Shown here: one piece after another, positions 1-45,915 of the stretch
Position numbering within the stretch: the stretch's first letter is position 1
How the letters are laid out: the number at the start of each line of letters is the position of its first letter
Origin: a virus
Strand: one strand, 5' to 3'
Virus record (IMG/VR): IMGVR_UViG_3300020056_000048
Location: 1-45,915 of that record
DNA length: 45,915 bases
Position numbers and translations under genes: made by a program
The notes under the pieces: generated by a model
What the model was told of the DNA's origin: nothing
What the model saw: only the letters and a program-made list of their open reading frames with translations
Database searches by the model: none

Positions 1-2359
1 TAATTGTACCATCGGTTGTACTGCTTGAGGGCGGATACGCTGGGAACCCATATTCAAATTCACGATAATCGCTTGGGTTATCTTTAGAACTAATTTGACC
101 TTCGCCTGAAGTCAATTCTAACTCAGTCCAATACTTATCATCAAGAGCATCGTCATCCTTTTCATTAATAATTTTAGCAAAGACTTTAATGTCAGTATTT
201 GCTGGCTTATATGAGTTATAAATGACTCTAATATCTTCAGCTGCATTATCTCGACTAAAAGAAAGTGGCTTGGAAATATGCTTAGTAAACGCGTTACCAT
301 TGTTTGTATGCTCATTCGTAGCATCATTATTAATATCCCAAGAGTGAGTAATAATATTACACTCATTTACTTTGAGTCGAGGACATTCAAATGAAGTCGT
401 GTTTGATCCGGTGTAAATATACCTAATGCGAATAGCAGAAGATCTTCCACGATACGGATTTGAAACAGTTGCGCCATCGTACAAATTAGATGCGTGCTGC
501 ACTTCATTTGATCTTGAAAGAATAACTGATTCATAATTCCTAATATGATTTGGCTTTAATAAATCAAATACTGGTGCAACTGCAGGATTAGGGAAAGGTG
601 CACTTGCATTACTAGCAATATAATAAGTATTTCCGCTTGCTTGTGCAAATGAATAGTCAGTTGTTAAACGAAACATTGGTGGTAATTTCATATTAAAATC
701 AGAACGATAAACTGATAATGGTTGATTATCTACAGCAGAAATTGTTGCTGACTGATCCGATTCAATACCACGAATAGTATCATTTGCTTGGAAATACATT
801 GTAGTATTTGCAGTAGATTGTGTACAAACTAAATCTCTACCGCTCTTAAAATAATCATCTACTTGCGCCATAGGCGTAACTAAATACGTTCCACCTGAAA
901 TAGTAAGAGTTGCATCGTCTTCAAGATATAAACAAGTACTGTTTGCAACAGTGTCAACCTTTACAATTTCCTCATAAAGAGTATTAGCACCTCTAATTAC
1001 AATATAGTTATCTTCTAAGTTGCCACTTGTAAAGGTCGTACCAGATCCAGTAATTTTATTAGTACCCTTTGTAATACTAATTGTTCCAGATTGTGCATTA
1101 GCTTCTTTATAAACCCATTCACCACCAATCCAATCTTCATCATTAGCATTTAAAGTTAAGAATTCATAAGCATCATTGACGAGATAAAATTCTACATCAT
1201 CTAACGTGTATTCGGAAACATGCACATCAAACTTCAAATCTGCTTTTGAATTTTTTCTAAATAAAGATTGTCGTGGATTACCTGCCCCTGTTCCAGCCGT
1301 AAATGAAGATCTTTCAAACAAATCTCCAGTATGCTCTGGGCTTGAGCCAGGTGATGGCTTATCGTCTGTACCTACTAACCTGTCGCCTTTAATTGACTTC
1401 CAAAGTTCAAAATCTTCGTCTAAAACATCAACAGCAAATGCGTAAGTTCTTCCAGTTTTTACTGTGACTGGATCTTTAAATGTAAATGTAGTCCCGGCCG
1501 ATGCATCACCTGAAGCATTAATAGAAGACCAACTCATATAAGAATATGAATCACTATAAAATCTACTTGTAACGGGTTGACCACGACTCATATCTAAAAG
1601 AGTAACCAAAATGCCAGGATCTTTTAAGCCTGAGCTTCCATTTCTTGGTGCTTTCTTTCTTAAATATAAAGTAATGTCTGTAATGTCAACTGACTTAGAA
1701 TTTTTTACTGATTTATTGTCAACATAAAAACTTTGTATAAAGTCAGGCTTTTTTCTCATCGTTGTATAACGATTATCAGTTGTCGGTTCAGGAATTAATA
1801 CATCTACCAAAGATTTTGGTGGATACGTATTAGGATCACTTAAATTAATACCAGTTTTAATTGTTTTAATTTTATCTAAAGAAGTAGGATTATCTACTTT
1901 AGCATATTCAATTAAAATAATATTATTTCTTGGCTCTGGTGGTAATAATCTTTTTTGATGTCTCCAATGCTTATTAAAGGCCGGCTTTTGTCCACCAGAA
2001 GGAAAAGCAACGTTTTGTGTACCTTGATTTCGAACCCACAAACTAAGCTCGCCCGACTCGTTTGTTACAAAATAAGTATATAAATCTCTTTTATTTGTTC
2101 TATCGGCATTTAACTTTTTATGGCCAAAACCAGGATAACACCAAGGTGTGATATCTTCAAATTTATTAGCATCTTGATTTCTTATGCCAACCATATATTT
2201 TGTTTTAGGTTTTAAGCCATTAAACGATATAAAAAGAGGTTTATCTTTTGACGCACCTTGCGAGCGAACAGGCAATTTGAAAAAGTTTTCATTTTTCTTT
2301 TTAGCCCTGTTCGTTGCAAGTGGAACATGCTTTGGAATTCGTCTCATTCTAGTTGCCAT
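1..2359 (-). CDS. Large virion (tail/baseplate-periphery) protein, 3' end outside window
   Basis: An open frame runs from an ATG at 2359 to base 1 without a stop, giving about 786 residues; the C-terminus is missing. The start is basic (MATRMRRIPKHVPLATNRAKK) and an AGGGG stretch lies about 12 bases upstream. The body is beta-rich, with many Ser/Thr/Asn/Gly residues and no transmembrane segment or catalytic motif that I recognise. It follows the DUF4815 protein by 15 bases at the distal end of the baseplate operon, where T4-like phages put baseplate-periphery and fibre proteins. A structural role is inferred from position and composition only; the exact function is unknown. Confidence 0.75.
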   Translation of the reverse strand, partial: MATRMRRIPKHVPLATNRAKKKNENFFKLPVRSQGASKDKPLFISFNGLKPKTKYMVGIRNQDANKFEDITPWCYPGFGHKKLNADRTNKRDLYTYFVTNESGELSLWVRNQGTQNVAFPSGGQKPAFNKHWRHQKRLLPPEPRNNIILIEYAKVDNPTSLDKIKTIKTGINLSDPNTYPPKSLVDVLIPEPTTDNRYTTMRKKPDFIQSFYVDNKSVKNSKSVDITDITLYLRKKAPRNGSSGLKDPGILVTLLDMSRGQPVTSRFYSDSYSYMSWSSINASGDASAGTTFTFKDPVTVKTGRTYAFAVDVLDEDFELWKSIKGDRLVGTDDKPSPGSSPEHTGDLFERSSFTAGTGAGNPRQSLFRKNSKADLKFDVHVSEYTLDDVEFYLVNDAYEFLTLNANDEDWIGGEWVYKEANAQSGTISITKGTNKITGSGTTFTSGNLEDNYIVIRGANTLYEEIVKVDTVANSTCLYLEDDATLTISGGTYLVTPMAQVDDYFKSGRDLVCTQSTANTTMYFQANDTIRGIESDQSATISAVDNQPLSVYRSDFNMKLPPMFRLTTDYSFAQASGNTYYIASNASAPFPNPAVAPVFDLLKPNHIRNYESVILSRSNEVQHASNLYDGATVSNPYRGRSSAIRIRYIYTGSNTTSFECPRLKVNECNIITHSWDINNDATNEHTNNGNAFTKHISKPLSFSRDNAAEDIRVIYNSYKPANTDIKVFAKIINEKDDDALDDKYWTELELTSGEGQISSKDNPSDYREFEYGFPAYPPSSSTTDGTI
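13..13. other. No separate feature at the extreme left edge
   Basis: Bases near the left edge are coding sequence of the truncated virion gene; no terminator or second gene is visible there. Confidence 0.5.
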
Positions 2360-2374
2360 TTTTTAAATATCCCC

Positions 2375-5300
2375 TTATCGATGATTCCTGCGGCCGCCAC
2401 GAGGTCCCGCACCAAATGTATTATTTGGAGACTCACCAGCTGGACCTGGATTAGTAGGTGCCGGAGGCGGAGGCGGCGGCGGTGGCGCGCTCGTCTTACT
2501 TGGCGGCGGTGTCGAAGGTGGTGGTGGTGGTTGCTTAGGCGGTGGCGGTGGTGGCGCCGGCGGTTCTTTAGGTGGAACTGGTGGCGGCGTAACCGGTGGT
2601 GGTGTTGTTGGAGTCAACACGTCACAATTATTTGGATTACTATTATTCTGACACCCATCATCAGTATTAACCTTTGGTGGAGGCGGTGGTGCTGTATTAG
2701 CACACGGATCTGGTGGAGGTTGTACAACATATCCACACTTGCCAGGTATCTTTTTGCCGATGCCTCTTCGAGTAATAGTACAACCAAATCCACCAGCTGA
2801 TCTGCCCGTATAAACGTAGTTTACTGTATATACACCATGGCACTTTGTTCCCCACGGTGTACCAGCAGCAGGACAGCCACCTCCACCTGGGTCTGCCGGT
2901 GGTCTTACTGGTGGCGGTGGTGGGACATAAGGCTTTTCTTTAGATCCACTATCATAAATTGGATCTGCATAATTTGTAATTGGGTAACAAATTTCATAAT
3001 TATGTAAAGGTGATCTTTTGTAATTTCTTACAGTAATATATCTGCCTTTAGATAAATCATATGGAATTGTAATTTTTCCAGAATATGTTAAGAAAGCGCT
3101 TGTGCCACTTCCAGATAAACTATAATTTACATTCCAGGCTCGCGACCCAGTTGAATATGATTTATAGCTAGGATTAATATATTTTTTGTTTCTAACTTTT
3201 ACTTTTTCAGCTGCACTTGTATTAGTTAAAAGTGAAGCACCTACACCACCAGGAATAAACAGCGCAGTTCCAGTTTCTTTAGAATTTGCTGTTGGTTTAG
3301 ATGTATGCTGATATACTTCAATTCTATCTTGTCCACCATAGACATCAAAGGTAATAACAATGTCTTGTCCTTGCGCATCAAGTGATTCAGAAAGAGTGAA
3401 AGTATTTTCTTCCCATACTTCTCCATAAGAACCAACAGTCATTGTTCTGTTATATCTTGTTGTTTTTTGAGTAATATAACTACACTTAGTTTCAACAGTT
3501 GGTGTTGGTTCTTCTGGAACGATAGGACCAGCAGTAGCATTTCTCTGACTTAACAAACGCTTTCTCTGAGATTTAAATTGAATAGTCTCACCTTCAAGCA
3601 AATGACCATATGTATAACGATCTAAATCGTAATCTAAGTTAATAGAAGTTTTGCCTGGTTGTAATACATATTCATAAATCGTAGAATTATGCTCTGGACT
3701 AGTTTGATCTGTAAAGTCATAATTAGCAAAATTGTCAACAAAGAATCCAAACTTAAATCTTTCTAAAGTAGAATCTACAGAACTTTGAATTGTTCTATTA
3801 GCAACAGAATTTTCCAATTCGCTAATGTTTGCAATATATTCTAATGATTCAATTCTTCGCTCCAACTGCCCAATTTCTTCCATCGTGTAGCCTTTTGGCT
3901 GTTTGTCAACACGATCAATGGCAGTAGTAAATCTATCTCTACGATGACTTCCTTTTGCAGGATCTAAATTAAATACGCGAGTATCTACAATTTCTTCCAT
4001 TTCAATTGATAAATTTTGTGGAAGAGAAGGATAAGGACGTACAGATGATCTATATAAAACTAATTGATTATTGTTGTCAGTAGATCTTAATTCAGTTCCA
4101 AGTAAAAATTCAAATTCACCTTCTGAGTTTATAGTAATTTGATCCTGACGATCTTGATATACTTGATAATCAAATAAAAAATAACAATCAGGAAGTGGGA
4201 ACTTATAATTAGCACTAGTGTCAAACTTATTAGCAGGTGTTGGTTCCGCTGGGTTAGTAGTTGCTGCAGTGTTAGAACCTGCAAAGGCTGCAGTATTTGC
4301 CATGAATGGTCTAAAGTCAACACACTCTCTCAAGTCATAATACTCGCCTTTATCACTATTAACTTCTGGAATTTCCATAATGTTCATAGTGGTATTAGCA
4401 ACATACAATTGATCTAAAACAACATCATCATCAAGATTATATGAATTGATAACCTTTACGCCGGTTGAGGAAGGTCTTAAAACGTCGACCTCAACTAAAT
4501 ATTCACCACTTACTGTGTGATCTGAGTAATTACCTTTGTAAAGATATCCGAGACCATAGTAATTTTTATTTTGATTATGATCTACATAGAATTCATCTCT
4601 TAAGTTAGTGCCGGTTGCGGTATTACCTGCATATACACCGCTCAATCTAAAGATGCCAGGTAATCCTAAACACCATGGCCCGGTCGTTCCTGCATCGTTA
4701 TTGGCGGTATTAATTTTAACATATTGTTTACGACTAACTTCTAGTGATACTGGCGTGGTATTTGATAATTGTTGCGTATAAATTGCTGACACAGTATTTT
4801 GCGATGTAGCAATATCTAAATCAATCGTAAGTGTAGAAGAGTTTGCAGACACGGAAATACCATTACTGCCGTCTGGTCTAAGACTACGATTTGCTAATGG
4901 AATTGGTACGTTAGCAGGGAATGCTCGTTGAACATTGCCAGCACCGCCGTTGATAGTACCTTGATATGTAAGTGCACTATTATTAGCTACTCGTGTTACA
5001 CATACGTATTCACCTATTCCGTTATAACCATTATTAATATATAACCAATCGCCAACTTTAACATTACTTAACAATAAGTCTGTCGCATCGTCTGTTGATA
5101 TTGTTGTTGCTGTATTGGAAAAATTAGCACTAGCAATAATCACTGTACTATCAACTAAATGATTTTCAGGCACAATGATTAATTCATTAAGTTCAGAAGT
5201 ATTAAGAGATCCACGATAATGCCACGAAGCCCCACTCTCAGCAGAGATTGTAACCAAACCATTTGCTTGAGCAGTAATACTATCAGCAGCACTACGATAC

Positions 5301-7429
5301 TTATAATCTATTTTGTCAAATTGCTTAATTGGTCTACCCAAATTAAACAATAACGAATTTTCTGCTTGTCGAATAATTTCAGCTTCTGTCAGAGCTTGAA
5401 TTGTTGTTCCTTCAACCAAATTATTTTTTAATCTTCGCAATACTGTAGAGTTACCTTGAGTTAATACAGTATCTGCTAATCCCGGTCGACCTGCGCCAAC
5501 CGCTGGACTAAAGATTGATCTAACTCGACCAAACTTTTTACCTGCATTCATTTTAATATCAAACAAATACAAACGGTACACTGCATTGGCTGTGCCAGGT
5601 ATACCACTTTCTAGCATAACTGATCTTATTCGAGCATTACCAATAGTTGTACCAGAAGTGACATCGGCTGAAGCTTCAATGTTATTTTGAGAAATTGAAT
5701 TACGAGCAACCCTTTGTAATTGAACTCGAGTGCCTGTCGTAAAATTATGTAAACCTACAAGTTCATTAACCCGTGTATAGTTTCCATAATTAATATCAAT
5801 CGAAGTGTTTGATTCAGAATCTACTTCTGTAGATTTTTCTACGTCTTTTGCGTAGTTTCTTTCTGTACGTACACGATGTCCACCAATATAAGCGTGGCCA
5901 GGATCAAGTACGTAACTAAAATGTGAATCCAATTCTTCAGTATTTGCTACTGACCTTGAAGTTGCGTGGAATTGATCGATGACATAGTTACCAGCCTGAT
6001 CATACGAACGCTCGGCCATTACTTCTTCAATTTGATTGTATGAAGTAAGTCGATTAACTTGGAAAGGGCGCCCTTCTGAAAACTTAACAAGTCCTAAAAA
6101 TTCTGGATCGTCATCTGCTTCTTCAAAAGTTTTGACTTCTAAAGTAGGAACTAATTTTAATCTATCAGCGCCAGGTGCATTTTCATTTAAAAAGCCTTGG
6201 GCGTTATCAAATAGAGTTTGATCAATAGAAGTATTAACAATTGACTCTATAGTTTTAAAACCTACTGAAACATCAGAAGGAGTATTTGAATACTTAGCTA
6301 CAATTCCAGATTGTGGAAGTACTTTAAGGAAGTGACCTTTTTGATAAATTTCACCGTCACCTACTGTAATACCAAAACCAAAGCCAACAGTTGGCCCACC
6401 TGATCCTGAGTTAGGAAGCGTTCCAGCTTGTGGAATAGCTATACGATCAACATAATTTTCTGCGTCAGCATCAAAAGTATTAATTTGTGTATTAGAAGCT
6501 TGAGTAGAAGAAATTGAAACATGTGGTGCTAAATAATAATTAACACCACCTTCGTTAACAGTGATAGTTTGAATACCACCTGCACCGGTAGTAATTAAAC
6601 TTGCACCGGCCCCTTCGCCAATAAACTGTGTTAAGAGTGCTTCATTTCCTGTAGTATTTGAAGTAAACGTTAAATCTTCTGCGAAACTCCAAGCGTTGTT
6701 ATTTGCTTGTGCAAGATCTTCAGTTCTTGGTTTAATTTTAAGAATAACAATTTCAGCGTTTGTTGTAGTATCTACTTCTGTAATAATAGCTTTAGCATTA
6801 GTAGTTGATTGCTCAATTAATTCACCAACTTGGAATTGACCATTAGCAAAATCTAATCCACCTGTAGTATTTTGAACTTCAATAGCACTTAAAATTACAA
6901 CTGCGTCAGCGTTTGAAAATCCTTGCGACTGATTAGTAATATTAACATCGTTAATTGGATATTGATTATCATAAAAAGTTAATGTATCGCCTTCAGCAAA
7001 GCTATCAGCATCTTGATTACTACCTGCATTATTATATTCTAAATATACTGTCTTTAAATCTGGGTTGTTTGATTCAAAGCCTTCAGTTGTTTTAATTACT
7101 CGTGCAATAACATTTGATGAATTTTTAACAAATAATCCATTTAATAATTCTAAAGAAGTTGCTGCGCCTGTAGTAGTCGTATCTTTTAATTTTGCAAAAG
7201 GAATTGAACTTTGATACGAAAACTGACAACCATCCAATAAGGTACCGGATTTTAAAATATGATCTCCAAACCTATTAACTTGCTCTTGTAAAAGCGTTTG
7301 AAGTTGATTCAGTTCTCTTACTTGCACCGCGGTAGCGGGCTTAAATAATACTCGGTAGTAATCTTTTTCTACGTCATAATCATCAAAGTATGGAGAGACT
7401 GATAAATTTGTTTCTAAGTCTAAAGACAT
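2375..7429 (-). CDS. DUF4815-containing giant virion protein with Pro/Cys-rich tail
   Basis: 1684 residues. The N-terminus (SVSPYFDDYDVEKDYYRVLF, then a VQVRELNQLQTLLQEQVNRF helix) is the recognisable DUF4815 head found on many T4-like marine phage structural proteins. The middle is a long beta-rich region. The last ~185 residues alternate polyproline runs with a Cys-containing block (about ten Cys) and end in a Gly/Arg-rich tail. It lies 3 bases downstream of the preceding virion gene and is probably exposed at the baseplate periphery, as a fibre or adhesin-like component. The family assignment is good; adhesion is inferred from size, composition and place. Confidence 0.85.
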   Translation of the reverse strand: MSLDLETNLSVSPYFDDYDVEKDYYRVLFKPATAVQVRELNQLQTLLQEQVNRFGDHILKSGTLLDGCQFSYQSSIPFAKLKDTTTTGAATSLELLNGLFVKNSSNVIARVIKTTEGFESNNPDLKTVYLEYNNAGSNQDADSFAEGDTLTFYDNQYPINDVNITNQSQGFSNADAVVILSAIEVQNTTGGLDFANGQFQVGELIEQSTTNAKAIITEVDTTTNAEIVILKIKPRTEDLAQANNNAWSFAEDLTFTSNTTGNEALLTQFIGEGAGASLITTGAGGIQTITVNEGGVNYYLAPHVSISSTQASNTQINTFDADAENYVDRIAIPQAGTLPNSGSGGPTVGFGFGITVGDGEIYQKGHFLKVLPQSGIVAKYSNTPSDVSVGFKTIESIVNTSIDQTLFDNAQGFLNENAPGADRLKLVPTLEVKTFEEADDDPEFLGLVKFSEGRPFQVNRLTSYNQIEEVMAERSYDQAGNYVIDQFHATSRSVANTEELDSHFSYVLDPGHAYIGGHRVRTERNYAKDVEKSTEVDSESNTSIDINYGNYTRVNELVGLHNFTTGTRVQLQRVARNSISQNNIEASADVTSGTTIGNARIRSVMLESGIPGTANAVYRLYLFDIKMNAGKKFGRVRSIFSPAVGAGRPGLADTVLTQGNSTVLRRLKNNLVEGTTIQALTEAEIIRQAENSLLFNLGRPIKQFDKIDYKYRSAADSITAQANGLVTISAESGASWHYRGSLNTSELNELIIVPENHLVDSTVIIASANFSNTATTISTDDATDLLLSNVKVGDWLYINNGYNGIGEYVCVTRVANNSALTYQGTINGGAGNVQRAFPANVPIPLANRSLRPDGSNGISVSANSSTLTIDLDIATSQNTVSAIYTQQLSNTTPVSLEVSRKQYVKINTANNDAGTTGPWCLGLPGIFRLSGVYAGNTATGTNLRDEFYVDHNQNKNYYGLGYLYKGNYSDHTVSGEYLVEVDVLRPSSTGVKVINSYNLDDDVVLDQLYVANTTMNIMEIPEVNSDKGEYYDLRECVDFRPFMANTAAFAGSNTAATTNPAEPTPANKFDTSANYKFPLPDCYFLFDYQVYQDRQDQITINSEGEFEFLLGTELRSTDNNNQLVLYRSSVRPYPSLPQNLSIEMEEIVDTRVFNLDPAKGSHRRDRFTTAIDRVDKQPKGYTMEEIGQLERRIESLEYIANISELENSVANRTIQSSVDSTLERFKFGFFVDNFANYDFTDQTSPEHNSTIYEYVLQPGKTSINLDYDLDRYTYGHLLEGETIQFKSQRKRLLSQRNATAGPIVPEEPTPTVETKCSYITQKTTRYNRTMTVGSYGEVWEENTFTLSESLDAQGQDIVITFDVYGGQDRIEVYQHTSKPTANSKETGTALFIPGGVGASLLTNTSAAEKVKVRNKKYINPSYKSYSTGSRAWNVNYSLSGSGTSAFLTYSGKITIPYDLSKGRYITVRNYKRSPLHNYEICYPITNYADPIYDSGSKEKPYVPPPPPVRPPADPGGGGCPAAGTPWGTKCHGVYTVNYVYTGRSAGGFGCTITRRGIGKKIPGKCGYVVQPPPDPCANTAPPPPPKVNTDDGCQNNSNPNNCDVLTPTTPPPVTPPPVPPKEPPAPPPPPPKQPPPPPSTPPPSKTSAPPPPPPPPAPTNPGPAGESPNNTFGAGPRGGRRNHR
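2411..2935 (-). repeat. Low-complexity proline-codon tract
   Basis: The plus strand reads as dense GGTGG/GGCGG repeats. On the coding strand these are CCn codons encoding several runs of 5-8 prolines at the C-terminus of the DUF4815 protein, interrupted by a Cys-rich segment at about 2615-2890. The tract is much more G+C-rich than its surroundings. Such simple repeats can change length by slippage. Confidence 0.8.
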
Positions 7430-7432
7430 TAC

Positions 7433-9622
7433 TTAAAACTCCAATATTACACGAATTTCTTCTGTTTGGTTTTGATTTCGCGTGACGGGTACGTCATTTT
7501 GTAAATAAATGATATTTCCTTCGGTTGGATCTAAATCGCCATTATATTTATCAAGCGTATTACCAACTGTCGATTGTAAAACTGCTCCGTTATTTCTGCC
7601 GATAATATCTACAGAAGTATCCAACGTTCCACTTACATTTGTTACTAAAAGGTGAGTGTTATTTGCTGAAAATACTTTTGCTGTAAAGTCTTTATCGGTC
7701 TGATAAACTTCTTCATCTGCTTCAAAGGGAGTATTTGGATCTGCAAGAGTACCTAAAATTGTAGTGACTTGTCGATATGATCCAAAATTATATTGTGCAG
7801 TATTTGCTTGTATTCTACTATTTATATTAATTGAAGCTACATTAGCTACAGACTTTGAAGTTTGACCATAAATTAATTCGCCAGGAACTAATGATGGATC
7901 TACTTTATTAGCATAAAACGATGAAGTATTTGAAACTTGTTTAATTTTTCCAGTAGAAATTACACGCGCCAAATAAGCAGTTGTATTAGATGTTGTTGTT
8001 CCTGGCGTCAAAGTAAAACTTGGTGCAGTTTGCAGTTCAATAGATGTATTATTAGAACCAGAAATTGCTACTTTTGAAAGATGGTTATAAGTTACTGACG
8101 TATCAGATTTAATAAAAATATAATCACTATCTTTCAAAAATGCACTATAATCAAACGAACCATTTGCTTCTTGTACAAGTGCAGTATTTCCATCTACAAC
8201 AGTAAACGATCCTTGTAATTTTAATTTTTCAAATTGTACAAACGTTTCATTTGCTGCAAAAGTACCATCGGCTCCTGCTTGACTTGTATTTGCTGAAGTA
8301 GTTGTTCCAATTTCTACATTAGAAAAAAGAGGATCACGAATAATACCAAACTGGGAAAAAGAATTCTCTGTAGGAATAGTATCGCCTTCATCTCTTTCAA
8401 ACTTCATATACATAGATAAAAATCTACCACCAAGTTCAATAGCAGAATTAGTACCATGGCCGCCCTGCGGTGATATCATTGGTCTCACTGTTGCGGGCGT
8501 AGGCGCAGTCTTTTCACCTACACTTAAAAAGTTATTTGCAGACGATCCTACAACACCTTGTAAAATTTCTGCTGTAGCAAAATTATAATCTCTACCAACG
8601 TCTAACATTTCGATTTTTGATACGCTGTTTGTACTAGCTTCATCAATGATTGCGCGGGCATACGCCGTAACTGTTTCAGTGCCATCACCAATAATTCTAC
8701 ACTCAGGCATAATTTCATATGTAGTTGTACCATCTGGACTTGGATTAAATAATCCATATATGTCATCATCGCCATCTTGATCTAAAGTTACAAACACTTG
8801 ACCATTACTACTCGGATCTTCTGAAGATTTAATTTTTCTATATTGTCCTGCGCCTGTGCCTGAGGTCAAGTACATAATCGTATTTGCATAAAAATCTTGT
8901 ACAGTTGAAGATCCTGCAGGTAATCTTAGTTCGTCACTTGTGCCACGAGCACCAATGTCTGAGTTGTTAAATTGTGCACGAACAAAATTATTATAGTTTC
9001 TACCTCCAGTATCTACTTTTACTACGTCAATAGAACCTTCGGTAGCATTATTAGATACTGTAGTGTTTGCTACAACTGGAATATAGTTTTGAGTTGCAAA
9101 TTTAGTAAATGTTGTAGAAGGAATACTATACATGTATTTCCATTGATAACCATCAGCGGTTTCATAATAGTTATCTCCTTCTTGAAATAATGCTGCATCA
9201 TATTTTGCATCTTGAAAAAGAGGCTTAGATGTAGAAACTTTTCCACCAGCATTATACAAACACTTGTAAACGTGTTTAAATGAATTTTCATCAACTACAA
9301 CATGAAAATTCTTATCATATAAATCTTCAACTTCGTCGTCATACATTTGATAAACAGTATTAGCAACCCAATCGTTTCTTTTTATCATGATCTTAACGTC
9401 ATTGCTTGTAATCTTTTTTCCAAAAATCATGTTTCGATAGGTGTCAATACTAAGATTTTTTAATTTTTCTAATGGTTCATCAATTTCTTCAATTGTACTA
9501 GCGTCTGTCATATGATTACCAACAAACGCGTAATAAACGGTATTAGCTGGCTCAGTCACAGATTCAACAATCTGATCAATCAAATGTGTTTTAAATTCAC
9601 TTGGTACAAGTTTCTTTGCCAT
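7433..9622 (-). CDS. Baseplate-wedge-associated structural protein (conserved in marine T4-like phages)
   Basis: 729 residues. The N-terminal ~200 residues (LVPSEFKTHLIDQIVESV, YYAFVGNH, then KHVYKCLYNAGGKVSTSKP and DGYQWKYMYSIPS) match a family I know from cyanophage-type baseplate operons, where it is listed as a structural or wedge protein. The rest is beta-rich with repeated Asn/Thr-rich stretches. There is no enzyme motif. The gene sits between the 912-residue protein and the DUF4815 protein, where T4 would have gp8-gp10-type wedge genes. Which T4 wedge protein it replaces cannot be decided by eye. Confidence 0.75.
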   Translation of the reverse strand: MAKKLVPSEFKTHLIDQIVESVTEPANTVYYAFVGNHMTDASTIEEIDEPLEKLKNLSIDTYRNMIFGKKITSNDVKIMIKRNDWVANTVYQMYDDEVEDLYDKNFHVVVDENSFKHVYKCLYNAGGKVSTSKPLFQDAKYDAALFQEGDNYYETADGYQWKYMYSIPSTTFTKFATQNYIPVVANTTVSNNATEGSIDVVKVDTGGRNYNNFVRAQFNNSDIGARGTSDELRLPAGSSTVQDFYANTIMYLTSGTGAGQYRKIKSSEDPSSNGQVFVTLDQDGDDDIYGLFNPSPDGTTTYEIMPECRIIGDGTETVTAYARAIIDEASTNSVSKIEMLDVGRDYNFATAEILQGVVGSSANNFLSVGEKTAPTPATVRPMISPQGGHGTNSAIELGGRFLSMYMKFERDEGDTIPTENSFSQFGIIRDPLFSNVEIGTTTSANTSQAGADGTFAANETFVQFEKLKLQGSFTVVDGNTALVQEANGSFDYSAFLKDSDYIFIKSDTSVTYNHLSKVAISGSNNTSIELQTAPSFTLTPGTTTSNTTAYLARVISTGKIKQVSNTSSFYANKVDPSLVPGELIYGQTSKSVANVASININSRIQANTAQYNFGSYRQVTTILGTLADPNTPFEADEEVYQTDKDFTAKVFSANNTHLLVTNVSGTLDTSVDIIGRNNGAVLQSTVGNTLDKYNGDLDPTEGNIIYLQNDVPVTRNQNQTEEIRVILEF

Positions 9623-9631
9623 TTTAATCTC

Positions 9632-12370
9632 TTAAGCTATTGTTGCAGAATAGAATTCATTTGTGTTGACAAATAAGTCAAACTTCTTAATATCAAATTC
9701 TGCTGTTGAAGATTTAGTTTCAATTGAAACTGGGACTTCAGAAGTTCCAACATAGCCACCAAATGGCTTAGTCCCAGCAGTATGTAATACTTTAAGAAGT
9801 ATATCTTTGTATTTATCAAAAGGTAATGCTGTTAAAACCTGATATGAATATTCTTGATAAAAATCATTGTCGTGTAAGTATTTATCTGAACTTAAAAATG
9901 ACTTCCTACTATCATGCACACCTGGTGCTACGCCTTGTTTGCCGTGTTTAATTTGACCCGCTACGGTTCTTTCTGAATTGAGGAAAGAAATAAGTGTTAC
10001 TGTTTCTCCATCAAAATATCCATAACCAGAATCAATTACATTAAGTTGTGTAATAAAACCATTTCCTGATAATGCAGTAGATCTTACTTTTGCGTTTAAT
10101 CCAGTTTTTTCTCGATCTCTCATTTCAAAAATAGTATTAATGCCCGCGGTGACGTCTGATTGTACACCTCTAATAATCGTCCCAGGTCTCATATCATCAG
10201 TGGTTGTCCAATTATCTGCAAGATGTATTCGAGTTGCTCGAAGAATTCCTTTGTTTTGATTATGATAATAAATTTTAGCTCTTACATTAGAATTCGTTGA
10301 TAATTGAATTGTTTCACCAATAATAAAATTCTTTTCTTCAGCTTCTTTATTATATACAATTTCAAAATCATAACGTTCCATGTGTTTTACTTTTGGTTCG
10401 TATATAATAAAGTATGGATCTACTGGATAACCTCTACCTGGGTTTGTAGTAATAATAGAATCAATAGAACCAATTTCAATATTTGCTAATCCAATTGCAT
10501 TTTGAATTGATGTATTTGTATATTCTATATTATTACTCGTATTATAAAGTAAATCTGAACCATAACCTGGAGACGTATTTCCTGCAGAAAGGACACCAAA
10601 ATTAATAATAGTATTTCCTGAAATATCAGAAATCAATTCATTTGAGTAAAAGTTTTCTAGTTGTTGTGATTCTGATAATGCTGCATCGACAACGTCTCCT
10701 GCAAAAGTTTGCTTAACTGTGAACGCTGCTTCTGTTTGATAAGTAAATCTTCGTGCATTACCAATTGTTCCGGAAGTAGTTCCTACAACATTAGCAGAAT
10801 CATAAAATGGATTTGTTACGTCGATCACACCCATATTAACATTAGATATTCCGGAAATTGTATATTCTGTGTTAATAACAGCGTCTGACTCTTCGGGACG
10901 AGGTAATCTATAAAATGGTTCATTATTTCTAAAAACACCAACATTTCTATCAATGTCTAAAAAATAACGCACGGCGCCAGTTGTAGCATTTGTTTGTGCC
11001 AATAACCCAGTTACATTTCCATTTGCATAAATTTTATCACTTGGGTGTTTTTGATAAACAACGTCATTTTTTTTGAGCCTAAGTGTAGAATCCGAATCAA
11101 TGTTTGTTGTAGTATATTCAACAAGCATATTCACAGAAGTTCCTATTACGTTTCCTGTAGCAGTTACATTTAAATTATTACTCGATACTGTATAATTTGA
11201 AGCATTTGCTGTAGTATAAAACGTGTTCGTAGTTAAAATTAAAGTGTTTGAATAAGTATCAGCATCATAATTTACAGTCACAAATTCACTATCAACATCT
11301 ATTGATACAATAGAACCTTTAAAGCTAACATCATTATTTGCGTGATATGCAAATAAGTTATCACCAACTGAAAATGGTTCTATATTTGCAAAGTTTAATC
11401 TTACAAGATCTTGTCTAACAATTTCAAAAGTTTGATATGGATTATTGACTGCAAACACTTGATTATTAGTTATAGATAATGTGCTAAAATTAAACATTAC
11501 ATCAGAGCCTTGAACTTCGGCAGTATTGGTATATCCCCAACCGCCATTTAAAAGTTCAAACTCAATCACACCTGTATAGTTTGCAGTATTTGCTACTGTA
11601 GCTTTTCCTCTTTTACCATTACCACCATCTACATATAATTGTTCACCTATGGTAAATCCAGGTGTCGACAATGTAACATCAAAATTAGAAAATGAACCAA
11701 TAATTTTTGTTGTTACATTTTGAGTCAAATCACGAGTTTCTACTTGTTCACCGGTTTTAAAATCACCTGTAATATTAGCTAATTGAATAACATCAATATA
11801 ACGACCACCTTTTTTGACTCTATTAATTCTTTCAGCATAGCCAGATGCATTACTTAAAGAACCATATACCATTCTTCCTAACATATTAAGATTAGATTTA
11901 AAACCAACAACTTCTAAGTAGTTTACGTTAATCCACGTATTGTCTGACGGTCTAAATAAGTCGTCAGCAGGAGTGTAAATTCTTGCTTCTAAACCATATA
12001 TTAATTTAAAAAAGAGATCAACTGCTTGCTCTGTTCCTTTTGAACGATAAAAGTCCAATGAGTTTTTAATAAAAAGTTTCTTATTAGATGCGACGTTAAA
12101 TTGAATGTTAGACAAATACTTATTTTTAAATGAAAGAATAAAATCATCTAACGTTGTATCAATATCTCTATACTCTGGCAATCTACGTGAGTGATATAGA
12201 GCAGGTGAAACGTTTTTTACAGTATTATCGTTTGCATCTATAAATTGATTTTTTTCCATCCACTCATAATAAGCTTTTATAAATGCAACAAATAACTGTC
12301 CTTCTTCTTGATAAAAATCAGGAAACTGACTTTCTATAAGAGGAGATATTTGTTTTTCTATATCAAACAT
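9632..12370 (-). CDS. Large baseplate wedge protein downstream of gp6 (gp7/gp8 position)
   Basis: 912 residues. It starts MFDIEKQISPLIESQFPDFY, then a helical segment with FIKAYYEWMEKNQ, a signature of a wedge protein family in marine T4-like phages. The body has many Asn/Thr-rich beta repeats, and glycine-bearing GxGY motifs appear in the C-terminal half. Its ATG overlaps the stop of gp6 by one base (TAATG), so the two are translationally coupled. By order this is the T4 gp7/gp8 slot; direct homology to either is inference. Confidence 0.75.
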   Translation of the reverse strand: MFDIEKQISPLIESQFPDFYQEEGQLFVAFIKAYYEWMEKNQFIDANDNTVKNVSPALYHSRRLPEYRDIDTTLDDFILSFKNKYLSNIQFNVASNKKLFIKNSLDFYRSKGTEQAVDLFFKLIYGLEARIYTPADDLFRPSDNTWINVNYLEVVGFKSNLNMLGRMVYGSLSNASGYAERINRVKKGGRYIDVIQLANITGDFKTGEQVETRDLTQNVTTKIIGSFSNFDVTLSTPGFTIGEQLYVDGGNGKRGKATVANTANYTGVIEFELLNGGWGYTNTAEVQGSDVMFNFSTLSITNNQVFAVNNPYQTFEIVRQDLVRLNFANIEPFSVGDNLFAYHANNDVSFKGSIVSIDVDSEFVTVNYDADTYSNTLILTTNTFYTTANASNYTVSSNNLNVTATGNVIGTSVNMLVEYTTTNIDSDSTLRLKKNDVVYQKHPSDKIYANGNVTGLLAQTNATTGAVRYFLDIDRNVGVFRNNEPFYRLPRPEESDAVINTEYTISGISNVNMGVIDVTNPFYDSANVVGTTSGTIGNARRFTYQTEAAFTVKQTFAGDVVDAALSESQQLENFYSNELISDISGNTIINFGVLSAGNTSPGYGSDLLYNTSNNIEYTNTSIQNAIGLANIEIGSIDSIITTNPGRGYPVDPYFIIYEPKVKHMERYDFEIVYNKEAEEKNFIIGETIQLSTNSNVRAKIYYHNQNKGILRATRIHLADNWTTTDDMRPGTIIRGVQSDVTAGINTIFEMRDREKTGLNAKVRSTALSGNGFITQLNVIDSGYGYFDGETVTLISFLNSERTVAGQIKHGKQGVAPGVHDSRKSFLSSDKYLHDNDFYQEYSYQVLTALPFDKYKDILLKVLHTAGTKPFGGYVGTSEVPVSIETKSSTAEFDIKKFDLFVNTNEFYSATIA

Positions 12371-14196
12371 TAAAGTCTAACCTGTTCTACCTTGACGTTA
12401 ACATCAACATCCCTAATTGAAAGAATAGTTCTATTAATTGGCGTGATGTCTTTTCCTTTTGTTCTTGCGTAAAGATTTAAATAATTTTCTTGAACTATTT
12501 TTTGAACCCTAAAATTCTCTATAATGACAACACCTGTTGTGTAGTTGACGGTACCTGTTGGCCTAACAATTTCATGAAATTCATCATTACCTGATACAAT
12601 ATTAAGGAAACCCAAACCATCATCTTCTATAGTACATTCCTTTCCATCAAAAATAAATGGTGATGAAAAGACTGTTTTAATTTGATTCGAATCGTGATTG
12701 GGTAAAGTTCCTGGTATATCATCTCTTAAAGGGAATCCAAAATTAATAGTAAAGTTTCGCGAAAATTGATCAACTACAAATGATTTAATAGCATAAGTAT
12801 TAGTATCATTACTAATAATAGAAGATTGTGCAGAATCAATCGCACTAACTAAATTACTATATCTAAAAGTTTTTTCAAACCCGTTAATGTTTGTTAAATT
12901 ATAGTTTTGTATTGCTGAGCTAGCTAAAAGTTTAATATCGTCAATATTTAAGCTTGTTTGTGTAATATCATATTTGACTAAACTATCAACTTTAATGTAA
13001 GTATATTGTGGATCAACAAACACTGGATTTATTGCCAAAGCTGATAATGGTTTAATAAAATTATAATATTCTGCTTTTCTTGATGGCGGTAAAGCATCTG
13101 CAGTTTTTAAATCAACAGCAACAAATACTTTTCCAAATTGCGGTGGATCTTCTGCTTCACCTCCATACGCAGCAACATCATTAATTTCTGAAAAGTTTGC
13201 TTTTAACAGAGTTTTATAATCATCTGAAGTAATTACACGTTCTTGTGTTGCAAACGCGCGAGGAGCATTGAATTTAATTGACTCAATAGATTCTGCAATA
13301 GAACCACCTTGAGCTGCTAGCACTTCTTTTGTTTCTGCATCAACTGAAACTGAAACATTAGTTACAACACCAGTGCCAATATCATCGTCAGCTCTAAAAT
13401 TTCTAATTCCATTTGGTAGTTCACCATTACAAGCACGATATTCAATTAAAACTACTGAGTTATCTTTTGGTTTGCGACCAATTACACCATCACCAAAAAG
13501 AATTTCATACGTATCATTTTCTGCAGCCTGTAAAAAGAAAACTAGCGATGTAGAATCTAAACCAAATAACTTGTCTCTTTTTAAATACGTATAAGTATTT
13601 TCACCATTATCTTCAATTACGGTTACTCTAATACTATTAGTATCAACTGTTTTATTTGTAATAATAAATCTTTCGGTTGCATTAGAGTTTGTTATATAAG
13701 AATCGTAATTTAGATCGCCTTCGTATATCTTAATAGCAGAAGCTATATAAGTATTCTGATCGTTATCATTTGCAGGATTTAATGCTAATACGTTATCAGC
13801 AGTTACAAAAGTAAAGTTCTTATTCCCAGTTGTTCCGGTAAACGACGTACCACGAGGAATCACAACAGCACCAGCAGTTGCTTGTGTATCGCGTATTGTG
13901 ATATCTACTGTTGCAGTAGCAGATCTAAATGAACGTGGCACATAGTTTAATTCTTTTGCATGTGACACAATAGAATCTCTCATGATAGCAGAATCTAAAA
14001 ACATTTCATTGCTTAACATATTCATGTAAAAAGCATTAATGTTTGTATTATACGCTAATATATCAAGCAATACGCTGATGTTAGATCCTTCGAAATCGTA
14101 ATCTCTAAAAATATTCTGTGACTTTAAATAAGTCTTAAGATTATTTTTAATACTATCAAAATCGAGAGTTGTGAGGTTAATACTTGACTGGGCCAT
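12370..14196 (-). CDS. 6: Baseplate wedge protein gp6 (baseplate J-like)
   Basis: 608 residues against about 660 in T4. The N-terminal block LTTLDFDSIKNNLKTYLKSQ, FEGSNISVLLDILAYNTN, NMLSNEMFLDSAIMRDSI and AKELNYVPRSFRSA is the hallmark of T4 gp6 and the baseplate-J fold. gp6 forms the inner wedge ring that joins neighbouring wedges and transmits sheath contraction. It starts one base after the gp25 stop, so gp25 and gp6, which contact each other in the wedge, are adjacent and co-expressed, probably from the late promoter at 14656-14663. Confidence 0.95.
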   Translation of the reverse strand: MAQSSINLTTLDFDSIKNNLKTYLKSQNIFRDYDFEGSNISVLLDILAYNTNINAFYMNMLSNEMFLDSAIMRDSIVSHAKELNYVPRSFRSATATVDITIRDTQATAGAVVIPRGTSFTGTTGNKNFTFVTADNVLALNPANDNDQNTYIASAIKIYEGDLNYDSYITNSNATERFIITNKTVDTNSIRVTVIEDNGENTYTYLKRDKLFGLDSTSLVFFLQAAENDTYEILFGDGVIGRKPKDNSVVLIEYRACNGELPNGIRNFRADDDIGTGVVTNVSVSVDAETKEVLAAQGGSIAESIESIKFNAPRAFATQERVITSDDYKTLLKANFSEINDVAAYGGEAEDPPQFGKVFVAVDLKTADALPPSRKAEYYNFIKPLSALAINPVFVDPQYTYIKVDSLVKYDITQTSLNIDDIKLLASSAIQNYNLTNINGFEKTFRYSNLVSAIDSAQSSIISNDTNTYAIKSFVVDQFSRNFTINFGFPLRDDIPGTLPNHDSNQIKTVFSSPFIFDGKECTIEDDGLGFLNIVSGNDEFHEIVRPTGTVNYTTGVVIIENFRVQKIVQENYLNLYARTKGKDITPINRTILSIRDVDVNVKVEQVRL

Positions 14197-14631
14197 TTAT
14201 CTTACTCTATAAAGTACAATATCAACTTCTTCTTCTGTTTGAGAAGTTAATACGTAAAATCTAATGGTAACGTTGACAGTGTTGTCATCGTATTCTGATG
14301 TAGCTTTAACGCTAGTAACATTGACGCGAGGTTCATATAGCTTAATTGTTTCTTCAATATTATCTTCTATTTCTGATAAAATATAATCTTGTAGAGGTTC
14401 AAACAAATAACGTGTGAGATTACTACCAAATGCGGGATTACGTAATCTCTCATATTTATTCGTAAAAATAATATTTCTCAAAGAATGTTTTACTGCTTCT
14501 ACATTTACTTTACGAGTAATCTGAGCAGTGTGAGGATGTGGTAAAAAGGTATGCACAAAATCACTATAAACTTCTTCGGGCCTGCCGGCCTGTAGAAATT
14601 CAAAATCTTTTTTTGCTATCTTTACGCCCAT
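14197..14631 (-). CDS. 25: Baseplate wedge protein gp25 (lysozyme-like fold family)
   Basis: 144 residues (T4: 132). Conserved signatures are NIIFTNKYERLRNPAFGSNL, FEPLQDYILSEIEDNIEET and YEPRVNVTSV, typical of the gp25 family (called lysozyme-like from old fold predictions, with no proven enzyme activity). gp25 sits in the inner wedge and initiates sheath polymerisation together with gp6. A TATAAATA box lies 25 bases upstream of the ATG and an AAGAAGAG stretch can serve as ribosome site. It is the first gene of the gp25-gp6-wedge segment. Confidence 0.95.
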   Translation of the reverse strand: MGVKIAKKDFEFLQAGRPEEVYSDFVHTFLPHPHTAQITRKVNVEAVKHSLRNIIFTNKYERLRNPAFGSNLTRYLFEPLQDYILSEIEDNIEETIKLYEPRVNVTSVKATSEYDDNTVNVTIRFYVLTSQTEEEVDIVLYRVR

Positions 14632-14655
14632 GTTAGACTCTTCTTATTTATTTTT

Positions 14656-14663
14656 TATTTATA
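14656..14663 (-). promoter_or_regulatory. Late promoter box TATAAATA upstream of gp25
   Basis: The minus strand reads TATAAATA, identical to the T4 late -10 element used by gp55. It lies in the 37-base gap between the 109-aa gene and gp25. With T4 spacing, transcription would start near 14650, giving a leader of about 19 bases before the gp25 ATG. Confidence 0.7.
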
Positions 14664-14668
14664 TGATA

Positions 14669-14998
14669 TTAAGTATTACCTGAAGGTGGTACATAATGAC
14701 CACCGTGTGCATCGTTATTGCTGGTGTGTGTATTAAAATCGGTAGTAGTAACATAGCCGTCAATTGTTGATCCAGCTGGAAGAGACACTGCGTTACTAAA
14801 AGTAACTGGGCCGCTAATTGTAATTCCAGAAGCAGTTACAACAATTGAACTATTGCCAACTTCAATTGTAATAGTATTTGTTTGTGGTGGTGGCTGATTA
14901 GCTACTTGTTGCTCTAATGCAGAAGCCGTTACTGTAACTGCTGCTGCTCGTGATTGTATATCTGCAATTCTTGCTTGCACATCAGTTTCAATGCTCAT
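14669..14998 (-). CDS. Small virion-type protein of the baseplate operon, function unknown
   Basis: 109 residues. The N-terminal half is helical, with a heptad-like run up to about residue 38; the rest is beta-type with valine/threonine alternation. It ends in a His-containing tail (DAHGGHYVPPSGNT). I do not recognise the family. It overlaps the 223-residue gene by 4 bases (ATGA) and is followed by the gp25 late promoter. The helix-then-beta layout resembles short trimeric spike or fibre accessory proteins, but that is speculation. Confidence 0.7.
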   Translation of the reverse strand: MSIETDVQARIADIQSRAAAVTVTASALEQQVANQPPPQTNTITIEVGNSSIVVTASGITISGPVTFSNAVSLPAGSTIDGYVTTTDFNTHTSNNDAHGGHYVPPSGNT

Positions 14999-15666
14999 AT
15001 TTTAATACCCGTAAGAGTTAAACGTGTTTCAAATATTCCTTCTGGAACTTCAAAATCAACCGCCATCTTTGAACCAGAAAAATTACCAAACGTATTGTAA
15101 GTAAAATTCATATAATATGTTTCATCTTCAATTAAATATGAATATGAATAAATTTGAGAAGTATTTGAAAATACACCAGTATTATCACCAATTTTAAATT
15201 TAATTGTCGTGTTGCTTGTAATACTGACAGCTTGGGCCCTATCTGTTACATATGCATTTTGTGCAATGCTATTAGATCCAGGTTTAGTCGACATCCAAAA
15301 TGTTATAGGCGTGTCAGCACCATCTGGAACAACTAAAGTTATATTATACGATGAAGCGGTATTTCCAACCGGTAATCCATAACTTGTTATTGTATTTGCT
15401 TCTGCTACTACATTTGCAACTACAAAAGTATTACTCTGATCTGGTCCACTTACATCACCTTTATAATCTACGCTAGCACTATACGGTGTATTACTAAAGT
15501 CACCGCCGGATGGAAGGGCTGCAGCATTAACTGTAAGATTAGTAAGTGCAGGAGCAGTTGCAATGCTCGATTCAATAGCTGACATTGATTGAGCTATAGC
15601 TGCTGTTTGTTTATCTAATTTTTGTAAAGTTGCGAGAACTCTTTGTGGGTCAAATACTTGTTCCAT
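14995..15666 (-). CDS. Virion-type protein of the baseplate operon, function unknown
   Basis: 223 residues. A short N-terminal helix (PQRVLATLQKLDKQTAAIAQ) is followed by a beta-rich domain; there are no Cys or membrane segments. It lies two bases after the preceding gene's stop and overlaps the next gene (ATGA). Its place between gp5 and gp25 suggests a small hub or wedge accessory protein. I do not recognise a family. Confidence 0.7.
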   Translation of the reverse strand: MEQVFDPQRVLATLQKLDKQTAAIAQSMSAIESSIATAPALTNLTVNAAALPSGGDFSNTPYSASVDYKGDVSGPDQSNTFVVANVVAEANTITSYGLPVGNTASSYNITLVVPDGADTPITFWMSTKPGSNSIAQNAYVTDRAQAVSITSNTTIKFKIGDNTGVFSNTSQIYSYSYLIEDETYYMNFTYNTFGNFSGSKMAVDFEVPEGIFETRLTLTGIKI

Positions 15667-15668
15667 AA

Positions 15669-16589
15669 TTATCCACCTCCGCCTGCGCCAGAACCAATTG
15701 GTGTGCCATCGACTCCTGCTAAACCTTTATCTATTCGTGTCTGTAAAGAAAGACTATTGAGTGCAATAGAAGATTTTAATTGATCTTCCCTAGTTCCTAG
15801 TTCTTCAATAGAAGCAGCTGCCGCGGCCGCATCAGTAACAGCATCTGACATAGCATCAGTTGCTGCACCTAAATCATCACCAATTGCATCGATTTCATCA
15901 AGTAAGTCTTGTGCACCTGTAGTTTGAAGTGCGTTGGCAATAATACTATCAACCAAACTTTCTGCTGTTGCAATGAGGTTAGCAGCATTTTGATAAATTG
16001 AATTAATAACATCATCGATAGCATTAAATAGTGTTTGTTCTAAACAAGAAATCAATTGTGCAATAGCACTTGTTACTGCACTAATTAAATTTGCAATTGC
16101 AGATGCTAATTGTGCTAGATCAATAACTAATTGGACAATCAAAGCAATTTGTTGAGCTACCGGGCCACCAACTACTTTTGCCGCCCACGTTAAAATTTTA
16201 AGTGGATCAGATGGTAAAGATAAAAGAGGTGCCCAAGTAGACATAATATTTGCTATTGACTCTGCGTGAGATGCTATCGAATCAGTAATATGTTGAACAT
16301 ATTGATCAACTAATTCCTGCAGCCTTTCACAACTAAATGCACCATTTACTGGAACTTGCTCGGTTTCATATGGAAAATTTTCTAATGCACCGGTATCTTC
16401 ATTTACAGTTGTTGGTGTATTTGGATCATAACTTGGATTCGCAGAAAACGTTTGATTATCAGGACCAATTGGTTTTTCTGGATCAAAGTTATCATTAACT
16501 TTTGCTTGTTCAACATATACTACGCCAGTCATCGCTTCTAATTCAGCAATCCAGGCGTTAATTTGTTCCGTTGCGTTTTGTACACTCAT
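15669..16589 (-). CDS. Helical protein following gp5, function unknown
   Basis: 306 residues. An acidic, proline-containing N-terminal ~100 residues is followed by a long Ala/Ile-rich amphipathic-to-hydrophobic helical region (about 130-270), and the protein ends in GSGAGGGG. The ATG overlaps the gp5 stop by one base (TAATG), so the protein is made together with the spike protein. The helical region could be a membrane-active or coiled-coil structure such as a spike-tip chaperone or an injected protein. No family is recognised, so this is inference. Confidence 0.7.
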   Translation of the reverse strand: MSVQNATEQINAWIAELEAMTGVVYVEQAKVNDNFDPEKPIGPDNQTFSANPSYDPNTPTTVNEDTGALENFPYETEQVPVNGAFSCERLQELVDQYVQHITDSIASHAESIANIMSTWAPLLSLPSDPLKILTWAAKVVGGPVAQQIALIVQLVIDLAQLASAIANLISAVTSAIAQLISCLEQTLFNAIDDVINSIYQNAANLIATAESLVDSIIANALQTTGAQDLLDEIDAIGDDLGAATDAMSDAVTDAAAAAASIEELGTREDQLKSSIALNSLSLQTRIDKGLAGVDGTPIGSGAGGGG

Positions 16590-18454
16590 TATACTATATC
16601 CGTAACAATTCCTGCAGTGACAGTAACTTTCTTACCATCTGGTGTTGTCCAAGATCCAGATGCACCATTTTTAGCACTCAATCTTGCGTTAAGAGTTTTA
16701 TCATTAATAACAGTCATATCAGAATCAACTGTAATACCTGTACCAGATTTTAACCACAAGCCACCTTCAGATTCTAAAAAATTTCCTACTTTAGCTTTGT
16801 TGCTTATTATGTAAGCTTGTGTTGTATGATTACCTTGAACTTCAAAAATTTCATCACCACCAACATGATGATAAAGATTCCCAGCTACATTATTATAATA
16901 GTTACCATAATCTAAAGGTGATAATTTTCTTTCTTGATCTTTTGTTAAACCCACATTTAAATTATAGTTGTTGTTAGTTCTAATATGAGTGTTATTTCTT
17001 ACATCACGATAATATGTTGATTCATCTGTATCAGATAATCCACGTTCTTCATCTTTACTATATCCAACAGACACTGCCATATTATTTTCTGTTGTTTGGA
17101 TTGTATTATTACCTACATCACGATAATAGTTTTTAGTAACTGGAGAATAAGATCTATCAATTTTACGTTCAGTATCTTTATTATACCCGACAGATAAAAG
17201 ATAATTATTTTCACTAACTAAAATACTTGTGTTATATACGTCTCTAAAATAATTCCAAGTATCTACATCTTTTTCTAAACGTCTTTCATCTTTTATTTCA
17301 TAACCAACTTGTACAACTCTATTATTTCCAGCAGTAAGTGTAACATTGTTTGCTACATCTAAATATAAATTGTATTGATCAATTGCACCACCATCGTATT
17401 TTGTAGAGCCATTGTCATTAATACGATTAGGAGGTGGATCCTGATAACCAACTGTCCAGTGATATGTATTGCCAATCTTTACAGTTTGAGTATTTGCAAT
17501 TGATACATTATGATCTCTTTGTAATAACTCATTCTTATCTTTTATAACAGTCTCAAAAAATGAGTCCATTGTTTTACGAGATCTTCGACCTTTCCAATCT
17601 GGTTCTGCAACTCCGCCAGCTGTTGTGTAATTCCAACCAGATGGCCCAGTTTCAGGATACACATTTTTTACTTTGCCTCGGTCAGCGTCAATTCCAGGAT
17701 TTGATGGAGCATTAGAAATTTCTTCATATGTTCCGGACCTATGCCACATATGCATACGTTCGTGGCCGGGAGTATCATCCAACTCAATTGCATGGCCTGA
17801 TTTTGTAGTATAAGTTAAGTTATAAGGATACTCTGTATTATAGGCAGTAGGCATTTCATCTACTGTGCTAATAGCTAAAGGATCGTCTGTTTCATCTCTC
17901 CACAGTTTTGAATATTCGTATGGTTCTTTTGGCAGCGTTTGACCGGGCCCACCTTCTTTTGTTATTGGGTCTTCAAAAAAACCTTTTGCTAATGCAGATA
18001 CATCATGATATTTGTAATCTTTTTCAGGTGGTGTATCCTGAAGCATTTCTTCTATCTTAGTTCCTGGCTCTGGGAAAATAGATTGCTTATGATACGTACC
18101 AAAAATCATTGGTATGTTTTGCTCATAACCATCTAGATAAAAACCAAATGCGTATGTTCCAACTGCAATTCCAGTTGGTGATAAACCTACCGCATCTACC
18201 CAATCCGGTGTTTCAAATTTTTCTAACTCTACAACTTTTTTCCAAGATAACGAAGCAGATTGAATTGCAGATATTGGATAAGCCCATAACAATTCTTCAT
18301 TTAGAAATCCATATTGATCGACTTTTTTACCAAGCTCTCCGGTTTGCTCATGAATAACACGTATTTGAACTCGACCCATTTTTTCTGGATCTTTAATGTC
18401 TATCACACGTGCAATAAACCAACGGAAAGTATCACCTAAATGATAATGCGCCAT
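16589..18454 (-). CDS. 5: Baseplate central spike gp5 without lysozyme domain
   Basis: 621 residues. Residues 1-125 are the gp5 OB-fold (FRWFIARVIDIKDPEKMGRV, later GYEQNIPMIFGTY). Residues 205-245 are the gp5C start (YPYNLTYTTKSGHAIELDDT, MHMWHRSGTYEEI), leading into a beta-helix. The T4 lysozyme domain that normally lies between these parts is absent: only about 80 linker residues are present. Residues 383-523 hold four tandem units with a VGYxKDxERxL...YYRDV pattern (about 40 residues each). gp5 trimers form the membrane-piercing needle on gp27, which is encoded one base upstream. Confidence 0.92.
   Translation of the reverse strand: MAHYHLGDTFRWFIARVIDIKDPEKMGRVQIRVIHEQTGELGKKVDQYGFLNEELLWAYPISAIQSASLSWKKVVELEKFETPDWVDAVGLSPTGIAVGTYAFGFYLDGYEQNIPMIFGTYHKQSIFPEPGTKIEEMLQDTPPEKDYKYHDVSALAKGFFEDPITKEGGPGQTLPKEPYEYSKLWRDETDDPLAISTVDEMPTAYNTEYPYNLTYTTKSGHAIELDDTPGHERMHMWHRSGTYEEISNAPSNPGIDADRGKVKNVYPETGPSGWNYTTAGGVAEPDWKGRRSRKTMDSFFETVIKDKNELLQRDHNVSIANTQTVKIGNTYHWTVGYQDPPPNRINDNGSTKYDGGAIDQYNLYLDVANNVTLTAGNNRVVQVGYEIKDERRLEKDVDTWNYFRDVYNTSILVSENNYLLSVGYNKDTERKIDRSYSPVTKNYYRDVGNNTIQTTENNMAVSVGYSKDEERGLSDTDESTYYRDVRNNTHIRTNNNYNLNVGLTKDQERKLSPLDYGNYYNNVAGNLYHHVGGDEIFEVQGNHTTQAYIISNKAKVGNFLESEGGLWLKSGTGITVDSDMTVINDKTLNARLSAKNGASGSWTTPDGKKVTVTAGIVTDIV
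16886..17308 (-). repeat. Four tandem ~40-codon repeats in the gp5 needle
   Basis: Repeat units of gp5 start at about residues 383, 422, 463 and 501. Each has VG(Y/L)xxKDxER followed some 12 residues later by Y(Y/F)(R/N)(D/N)V. The DNA copies differ in third positions, so this is an old protein-level repeat, consistent with extra turns of the trimeric beta-helix. Confidence 0.8.
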
Positions 18455-18455
18455 A

Positions 18456-19718
18456 TTATATTGCCTTCTTCATATTTGGTTTACGTATATCTAAAATCAT
18501 AAAATGTTCAAACTCAGCATTATCTCTTTTATCTAATCTGTGTCTTAAAGTACGTACTACATAATTTTCTGAATATAATTCCTGCTGCTTAGGTTCAACA
18601 GTGACACCTGAAATATCAGGTACTTTTGCTTTTACCATATCACCAACACGCAAAGCAGTATCTCCATAAACACGTATACGCATACCGTATTGATACATTC
18701 TATTTTCAAAACCACGCTTCCAATGTATATTAGTATTATGTTCCATTTCAGGTCTTAAGCTATCTTTAACTGCCATTTTTGTAACACCAGGCTTTGAAGT
18801 TACAAATGAACTATACTTCGAACTATTCATATCTTCATTTGCGTCAGTAAACTTATAATTAGTGTGCTGGCCAGTATTATTATATTCATTCATTGTATAA
18901 TAAGTACCACGGAAAATATCAAACTCACGATACTGATTTCTCATAGTACCTGCCATTACTTTGTCTACTGAAGCACCTTGAGTAATCGTTTCGTATGCTA
19001 AAATATTTCTAACGTTGATTGGCGATCCATATTCAGGTTGCCTATTAGTTTCATCATATGTAAATACGAAATCTTCAGCTTTACCTTTTCTTTCTTCGAT
19101 TACTGCTTCAAAAGTTTTAAAGTAATATTTTTCCCAATCTTCCCAAAACAAAAATATTGATGATTTATAATTAGGAGATACTGCCCTCTCTTTAATAAGA
19201 TCTACAGCTTGGAAAGGACGAATATTGTTTACAACATAATCGAACTTACCTTTCGTAGGATCAACAACAACTTCTTTTGAAACTACCAATTCATCTTTTA
19301 AGATAGCGTTAACTGCTGCATCGTAGTTCATATCCTTGTAACGCTTTGAATAAACATTCCAAGAATTTTTAAGAAAATCTTTTGTTACACAGCGCAACTT
19401 ATACTTTTTAATATTAGACATGTCATTTGTTTTCATGCCTTGAATACTTTCAACAAATAACTTATAAGTACACGAAGGTCGCGACGGTGTTTGAATTGTA
19501 ATTTCTACTTCTTCCTCGCCTGCAATTGGAAGATTATTAATCAATTCAATACTATCTTCTAAGAAAAAATCTGCAGTTAAAGAAAAATTATCTAATGATT
19601 CGTAAATATCAATACCTTGTACCTGAGGATACATGTTATGAACTCGGCTAGCACCAAATGGTGAGATCCATATTTCTTTGTTAGGTATAATTACATCAGA
19701 TACGTCTAAAGCGGTCAT
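18456..19718 (-). CDS. 27: Baseplate hub protein gp27
   Basis: 420 residues (T4 gp27: about 391). Its place directly before gp5 and its signatures (ISPFGASRVHNMYPQVQGID, then DFFLEDSIELINNLPIAGEE, and later ILAYETITQGASVDKVMAGT) match the gp27 hub family. gp27 forms the trimeric torus that carries the gp5 needle and contacts the tail tube start. The gene begins 8 bases after the gp53 stop. Identification is by motif memory and gene order; both agree. Confidence 0.9.
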   Translation of the reverse strand: MTALDVSDVIIPNKEIWISPFGASRVHNMYPQVQGIDIYESLDNFSLTADFFLEDSIELINNLPIAGEEEVEITIQTPSRPSCTYKLFVESIQGMKTNDMSNIKKYKLRCVTKDFLKNSWNVYSKRYKDMNYDAAVNAILKDELVVSKEVVVDPTKGKFDYVVNNIRPFQAVDLIKERAVSPNYKSSIFLFWEDWEKYYFKTFEAVIEERKGKAEDFVFTYDETNRQPEYGSPINVRNILAYETITQGASVDKVMAGTMRNQYREFDIFRGTYYTMNEYNNTGQHTNYKFTDANEDMNSSKYSSFVTSKPGVTKMAVKDSLRPEMEHNTNIHWKRGFENRMYQYGMRIRVYGDTALRVGDMVKAKVPDISGVTVEPKQQELYSENYVVRTLRHRLDKRDNAEFEHFMILDIRKPNMKKAI

Positions 19719-19726
19719 TCATTTGC

Positions 19727-20596
19727 TCACTGTAATAAATCACTTAATTGTTTATTTACCTTTTCAGTATATGCTGGTTCTAAAAGATAAATTTCACGCT
19801 TCAATTCATTTTGCTCAAACTCATAATCATAAGCATATAATGGGCTATAATAAATTTGCTCTCCAAATGGAATTACATGTGTAATAAGCTTCCATGTTGT
19901 ATGATCTAAAGTAGCTGTAACACCTGAAGTTTCGCCTGTTACTGTTATGTTTGTATTGCTTTCAAAAGTACCACGAATATCTCTAATTGTAATTGTGCTT
20001 GTATTTGCAAAAGATATTGTAGCTTTGTTTTCACTATTACTATCATCAGTAATCGTTTCATCTTTAGTAAACGTGGTTGATGGTGTAGTGGAAAAGCTTA
20101 TAGTTTCAACTTTATTTGTTGAAGCAAACCAATCTTCTTCTGCTCTTTGATAAGAAATTACGCCTATTGCATTATCTATTGGTACCCAATATTTTTTTCT
20201 CTCGCCAGGTAAACTATTATAACCATCTGGGGAAAGAAGACTTTCGTCACCTCTCCAATTATTTCGATAGCTTACAATTTTTTTCTTGGCTTCAATTGTG
20301 CTGCCATATTTGTTTTTAATATAGCGCTCAAACTTTTGACTATCTAAATGATAATTAAAATACGGATCAACCGAATCATTTGCGTAATGGATTACCCAAT
20401 CTAAATCTACGTCATTGTAATAATCATGTGCGACATGATCTACTAAATCTTGATCACCAAGAGAATAAGGATTAAACGCAGTAAAAAAGTTTTTTACTTT
20501 ACTATTAAAATCAGCGCGCTTCATAATATTGACAGCGGTTGTGCCATTGTAATCCATAAATGGAAACTTTTTAAAGTATTTGTTTTGCTCTGCCAT
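19727..20596 (-). CDS. 53: Baseplate wedge protein gp53, enlarged
   Basis: 289 residues, clearly longer than T4 gp53 (about 196). The family block is at the start: YFKKFPFMDYNG, VKNFFTAFNPYSLGDQDLVD, DWVIHYANDSVDPYFNYHLD. The C-terminal 60 residues (EQIYYSPLYAYDYEFEQNEL) return to the family pattern. Residues ~168-235 are a Thr/Ser-rich beta insertion with a VTGETSGVTATL motif, which accounts for the extra length. gp53 joins neighbouring wedges in the inner baseplate ring. It is in line with gp48 upstream and gp27 downstream. Confidence 0.92.
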   Translation of the reverse strand: MAEQNKYFKKFPFMDYNGTTAVNIMKRADFNSKVKNFFTAFNPYSLGDQDLVDHVAHDYYNDVDLDWVIHYANDSVDPYFNYHLDSQKFERYIKNKYGSTIEAKKKIVSYRNNWRGDESLLSPDGYNSLPGERKKYWVPIDNAIGVISYQRAEEDWFASTNKVETISFSTTPSTTFTKDETITDDSNSENKATISFANTSTITIRDIRGTFESNTNITVTGETSGVTATLDHTTWKLITHVIPFGEQIYYSPLYAYDYEFEQNELKREIYLLEPAYTEKVNKQLSDLLQ

Positions 20597-21814
20597 TTAT
20601 GCGTCCTCAGCCGTATACATTTCTACTTCCTGGAATTCCATACTTAAAAGAACTGATACTGGATTACCATCAATAAAGAATGCAGATTGGCCTTCACCTG
20701 AAAAATTAATCATAAGAGATCTTACAGCCGCGGTTTTAAAATTACCAAGATCAGAACCATTTACAACAGGACGAAGTAAATATGGATATATTAATTTAGA
20801 TCCGCCAGGTGGAGCCGATGGGAGAATCTTTTGCTTTAAGAATGTAATAATATTTTTAATGTTAGTAGCATCTGCGCGCGTCCGAGGAACTAATTTCCAG
20901 TTCCAAGTAAATTGGCGAAGCTCTAATCCTTTAAAAAACACTGATGGGTGTGGGTTAGGAATAGCACCTACAATTTGAGATGCTAATCCACCTACATCTG
21001 TATCGGCCAAATTACTATATGCAACTCGAGATAAAACATTTTGCACAGCATTTTTTGCTTCAGCTTCATTTAATTCATTTAATGCTACTTTAGCAATTTC
21101 AGCAGCTTTCATTATATTTCCTTGTTCGGCCGCTGAAATCATATCTTTTCCTGCACTGCTCTGTACAACATCACCAAGGATACCTGTATCACGCTGATCA
21201 TATTTTACAGAGTGATTAAATGCAAAGTTATCTGGCAATGGTAAAAACACTTTTTCACTTCCAGACACATTACCTTTGGAAAATGGATCAGATCTACTAT
21301 ATTTTTTAAAGTGTAATTCTAAAAACGCAGGTGTTTTATTAGATACAAGATCTGATGGAAAAGAAAGATCAGCAAATGCATCAAGATCCCCACCCAAAAT
21401 TTCTTGCCTGTTTTTACTCATCCTATTAGCAACGGTAGTTGCTTTTGTAGGAATTCTATTTGTAGTAATTGATAAATCAGTAGGAGTACGTGATGCACGT
21501 TGTGTTAATTGTTGCTTTCCTGCAAGACTATCATTTAAAAAGTTTGTAACTAAACCTGCTGTATTTTTTGAGGTCACACCTGAGCTTTCAAGTTTAGCAG
21601 CAAAAGATGAAGCTACTTCTAGTTTTGACCTTTGTGTATTGTTAAGATTACCAATAGAGCCGGTAACACTGCCTGTAATTTGACCTGCCTGGGCTGCAGG
21701 ACTTGCACCAGTAGAACGGATAGCACCAATTTGGATTTTATCGAGATATGTAAGATTATTACTTAGTTGTGCTGTATCTGCACCTACTGATGATATACTA
21801 TTGTTTGCTGCCAT
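20597..21814 (-). CDS. 48: Baseplate tail-tube cap gp48
   Basis: 405 residues (T4: about 364). The C-terminal domain FLPLPDNFAFNHSVKYDQRD, RQFTWNWKLVPRTRADATNI, KQKILPSAPPG and SVLLSMEFQEVEMYT is the conserved gp48/gp54-type tube-cap fold. gp48 sits on top of the hub and starts tail-tube growth. The ATG at 21814 has an AGGAA ribosome site 6 bases upstream. It is the first gene of the minus-strand baseplate operon; a TATAAATA box at 21909-21916, inside the divergent gp4 gene, could drive it. Confidence 0.88.
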   Translation of the reverse strand: MAANNSISSVGADTAQLSNNLTYLDKIQIGAIRSTGASPAAQAGQITGSVTGSIGNLNNTQRSKLEVASSFAAKLESSGVTSKNTAGLVTNFLNDSLAGKQQLTQRASRTPTDLSITTNRIPTKATTVANRMSKNRQEILGGDLDAFADLSFPSDLVSNKTPAFLELHFKKYSRSDPFSKGNVSGSEKVFLPLPDNFAFNHSVKYDQRDTGILGDVVQSSAGKDMISAAEQGNIMKAAEIAKVALNELNEAEAKNAVQNVLSRVAYSNLADTDVGGLASQIVGAIPNPHPSVFFKGLELRQFTWNWKLVPRTRADATNIKNIITFLKQKILPSAPPGGSKLIYPYLLRPVVNGSDLGNFKTAAVRSLMINFSGEGQSAFFIDGNPVSVLLSMEFQEVEMYTAEDA

Positions 21815-21824
21815 GGAAATTTCC

Positions 21825-21832
21825 TATAAATA
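21825..21832 (+). promoter_or_regulatory. Late promoter box TATAAATA immediately upstream of gp4
   Basis: An exact TATAAATA on the plus strand ends 5 bases before the gp4 ATG, in the 23-base divergent gap between gp48 and gp4. With T4 late-promoter geometry, the transcript would begin at or next to the A of the ATG, and there is no Shine-Dalgarno sequence. Confidence 0.65.
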
Positions 21833-21837
21833 AATAT

Positions 21838-22284
21838 ATGGCTAAAACTTATAAAGGCGTCTTTAAACCGCAGAATCCTTCTAAGTATCGTGGCGATCCT
21901 ACTAATATTATTTATAGGAGTCGCTGGGAACTTCTCTTTATGCGCTATCTTGATTCACACCAAGATGTTAAACAATGGGCCAGCGAGGAATTAATTATAC
22001 CTTATAGATCACCATTGGATGGAAAAGTTCATCGTTACTTTCCAGACTTCTGGGTAAAGAAAGTGAATAGGCAGGGAAAAACTGATGTTGCAGTTGTAGA
22101 GATTAAACCCTTTAACCAAACAAAAGAGCCTATTCCTCAAAAAAAGCTTACCAAGAACTATTTATACGAAGTTAAGACTTGGTCGATAAATAAAAGTAAA
22201 TGGGTTGCTGCAGAAAGTTTTTGCAAAGATAGAGGATGGGAGTTTATGATTATCACTGAAAAAGAGCTCGGATTAAAATTCTAA
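21838..22284 (+). CDS. 4: Head completion protein gp4
   Basis: 148 residues, the usual gp4 length (T4: about 150). The family signature YKGVFKPQNPSKYRGDPTNI, YRSRWELLFMRYL and later DFWVKK, VVEIKP gives the nuclease-like arrangement seen in gp4 and related head-completion proteins (E in RSRWE, D in FPDFW, ExK in VEIKP). gp4 acts after DNA packaging so that tails can join the head. I chose the ATG at 21838 because homology begins there; in-frame upstream codons lie inside the divergent gp48 gene. No ribosome site is visible. It overlaps the next gene by one base (TAATG). Confidence 0.92.
   Translation: MAKTYKGVFKPQNPSKYRGDPTNIIYRSRWELLFMRYLDSHQDVKQWASEELIIPYRSPLDGKVHRYFPDFWVKKVNRQGKTDVAVVEIKPFNQTKEPIPQKKLTKNYLYEVKTWSINKSKWVAAESFCKDRGWEFMIITEKELGLKF
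21909..21916 (-). promoter_or_regulatory. Candidate late promoter for gp48 inside gp4
   Basis: The minus strand reads TATAAATA about 95 bases upstream of the gp48 ATG, within gp4 codons for Ile-Tyr-Arg. No other late box was seen ahead of the minus-strand baseplate operon. The codons could also generate the sequence by chance. Confidence 0.45.
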
Positions 22285-22880
22285 TGGCAACATATATCTT
22301 TCAAAGAATTGTAGACGAAGGAAAGGCTGAAGGTGTTCAGTCTGGTTCAGAAGAAGCCCGCGATTGGTATAGAGATCGAGCTGCTTCTGTAAGATCGGTC
22401 GACACGCGTAGAGAGTTAAAGAACCGAGCTCGTACATACAATAAAATGGTTCAACTTGACGTTGGACGTATGTATATGTTTTTCTATGATCCAAAGCACA
22501 AAGAAAAGCTTCCATACTATGATATGTTCCCATTAATTTTTGTTTTAGAAAAATATACTGATGGTTTTCTTGGTATGAACTTACATTATCTTCCACCTAT
22601 TTTTAGAGCACGTTTAATGGATAGGTTATATAGTATTGAGCGCCAAGATAATGTACGTGAATCAAAAAAACTAAGATTAAGTTATAGTTTTCTTAACACT
22701 GCAGCGAAGTATAAATACTTTAGGCCCACCGTAAAAAAATATCTTAATACTCAAGTTAGATCACGTTTTCTTTGGATACCTTATGATGAGTGGGATATTG
22801 CACTAATGTTACCAACTCAGAGATTTAGAAAATCAAAACAAAGTGCAGTATGGCGCGATTCCAAAAAGAAAATACAGTAA
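22284..22880 (+). CDS. Conserved T4-like protein next to gp4 (possible gp2-like, uncertain)
   Basis: 198 residues, basic. The core (VGRMYMFFYDPKHKEKLPYY, FVLEKYTDGFLGMNLHYLPP, FRARLMDRLYS, KYKYFRPTVKKYL) is a pattern I have seen conserved across T4-like phages, but I cannot attach a firm name. In T4, gene 2 (DNA-end protector) neighbours gene 4, which makes gp2 one candidate; another unassigned head or hub protein is equally possible. It is translationally coupled to gp4 by a one-base overlap and belongs to the plus-strand virion operon. Confidence 0.75.
   Translation: MATYIFQRIVDEGKAEGVQSGSEEARDWYRDRAASVRSVDTRRELKNRARTYNKMVQLDVGRMYMFFYDPKHKEKLPYYDMFPLIFVLEKYTDGFLGMNLHYLPPIFRARLMDRLYSIERQDNVRESKKLRLSYSFLNTAAKYKYFRPTVKKYLNTQVRSRFLWIPYDEWDIALMLPTQRFRKSKQSAVWRDSKKKIQ
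22710..22717 (+). promoter_or_regulatory. Weak candidate late box inside the gp4-adjacent gene
   Basis: An exact TATAAATA on the plus strand encodes Tyr-Lys-Tyr codons in the 198-aa protein and lies about 173 bases before the tail-tube-like gene. It could be an internal late promoter for the tube/hub/tape-measure genes, or chance. Confidence 0.25.
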
Positions 22881-22889
22881 GGTAATCAC

Positions 22890-23408
22890 ATGGCATTTGA
22901 TATTGCAGCATTTAAAGCATTCACTGGAGATCATCTTCCAGCTACGCACTATGAGGTGTTAATAAGACCTCCTACAGGTGGAGGTAATGAAATTAATTTG
23001 CGTACAGAAACAATTAGTGTTCCGGGCGTAGCATATCTTTCTGTGGATAATTATGCACCGTATGGATCAGGAAAGCTTTATAATTTACCATATCGTTATA
23101 ATCCACAAGAAATTCAAATGACTCATAATATCGATAAAGATGGAAACATTATTGATATTTTTAGACGATGGGCAAATTTGACAGTTGATCTCGATGGGAA
23201 CGCGAAATACGGTGCATATTACTACGAGGTCTACGCACAACAGGATGGTGATATTAAAGTTTACAATCGTCAAGAACTAGTCAAAACAATTACGCTCGAA
23301 AAACCATATCCTATTAATATAGAACCAATCCAAATGGGTTGGGGACAAAATGATGAAATAGCTAAATTGAGCGTTTCATATAGATTTGCATCATTTAAAG
23401 TAAGCTAA
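22890..23408 (+). CDS. Tail-tube-like (gp19 family) protein in the hub operon
   Basis: 172 residues, close to T4 gp19 (163). The family pattern is HYEVLIRPPTGGGNEINLRT, ISVPGVAYLSVDNYAPYGSG, then NIIDIFRRWANL and ITLEKPYPINIEPIQMGW. The tube fold is shared by gp19 (tube) and by tube-initiator proteins such as gp54. Because this gene lies beside gp26 and the tape measure and close to gp48, rather than beside the sheath gene, it may be the initiator ring rather than the main tube. The main gp19 could be elsewhere in the genome. Confidence 0.8.
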   Translation: MAFDIAAFKAFTGDHLPATHYEVLIRPPTGGGNEINLRTETISVPGVAYLSVDNYAPYGSGKLYNLPYRYNPQEIQMTHNIDKDGNIIDIFRRWANLTVDLDGNAKYGAYYYEVYAQQDGDIKVYNRQELVKTITLEKPYPINIEPIQMGWGQNDEIAKLSVSYRFASFKVS

Positions 23409-23422
23409 TTTGGAGATATATT

Positions 23423-24133
23423 ATGGCTTTACCTAAAATTGCAGCACCTACATTTGAGTGCTTGCTACCATCAACAGGTGATAAATTATATTACCGACCT
23501 TTTCTAGTTAAAGAAGAAAAAGTTTTGTTGATGGCTAAAGAATCAAATGACAAAGCTGACACAGTTAACGCTATTAAAAGTATTATCAATAGTTGTGTAC
23601 TCAATGAAGAGTTTGATGTAAATGATATTACAATCTTTGATATGGAATACATTTTTATTAAACTACGAGCAGCATCTGTTGGGAACGTCGTACAGTTTCA
23701 AGTAGAAGATAGTACTGATGGAATTACATATGATTTAGAACTTAACTTAGATGAAGTAGAAGTTAAGTTTCCAGAAAATCATGATAGAAAAATTATGGTC
23801 AGTGAAGATATTGGAATGACTTTAAAATATCCAACACCTGAAATTTCTACTGTATTGGCTAAGTTAAAGACTGTTGCTGATATTACTTATGAAACAATTA
23901 ATCATTGTATTGATGTAGTATTTGATGATGAAGATACTTATGCTTGGAAAACAACAAGCAAAAAAGAACGGGATGAATTTTTAGATAATCTTCCAATTGA
24001 AACTTATAATAAGATTCAAGCGTTCTTTGAAACATCACCAAAAATTGAGCACGTTATAGTTTATACAAACAGTAAAGAAGAAGAAAAAAGAGTTGTTTTT
24101 AGAGATCTTGACGATTTTTTTCAATTGGGCTGA
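23423..24133 (+). CDS. 26: Baseplate hub/tail assembly chaperone gp26
   Basis: 236 residues in frame 0 (T4 gp26: about 208). The pattern FECLLPSTGDKLYYRPFLVK, EEKVLLMAKES, INSCVLNEEFDVNDITIFD, YIFIKLRAASVG matches the T4 gp26 family, which corresponds functionally to lambda G-type tail assembly chaperones. A GGAGA ribosome site lies 8 bases upstream. The frame ends DDFFQLG at the TGA at 24131-24133, immediately after a run of seven T. Ribosomes slipping back one base there would continue for 62 codons (next entry). It lies just before the tape measure, as chaperones with frameshifts do in siphophages. Confidence 0.88.
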   Translation: MALPKIAAPTFECLLPSTGDKLYYRPFLVKEEKVLLMAKESNDKADTVNAIKSIINSCVLNEEFDVNDITIFDMEYIFIKLRAASVGNVVQFQVEDSTDGITYDLELNLDEVEVKFPENHDRKIMVSEDIGMTLKYPTPEISTVLAKLKTVADITYETINHCIDVVFDDEDTYAWKTTSKKERDEFLDNLPIETYNKIQAFFETSPKIEHVIVYTNSKEEEKRVVFRDLDDFFQLG

Positions 24134-24183
24134 GTTACCTGGATCTGTTCCATCACTACAAGATTAACTTCGACATAACTCAG
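24115..24183 (+). promoter_or_regulatory. Programmed -1 ribosomal frameshift signal
   Basis: The slippery heptamer is T-TTT-TTT at 24115-24121, with the last six bases as in-frame Phe codons. Then comes an 8-base spacer (24122-24129) and a perfect 8-bp stem: CTGAGTTA at 24130-24137 pairs with TAACTCAG at 24176-24183 across a 38-base loop. The frame-0 stop lies inside the first arm. Slippery site, spacer and stem match the canonical layout for -1 frameshifting. Confidence 0.75.
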
Positions 24184-24309
24184 TATCACCAATTTTCTTT
24201 ACACGAAGTGGAACAAATGATACCTTTCGAAAGAGAGCTGTACATAGAAATGCTTGCTGCAAAAGTAAAAGGTGATAATGATAGCCTAGGAAAAATGGTA
24301 GACTTTTAA
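24121..24309 (+). CDS. -1 frame extension of gp26 (tail chaperone C-terminal part, gp51 slot)
   Basis: 62 codons in the -1 frame end at TAA 24307-24309. The frame is closed upstream by a TGA at 24109-24111, so only 24112-24120 are open before it, and the first ATG is more than half-way in. It therefore needs frameshifting or a non-canonical start. Its core (HHYKINFDITQYHQFSLHEV, then QMIPFERELYIEML) has the MIPFERExY pattern of the short proteins that follow gp26 in many T4-like phages, the gp51-like slot. The fused product would be 295 residues: 233 from gp26 plus 62. Confidence 0.75.
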   Translation, partial: SIGLSYLDLFHHYKINFDITQYHQFSLHEVEQMIPFERELYIEMLAAKVKGDNDSLGKMVDF

Positions 24310-24320
24310 AGAGAACAATA

Positions 24321-26816
24321 ATGTTAAAACTCATCAGAGCACTAGCTCAATATGTTTCTAGAAGTAAAAACCTAAGTAAAGCGCGCGGAGTGCGTGCTGC
24401 TGGTGGAGCTAATCTATTAAAGTCTGGTTTAAAAACTGCAGGCGGATTATCTTTAGGTAACGCAGTACTAAAAGGATTAGGGTCTTTAGGTCCCGACCAA
24501 AAAGAAAGCGTCGATTCTTCACTTCCAACAATGGAGCAATATACCGCGGCCGCGGCCGCATCAATGGAAGCAAACACACCAGTACGACATACTGACGTTC
24601 CAGCTTTAATTGAAAACATGGAAGAAGTCAGAGTCCCAGCTGTTATACCTGAGTTAGGTCCAAATGACGGACAGTATGCTCCTCACTTAAATCTTATCAT
24701 TGAAAGAATTGCACGATTAGAAACAAGAGTTAATACACAATCAGCTTTATTAAATTCTCTACGTAGTGTAATTGACTCTGCAGTCGATCAAAACGAAGCT
24801 CTCGATAGAAAAGATGAGCGACGACGCGACGAAGCAGAAATTGAAGGTAAAAAGACAAAACCAAAAATTGGTTCTGGCATTGGTGGTAAAGCTGCAGCGC
24901 TCGGTGGTGGAATATTAGCTGCAATAGAAAAATATGTTGGTAATTTAGTTGGTTTGGCCGCTGGCGCAGGATTATTAGGTTTACAGCTATGGGAACCAGA
25001 TCCGAGTGAGGAAGAACCACTTGGAATTATGGATGCACTCGACGAAGCTGAAAATTTTATTGCTCAAGCAACAGTAGGTTTATCTACGCTTGGTGTGTTT
25101 AAAGCAGGTGAGCAACTAGGCAGAGATGCAAAAGCAAAACAACTAAAAGCAGAAAGAGCAGCACGGCCAGTAAATCAACGACCAAAAGTTCCGGGACAAG
25201 TTGGTACTACAGCAGATGGAAAGCCTGTAGTAAAATCTAAAGCAGGAAACTTAACTGTTGCTGGTGCTGATGGTAAAGCTACTACACAAATAGTTAAAGC
25301 AGAACAAGTTAAACCATTATCACCTACTGGCGCTAGCGCTCCAACTGGTACCGGTGCTGCAGCAGGCAAAATGGGCAAAGGCAGTAAAGAAGGTTCAGCA
25401 TTTATGAAAATGCTACAAAAGTTTCAAGGCATTGTTAAATCAGTACAATCTGGATCAAAGAAAATTATTGAAGGTGCTAAAACATACTTAATGAAATTTG
25501 GTTCTACAGGATCTGCGCTTATTCAAAAAATTGGTAGATTTGTTGTTAAATGGTTCCTTATTATTGAGGCAATTACATTTATGATTAGATCTACTGAACT
25601 CTATATGTTTGGTAGTATTACTAAAGATGAATGGCATAAAGGAAACAAGGAACAAATTAATACTATTTGTAAATTATTTGGGCCTATGTGGTTATTATGT
25701 TTACTCGGTACTTTATCTCCAATTCCGGGTGGTGCGATCATGGGATTTGTAATTGGTTTGTTTTATGGTGATGAAATCTATGATGCAATTGCATTTGATC
25801 AAGTAGTTGCAGCATTATATGATTGTCTTGTAACAATGTCATTCCAACCATTAATAGATATGTTTAAGAGATTTTATGATTGGTTTATGAATGAGTTACC
25901 CAAGATTCTGGGTGAGAAAGTAAAAGCTGCTGGTCAATATATGCAAGGCATTGATGTTATTGCAGAACAAGAAGATATTCAAGAAGAATATGGAACAACC
26001 TCTAACCTTGGCAAAATTGCGCTTGAAGCGACTGACACATTTTTGGGTATGGGTGTTGATGAAAATGCATTACTATATGTAGCAGATAACATTAATTCAC
26101 GCGAACAGCTCAGAGAAGTTGATAATAAAATTATGGAAGAGCACGGAATTGGTCTTATTGATTTAGCAAAAGATAAATTAAATGAAGAAGAATTCCAACA
26201 ATTTGTTAATGTATTAGATAAGAGTATTGCTGAAGGCGATGCTGGAATGGAAGAAAAAGCTGAGGCAGTTAAAAACTATGTCGATGATCCTTATGTAGCA
26301 AAAGAAGGTGATTACCTTACGGCTGAAGCAATGAAAGAAATTGGTGCAAGTGATACGTCAGCTGAAGAAGTTGGTAAAGCTTTATCTCAAGTTGCTAAAG
26401 TAGACATTACTAAAGAAGTAGCATCCAGTGAAGAAATGGCTGGATTAGTAGAAGATAAAGTTTCGCCAATATCAAATGAATTAGAAACAATTGCCGAAGA
26501 AGTAGAAAATAAAGTTAAAGTCGAAGCTGGCAGTTTAGTGTTAGCAGCCGGCGCAGCAGCCGAAAGAGCATTGAGTACAGTTAACATTGAAACCGTATTG
26601 CCTAGTGGTAAAGTTCAACAAATGGCTATGCAAGTTCCAACAGATATTGTTAAAGAAGTAAGAGGACAAGACTCAACTATAGTACCGATTATTATGGGAG
26701 GTGCTAGTAAAAGAATTAGCCGGGCGGCGGGTAGTTCTCCTGCATCACAAGTAGAAAATTCTAATCCCTCATACAATACTCGCGATAACTTCCTTACAGT
26801 AAGTAATTACACATAA
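24321..26816 (+). CDS. Tape measure / tail-length determinator (gp29 position)
   Basis: 831 residues. It has a basic N-terminus and a coiled-coil region at about 115-175 (LNLIIERIARLETRVNTQSA). A Gly/Ala-rich hydrophobic stretch spans ~180-225 and further hydrophobic segments lie near 407-425 and 455-485 (WLLCLLG, GAIMGFVIGLFYG); the C-terminal third is acidic. A long, largely helical protein with membrane-inserting segments placed directly after the tail chaperone fits a tape measure. T4 gp29 is shorter (590), implying a longer tail if length scales. The assignment rests on position and architecture, not a clear family motif. The ribosome site is AAGAG, 8 bases before the ATG. Confidence 0.75.
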   Translation: MLKLIRALAQYVSRSKNLSKARGVRAAGGANLLKSGLKTAGGLSLGNAVLKGLGSLGPDQKESVDSSLPTMEQYTAAAAASMEANTPVRHTDVPALIENMEEVRVPAVIPELGPNDGQYAPHLNLIIERIARLETRVNTQSALLNSLRSVIDSAVDQNEALDRKDERRRDEAEIEGKKTKPKIGSGIGGKAAALGGGILAAIEKYVGNLVGLAAGAGLLGLQLWEPDPSEEEPLGIMDALDEAENFIAQATVGLSTLGVFKAGEQLGRDAKAKQLKAERAARPVNQRPKVPGQVGTTADGKPVVKSKAGNLTVAGADGKATTQIVKAEQVKPLSPTGASAPTGTGAAAGKMGKGSKEGSAFMKMLQKFQGIVKSVQSGSKKIIEGAKTYLMKFGSTGSALIQKIGRFVVKWFLIIEAITFMIRSTELYMFGSITKDEWHKGNKEQINTICKLFGPMWLLCLLGTLSPIPGGAIMGFVIGLFYGDEIYDAIAFDQVVAALYDCLVTMSFQPLIDMFKRFYDWFMNELPKILGEKVKAAGQYMQGIDVIAEQEDIQEEYGTTSNLGKIALEATDTFLGMGVDENALLYVADNINSREQLREVDNKIMEEHGIGLIDLAKDKLNEEEFQQFVNVLDKSIAEGDAGMEEKAEAVKNYVDDPYVAKEGDYLTAEAMKEIGASDTSAEEVGKALSQVAKVDITKEVASSEEMAGLVEDKVSPISNELETIAEEVENKVKVEAGSLVLAAGAAAERALSTVNIETVLPSGKVQQMAMQVPTDIVKEVRGQDSTIVPIIMGGASKRISRAAGSSPASQVENSNPSYNTRDNFLTVSNYT

Positions 26817-26838
26817 AAAAAAGCCCGCCGAAGCGGGC
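26815..26838 (-). terminator. Rho-independent terminator of gp32
   Basis: Read on the minus strand: GCCCGC, loop TTCG, GCGGGC, then eight T. This is a 6-bp GC stem closed by a stable UUCG loop, 18 bases after the gp32 stop. The T tract overlaps the end of the convergent tape-measure gene. On the plus strand there is no T tract, so it is one-directional. Confidence 0.93.
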
Positions 26839-26856
26839 CAAGAACCTGGGTGGTTT

Positions 26857-27759
26857 CTATTCAGCAGCTAGCTTTCGGAAAAAGTCAAGTGATTCATCAT
26901 CATCGTCAAAAGACGTATCAGCTGCTTGTTCTACTACAGGTTTAGCTTCTGCAGCAGGTGGAGTCCAAGCAGGTGCTTCTTCTTCAACTGATTCAGCTGT
27001 TGAGGTAGGAGTAACACTACCCAATACACGCTGCAACTTTGCAGCAAGTTCTTCGTAACTCTTAAAGTTTTTTGGATCATTGAACTCTGAGAGACCATGT
27101 TGAGAATTCCAAACAGTTTCCAAATCATCTTCATTGGCCAAGAGTTGTGAAGGTGTGTCAAATGCTGACTTATCATAGTTACGATAACCTTCTACTTGAC
27201 GAATGCGGAGACGGAAGTTCGAACCTTCCCACAAATCAAACGGATTTACAGCGTCCTCATCTTCAAACTGAGGGTGCATCAAATCATTAATCTTATCAAA
27301 GATTTTCTTACCGTACTCATAGAGAAACACCTTACCCTCGTTAGCTGGGTTGCCAGGATCACTGATTACGTAAATGTTTGAAATGTAATGAAGTCGTCGC
27401 TTTTGCTTACGGGCAACTTCTTTGTCAGCCTCGATTCCAGAATTCCACAACTTAGAGTTGTACTCAGAAACTGGGTCTTGCTCACCAATAGAAGTGAGAG
27501 ACTTTTCAATATACCAACCACCAGGACCTTGAAAGCCATGATCCCAATAACGAACAAATGGTACATCTTCACCAGAAGGTGGAGGTAGGAAACGAATGAT
27601 AGCCGAACCGTTACCAGCAGTATCTACTGTTGGTTTCCAAAAACGTTCGTCAGCTCCTTGCTTTTGCTGACCTCCACTTTGGACTTGTTCTGCTGCTTTG
27701 GCAAGCTTATCGAATTGGCTTGCGCGAGACTGCTTTAATTGTGCAAATGAATTTGTCAT
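26857..27759 (-). CDS. 32: Single-stranded DNA-binding protein gp32, without zinc-binding loop
   Basis: 300 residues (T4: 301). The basic LAST-like N-terminus (LKQSRASQFDKL) drives cooperativity. The OB-fold core is GSAIIRFLPPPSGEDVPFVR, DHGFQGPGGWYIEKSL, DPGNPANEGKVFLYEYGKKI. The acidic C-terminal tail (SFDDDDESLDFFRKLAAE) recruits partners such as gp59. T4's His-Cys3 zinc site is missing: the protein has no cysteine at all. gp32 coats single-stranded DNA during replication and recombination. It has an early promoter, a late box and a palindrome upstream, and its own terminator, so it is transcribed as a strong separate unit. Confidence 0.95.
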   Translation of the reverse strand: MTNSFAQLKQSRASQFDKLAKAAEQVQSGGQQKQGADERFWKPTVDTAGNGSAIIRFLPPPSGEDVPFVRYWDHGFQGPGGWYIEKSLTSIGEQDPVSEYNSKLWNSGIEADKEVARKQKRRLHYISNIYVISDPGNPANEGKVFLYEYGKKIFDKINDLMHPQFEDEDAVNPFDLWEGSNFRLRIRQVEGYRNYDKSAFDTPSQLLANEDDLETVWNSQHGLSEFNDPKNFKSYEELAAKLQRVLGSVTPTSTAESVEEEAPAWTPPAAEAKPVVEQAADTSFDDDDESLDFFRKLAAE

Positions 27760-27823
27760 ATGTTTTTCCTTGTATTAGCAACGTATGTTTTCTTATCCAC
27801 ATTATTCATAATATAACAAGTAT

Positions 27824-27852
27824 ATCTTACCACAATATCGGAGAAAAGTAAA
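27824..27852 (-). promoter_or_regulatory. Early promoter of gp32
   Basis: The minus strand has TTTACT at 27852-27847, a 17-base spacer ending TGTGG, then TAAGAT at 27829-27824: a sigma-70-type promoter with an extended -10 (TGn). It shares TTTACTTTT and the TGG-TA part with the promoter at 31346-31374. Confidence 0.7.
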
Positions 27853-27868
27853 CCCTTTCTCCGATATT
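27834..27868. promoter_or_regulatory. 13-bp perfect palindrome around the gp32 -35 box
   Basis: AATATCGGAGAAA (27834-27846) and TTTCTCCGATATT (27856-27868) are perfect inverted repeats with a 9-base loop that contains the -35 hexamer. It could be an operator, a hairpin in the 5' leader of the late transcript, or a weak terminator for the 90-aa gene; no T tract follows. Confidence 0.7.
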
Positions 27869-27875
27869 ATTTATA
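27868..27875 (-). promoter_or_regulatory. Late promoter box upstream of gp32
   Basis: TATAAATA on the minus strand starts directly after the TGA of the 90-aa gene. A late transcript would begin near 27862, inside the palindrome, so the leader RNA could fold into the hairpin. Confidence 0.6.
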
Positions 27876-28148
27876 TCACTTTTCAGTGACGAACTCATAA
27901 AGTTCTCGTGCCTTTTCCTTGATTTCACTGGGATTTGGTATCTTTGGTAAGAAAGATTCAACATGATTTAATTGTTCTTCAAGCTTTCTAATAGATACAA
28001 TATCACCAGTATCACGATAATTAGCAATCGTATTTTCAATCTCTGTATATAAATGCCAAAAGGCACCATTCATTTGATCGTAACGATTCATTTCGAGATC
28101 ACGTGCCATTTCTAGCACCTTAAAACGTAGTTCATATGGATTGGACAT
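27876..28148 (-). CDS. Small helical protein between gp32 and gp59 (DsbA-like position)
   Basis: 90 residues, predominantly charged helix. The start MSNPYELRFKVLEMARDLEM and the end KARELYEFVTEK resemble a small protein conserved near gp32 in marine T4-like phages. T4's cluster holds DsbA (89 residues, double-strand DNA-binding, late-promoter-associated), and size and neighbourhood agree, but I see no convincing sequence match, so the name is not given. An AGGAG ribosome site lies 8 bases before the ATG. Confidence 0.8.
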   Translation of the reverse strand: MSNPYELRFKVLEMARDLEMNRYDQMNGAFWHLYTEIENTIANYRDTGDIVSIRKLEEQLNHVESFLPKIPNPSEIKEKARELYEFVTEK

Positions 28149-28181
28149 AACATGTCTCCTGTGTTGTGTGTGTGTAAAATG

Positions 28182-28763
28182 TTATTGAAACTTGTCAGTC
28201 AATAACTGTCGGTATTTACTTTTATCGTAGTTTAAAAAGCTAGCATACTTTAAAAGTGATTGCTTTGTTTTAGGCCACAAAACTTTATCAGATATTTGCT
28301 CGTCCCAATAGTGAAACAAATTACACGTATCATTGAGAATAATCATAGTCTCAGGTGTAACTTCTTTACGCTTATAAGCATTAAGAATTTTTGGATAGTC
28401 ACCATTCTTTACAACAAAGGCTTCATCCAAAGAATCAAACTGAGATACATCTGACTCAAATGTGTATGCTAAAGATTGTTGTCTTTTCTGTGCTTGTTTA
28501 AATACTTGATTATATTCATCTTCGAATAAATTACCTACCCAAAGATTATTTTTTTCAAATAAATTAGAAGCAAGAAAAAGCTCTAAATCTTTTTTCTTTG
28601 AAAGTTTATGATAAAAGTATTTGTCGTTCCTGCATTCAAACTTGCTTTCATTAGTTCTTACTGAGCCACGATATTTAAAGTAGTCATAAGATGGACTATT
28701 GAAATGAAGCTTAATTGCAGTGAACATTTTGTATGCATCAAACGCATTCATAATGTTTATCAT
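28182..28763 (-). CDS. 59: Helicase loader gp59
   Basis: 193 residues (T4: 217). It matches gp59 in order: AYKMFTAIKLHFNSPSYDYF near the start, RNDKYFYHKLSKK, FLASNLFEKNNLWVGNLF, FESDVSQFDS, then ETMIILNDTCNLFHYWDEQI. gp59 binds forked DNA and gp32 and loads the gp41 helicase for recombination-dependent replication. Its ATG overlaps the gp33 stop (ATGA), as in a coupled operon. Gene order 33-59-(90 aa)-32 is close to T4. Confidence 0.92.
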   Translation of the reverse strand: MINIMNAFDAYKMFTAIKLHFNSPSYDYFKYRGSVRTNESKFECRNDKYFYHKLSKKKDLELFLASNLFEKNNLWVGNLFEDEYNQVFKQAQKRQQSLAYTFESDVSQFDSLDEAFVVKNGDYPKILNAYKRKEVTPETMIILNDTCNLFHYWDEQISDKVLWPKTKQSLLKYASFLNYDKSKYRQLLTDKFQ

Positions 28764-29005
28764 ACAGGTAGTCGCGATGTTTTCATTAAAAAATTAAGAT
28801 CTTCAGCTTCTTCTTGAAGTTTTGCTTTGAGTACTACATTCTTTTTGATGTACTGAGCAATGACTTCAATTTCCACTTCGTTCTTTTCACAATAATGAAT
28901 GATGGCGTCCATATAATCTACAGAGCCAGCCCTACGAATTTTTTCTATTTCAACAAGAAAATTACTTACTGAATCTGGTTGATCCTTAATGGTTTCGCCA
29001 TTCAT
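28760..29005 (-). CDS. 33: Late promoter transcription co-activator gp33
   Basis: 81 residues (T4: 112). The core VDYMDAIIHYCEKNEVEIEV followed by LKAKLQEEAEDLNFLMK is the pattern of marine phage gp33 proteins. gp33 bridges host RNA polymerase beta and the gp45 clamp to activate gp55-dependent late promoters (TATAAATA), several of which occur in this window. The gene is 3 bases after the 106-aa membrane protein and 4 bases overlapping gp59, so it is expressed with them. Confidence 0.82.
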   Translation of the reverse strand: MNGETIKDQPDSVSNFLVEIEKIRRAGSVDYMDAIIHYCEKNEVEIEVIAQYIKKNVVLKAKLQEEAEDLNFLMKTSRLPV

Positions 29006-29008
29006 TGA

Positions 29009-29329
29009 TTACTTTCCTGCTTTGTCTTTGAGTTCGATAATCATATTATCCTTAGACTTACGACGGTCCAATTTAATACCAAGACTTTTTGCAAGATCAT
29101 CGAGTTTTGCTTTAGTAAGCTTTTTGAGTTCGTCGTCTGAAGGAATTTTGTCGAGAGCTTTTTCAACTGCTTCTTCAATATCATCGGCAATTTCTTCAAA
29201 CTTTTCTTCGACCGCTTCGCGAGCTTCGGTGATGTCTTCTTGAACATCATCAATTTTCTCACTTACTCGAGGCCAAAAAACAAAGGCAGCAATTGCTACT
29301 GCCACCAAACCAGCAATAATTAATTCCAT
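29009..29329 (-). CDS. Membrane-anchored coiled-coil protein with HeH/SAP-like C-terminus
   Basis: 106 residues. Residues 2-20 form one transmembrane segment (ELIIAGLVAVAIAAFVFW). An acidic coiled coil follows (about 25-65), then LTKAKLDDLAKSLGIKLDRR and DNMIIELKDKAG, a helix-extended-loop-helix motif like HeH/SAP/Rho-N nucleic-acid-binding modules. The combination suggests tethering of DNA or RNA to the inner membrane; that is inference. A strong GGGAGGA ribosome site and a TATAAATA box precede it, so it is probably made late together with gp33. Confidence 0.8.
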   Translation of the reverse strand: MELIIAGLVAVAIAAFVFWPRVSEKIDDVQEDITEAREAVEEKFEEIADDIEEAVEKALDKIPSDDELKKLTKAKLDDLAKSLGIKLDRRKSKDNMIIELKDKAGK

Positions 29330-29351
29330 AATGTGTATCCTCCCGGAATAA

Positions 29352-29359
29352 TATTTATA
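29352..29359 (-). promoter_or_regulatory. Late promoter box upstream of the 106-aa membrane protein
   Basis: Exact TATAAATA on the minus strand, 22 bases ahead of the ATG at 29329. The predicted start near 29346 leaves a short leader carrying the GGGAGGA ribosome site. Confidence 0.72.
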
Positions 29360-29363
29360 ACGT

Positions 29364-29382
29364 GGGGAGAGAGGCTCTCCCC
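29364..29382 (-). terminator. GC hairpin after the DUF932 gene
   Basis: GGGGAGAG, loop of three, CTCTCCCC: a perfect 8-bp stem directly after the DUF932 stop and just before the late box. There is no T tract on the minus strand, so it may be a weak terminator or an mRNA 3'-end stabiliser. Confidence 0.5.
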
Positions 29383-29389
29383 GTCTAAA

Positions 29390-30373
29390 TTAAGCAGCTT
29401 CTGCATATTCAACAGCAAGGCCAAGTGCATCGATGTTACGATCTTTATTTGCACCATACCATACAGACTGCATGCGTGTATCGTTATTATGACCCATTTG
29501 GTGGTTGGTCATAAACGTTACAGCATTGTAAGCTTGCCACCAAGATCCTTCAGCAAATTCAGCACCAGGCTGAGTGTGAATTACTTCCAATGCGGTTGTT
29601 GCATTTCGTGACAAAACTTTATCGCCTTTCTTAACTGATGCAATAAGCTCTTCAAAAGACATGTCACTTACACTAGACTTCTTAGTAGTCTTAGGGAATA
29701 CGCTATCAAAGTACTCGATCAATTGATCTTGCTTATAACGCTTGTTCCCAAGAAACTCAGCAGCTTGCTTGTAAGTATCCATCTTATTATGTGCTTCTTC
29801 CAAAGCAACACGAACTTTATCAGCATCAAAAGACTGACGATGGTTGAGGGAAATACCCAATGTAGCCTTTCCGGCTAGAGACATTGACAGAGTATTGTTG
29901 CAGACTACACGAATGGGGGTGAACCGAATGTCTACACCGCGGCCATAGTTGTGTGGGTTGGATAGTAGCAAGTAGGAATCAACCTGATCCTTGCCACCGA
30001 AGAGACTAAAAGATTCATTGACTTTAGCAAGACCCCAAATGATTTTGCCATCCTTCAATGAACCAGCAGTATGCATTTCCATACCACCAGCTTTAGTATA
30101 TTCGTCGAAGAATTCGAATGCTTCTTCGTTTTGAACTGGTACCCAGTCATCACCAACAACATCTAAGATAGTGTTGTCAGAATCACGCATTAGCGCTTGT
30201 TTGCCAGGTACCTGAATGTCGTCATTAACATACATTGGATGCTTACTTACTGTCCAATCCAGTCCAGCTGCTTGCATCATTTGTTGGGGAGTGAGATTAC
30301 TATCGACTTTGGTACCAAGACCGTGCCAAGGTAACTCACCTGCGTATGCCATTGTTTCAACCATGTGTGCCAT
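29390..30373 (-). CDS. DUF932 / phage-plasmid-like protein
   Basis: 327 residues from the ATG at 30373, which has a GGAGGA ribosome site; an upstream in-frame TTG at 30397 lies on top of that site and is less likely. The family is recognised from AYAGELPWHGLGTKV, VVGDDWVPVQNEEAFEFFDE, FTPIRVVCNNTLSMSL and the C-terminal SWWQAYNAVTFMTNHQMGHN. DUF932 proteins are common in phages and plasmids; their molecular function is not established. A near-consensus sigma-70 promoter stands directly upstream, so strong early expression is expected. Confidence 0.9.
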   Translation of the reverse strand: MAHMVETMAYAGELPWHGLGTKVDSNLTPQQMMQAAGLDWTVSKHPMYVNDDIQVPGKQALMRDSDNTILDVVGDDWVPVQNEEAFEFFDEYTKAGGMEMHTAGSLKDGKIIWGLAKVNESFSLFGGKDQVDSYLLLSNPHNYGRGVDIRFTPIRVVCNNTLSMSLAGKATLGISLNHRQSFDADKVRVALEEAHNKMDTYKQAAEFLGNKRYKQDQLIEYFDSVFPKTTKKSSVSDMSFEELIASVKKGDKVLSRNATTALEVIHTQPGAEFAEGSWWQAYNAVTFMTNHQMGHNNDTRMQSVWYGANKDRNIDALGLAVEYAEAA

Positions 30374-30413
30374 AATATAAAGTCCTCCACAGACCAATTC
30401 AATTTACTAGTTA

Positions 30414-30442
30414 ATTCTATCAAAGAAAAACAAAAATGTCAA
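30414..30442 (-). promoter_or_regulatory. Strong early promoter of the DUF932 gene
   Basis: Minus strand TTGACA (30442-30437), 17-base T-rich spacer ending TGA, TAGAAT (30419-30414). It starts 3 bases after the stop of the SWIM-finger gene and lies about 40 bases before the chosen ATG. Confidence 0.85.
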
Positions 30443-30445
30443 CCG

Positions 30446-30787
30446 TTAATTTTTAACAAGTTCCAAATGTTTGCATTTACCACGAAACTTGTATCCAGGG
30501 CAAGTACACGTTCCATCAATTACCATGTACTCATTACCATTCGAGCTTTTGTACACCAATGCACCTGCTGGTACAAAGTGATGTACTTTAAGTTCTTCGG
30601 GTATTTCTTCGTCGAGCTTAAGAAACTTACGACGACTGCGATCAAATCTCATCTTACCAGATAAGATTTCCCAATCACCGCCGCTGGCTTTACGATAAGC
30701 TAAAAGCTTGTCACTAGTGCTGACAATATAATCATGATTGCTGGTGCGGTGTTCGCCCCAGTCAGTTATTTCACGAAGTACTTGCAA
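30446..30787 (-). CDS. Small SWIM-type zinc-finger protein
   Basis: 113 residues. The C-terminus contains CTCPGYKFRGKCKH (C94, C96, C105, H107), a CxCx8CxH SWIM zinc finger, a fold used for DNA or protein binding. The N-terminal 90 residues are charged, with a DYIVSTSDKLLAYRKASGGD segment of no known family. It overlaps the 116-residue gene upstream by 17 bases. SWIM fingers usually sit in larger ATPases, MULE transposases or Sws1-type recombination mediators; a stand-alone copy here may act in recombination or host takeover, which is speculative. Confidence 0.85.
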   Translation of the reverse strand: MQVLREITDWGEHRTSNHDYIVSTSDKLLAYRKASGGDWEILSGKMRFDRSRRKFLKLDEEIPEELKVHHFVPAGALVYKSSNGNEYMVIDGTCTCPGYKFRGKCKHLELVKN

Positions 30788-31121
30788 CGCGGAGCTCCTT
30801 AATGATATTGGTTAAACCTTCATAAGTTTGAAGATCTTCAACAAACTTTTGGCGAGCTCGTTGACGTTTAGCGTTGATTTCAGGGCGCTGACGATTTTGA
30901 ACTACAGAAGATTGTGATTCTTCGCTGGTCAACATATCGTAGATTTTTACGATTGTCTTTGCATGCTTATGCGCAATCCAGCACTTACGACCAGACTCGG
31001 TACGTACCCAATGCAATGGATTAGGATTACCAATAGAATCGACGATCTTACGAATCTGTATGATCATTTGAGTCTGCTTGTAATCAGGATTTAGTACTTC
31101 AATGTCAAGATCATCAATCAT
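30771..31121 (-). CDS. Charged helical protein, function unknown
   Basis: 116 residues. It contains an HWVRTESGRKCWIAHKHAKT segment and a basic helix (NAKRQRARQKFVEDL). No family recognised. It overlaps both neighbours (17 bases downstream, one base upstream), so it belongs to the short early operon starting at the promoter at 31346-31374. The basic composition would allow nucleic-acid binding. Confidence 0.75.
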   Translation of the reverse strand: MIDDLDIEVLNPDYKQTQMIIQIRKIVDSIGNPNPLHWVRTESGRKCWIAHKHAKTIVKIYDMLTSEESQSSVVQNRQRPEINAKRQRARQKFVEDLQTYEGLTNIIKELRVASTS

Positions 31122-31321
31122 TAAATGCTCCTAGTAGATGATTGAACAAATTTCAAAAGTTTAGAATCTTCTTTAAGCTCGATTCGTACTTTATCATTTG
31201 AGTCACAAATGTGAGACTTGTGGAATTCGAAGCAGTTAGTTGCTGCATTAAGACTAGCAAAAGGCAATGACATCCAAGCTGCATCATTACGAGTTACTTG
31301 TACAATATACTTAGTATCCAT
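31121..31321 (-). CDS. Small early protein, function unknown
   Basis: 66 residues from the ATG at 31321, which has GGAG 6 bases upstream; another ATG at 31333 is in frame but its codons contain that ribosome site. It is a compact alpha/beta protein (TKYIVQVTRNDAAWMSLPFA...). No family recognised. It is the first gene after the bidirectional terminator and carries its own early promoter, so it leads the operon that includes the SWIM-finger gene. Confidence 0.7.
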   Translation of the reverse strand: MDTKYIVQVTRNDAAWMSLPFASLNAATNCFEFHKSHICDSNDKVRIELKEDSKLLKFVQSSTRSI

Positions 31322-31345
31322 ATACTTCTCCATTTTGATGGTACC

Positions 31346-31374
31346 ATTCTACCATAGTTTTTTGTAAAAGTAAA
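31346..31374 (-). promoter_or_regulatory. Early promoter of the SWIM-finger operon
   Basis: Minus strand TTTACT (31374-31369), 17 bases ending TATGG, TAGAAT (31351-31346); the extended -10 TGn is present. It lies directly after the large terminator, as a fresh transcription start. Confidence 0.75.
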
Positions 31375-31452
31375 ATAAAAAAAACCCTTAGAAATCAATA
31401 ACTTATGTGACCGCCTATGTAAGTGGTTGATTTCTAAGGGTTTTATTTTTTT
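31373..31452. terminator. Large bidirectional terminator, 18-bp perfect stem
   Basis: AAAACCCTTAGAAATCAA (31381-31398) pairs perfectly with its complement at 31427-31444. The 28-base loop contains a further ACTTA/TAAGT pairing. T-rich tracts follow on both strands (31441-31451 on plus, the A-run 31373-31384 on minus). It ends the phoH/nuclease transcript; the plus-strand activity would block antisense transcription. Confidence 0.9.
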
Positions 31453-31472
31453 GGTAATTTTAGACTTTTTTG

Positions 31473-32147
31473 TTATAAGAGGCCTCTATGATATAACTCA
31501 AAGAACTTTTTGGTCATAGGTACATAATTCTGACAATCCTCAATAAAGACAATAGGATCGTCTTCATGTACTGCCATTAGGATTACAATCTGTTCTACTT
31601 CAAAACCATAATGTTCTTTTGCCATTTCGGAATAAGCAGCACACTGCATAAAATAGCTGGTGATATCTTTCTTATGCTTACGGCGCTTAGATGTTTTAAA
31701 ATCGAGTAATGTATTCTTACCATTATACTTACATAGTAAGTCTGCAGTACCTGCAGTACGCAATTCATTAGAATACATTTGTAATTCAATACCGTATACT
31801 TCATCGACATTGTCATCGAGGTATGGTTTGATTTTGAGGAATCGACTGACAGGAATAGGCATGTCTTCACGCCAGGTAGGATCATTGAGCATGTATTTTT
31901 CTGCAACATTGTGTACTGCTGTTCCAGCTGATGAAGCCTGACGAGCAATTTTATTTGCTTCAGCTTCACCTACACGCTTACGCCATTCATGTAGTTTCCT
32001 TTGTCCGAGTTTGCCAAGGACTGTAGTGACCGATGGATACTTATCACCAGAGTCAGTCACATACAGTCGTTGACCCTCCTCGTTAATTCGCTTTAATTTT
32101 CTGGGTTCGAACAGTTTATGCACAAAGCCCGAGTTGTTCTCTTGCAA
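31473..32147 (-). CDS. PD-(D/E)XK nuclease (RecB/Cas4-like exonuclease)
   Basis: 224 residues from a TTG start at 32147, chosen because AAGGAG stands 7 bases upstream inside phoH. The catalytic order is complete: H79 (GTAVHN), E121 (GIELQ), D136 (AGTADLL), D149-x-K151 (LLDFKTSK), and the Q168-x3-Y172 helix (MQCAAY). This is the RecB-type core without the Fe-S cysteines of Cas4. It probably degrades host DNA or trims ends in recombination. It overlaps phoH by 32 bases. Confidence 0.88.
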   Translation of the reverse strand: MQENNSGFVHKLFEPRKLKRINEEGQRLYVTDSGDKYPSVTTVLGKLGQRKLHEWRKRVGEAEANKIARQASSAGTAVHNVAEKYMLNDPTWREDMPIPVSRFLKIKPYLDDNVDEVYGIELQMYSNELRTAGTADLLCKYNGKNTLLDFKTSKRRKHKKDITSYFMQCAAYSEMAKEHYGFEVEQIVILMAVHEDDPIVFIEDCQNYVPMTKKFFELYHRGLL

Positions 32148-32856
32148 TGATATACTCCTTCACCAACAAACTGCGGACAATGTCATTTTCGTTGAATTCA
32201 ACGTGTTCAAAGCCTGATAGTGTATCAATAATTTTCATAAAATTAAGTAGACCGTTTCTCTCCTGTTGTTTGGTCAGGTCACTTTGCCTAAAGTCTCCAC
32301 AGAATACAACTCTACAGTTTTCTCCTATTCTTGTTATGATTGAGTCTAATTCGTGGAAATTCATATTATTTACTTCATCTATTATAACAATAGTATTGTC
32401 TAATGTCAACCCTCTGACAAAAGACGTACACATAAAGTTGACGAGCTCTTTGTGTTTTAAAATGTCATATGCGTCACCGCGGCCAAATAGTTCATTACAA
32501 ATTGCCTTGTATGGTTCTTCATATACTCCAATCTTTTCATCTTCTTTGCCGGGCAAGAACCCAATATCACGTGTAGGTACTACGCTCCTTACGATAGTAA
32601 TGTTGTGATAGATTGAACTTGGATCCTCGAATAATTCTCTAAGCGCGAGATAGAGGGAAATGAATGTTTTTCCTGTGCCGGCCATGCCGTGGAGAAGAAG
32701 ATGATCGCCGTGGTCATAGGCGTCAAATGTTAATTGCTGTGCAAAGGTTTTTGGTTCTACATCAAATAGTCTCATTCCTTTCTGTGGTACATGAGTGCGC
32801 TCATCGAGTACACCGTTTTTACGAAGAGCTCTTCGCTGTCGCTTTGAAAGTGCCAT
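32116..32856 (-). CDS. phoH: PhoH-like ATPase
   Basis: 246 residues. Walker A is GMAGTGKT (57-64), Walker B is TIVIIDE (155-161), and the sensor-type segment CRVVFCGDFRQSDL follows. The PVPTRD-like SVVPTRDIGFLPGKEDEKI stretch is typical of the PhoH family. PhoH proteins are common in marine phages; an RNA helicase or RNA-related ATPase role is suspected, not proven. The N-terminal 25 residues are basic. An AAGGT ribosome site precedes the ATG; the adjacent nuclease is coupled. Confidence 0.93.
   Translation of the reverse strand: MALSKRQRRALRKNGVLDERTHVPQKGMRLFDVEPKTFAQQLTFDAYDHGDHLLLHGMAGTGKTFISLYLALRELFEDPSSIYHNITIVRSVVPTRDIGFLPGKEDEKIGVYEEPYKAICNELFGRGDAYDILKHKELVNFMCTSFVRGLTLDNTIVIIDEVNNMNFHELDSIITRIGENCRVVFCGDFRQSDLTKQQERNGLLNFMKIIDTLSGFEHVEFNENDIVRSLLVKEYIIAREQLGLCA
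32381..32409 (-). promoter_or_regulatory. Perfect-consensus sigma-70 promoter inside phoH
   Basis: Minus strand TTGACA (32409-32404), exactly 17 bases, TATAAT (32386-32381). The bases encode the conserved Walker B region, so they may be incidental. If active, it would transcribe the nuclease gene separately, up to the terminator at 31373-31452. Confidence 0.45.
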
Positions 32857-32914
32857 ATACTTACCTTCTTGTTGTTATTTGGGTTTCTATCTTATACTCG
32901 CCAATTCACACATA

Positions 32915-33148
32915 CTAAAAAGTATTAATGTTACTATTCCTCCCTGATGCTTTTTTGACTGACTTGAGAATATCACGGAATCCCTCATCTGGTTTTTGGT
33001 TATAACCAGTTATAAGATTATTCCGCGAAGTGGTAATGATTCTAGTGAGGTGAGGGTTGTTGGCCGAGAATGTTTCCATCTCGGAAATTTTGTGGAAGTG
33101 TTCTTCCTGTTCACCGGTCTCAGAATTGAGATATACGTAGGTAGGCAT
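32915..33148 (-). CDS. FmdB-like small protein lacking the zinc ribbon
   Basis: 77 residues. The start MPTYVYLNSETGEQEEHFHK resembles the FmdB/zinc-ribbon regulator N-terminus (MPxYxY...), but the two CxxC pairs are absent. The C-terminal 35 residues are basic and include PDEGFRDILKSVKK, as in FmdB-type phage proteins. No ribosome site is obvious; a TATAAATA lies 4 bases upstream (33153-33160). The relation to FmdB is tentative. Confidence 0.75.
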   Translation of the reverse strand: MPTYVYLNSETGEQEEHFHKISEMETFSANNPHLTRIITTSRNNLITGYNQKPDEGFRDILKSVKKASGRNSNINTF

Positions 33149-33151
33149 GTT

Positions 33152-33325
33152 TTATTTATAATTTTCTTGTTCTAACAAGGCCTCAATATCATTGGACCTG
33201 AGTATATTTTGTACTCTTTTTTCTTGCTTATGTTCACGATACTCATGAATAAACTCACGTTGTCCACCGTCTTGAAAACGACGTTCTTCTTTGCGATGGT
33301 TACTTTCTCGTTTTGACTTGCTCAT
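33152..33325 (-). CDS. Short highly charged protein (57 aa)
   Basis: 57 residues, rich in Arg, Lys, Glu and Gln (MSKSKRESNHRKEERR...), ending NYK. Its ATG overlaps the stop of the 139-residue gene (ATGA) and its stop lies 3 bases before the next start, so the frame fills exactly the gap between two firm genes. The composition suggests a helical RNA- or DNA-binding peptide. No family recognised. Confidence 0.75.
   Translation of the reverse strand: MSKSKRESNHRKEERRFQDGGQREFIHEYREHKQEKRVQNILRSNDIEALLEQENYK
33153..33160 (-). promoter_or_regulatory. TATAAATA at the end of the 57-aa gene
   Basis: An exact minus-strand late box overlaps the final Tyr-Lys-stop codons of the 57-aa gene and ends 4 bases before the next ATG, giving a leaderless geometry as at gp4. 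Coding coincidence is possible. Confidence 0.35.
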
Positions 33326-33741
33326 AATAGCCCCGGAAATGCTTCTTCAATAAGTTTAGATGTAATTCCCTTATATGGGATTTTTTTATCTTTGACTGCC
33401 AAAAGAAGTTTTGCTTCTTCTGGGTGAATTGATTCTAATACTTGAATAAACAATGTTTCTCGTCGAATTGGATGTAAATTCTCGTTGCCACCTTCAATAA
33501 ACAAATACAAACGACGTGCTTCGTTATATAAGCCATTATCGTTTTCTTCTGCTTCTTCAAACTCACGATACGGTGGATTACCATCAGGCAAAGCCCAAAC
33601 AATTGATGGGTCGAAAGCATACTTAAATAATTGAAGCATGACTTTATTTGGATGGTGTGATTTAAGAAACTTTACCTTTTCTTTACGAGAAGAGATCTCT
33701 GAAGCTTCTTTAAGAATTTTACTAACGCGGGGAAGTGCCAT
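33322..33741 (-). CDS. DUF6433-like conserved T4-superfamily protein
   Basis: 139 residues. I recognise the pattern FDPSIVWALPDGNPPY, LYNEARRLYLFIEGG, ETLFIQVLESIHPEEAKLLL and DKKIPYKGITSKLIEEAFPG from a family frequent in marine T4-like phages (DUF6433 by memory). Its function is unknown; it typically lies beside RNase H and DNA metabolism genes, as here (one base from rnh). It is predicted helical and soluble. Confidence 0.85.
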   Translation of the reverse strand: MALPRVSKILKEASEISSRKEKVKFLKSHHPNKVMLQLFKYAFDPSIVWALPDGNPPYREFEEAEENDNGLYNEARRLYLFIEGGNENLHPIRRETLFIQVLESIHPEEAKLLLAVKDKKIPYKGITSKLIEEAFPGLL

Positions 33742-33742
33742 T

Positions 33743-34594
33743 TTAAAACTCGCTAATATTTTCCATAAGATTTTTTAATTTGTTTTTGATAAAGTAGTTA
33801 AATAGCTTATCTCTACTTTTACCATCTTGGTTATCATATTGATCGTAAACCTGATTAATAATTCTTTCAGGTATTTCTTTCAGATCAATAAGCATTCTAT
33901 TACGACAAAAATTCTGATAAATTTCTTGTGGCCATTCTGATCCTTCCGTATTTAAAAGCTCATGCATTTTTTTAACACGCAATGGTTTTTGTCGAGAGTC
34001 ACTGACAAATGTATCGTCAGCGCTCAACACATTTGGTACACCATCACCAACATCACCTTTCATAATATGTTCATTGAGGAATGAGTCAGGATCATTGCAT
34101 TTAATCCAACGCTTACGAACTGGATCATATTGACTTACATTAGAATACTTTTGTAATTGCTGAAAGTCTTTATCACCTGATAAAATAAGAATAGCATCAC
34201 CGCCTAACTCTCTTCCATACTTAGCGCAAAGCGCCCCGATAACATCGTCGGCCTCTGCAGTTTCAACTTGGATAGTACGATATGGAAAGTATTCTTTAAG
34301 TTCGTCGCGGATTTTGTTGAGTGATTGAAAAATGGAATTCCAATCGAGATCTGATTGCTCTCTGCTCTTTTTACGACCAGCTTTATAGTAGGGAAAAATA
34401 TTTCTTCGCCAATAGTTTTTATCGTCGCAAGCAATAACAAGTTCGCCATACTCTTTACCAAACTTAACGAGATTATATCGAATAGAATTAAGAATCATAT
34501 GCCGTAAAATATTCTCATCGACATCTACTTTATGGCCACCAAGAGAAACCATAAGATTAGCAATCATTACTTGGTTAAGGTCTAAAATAATCAC
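33743..34594 (-). CDS. rnh: RNase H / 5'-3' FEN-type exonuclease
   Basis: 283 residues (T4 Rnh: 305), FEN-1 superfamily. Metal-binding acids are visible in order: D5 (MIILDLNQ), DD in VIACDDKNYWRR, the EADD cluster in VETAEADDVIGAL, and D-x-D in LSGDKDFQQL. GDVGDGVPNV is the helix-hairpin-type DNA-binding loop. It removes RNA primers from lagging-strand fragments. The start is a GTG with GAAGGA upstream, 27 bases after the -10 box of its own strong promoter. Confidence 0.94.
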   Translation of the reverse strand: MIILDLNQVMIANLMVSLGGHKVDVDENILRHMILNSIRYNLVKFGKEYGELVIACDDKNYWRRNIFPYYKAGRKKSREQSDLDWNSIFQSLNKIRDELKEYFPYRTIQVETAEADDVIGALCAKYGRELGGDAILILSGDKDFQQLQKYSNVSQYDPVRKRWIKCNDPDSFLNEHIMKGDVGDGVPNVLSADDTFVSDSRQKPLRVKKMHELLNTEGSEWPQEIYQNFCRNRMLIDLKEIPERIINQVYDQYDNQDGKSRDKLFNYFIKNKLKNLMENISEF

Positions 34595-34620
34595 AATATA
34601 TTTCCTTCACAATTTTATAT

Positions 34621-34649
34621 ATTCTACCACAATCACACAAAAATGTCAA
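34621..34649 (-). promoter_or_regulatory. Strong early promoter of rnh
   Basis: Minus strand TTGACA (34649-34644), 17 bases ending TTGTGG, TAGAAT (34626-34621), extended -10 included. The -35 box directly abuts the TAG of the 106-aa gene (34650-34652). The first 12 bases (TTGACATTTTTG) are identical to the DUF932 promoter. Confidence 0.88.
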
Positions 34650-34970
34650 CTAGAAAAAGTCAAATTCTAATTGATCAGGATTTTCGAACATGACATAATT
34701 TTGGTCAGTATATAGTGTTTGCGAGAATCCTTGCATGGGATGAGTAATAGAATTAAACTTAAAGACGAGAGATCTTAGTGATTCAAACATGAGAGATATA
34801 TCGTATACGTAATCTTCGTTAGATATATCATAACCATCATGGTGTAACTCTGTTAAAAGAAATCCAGCGTATTGATCGCACATATCCTCTAGATCTTCAG
34901 AGGCAGGTTTAAATTCTGCGTCGAGTCTTCTTTCAATAGGAAATCTGATAACATTGTTTTTTTCTTCCAT
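34650..34970 (-). CDS. Acidic conserved phage protein, function unknown
   Basis: 106 residues from the ATG at 34970; a TTG at 34985 overlapping the glycosyltransferase stop is an alternative start. The beginning EEKNNVIRFPIERRL is a motif found on small proteins of many T4-like phages. It is acidic overall, with helices around EDLEDMCDQYAGFLLTELHH, and ends in DFF. No enzyme motif. It is the last gene of the segment upstream of the rnh promoter. Confidence 0.75.
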   Translation of the reverse strand: MEEKNNVIRFPIERRLDAEFKPASEDLEDMCDQYAGFLLTELHHDGYDISNEDYVYDISLMFESLRSLVFKFNSITHPMQGFSQTLYTDQNYVMFENPDQLEFDFF

Positions 34971-34981
34971 GAATATATTTA

Positions 34982-35977
34982 TCAAGTTCCATATCTAAAC
35001 ATTTTCCCCTGTATAGATCTATCTTTTGTATTTTCTATTAAACTTGTCAACATAGCGTTCCACTCATGTGTCCTACGTTCCCAACCATAAAATACATTAG
35101 AATAAGAAGATGCAGAACTATTAGGCTGATAATTTTCTTTAGCCTTTGTAACTGCGTTATCTAAAATGTTGTAAAAGATACCTGCATGCTGATTTACATC
35201 TTCATGCAATTGATACATTTGATTCCAATTGGCTGCTGTTTCTGGCAGGGCAGCATAGTTAGAATGAATGCAAATAAGTCCTGCCGACATAGCTTCCATT
35301 AAACACAAACAAGAAGTTTCAGCCCAAATAGATGGGTAAGCAAAAATATGAGATTTTTTAAGTGTATCTCTAATAACAGAATTGTCTACTGTTCCGTGAT
35401 TAGTGATATGTGGATGCTCATCCATTTTATCAAACAAATCTTTAAACTGCTCATCTCGTTGTTCCCAACCATAAAGCTTAAAAGATGAGAAAACATCAAG
35501 ATGAATATTATCATGCTTTTCACAAAGAGCTTGAAATACTGGAATTAAGATTTGCAAACCACGATGAGGAGTAGGCGTATATACAATGTTAACACCATCT
35601 TTGGTATCAGGTTTTTCATGCTCTTCAATTGGATCAATAGCGTTATGCAATACTACGCACTTCGACCAAGGAATACCATAGGCTTGCATATAACCTTGCA
35701 TTTGCCAATTAGATACAAACACAAACTTATGAAACTTTTCTTGCTCATCTTTATCTTTGAGAAATTCAGATTCAGGATCACCTGGTAAATCATGAGCCCA
35801 GAAAATCCGAACTTTATCTTCCTGTAATTCTCTAACTCTCGATGAAACAATCTGGCATTCTTTTAAAAGATCTTTATTAACTCTTTCGGCAAGTTCTATT
35901 GTCATTTTTTCGGTGCCGCCCATCGAGTTTTCATTTGTTTCATTGCGAACAAATACGCTATCACGAATCTCAGCCAT
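34982..35977 (-). CDS. Glycosyltransferase, GT4/GT-B type
   Basis: 331 residues. The NSMGGTEKMTIELAERV glycine loop is near the start, FVFVSNWQMQGYM in the linker and VVLHNAIDP at the domain junction. The GT4 Glu-x7-Glu motif is in the C-terminal domain (SIWAETSCLCLMEAMSAGLI, SNYAALPET). Phage GT-B enzymes transfer sugars onto modified DNA bases, host surface or virion proteins; the acceptor cannot be told from sequence. Neighbours are nucleotide metabolism genes, which makes DNA modification one possibility. Confidence 0.88.
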   Translation of the reverse strand: MAEIRDSVFVRNETNENSMGGTEKMTIELAERVNKDLLKECQIVSSRVRELQEDKVRIFWAHDLPGDPESEFLKDKDEQEKFHKFVFVSNWQMQGYMQAYGIPWSKCVVLHNAIDPIEEHEKPDTKDGVNIVYTPTPHRGLQILIPVFQALCEKHDNIHLDVFSSFKLYGWEQRDEQFKDLFDKMDEHPHITNHGTVDNSVIRDTLKKSHIFAYPSIWAETSCLCLMEAMSAGLICIHSNYAALPETAANWNQMYQLHEDVNQHAGIFYNILDNAVTKAKENYQPNSSASSYSNVFYGWERRTHEWNAMLTSLIENTKDRSIQGKMFRYGT

Positions 35978-36159
35978 TACAATTCTTCTCTATCTTTTTT
36001 CAAATTATCATTCTTTACAGATTGAACTACACCACGATTTCCTTGGTTACTTTTTGCAGTAAATGGAAATAAACAAAGTGTATAGCCATTGCTATCTTTA
36101 ACAGATCCCATAGGATAAACAATCTGATTTGTCTTTTTTACACGCCAAACGTCTAACAT
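35977..36159 (-). CDS. Small protein, function unknown (60 aa)
   Basis: 60 residues: a compact beta-type N-terminus (VWRVKKTNQIVYPMGSVKDS, GYTLCLFPFTAKS) and a basic C-terminus. It overlaps the stop or start of both neighbours by one base (TAATG twice), which supports real translation. No family recognised. Confidence 0.7.
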   Translation of the reverse strand: MLDVWRVKKTNQIVYPMGSVKDSNGYTLCLFPFTAKSNQGNRGVVQSVKNDNLKKDREEL

Positions 36160-36413
36160 TATAAACTAACTCCTTTGAGCATATCATTCATTTCAATATG
36201 ATTTTGATAATCGGCAACATATACATCATCAATCATAATATGTGGAAAGCCTTCTTGATCTGGAAACTGATCTAAGAAATCATCAATATCAACATCTGCT
36301 GATTCATCAGCGCCAACTTTAAGTTCTGTATACTCGATGTTGTTCTCTACAAAATAATCTTTTGCTACAACGCAGTGGCCACACCCATCGAGTGAATACA
36401 TTACAACTTTCAT
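36159..36413 (-). CDS. Glutaredoxin-like protein (NrdC-type)
   Basis: 84 residues (T4 NrdC: 87). The redox motif C11-G-H-C14 follows the first beta strand, the cis-proline is in GFPHIMID (P57), and the acidic helix between has the usual length. It likely reduces the NrdA C-terminal cysteine pair; nrdA and nrdB are encoded just upstream in the same transcript. The insertion VGADESADVDIDDF before the cis-Pro is rather acidic. Confidence 0.9.
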   Translation of the reverse strand: MKVVMYSLDGCGHCVVAKDYFVENNIEYTELKVGADESADVDIDDFLDQFPDQEGFPHIMIDDVYVADYQNHIEMNDMLKGVSL

Positions 36414-36829
36414 TTTATTTCCTCTAAATGTCTTCCGTTAATTTTTCCGCCAACAAACTCGTTATAATAATCTTCTCGCAATAAAACATTTCTGTCGACT
36501 TGTTCTTTGAGTTCATAGTAAGCACATTGTGTTTTGCTATTACATAATAATAACACATGTCGCTCGATTTTGTCAATACCTATTTGCTCAATGTCTTGTA
36601 ATAAAGATTTACTGGATCCATAATATTTTTTCCAGTCTGATTCGACTCTAACCTTTTTTCTTTTTCCTTTAACACTGCGCACTGCACGAGTCCAAAAGAA
36701 CTTTTTACCTATGTATTGACGATTGTTTTGTTTGTTTTTGAGAAGATACACCATGCCGACATAGTTTTTTACGTCTTCACTCTGCAATGTTTTGCCATGA
36801 TAAATCCACGGGTTTGGGTAGTCTGACAT
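36410..36829 (-). CDS. GIY-YIG-like nuclease domain protein
   Basis: 139 residues. GMVYLL (25-30) and QYIGKKFF (38-45) correspond to the GIY and YIG strands, with a Lys-rich segment, KKYYGSS, and YYELKEQ carrying the candidate metal-binding Glu. The FVGGKI end is typical of phage members. The GIY motif is degenerate (MVY), so activity is not assured. The N-terminus overlaps the dCMP deaminase gene by 53 bases. It may be a free-standing homing-type endonuclease or a phage-specific nuclease of unknown role. Confidence 0.75.
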   Translation of the reverse strand: MSDYPNPWIYHGKTLQSEDVKNYVGMVYLLKNKQNNRQYIGKKFFWTRAVRSVKGKRKKVRVESDWKKYYGSSKSLLQDIEQIGIDKIERHVLLLCNSKTQCAYYELKEQVDRNVLLREDYYNEFVGGKINGRHLEEIK

Positions 36830-37268
36830 ATTTTATTATAATATTAGATTCTTCAAAGAGCTGCTTTGTAAATTCAAAACTATCATTCCACTTTTGTTTA
36901 TCAAAACAACTCTCTTCGATTATAACTTTTTTGATGCCAACTTGGATAACTCCCTTTGCGCATTCAGAACATACTGGAAGTCCATAAACATATAAACTAG
37001 CACCGGCTAATGATATACCATTTAAACATGCATTGTATATACAATTTTTTTCTGCATGTACTACATATTTATATTTTTGTTCACGGTCGTTTAAACGTTC
37101 CTCGGTGTCATCGATTCCAGCTGGAAATCCATTATAACCAGTGCTTAGTATTTTTCTATTTTTACCTACAGTTACAGCACCTACTTGCCTTGATGGATCT
37201 TTGGACCAAGTTGAAACTTCCTTGGCCATAGCCATAAAGCGTTCATCCCATTTCCCAATCTTCATCAT
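36777..37268 (-). CDS. cd: dCMP deaminase
   Basis: 163 residues (T4 Cd: 193). The zinc site is complete: H71-A-E73 (VVHAEKNCIYNA) and P98-V-C100-S-E-C103. The N-terminal WSKDPSRQVGAVTV and GYNGFPAGIDD are typical of dCMP deaminases. It converts dCMP to dUMP to supply thymidylate synthesis. Two adjacent ATG codons begin the frame; either is possible. The 5' end overlaps a zinc-ribbon gene by 26 bases and the 3' end overlaps the GIY-YIG-like gene by 53. Confidence 0.93.
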   Translation of the reverse strand: MMKIGKWDERFMAMAKEVSTWSKDPSRQVGAVTVGKNRKILSTGYNGFPAGIDDTEERLNDREQKYKYVVHAEKNCIYNACLNGISLAGASLYVYGLPVCSECAKGVIQVGIKKVIIEESCFDKQKWNDSFEFTKQLFEESNIIIKYVRLPKPVDLSWQNIAE

Positions 37269-37419
37269 ATTCTTCCAAATCTAATAATTCAATACTGCAC
37301 ACTGGACAATAACTAATTTCAACATCATCTAATTCATAGTTAGCATCGCGAATAATAACATCCATCTTTACTTCGCACGACTGACACTTAATAGTTTGTT
37401 TGACAATGTTTTTCGACAT
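37243..37419 (-). CDS. Small zinc-ribbon protein (58 aa)
   Basis: 58 residues with C12-Q-S-C15 and C38-P-V-C41, a classic zinc ribbon, followed by an acidic C-terminus (LLDLEEYDEDWEMG). The ATG overlaps the nrdB stop (TAATG) and the frame runs 26 bases into the dCMP deaminase gene. The pairs CxxC-x22-CPVC are of the kind seen in small phage transcription or redox proteins; its role is unknown. Confidence 0.8.
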   Translation of the reverse strand: MSKNIVKQTIKCQSCEVKMDVIIRDANYELDDVEISYCPVCSIELLDLEEYDEDWEMG

Positions 37420-38462
37420 TAAAGTGAAAATCCTTTAAAAGTTGAATCATCTAAATCCTTTTTGATTCCACCTACAATGTATGAAGTGATTTCTGTTTCT
37501 TGTGGTGCAACTTGTACTTCTGCTCCGCTAATCCACTTTTGTGTCCAAGGCAAAGGATCTGTTGTACCACGTGAATTACTTAAACCAATTGCATACATTC
37601 TTTTGTTTGTAATAAAGTCTACGTAGTTTGAAAGCAACTCATAATTAAGACCAATCATTGAACCATCTTTAAACAAATACTTTGCCCACTCTTTTTCTTG
37701 ATTAGATACATCTTCAAAGATTTGTAAAACAGTTTCCCTTTCTTTTTCAGCAATCTTAGCAAACTCTTTATCTTCCTTTGGAAGTAATTTAATAAGTTGT
37801 TGAGTAGATGCCATGTGCACGTTCTCATCACGTGCAATAAACTTAATAATTTTTGCGTTGCCTTCCATTTTCTTAAGTTCAGCGAATGCCCAGCTGCAAG
37901 CAAATGAAACATAGAATCTAATACCTTCAAGTGCATTGACTGCATTCACTGCAAGCCATAGATTTCTCTTCGTTGGTTTATTAATTACATCATCATAATA
38001 CTTAGAAATAGATTGTGCACAATCAACTATTTCTTCGATGTCTAACATTTCATCAAACACTTTCGATGGATCAGAATAAATGTTACGAATAATGTGAGTG
38101 TAAGATCGTGAATGAATAGTCTCACTAAATGTCCAAGTAAGAATCCAATTTTCTAACTCGGGCAATGAGCAAATAGGTAAGAACGCTTCAGCTGGTGCTC
38201 GGCCTTGCACAGAATCCAAAAGAATTTGGCGCTTTAAGTTACTAGTAAAGATATGCTGCTCATGCTCAGTAAGACTCTTAAAGTCTTTGCTATCGCGACT
38301 AATATCAACTTCTTCTGGTCGCCAAAAGAAACCTAGTTGTTTATCAGTTAACGTTTCAAAAATACGATAACGCTGTTTATCATAACGAGCAATATTAACA
38401 CGCTCTCCAAAGAAAGCAGGCTGTGATTGTGCATCGATTTTTTTTGTAGTAAATACTGACAT
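37419..38462 (-). CDS. nrdB: Ribonucleotide reductase class Ia, small subunit
   Basis: 347 residues (T4 NrdB: 388). All R2 metal ligands are present: D83, E114, H117 (SETIHSRSYTH), E179, E213 and H216 (RDENVH), as well as radical Tyr Y121. The C-terminus differs in length from T4. It builds the diferric-tyrosyl radical that NrdA uses to make deoxynucleotides. It lies 10 bases after nrdA and is coupled to the following zinc-ribbon gene. Confidence 0.96.
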   Translation of the reverse strand: MSVFTTKKIDAQSQPAFFGERVNIARYDKQRYRIFETLTDKQLGFFWRPEEVDISRDSKDFKSLTEHEQHIFTSNLKRQILLDSVQGRAPAEAFLPICSLPELENWILTWTFSETIHSRSYTHIIRNIYSDPSKVFDEMLDIEEIVDCAQSISKYYDDVINKPTKRNLWLAVNAVNALEGIRFYVSFACSWAFAELKKMEGNAKIIKFIARDENVHMASTQQLIKLLPKEDKEFAKIAEKERETVLQIFEDVSNQEKEWAKYLFKDGSMIGLNYELLSNYVDFITNKRMYAIGLSNSRGTTDPLPWTQKWISGAEVQVAPQETEITSYIVGGIKKDLDDSTFKGFSL

Positions 38463-38472
38463 TAAATCCTCT

Positions 38473-40755
38473 TTATAGTTTACAGCTGTCGCATTCTTCT
38501 TCTACAACAGGTTCCAGTTCTTCGGGCGGGTCTCGTGTATCTTCAATCTCACCTGCTCCATCAAATGTATTATTATAATATAATTGCTTGCCACCATACT
38601 TATAAAACATCAGAATGTGCTTAAGCATTTCACTTAAAGGAATTTTTTCTTCACCATAGTGTAATGGGTTATAACTTGTATTAACAGAAATACCTTGGTC
38701 AATAAACTTTTGAAGTATTGCCATGATTTTAAGATAACCTTCTGGAGATTTTTGATCCCATAAGAGATCGTATTTATTCTTTAGGCTTCTTATACTTGGA
38801 ACTACTTGTTTTAACACACCATCCTTTGATTGCTTAACTGAGATGAGCGATCGAGGTGGTTCAATACCATTTGTACTATTACTGATTTGTGCTGAAGTTT
38901 CAGCAGGCATTAGCGCCATTAATGTAGAATTACGAATACCAAAATTTTCAAGTTGAGCTCTTAGTCCATCCCAATCCATTTTATATTCTGGCTTGACCAA
39001 TTCATCTACATCTTTTTTGTAAGTATCAATTGGTAAGATCCCATCGTTATATCGTGTTTCATCTGACTTTAGGCATGGTTGTTTTTCTACAGCAAGGTCG
39101 GCTGACGCCTGAATAAGATAATAAGACCAAGCTTCTGCATACTCATGAATAAGCTCAAGGTTAGGATCTTGATAGTTAGTATCATTCTTAGCTAGCCAAT
39201 GAGCAAAATTGATAATACCAATACCCAATGGGCGACGATTCATAGTACCACGATGAGCTGCAACAACAGGATAATCTTGATAGCTTAATAAAGCATCCAA
39301 AGCTCGTACTGCGAGAGTACATGGCTTTTCAAAATCTTGTGGCTTACGAATCATGCCCCAGTTAATTGCAGCGAGTGTACATAAACTAATTTCACCTTCG
39401 GGATCATCGATACTTTTAAGTGGTGTTGTTGGTAGATTAATTTCACAACATAGGTTTGATTGATAAATCGTAGCTTTGTTTTTATCAAACGCACCATGAT
39501 CATTAGCATGATCAACATTCATTAAATAAATTCTTCCAGTGTCTTTTCTTTCTTGCGCAAACGCAGAGAAAAGATCTGAAGCTAACATAGTCTTTTTACG
39601 AATAGATGTTTTACGCTCGTACTTTTCATACAGTTCTTTAAACTTATCTGCGTCAGTAAAGAAAGCTTCATACAAATCAGGCACGTCATGTGGAGAAAAT
39701 AAAGTAATATTGCCACCACTAATAAGACGCTCGTACATAACACGATTAAATTGTACACCATAATCCATGTGTCTTACGCGTGTTTCTTCTGTTCCTTTGT
39801 TGTTTTTAAGAACTAAAAGATCTTCGACTTCGTAGTGCCAGATGGGGTAGTAGACAGTAGCCGCACCGCCGCGGACACCACCTTGACTACAAGACTTAAC
39901 AGCAGATTGGAAATACTTAAGAAAAGGAATAATGCCAGTGTGAGAAGTATCACCATTACGGACAGCGGAACCGATAGCGCGTATACGACCAGCTCCGACA
40001 CCGATCCCGGCTTTTTGAGAAACATATTTGACGATTGCTGATGATGTTGCATTGATAGAATCCAGTGAGTCATCTGTTTCAATAAGAACACAAGATGAGA
40101 ATTGACGTTGTGGTGTACGTACACCTGCCATGATTGGTGTGGGTAAACTAATTTCAAAATTACTTAACGCGTTATAAAGATCAACTACCCATTGCAATTT
40201 ATTTTCTTTGTAATCGTGGAATAAAGTCATAGCAATGCACATCATTGCCATTTGTGGTGTTTCAAAGATTTGACCATTAGTACGATCTTTAACGAGATAC
40301 TTTCCTCGCATTTGTTCCATCGCCGCATAGGTCAAAGCGAAGTCGCGATCGTGATCGATCTTACTATCTAAATATTCGATTTCTTCGCGTGTATAATTAT
40401 CCATTAACACACCATCATACCTAAACTCACCGACATTCATTACAATATGTTCGACAAGAGACGGAGGCTCGAACTGGCCATAGACTTCTTTGCGTAGTCC
40501 ATAATTAATAAGACGGCCAGCTACGTACTGATAGTTAGGTGTTTCTTCACTAATCATATCAGCCGCGGCTTTAATAAGTGTCTCTTGAATATCAACAGTT
40601 TTTACATTATTATAAAACTGAATATGAGTTTTAATTTCAAGATCTGAGACAGAAACACCAGACAAACCTTCACACGCAAAGTTAGCTACCTTATGAAACT
40701 TTTCGAGATCGAGTAATTCTTTATCACCATTTCTTTTGGTTACATAGATTTCCAT
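38473..40755 (-). CDS. nrdA: Ribonucleotide reductase class Ia, large subunit
   Basis: 760 residues (T4: 754). An ATP-cone domain occupies about 3-90. Catalytic residues are seen in order: C222 (FSSCVLIE), the N-x-C-x-E triad (SNLCCEINLP), the second active-site Cys (EISLCTLAAINW), the Tyr pair (KQLYYNN), and the C-terminal redox pair CDSCKL. The sequence is continuous, with no intron or split, unlike some T4-like nrdA genes. It is the main gene of the early nucleotide-metabolism operon. Confidence 0.97.
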   Translation of the reverse strand: MEIYVTKRNGDKELLDLEKFHKVANFACEGLSGVSVSDLEIKTHIQFYNNVKTVDIQETLIKAAADMISEETPNYQYVAGRLINYGLRKEVYGQFEPPSLVEHIVMNVGEFRYDGVLMDNYTREEIEYLDSKIDHDRDFALTYAAMEQMRGKYLVKDRTNGQIFETPQMAMMCIAMTLFHDYKENKLQWVVDLYNALSNFEISLPTPIMAGVRTPQRQFSSCVLIETDDSLDSINATSSAIVKYVSQKAGIGVGAGRIRAIGSAVRNGDTSHTGIIPFLKYFQSAVKSCSQGGVRGGAATVYYPIWHYEVEDLLVLKNNKGTEETRVRHMDYGVQFNRVMYERLISGGNITLFSPHDVPDLYEAFFTDADKFKELYEKYERKTSIRKKTMLASDLFSAFAQERKDTGRIYLMNVDHANDHGAFDKNKATIYQSNLCCEINLPTTPLKSIDDPEGEISLCTLAAINWGMIRKPQDFEKPCTLAVRALDALLSYQDYPVVAAHRGTMNRRPLGIGIINFAHWLAKNDTNYQDPNLELIHEYAEAWSYYLIQASADLAVEKQPCLKSDETRYNDGILPIDTYKKDVDELVKPEYKMDWDGLRAQLENFGIRNSTLMALMPAETSAQISNSTNGIEPPRSLISVKQSKDGVLKQVVPSIRSLKNKYDLLWDQKSPEGYLKIMAILQKFIDQGISVNTSYNPLHYGEEKIPLSEMLKHILMFYKYGGKQLYYNNTFDGAGEIEDTRDPPEELEPVVEEECDSCKL

Positions 40756-40959
40756 TTATTTGAAAACTCCATAGCGTTGGACCCAATTTTCTGCCAGATC
40801 CTCTGCCATAAAAATAGAGTGATTTTCGAGAAGCTCCGTTCTCTTAAGTTTTTCGTTTTCATAGAGTCGAACAACATAGTGATATTCATCTCTTGCAACA
40901 GTTGCGCGACGTTTATGATCGGGATTATAATATCGAGATAGTTCTGTTTCTTTTTTCAT
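40756..40959 (-). CDS. Small charged protein between primase and nrdA
   Basis: 67 residues from the ATG at 40959, which overlaps the primase TGA (ATGA) and has GGAAAAGA upstream; a GTG at 40971 is an in-frame alternative. A basic first half (YYNPDHKRRATVARDEYHYV) is followed by an acidic helix. No family recognised. Its stop directly abuts the nrdA ATG, so it may serve partly to couple translation. Confidence 0.72.
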   Translation of the reverse strand: MKKETELSRYYNPDHKRRATVARDEYHYVVRLYENEKLKRTELLENHSIFMAEDLAENWVQRYGVFK

Positions 40960-41966
40960 ATTCTTTTCCACGCAGTATAAAGTAGTTTTGCTTCAAGTCC
41001 AGTAGATATATTATTATACAAAAGCTGATTAATGTCAATCGATTGGTTTTCTAATATCATATCATTGACGTCTTTTTGTTTAATCGCTTCTGGCCAAATA
41101 ACTACCTTATGGTTTTTATCAATTACCTTTTGTATTTTTTTACATGTTTCTTTTGATCTTGGCTCGTTATCGTATACGAACACCGAATGTTCATTGACTA
41201 AATTCCAATCTATAGAACCACCTGCCATGGCTAGAGAATTGTCGACAAACATAGAATCAATAGGACCTTCCAATATATAATGAGTCTTGGTACGATCACA
41301 AGTATCAAGCCCGAAAACTTTTGGACTATTATTATCTATCATGATTGTAATGTACCTTATTGAGTCCGGTGCAAGTGATCTGCCCTGTATACCAATTAAT
41401 TCTTTCTTTTCATTGAGAAAAGGTATAACTAACCGGGACTCGTCAGACTTCGTATCAAATTTATTAGGTACTAACGTATTAACAAACTCCTTAAATTTCG
41501 GAGCATAGTATAATTTATAATGATACGAACTTGGGATTTTACGATGCATCACATATTTTTTAAATACATGATTATGATCTAAAGATGAGATCTTTTGAAG
41601 CTTATCTAAACCAGACTTCTTTGCAAAGACAGGTGTTTTCATTTTTTCAGCAAACAACTCAGCGTCTGACTTTACTCTTTCCTTTTTAGTAAAACCAGTA
41701 GATAGCTTTTCTTTAATATATTCTTTATAGACAATAGGATCTATAGTTTGTAGAAACTTATCGATACCTAAAGTAATGTTGCAATTATGACAATGGTATA
41801 GATAACCACCATCAGACTTTTCAAAGATAAAACCACGTGCTTTGTACTTGTTCTTTTGTGAGTCACCGCAGACAGGACATCTGAAGTTGTATAGATTATT
41901 CTTAACACGCTTGAATCGGTCTAGTCTGTTAGACACCAATCCAATATACTTCTGTTCCAGCCACAT
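40956..41966 (-). CDS. 61: DNA primase (T4 gp61-like)
   Basis: 336 residues (T4 gp61: 342). The zinc-binding domain has C30-P-V-C33 and C59-H-N-C62. The Toprim core follows, with ILEGPIDSMF (catalytic Glu) and VFVYDNEPRS (acidic metal motif). It makes RNA primers with the gp41 helicase. It has its own early promoter (41999-42026), and the next genes follow without a gap. Confidence 0.93.
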   Translation of the reverse strand: MWLEQKYIGLVSNRLDRFKRVKNNLYNFRCPVCGDSQKNKYKARGFIFEKSDGGYLYHCHNCNITLGIDKFLQTIDPIVYKEYIKEKLSTGFTKKERVKSDAELFAEKMKTPVFAKKSGLDKLQKISSLDHNHVFKKYVMHRKIPSSYHYKLYYAPKFKEFVNTLVPNKFDTKSDESRLVIPFLNEKKELIGIQGRSLAPDSIRYITIMIDNNSPKVFGLDTCDRTKTHYILEGPIDSMFVDNSLAMAGGSIDWNLVNEHSVFVYDNEPRSKETCKKIQKVIDKNHKVVIWPEAIKQKDVNDMILENQSIDINQLLYNNISTGLEAKLLYTAWKRI

Positions 41967-41998
41967 AATAACATAACCAATATTGAAACCTTAGATCT

Positions 41999-42026
41999 AT
42001 TATACCCAGTTACTCGAAAATGTCAA
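41999..42026 (-). promoter_or_regulatory. Early promoter of the primase-nrd operon
   Basis: Minus strand TTGACA (42026-42021), 16 bases ending TGGG, TATAAT (42004-41999). Both hexamers match consensus; it starts 7 bases after the stop of the 92-aa gene. Confidence 0.85.
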
Positions 42027-42033
42027 CCGAATA

Positions 42034-42312
42034 TTACATAAAATGTGTAGAAATTGCTCCTACTAATCCAACCATCATAATCCAAAACATTTTACTAATA
42101 ACAGAAACAGTACGACTATTGTCGTCTACCTTTATAGATAGTTCATCAATCTTTTCAGACAATCGATTGACTCGTTGATAGTTAGCGTGATTATTATTTT
42201 CAATCGCAATAAGTTTTTCTTCAGCTCGTGCAAGTGATATCATTGCATCAGAAAGCTTATCAATTTTTTCTTCAATGCGATCTAATCGTTTTGTATTTGT
42301 TTCTTGGGCCAT
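42034..42312 (-). CDS. Coiled-coil protein with C-terminal membrane anchor
   Basis: 92 residues. A heptad-rich helix spans residues 8-72 (LDRIEEKIDKLSDAMISLAR... LSEKIDELSIKVDDNSRTVS), followed by one hydrophobic segment at about 74-91. It overlaps the lipoprotein gene upstream by one base, so it may belong to the lysis or envelope set. A tail-anchored coiled coil could be an inner-membrane lysis regulator or superinfection factor; this is inference. Confidence 0.8.
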   Translation of the reverse strand: MAQETNTKRLDRIEEKIDKLSDAMISLARAEEKLIAIENNNHANYQRVNRLSEKIDELSIKVDDNSRTVSVISKMFWIMMVGLVGAISTHFM

Positions 42313-42770
42313 TAGTCGTTATCCAAAAAATTTGTAATTGAACTAAACGTACCTTCCTGTACGACCTCTTCTGTATCTTTTGGAAGATCTTCTTCCATGC
42401 TTCCAATACTATCTTCATAATAAATAATGATAGCTTTTTGTTGATTAATATATCTTTTTAACTCAGCTACATTAAGAGACATGTTTTCATAATCGGTAAC
42501 ACTGATTGCAAAGAATACAGAAGTACCGGCTTCGTTTTCAAACCTTTTTAAAAACTCGTCAATATTTTCAGGTGTAACTACATACCACTCAATATCATGC
42601 AAGTTTAAAGGCTTCGGCCGATCTTGCAAAGGAATGTCTTTAGTTACATAATCTGTCTTGAGAACGATCTTTTCTTCGATCCCAGCACAACCAATAAGGC
42701 TACTCGCTAGGAGGAACGTAATTAGGGTTTGTGTCGTTTTCAAGTTGGTCAAATATTTTGGATGTAGCAT
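42312..42770 (-). CDS. Outer-membrane lipoprotein, probable o-spanin (Rz1-like)
   Basis: 152 residues with a lipoprotein signal: basic n-region to K11, hydrophobic stretch to residue 27, and lipobox L25-I-G-C28. The mature part is about 125 residues, with a globular WYVVTPENIDEFLKRF domain and an acidic C-terminus. Its first 71 bases overlap the membrane-coiled-coil gene in another frame, the arrangement of overlapping Rz/Rz1 spanin pairs. It is larger than classic Rz1. Other lipoprotein functions cannot be excluded. Confidence 0.8.
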   Translation of the reverse strand: MLHPKYLTNLKTTQTLITFLLASSLIGCAGIEEKIVLKTDYVTKDIPLQDRPKPLNLHDIEWYVVTPENIDEFLKRFENEAGTSVFFAISVTDYENMSLNVAELKRYINQQKAIIIYYEDSIGSMEEDLPKDTEEVVQEGTFSSITNFLDND

Positions 42771-43086
42771 TATTAATTCTCGTCTCTATCATTCCTGGTT
42801 TTTGTAAAGCTAACGCGGTGAGATTGTGTCTCCTGAGTTTTCCAATTAATTCATCTTGATACTTTTCAGCTTCTTTAGCTCGCTCTGATAACTTTTGCAT
42901 TTGCTCTTGCGCAGCTAATGCATCGGCTTGCATCCTATTAATTGTTTCTTGATTAGCCTCTGCTGCAACTTTAAGATTAGCATTATTTTGTTGTAGCACT
43001 GCTAACTTATTCTGAGTATCAGTGTAATAGAAATATCCACCACCTAACATAGAACCAAACAATAATAGTATAATTAATATTGGCAT
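42700..43086 (-). CDS. Inner-membrane coiled-coil protein, probable i-spanin (Rz-like)
   Basis: 128 residues. One N-terminal transmembrane segment (about 2-21, ILIILLLFGSMLGGGYFYY) is followed by a long coiled coil (26-85, Ala/Gln/Glu-rich) and a C-terminal periplasmic tail ending PNYVPPSE. Rz-like proteins have this layout. The last 71 bases overlap the lipoprotein start in a different frame. No endolysin or holin lies in this window. Confidence 0.8.
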   Translation of the reverse strand: MPILIILLLFGSMLGGGYFYYTDTQNKLAVLQQNNANLKVAAEANQETINRMQADALAAQEQMQKLSERAKEAEKYQDELIGKLRRHNLTALALQKPGMIETRINNATSKIFDQLENDTNPNYVPPSE

Positions 43087-43604
43087 TAACTATTCCTCTT
43101 TAACATTTTAGCAATCTCACGCACCTTTTCTTTATGAGATTGTTGTGCTCTCTTTTTGTGCTTACGGTGAGCATTAGGAGGAACGCCAGGTTCACCATCT
43201 GGTCCAACGCCCATACCTGCAATCTTACCACCACCTACTACATTTGTCAATTCTTCTGTAAGAATTTTTGCTTCACCCATATAGTCGTTTAAAAGTTCTT
43301 GTAACTCTTCGACGTTATCGGCATCAATATTTTGCTCACGTAAAAGCAAGAGTGCTGCAGCAAATGACGCAACACGCGTTTTACCGAGTGGTACTTTACC
43401 CAATAGCTTTTTAAGATTAGCAAGAAGTCGATCATAATATCCCCAGCTCTTTTCTTGTTCTGGAGTACGATCTTCCTTAGATGCAACAACCTTTCCATCT
43501 TTGTCGATAACACCTGTCTTATAAGCATCCCACTTTTCAAATGGGGTTGTCAACCTACGAAGAAATTCGTAGATAAGATAGATGTCCATTACACCTTTTG
43601 GCAT
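43086..43604 (-). CDS. Conserved T4-like marine phage protein (probable virion/prohead-associated)
   Basis: 172 residues. The block MDIYLIYEFLRRLTTPFEKW, then AYKTGVIDKDGKVV and SWGYYDRLLANLKKLLGKVP, is a recognisable conserved family in marine T4-like phages; its function is not known to me. The C-terminus is basic (NAHRKHKKRAQQSHKEKV). The start used overlaps the upstream stop (TAATG); M6, where family homology begins, is an alternative start at 43589. Confidence 0.8.
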   Translation of the reverse strand: MPKGVMDIYLIYEFLRRLTTPFEKWDAYKTGVIDKDGKVVASKEDRTPEQEKSWGYYDRLLANLKKLLGKVPLGKTRVASFAAALLLLREQNIDADNVEELQELLNDYMGEAKILTEELTNVVGGGKIAGMGVGPDGEPGVPPNAHRKHKKRAQQSHKEKVREIAKMLKRNS

Positions 43605-43750
43605 TAACCCTGCCCTCTATATTTTTTAAAGCTACGCTTGGTAGATTTATTCATTGACGCTCGTTTGATATTACGACGCCCAATCGAAGTCCCTTTGTTA
43701 TTAGGTTCGATGATTGCTTTTCCAGCGCCGAGTGCTGATCGTTTAGCCAT
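43604..43750 (-). CDS. Tiny basic protein (48 aa)
   Basis: 48 residues, very rich in Lys/Arg (MAKRSALGAGKAIIEPNNKG, then RRNIKRASMNKSTKRSFKK). It is flanked by TAATG overlaps on both sides, so it fills the gap exactly. The composition suggests nucleic-acid binding or a head-internal peptide. No family recognised. Confidence 0.75.
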   Translation of the reverse strand: MAKRSALGAGKAIIEPNNKGTSIGRRNIKRASMNKSTKRSFKKYRGQG

Positions 43751-44139
43751 TAAATATTCCTCAAAGTATTAGCAACGTTTAAATCAATCGCAATCATTTC
43801 TGATTTAATATGATACCCTTCAAACTCAATGTGCATTATTGTTTCTGGCATGTATTGTAAGAAAACTAAAAACGTTTTCAACAATGGCCAATGCTTTTCT
43901 TCTATCTTAAAGAACAACATCCTTGTTGCTGCTTCGTGATGGAAAACATTATATATTGTAATTAAATGATTAAGTATTAATCTTTCGCGTAACTCGCCTT
44001 TATACTTGTATCTTGAAAAGAGTCTTTTTAGATATTTGAATCTTTTCAAATCATCATAAAATTCTTCGGTATCATAATAACTATTTGTATAATTCGCAGC
44101 TGCGTATAATAAAAAGTTTGAATCAGTCAGCGGTGTCAT
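43750..44139 (-). CDS. Conserved T4-like protein (DUF7207-like pattern)
   Basis: 129 residues. The pattern SNFLLYAAANYTNSYYDTEE, DDLKRFKYLKRLFSRY, GELRERLILNHLITIYNVFH, EKHWPLLKTFLVFLQYMPET is conserved in marine T4-like phages (I associate it with DUF7207, from memory). It is helical and soluble, function unknown. Coupled by TAATG to the 48-aa gene. Confidence 0.8.
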   Translation of the reverse strand: MTPLTDSNFLLYAAANYTNSYYDTEEFYDDLKRFKYLKRLFSRYKYKGELRERLILNHLITIYNVFHHEAATRMLFFKIEEKHWPLLKTFLVFLQYMPETIMHIEFEGYHIKSEMIAIDLNVANTLRNI

Positions 44140-44161
44140 AATAAAACGTTGCTTTTACTTA

Positions 44162-44455
44162 TTAACTATCTGGGAATTGAACGTCTTCAGCGTCAGTAGA
44201 GATACCGCCCTGATTAGACATAGCGACTAATGTTTCGTGAGTTACACGACCATTGCGTCCACCGGTTCCAGTAGAAACACGTACCCAGCCTGGTGCAACT
44301 GAACCTTTGCTATCTCCGCGAGCAGCAACAGCTTCTGCAGCGTCAACACCGAATACGTTATTACCAAACTCGCCAGCGCCCTTTAAGCCAGTAGCAGCGT
44401 CGGTAGTAAATTTAGGTGCAGAAGCACCTGCGTCTGTAAGTCCCCAAAGTGCCAT
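44162..44455 (-). CDS. Small Gly/Ala-rich virion-type protein
   Basis: 97 residues. The MALWGLTDAGASAPKFTTDA start and the APGWVRVSTGTGGRNGRVTH end match small proteins common in T4-like marine phages, often considered virion-associated. It is Gly/Ala-rich, lacks Cys, and may be a small decoration or neck protein; that is inference. It follows the 78-aa gene by one base. Confidence 0.78.
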   Translation of the reverse strand: MALWGLTDAGASAPKFTTDAATGLKGAGEFGNNVFGVDAAEAVAARGDSKGSVAPGWVRVSTGTGGRNGRVTHETLVAMSNQGGISTDAEDVQFPDS

Positions 44456-44456
44456 T

Positions 44457-44693
44457 TTAGTTTTCCTCTTCTATGATTAACATATCTAGCATGTATTTTG
44501 ATTTATTACTAACTTCTTTTGGTTTACCATTCACAACCAAATATGTTTTATTTGGATCAAAATAAAATTGTTGTCTATTATTTATTGCTTCTTGAAATGG
44601 ATTAGGTATTTCCTTTTTTTCTTCAACCACAGGCTGTGACTCTTCAGTCGTTGCAGCGTTTTTCGTATTAAGATTTTTTGCTACTATGCCCAT
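44457..44693 (-). CDS. Small acidic protein, function unknown
   Basis: 78 residues. A disordered N-terminal half (AATTEESQPVVEEKKEIPNP) is followed by a compact FYFDPNKTYLVVNGKPKEVS hairpin and an acidic end. No family recognised. It lies 9 bases after the DUF5824-like gene and 1 base before the virion-type gene, so it is part of the same operon. Confidence 0.72.
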   Translation of the reverse strand: MGIVAKNLNTKNAATTEESQPVVEEKKEIPNPFQEAINNRQQFYFDPNKTYLVVNGKPKEVSNKSKYMLDMLIIEEEN

Positions 44694-44702
44694 GATTACA
44701 CC

Positions 44703-45915
44703 TTACCTTTTCTTCATTAAGCCGTGCTTGGCCATAACAGTATAAACATAGTCACGTGGATCTGTATCCATCTTTTTAACAAACTTAGCAAGTTCCATTG
44801 CCTCACCATCATCCATTAACTGAGCGGCCATCATAAAATCTTTCTTATCAATACCACCTCGCTTTTTAGCATATGCTTTTAATTCTTTTGCAGCTTTAGC
44901 AAACTTCATTTGTTGCAAACGATTTAAAGCTTCTTGTAATTTTTCAATTCCAACAAACTCGCCAATAGCAATTTCAATATCGTCAATATGATGATAGTCA
45001 ACACCTTCATTGTGCTTACTTACTTCAGTTTCTTTTCTTTGCTTTTTCCAAATTGGTCGGCCGTCGGGTGTTTTTGTCTTTACCATTTTAACATCAGCAT
45101 GACGCTCAACGTCTTCTCGTAAATCTTTATCTGCACCATGATAAGTACCCTTACCCTTAGTGATATAACTATTCACGCGTGCCATACCCCACTGCGATGG
45201 AGTAGTACCAGGCCTGTGGCCAGTACGCCATGCAGCTACACCACGATTATATACTTTACGTAATGTACTTACAGAAATACCAGACTTAGCAGACTTTTTC
45301 TTGAGTGCAGTTGTCACATCTTCATCTAACATATCTTCAGATACTTTAGACATACCACCACGATCATTTTTAACCCAGCCCTTTTTCTTTAGCCTTGCTA
45401 ATCTATCTTTCTGAGCGTTTTGATCTTGCGCTTTACCCAATGCAGCTTTAAACATACCACGATGTGCAGCTCGGGCCGGTGATGACATTACTTCATCGAC
45501 TTGTGTTTCTTTAACTTCTGGATGTTGATCAATCTTAGATTCGAACTGCGCACTCTTATTATTCTTACGATAATGATTCAGTGCTTTAAAGGCATTGTTT
45601 TTGTGTACTTGTACTTTACCTTTCTGACCACCGTGTGTAACGTAGCTGATAGTCTGATGATCTTTCTTTTGTGCTTCTTCAGGCAACTTTCTTTTATAGT
45701 TAGTAGTAGGATGCTTGGGGTTCAGACCTTTCTTTCGAGCTTTTTTCATTGCCTTCGCTTTGTCTGTTACACTCAATGCATATCCTTTCTTTGCTGAACC
45801 TGGATCGTTCTTCTTATTCATATCAGAACGTTCTTTGGCTTTCTTTGACATATAAGCACCAGCTTTACCACCACGTAATGCAGCAGTCACACCACGACCA
45901 AATGCATCTTTACCT
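44703..45915 (-). CDS. DUF5824-like basic protein, 5' end outside window
   Basis: At least 404 codons; the frame is open to the window edge with no stop upstream. A GTG at 45890 exists but is probably internal, because the residues before it (KDAFGRGVTAALRGGKAGAY) continue the same pattern. The middle contains KSGISVSTLRKVYNRGVAAW, HRPGTTPSQWGMARVNSYIT and KGKGTYHGADKDL, the DUF5824 signature. The N-terminal ~130 residues are very basic and the C-terminus is helical. Probably a head or DNA-associated protein; the function is unproven. Confidence 0.85.
   Translation of the reverse strand, partial: GKDAFGRGVTAALRGGKAGAYMSKKAKERSDMNKKNDPGSAKKGYALSVTDKAKAMKKARKKGLNPKHPTTNYKRKLPEEAQKKDHQTISYVTHGGQKGKVQVHKNNAFKALNHYRKNNKSAQFESKIDQHPEVKETQVDEVMSSPARAAHRGMFKAALGKAQDQNAQKDRLARLKKKGWVKNDRGGMSKVSEDMLDEDVTTALKKKSAKSGISVSTLRKVYNRGVAAWRTGHRPGTTPSQWGMARVNSYITKGKGTYHGADKDLREDVERHADVKMVKTKTPDGRPIWKKQRKETEVSKHNEGVDYHHIDDIEIAIGEFVGIEKLQEALNRLQQMKFAKAAKELKAYAKKRGGIDKKDFMMAAQLMDDGEAMELAKFVKKMDTDPRDYVYTVMAKHGLMKKR

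Follow-up and report, generated by a model that had tools for sequence, protein, structure and literature searches.

A candidate −1 programmed frameshift linking gp26 to a gp51-type extension in the hub chaperone gene of a T4-like phage

The tail assembly chaperones of phage lambda, gpG and gpGT (TAC-N and TAC-NC), are a short protein and a −1 extended form with an N-terminus in common; the shift site precedes the tape measure gene, and the slippery heptamer at which the extended form arises is G GGA AAG. For T4, gp26 and gp51 are both listed as hub assembly chaperones (PMC3004832). Sullivan 2010 reported that cyanophage gp51 has ~20% of the length of the T4 protein, with the first ~200 aa absent, and gp51 seemed to be missing from Aeh1 (PMC3037559). 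Poly-T −1 signals in the TAC-N genes of T4-like phages are credited to Vladimirov, Gautam and Davidson 2022 (Virology 566:9-15) in one citing paper (PMC12846349), and a second cites the same work for T4-like phages in which a short gene is accompanied by a longer fusion gene (PMC10885494). Judging by these citations, −1 frameshifts in T4-like tail chaperone genes have apparently already been published; the initial annotation of the present locus had been uncertain whether such a fusion was known in T4-like phages.

The locus lies in a 45,915-nt window (positions 1 to 45,915 of IMG/VR virus record IMGVR_UViG_3300020056_000048), and its features are collected in Table 1. The frame 0 product matches the Pfam family PF12322 (T4_baseplate) at 1.3e-54 and, with 185.6 bits against a curated cut-off of 24.5, belongs to the T4 gp26 family; it also matches phrog_150 of PHROGs at 2e-62. 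Checked base by base, the 3′ end of the gene reads GAT TTT TTT CAA TTG GGC TGA, and the coordinates first assigned to the heptamer, spacer, stem and −1 frame all proved correct. The −1 frame is closed upstream by a TGA at 24109-24111 and runs from 24121 to a TAA at 24307-24309. Its translation matches phrog_634, the gp51 family, at 7.4e-16 over profile positions 60-109 of 121, and a fusion across the two frames would measure 233 + 62 = 295 aa. No second gp51 is present within the 45.9-kb window record, which is a fragment of a phage genome that may carry a separate gp51 elsewhere, and each of 662 phage records holds one gp26-like place.

Table 1 Coordinates of the gp26 locus and its proposed frameshift elements, numbered from the first base of the window
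Feature	Positions	Strand	Description
gp26, tail/baseplate-hub assembly chaperone (short form)	23423..24133	+	Frame 0, 236 aa; PF12322, phrog_150
Slippery heptamer T TTT TTT	24115..24121	+	In X XXY YYZ phase; T TTT TTN in 152/152 relatives
Spacer	24122..24129	+	8 nt; no gaps in an alignment of 29 relatives from the clade
Stem 5′ arm CTGAGTTA	24130..24137	+	Perfect complement of 24176-24183; covariation; low folding energy
Stem 3′ arm TAACTCAG	24176..24183	+	Perfect 8-bp pairing with 24130-24137
−1 frame extension, gp51-type C-terminal domain	24121..24309	+	62 codons and stop; phrog_634
Predicted gp26-gp51 fusion (long form)	23423..24309	+	295 aa; −1 shift at 24115-24121
Next gene	24321..26816	+	831 aa; putative tape measure (position only)

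We propose that this gene is expressed through −1 programmed frameshifting of the lambda G/GT type, yielding a gp26 of 236 aa and a 295-aa fusion of gp26 with gp51, and we give this reading a probability of roughly 0.93. The same pair of products had been put forward from the window alone, and comparison with relatives now supports it through the slip site, its conservation, the stem and the homology to gp51. The gp26 locus would accordingly be a tail-assembly-chaperone gene, at which the majority of ribosomes would terminate at the gp26 stop to give the short form, while for some a pause at the downstream stem would be followed by a backward slip of one base on T TTT TTT and by further reading in the −1 frame, giving the fusion; the short and long forms would correspond to T4 gp26 and T4 gp51, respectively. 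We infer the occurrence of the shift and its rate, and likewise an action of both forms on tape measure and hub in the course of assembly. Given the gp26/gp51 homology and the analogy to lambda G/GT, the predicted role of the short and long forms would be to coat the tape measure and hub, or to fold them, at tail initiation.

Because runs of seven T are common in a window of 36% GC, the case for a functional slip site rests on comparison. Relatives were retrieved by gp26 protein queries only, with the heptamer playing no part in the search, named phages were added, and removal of identical loci left 152 non-identical relatives. In all 152, T TTT TTN is kept in phase at the C-terminal end of gp26, as T7 in 46, as six T followed by C in 105 and as TTTTTTA in one, and in every relative with a complete extension (148/148) the −1 frame encodes a gp51-like extension from the slip site. 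The residue before the Phe-Phe pair may be D, S, N, A or G, and in every case the third base of its codon is T. At other places in these genes, 34-80% of the codons for these residues have T in that position, and TTT serves as the first Phe codon in 75%; a control Phe-Phe pair elsewhere in the gp26 gene is slippery in 1 of 110. Calculated from the codon preferences of each gene across 87 divergent representatives, the probability of the heptamer arising by chance is ~10^-25, a value that assumes an independence among representatives which does not fully hold. Within 50 codons downstream, a stop is found in the −1 frame of none of the 87 representatives and in frame 0 and +1 of all 87, and variation peaks at the third positions of the −1 frame, a pattern that fits coding in that frame. 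Homology of the extension begins at the slip codon and is invariably in the −1 frame.

The same two-frame arrangement extends to Cronobacter S13, Vibrio phi-ST2 (Schizotequatrovirus), Desulfovibrio phage 7757, Sinorhizobium phiM12, Ochrobactrum OC and Pelagibacter Mosig. Aeromonas phage P19 also has the frameshift form and belongs to the genus Ceceduovirus, to which Aeh1 is close. Two candidate exceptions to heptamer conservation were rejected. At L124 an upstream T run had been misread as the site, the actual site being T TTT TTC, and Stenotrophomonas phage IME-SM1 (NC_054952.1; 280-aa gp26) carries one T fewer than BUCT608 of the same species, the missing base being probably a homopolymer sequencing error.

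Comparison with T4 bears out the assignment of the extension as gp51-type that had been made at the outset from its residue pattern. Residues 1-201 of T4 gp51 are themselves a PF12322 domain (3.9e-52), and HHalign places the fusion profile and a T4-type gp51 profile, built from separate sequence sets, in an end-to-end alignment of 243 columns (probability 99.5, E 1.1e-22), such that the fusion follows T4 gp51 co-linearly over its full length. T4 gp26 matches just the gp26 part of the fusion and terminates at the slip position, and its gene ends in GAG TTC TTT GAG TTA CTA TAA, in which the heptamer is gone. In a tree of gp26 domains, T4-type gp26 and T4-type gp51 fall into two strongly supported groups, separate from the one-gene phages; the tree is unrooted and its branches are long, and it therefore does not date the duplication. 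On these sequence relationships, T4 draws its short and long forms from two paralogous genes, and the one-gene phages would draw both from one.

The extension could instead be a free small gp51 that has its own start and is translated by re-initiation after the gp26 stop. Many public records, cyanophage genomes among them, do annotate it as a separate ORF, and an overlapping stop-start (TAATG or TGATG) occurs alongside the heptamer in 4 of 147 relatives; BUCT608, PhiW-14 and phi-ST2 carry both elements in this way. We nevertheless consider this reading very unlikely. The −1 frame of the window has no ATG, GTG or TTG before codon 30, in keeping with the earlier claim that it lacks a usable start, and the earliest candidates, a GTG at codon 30 (24208) and an ATG at codon 33 (24217), lie past the extension's conserved N-terminal half. 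In 76 of 147 loci no ATG, GTG or TTG appears in the first 12 codons of the extension, and SD-like sequences are near-absent, accompanying an extension start in only 1 of 147. The conserved stretch, moreover, begins at the slip codon, the gp26 domain is part of the T4 gp51 chain itself, and re-initiation would leave the conserved in-phase heptamer unexplained.

Stop-start overlap without the heptamer is found further away, in Vibrio phage K474 (L179:2215-2230) and Salmonella phage SKML-39 (L185:2293-2305; Ackermannviridae), where the extension is kept as an ORF that overlaps the gp26 stop by one base. Matches of such small ORFs to phrog_634 are weak (SKML-39, 4.4e-4; PhiW-14, 1.1e-4). The arrangement in K474 and SKML-39 suggests stop-start coupling in place of frameshifting, and since both carry the stop-start without the heptamer, frameshifting is not universal in this gene family. 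The initial annotation had named relatives that keep the extension without the heptamer, or whose extension has its own start codon and ribosome site, as evidence that would count against a frameshift; K474 and SKML-39, both distant relatives, are of the first kind. All 152 loci of the comparison keep the heptamer.

Downstream RNA structure also points to −1 frameshifting. In a −1 frameshift cassette a structure is placed 5-9 nt beyond the slip site, and here an 8-nt spacer leads to a stem that covaries within the window's clade, closes a loop of 38 nt and holds the frame 0 TGA (24131-24133) inside its 5′ arm. Folding energies were compared with those of dinucleotide shuffles in sliding windows. 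For the 75 nt directly after the heptamer, the window's clade has a mean z of −3.3, with 86% of sequences below −1.65, and for the 45 nt directly after it the cyanophage-type group has a z of −2.1; other gp26 positions range from about +0.3 to −0.7, and no signal is left when the folding window begins at least 15 nt downstream. Within the window's clade, 90.8% of cells are paired for the stem extended by one outer pair, as against 21-34% for slid versions, and both sides have changed in five of these nine pairs. The 5′ arm doubles as coding sequence (LSH/LSY), and its conservation is therefore partly protein-driven; the compensatory changes are not. Conservation across related loci, which had been set as the first check on the original proposal, is found for the heptamer, its phase, the −1 extension and a stem downstream, and in the window's clade that stem has compensatory changes. 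A single stem common to all groups was considered and rejected, given that cyanophage-type sequences pair in 54% of cells and RNAalifold returned no common structure. The cyanophage-type group has short hairpins of its own, which start at about the same place as the stem of the window's clade.

The position of this structure bears on a further explanation, slippage of RNA polymerase on the T run, by which some mRNAs would lose or gain a base and encode the fusion without any ribosomal frameshifting. Seven T are available in 46 of the 152 relatives, and selection on run length alone would likewise fix a T before TTT. In 105 of the 152, however, the run is just six T followed by C, which is short for slippage, and the conserved structure lies ~8 nt downstream, where it is untranscribed while the polymerase is on the run but can act on the ribosome; we regard polymerase slippage as less probable still than re-initiation. 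Least credible of all is the reading of gp26 and its extension as one ORF broken by decay or sequencing error, for although homopolymers are error-prone and IME-SM1 differs from BUCT608 in just this way, the two-frame arrangement recurs across the 152 non-identical loci and among named isolates from several phage families, comparative data by which this reading is refuted.

The gene that follows was originally called the tape measure and placed 12 bases on. An ORF does begin there, 11 nt past the −1 frame stop, but its identity did not find support from profiles: the 831-aa product matches nothing among the Pfam or PHROGs profiles and is presumed to be the tape measure by position only. In phiM12, a gene annotated with 'similarity to phage tape measure proteins' stands one small ORF past gp51. 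Inside the 831-aa ORF, an Ala-rich, GC-rich GCGGCCGCGGCCGC run lies at about 24543-24560 in a genome of 36% GC. The ORF closes a plus-strand operon (21769-26816) of head-closure, end-protector, tail-tube-like, gp26 and 831-aa genes, and baseplate genes occupy the minus strand (2375-21814) up to the divergent switch. The window also carries, in this order, a PhoH-like gene (32116-32856) and both subunits of class I ribonucleotide reductase (37419-40755), as in marine T4-like phages; the window record holds no tRNA genes, and a plasmid search gave no match. An AlphaFold2 model of gp26 (pLDDT 91), compared with 350,542 PDB chains, ranks the HK97 tail assembly chaperone 2ob9 at positions 1-2 with a non-significant E of 0.47-0.58 and a TM by target of 0.38-0.40. 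A search of PDB sequences with the gp26 profile returned nothing relevant.

If the fusion is made, the very small ORFs annotated as 'gp51' in the genomes of cyanophages and marine T4-like phages would be the C-terminal part of a gp26-gp51 fusion, and cyanophage gp51 would be ~200 aa short because the remainder is encoded by the gp26 part; the seeming lack of gp51 in Aeh1 would be accounted for in the same way. The annotated 'gp51' starts in cyanophage, Sinorhizobium and Pelagibacter phages (L001, L003, L008, L009 and L010) are arbitrary internal codons, and at these loci homology extends upstream of the annotated start to the slip site. Since homology continues past the annotated starts in this way, many gp51 entries in public records are probably pieces from the C-terminal end of a fusion.

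Set beside the described systems, the locus resembles lambda gpG/gpGT in its short protein and −1 extended form with a common N-terminus, as indicated by comparative sequence, and in having its slip site at the short ORF's 3′ end, with a long gene next. It differs in its protein family, PF12322, in its heptamer, T TTT TTT/C, and in the covarying stem of 8-9 bp with a 38-nt loop that the window's clade has. The T4-like chaperone genes of Vladimirov 2022, as represented in the citing papers, share the poly-T −1 signals and the pairing of a short gene with a longer fusion. The TAC locus of Pseudomonas phage Adele and the Vandenendeviridae likewise has a conserved poly-T −1 frameshift and an extension once annotated as a separate hypothetical gene (PMC12846349), but its motif is GTTTTT, the phage family is another, and the passages that describe it mention no downstream structure. 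The covarying stem and the stop-start variants may be new. T4 gp26 and gp51 both carry PF12322, gp26 as the short form and gp51 as the long form with the same C-terminal extension, yet they are separate genes on opposite strands, and gene 26 ends without the slippery heptamer. We hold it an even chance that these cases together represent one chaperone gene with two products reached by at least three strategies in T4-like phages, the covarying long-loop stem of the window's clade, which is uncultivated, being a previously undescribed stimulator. If so, frameshifting would have had its stimulatory RNA replaced, with a 38-nt-loop stem in the window's clade and short hairpins in the cyanophages, and the other strategies would be stop-start coupling in K474 and the Ackermannviridae and duplication into T4 genes 26 and 51.
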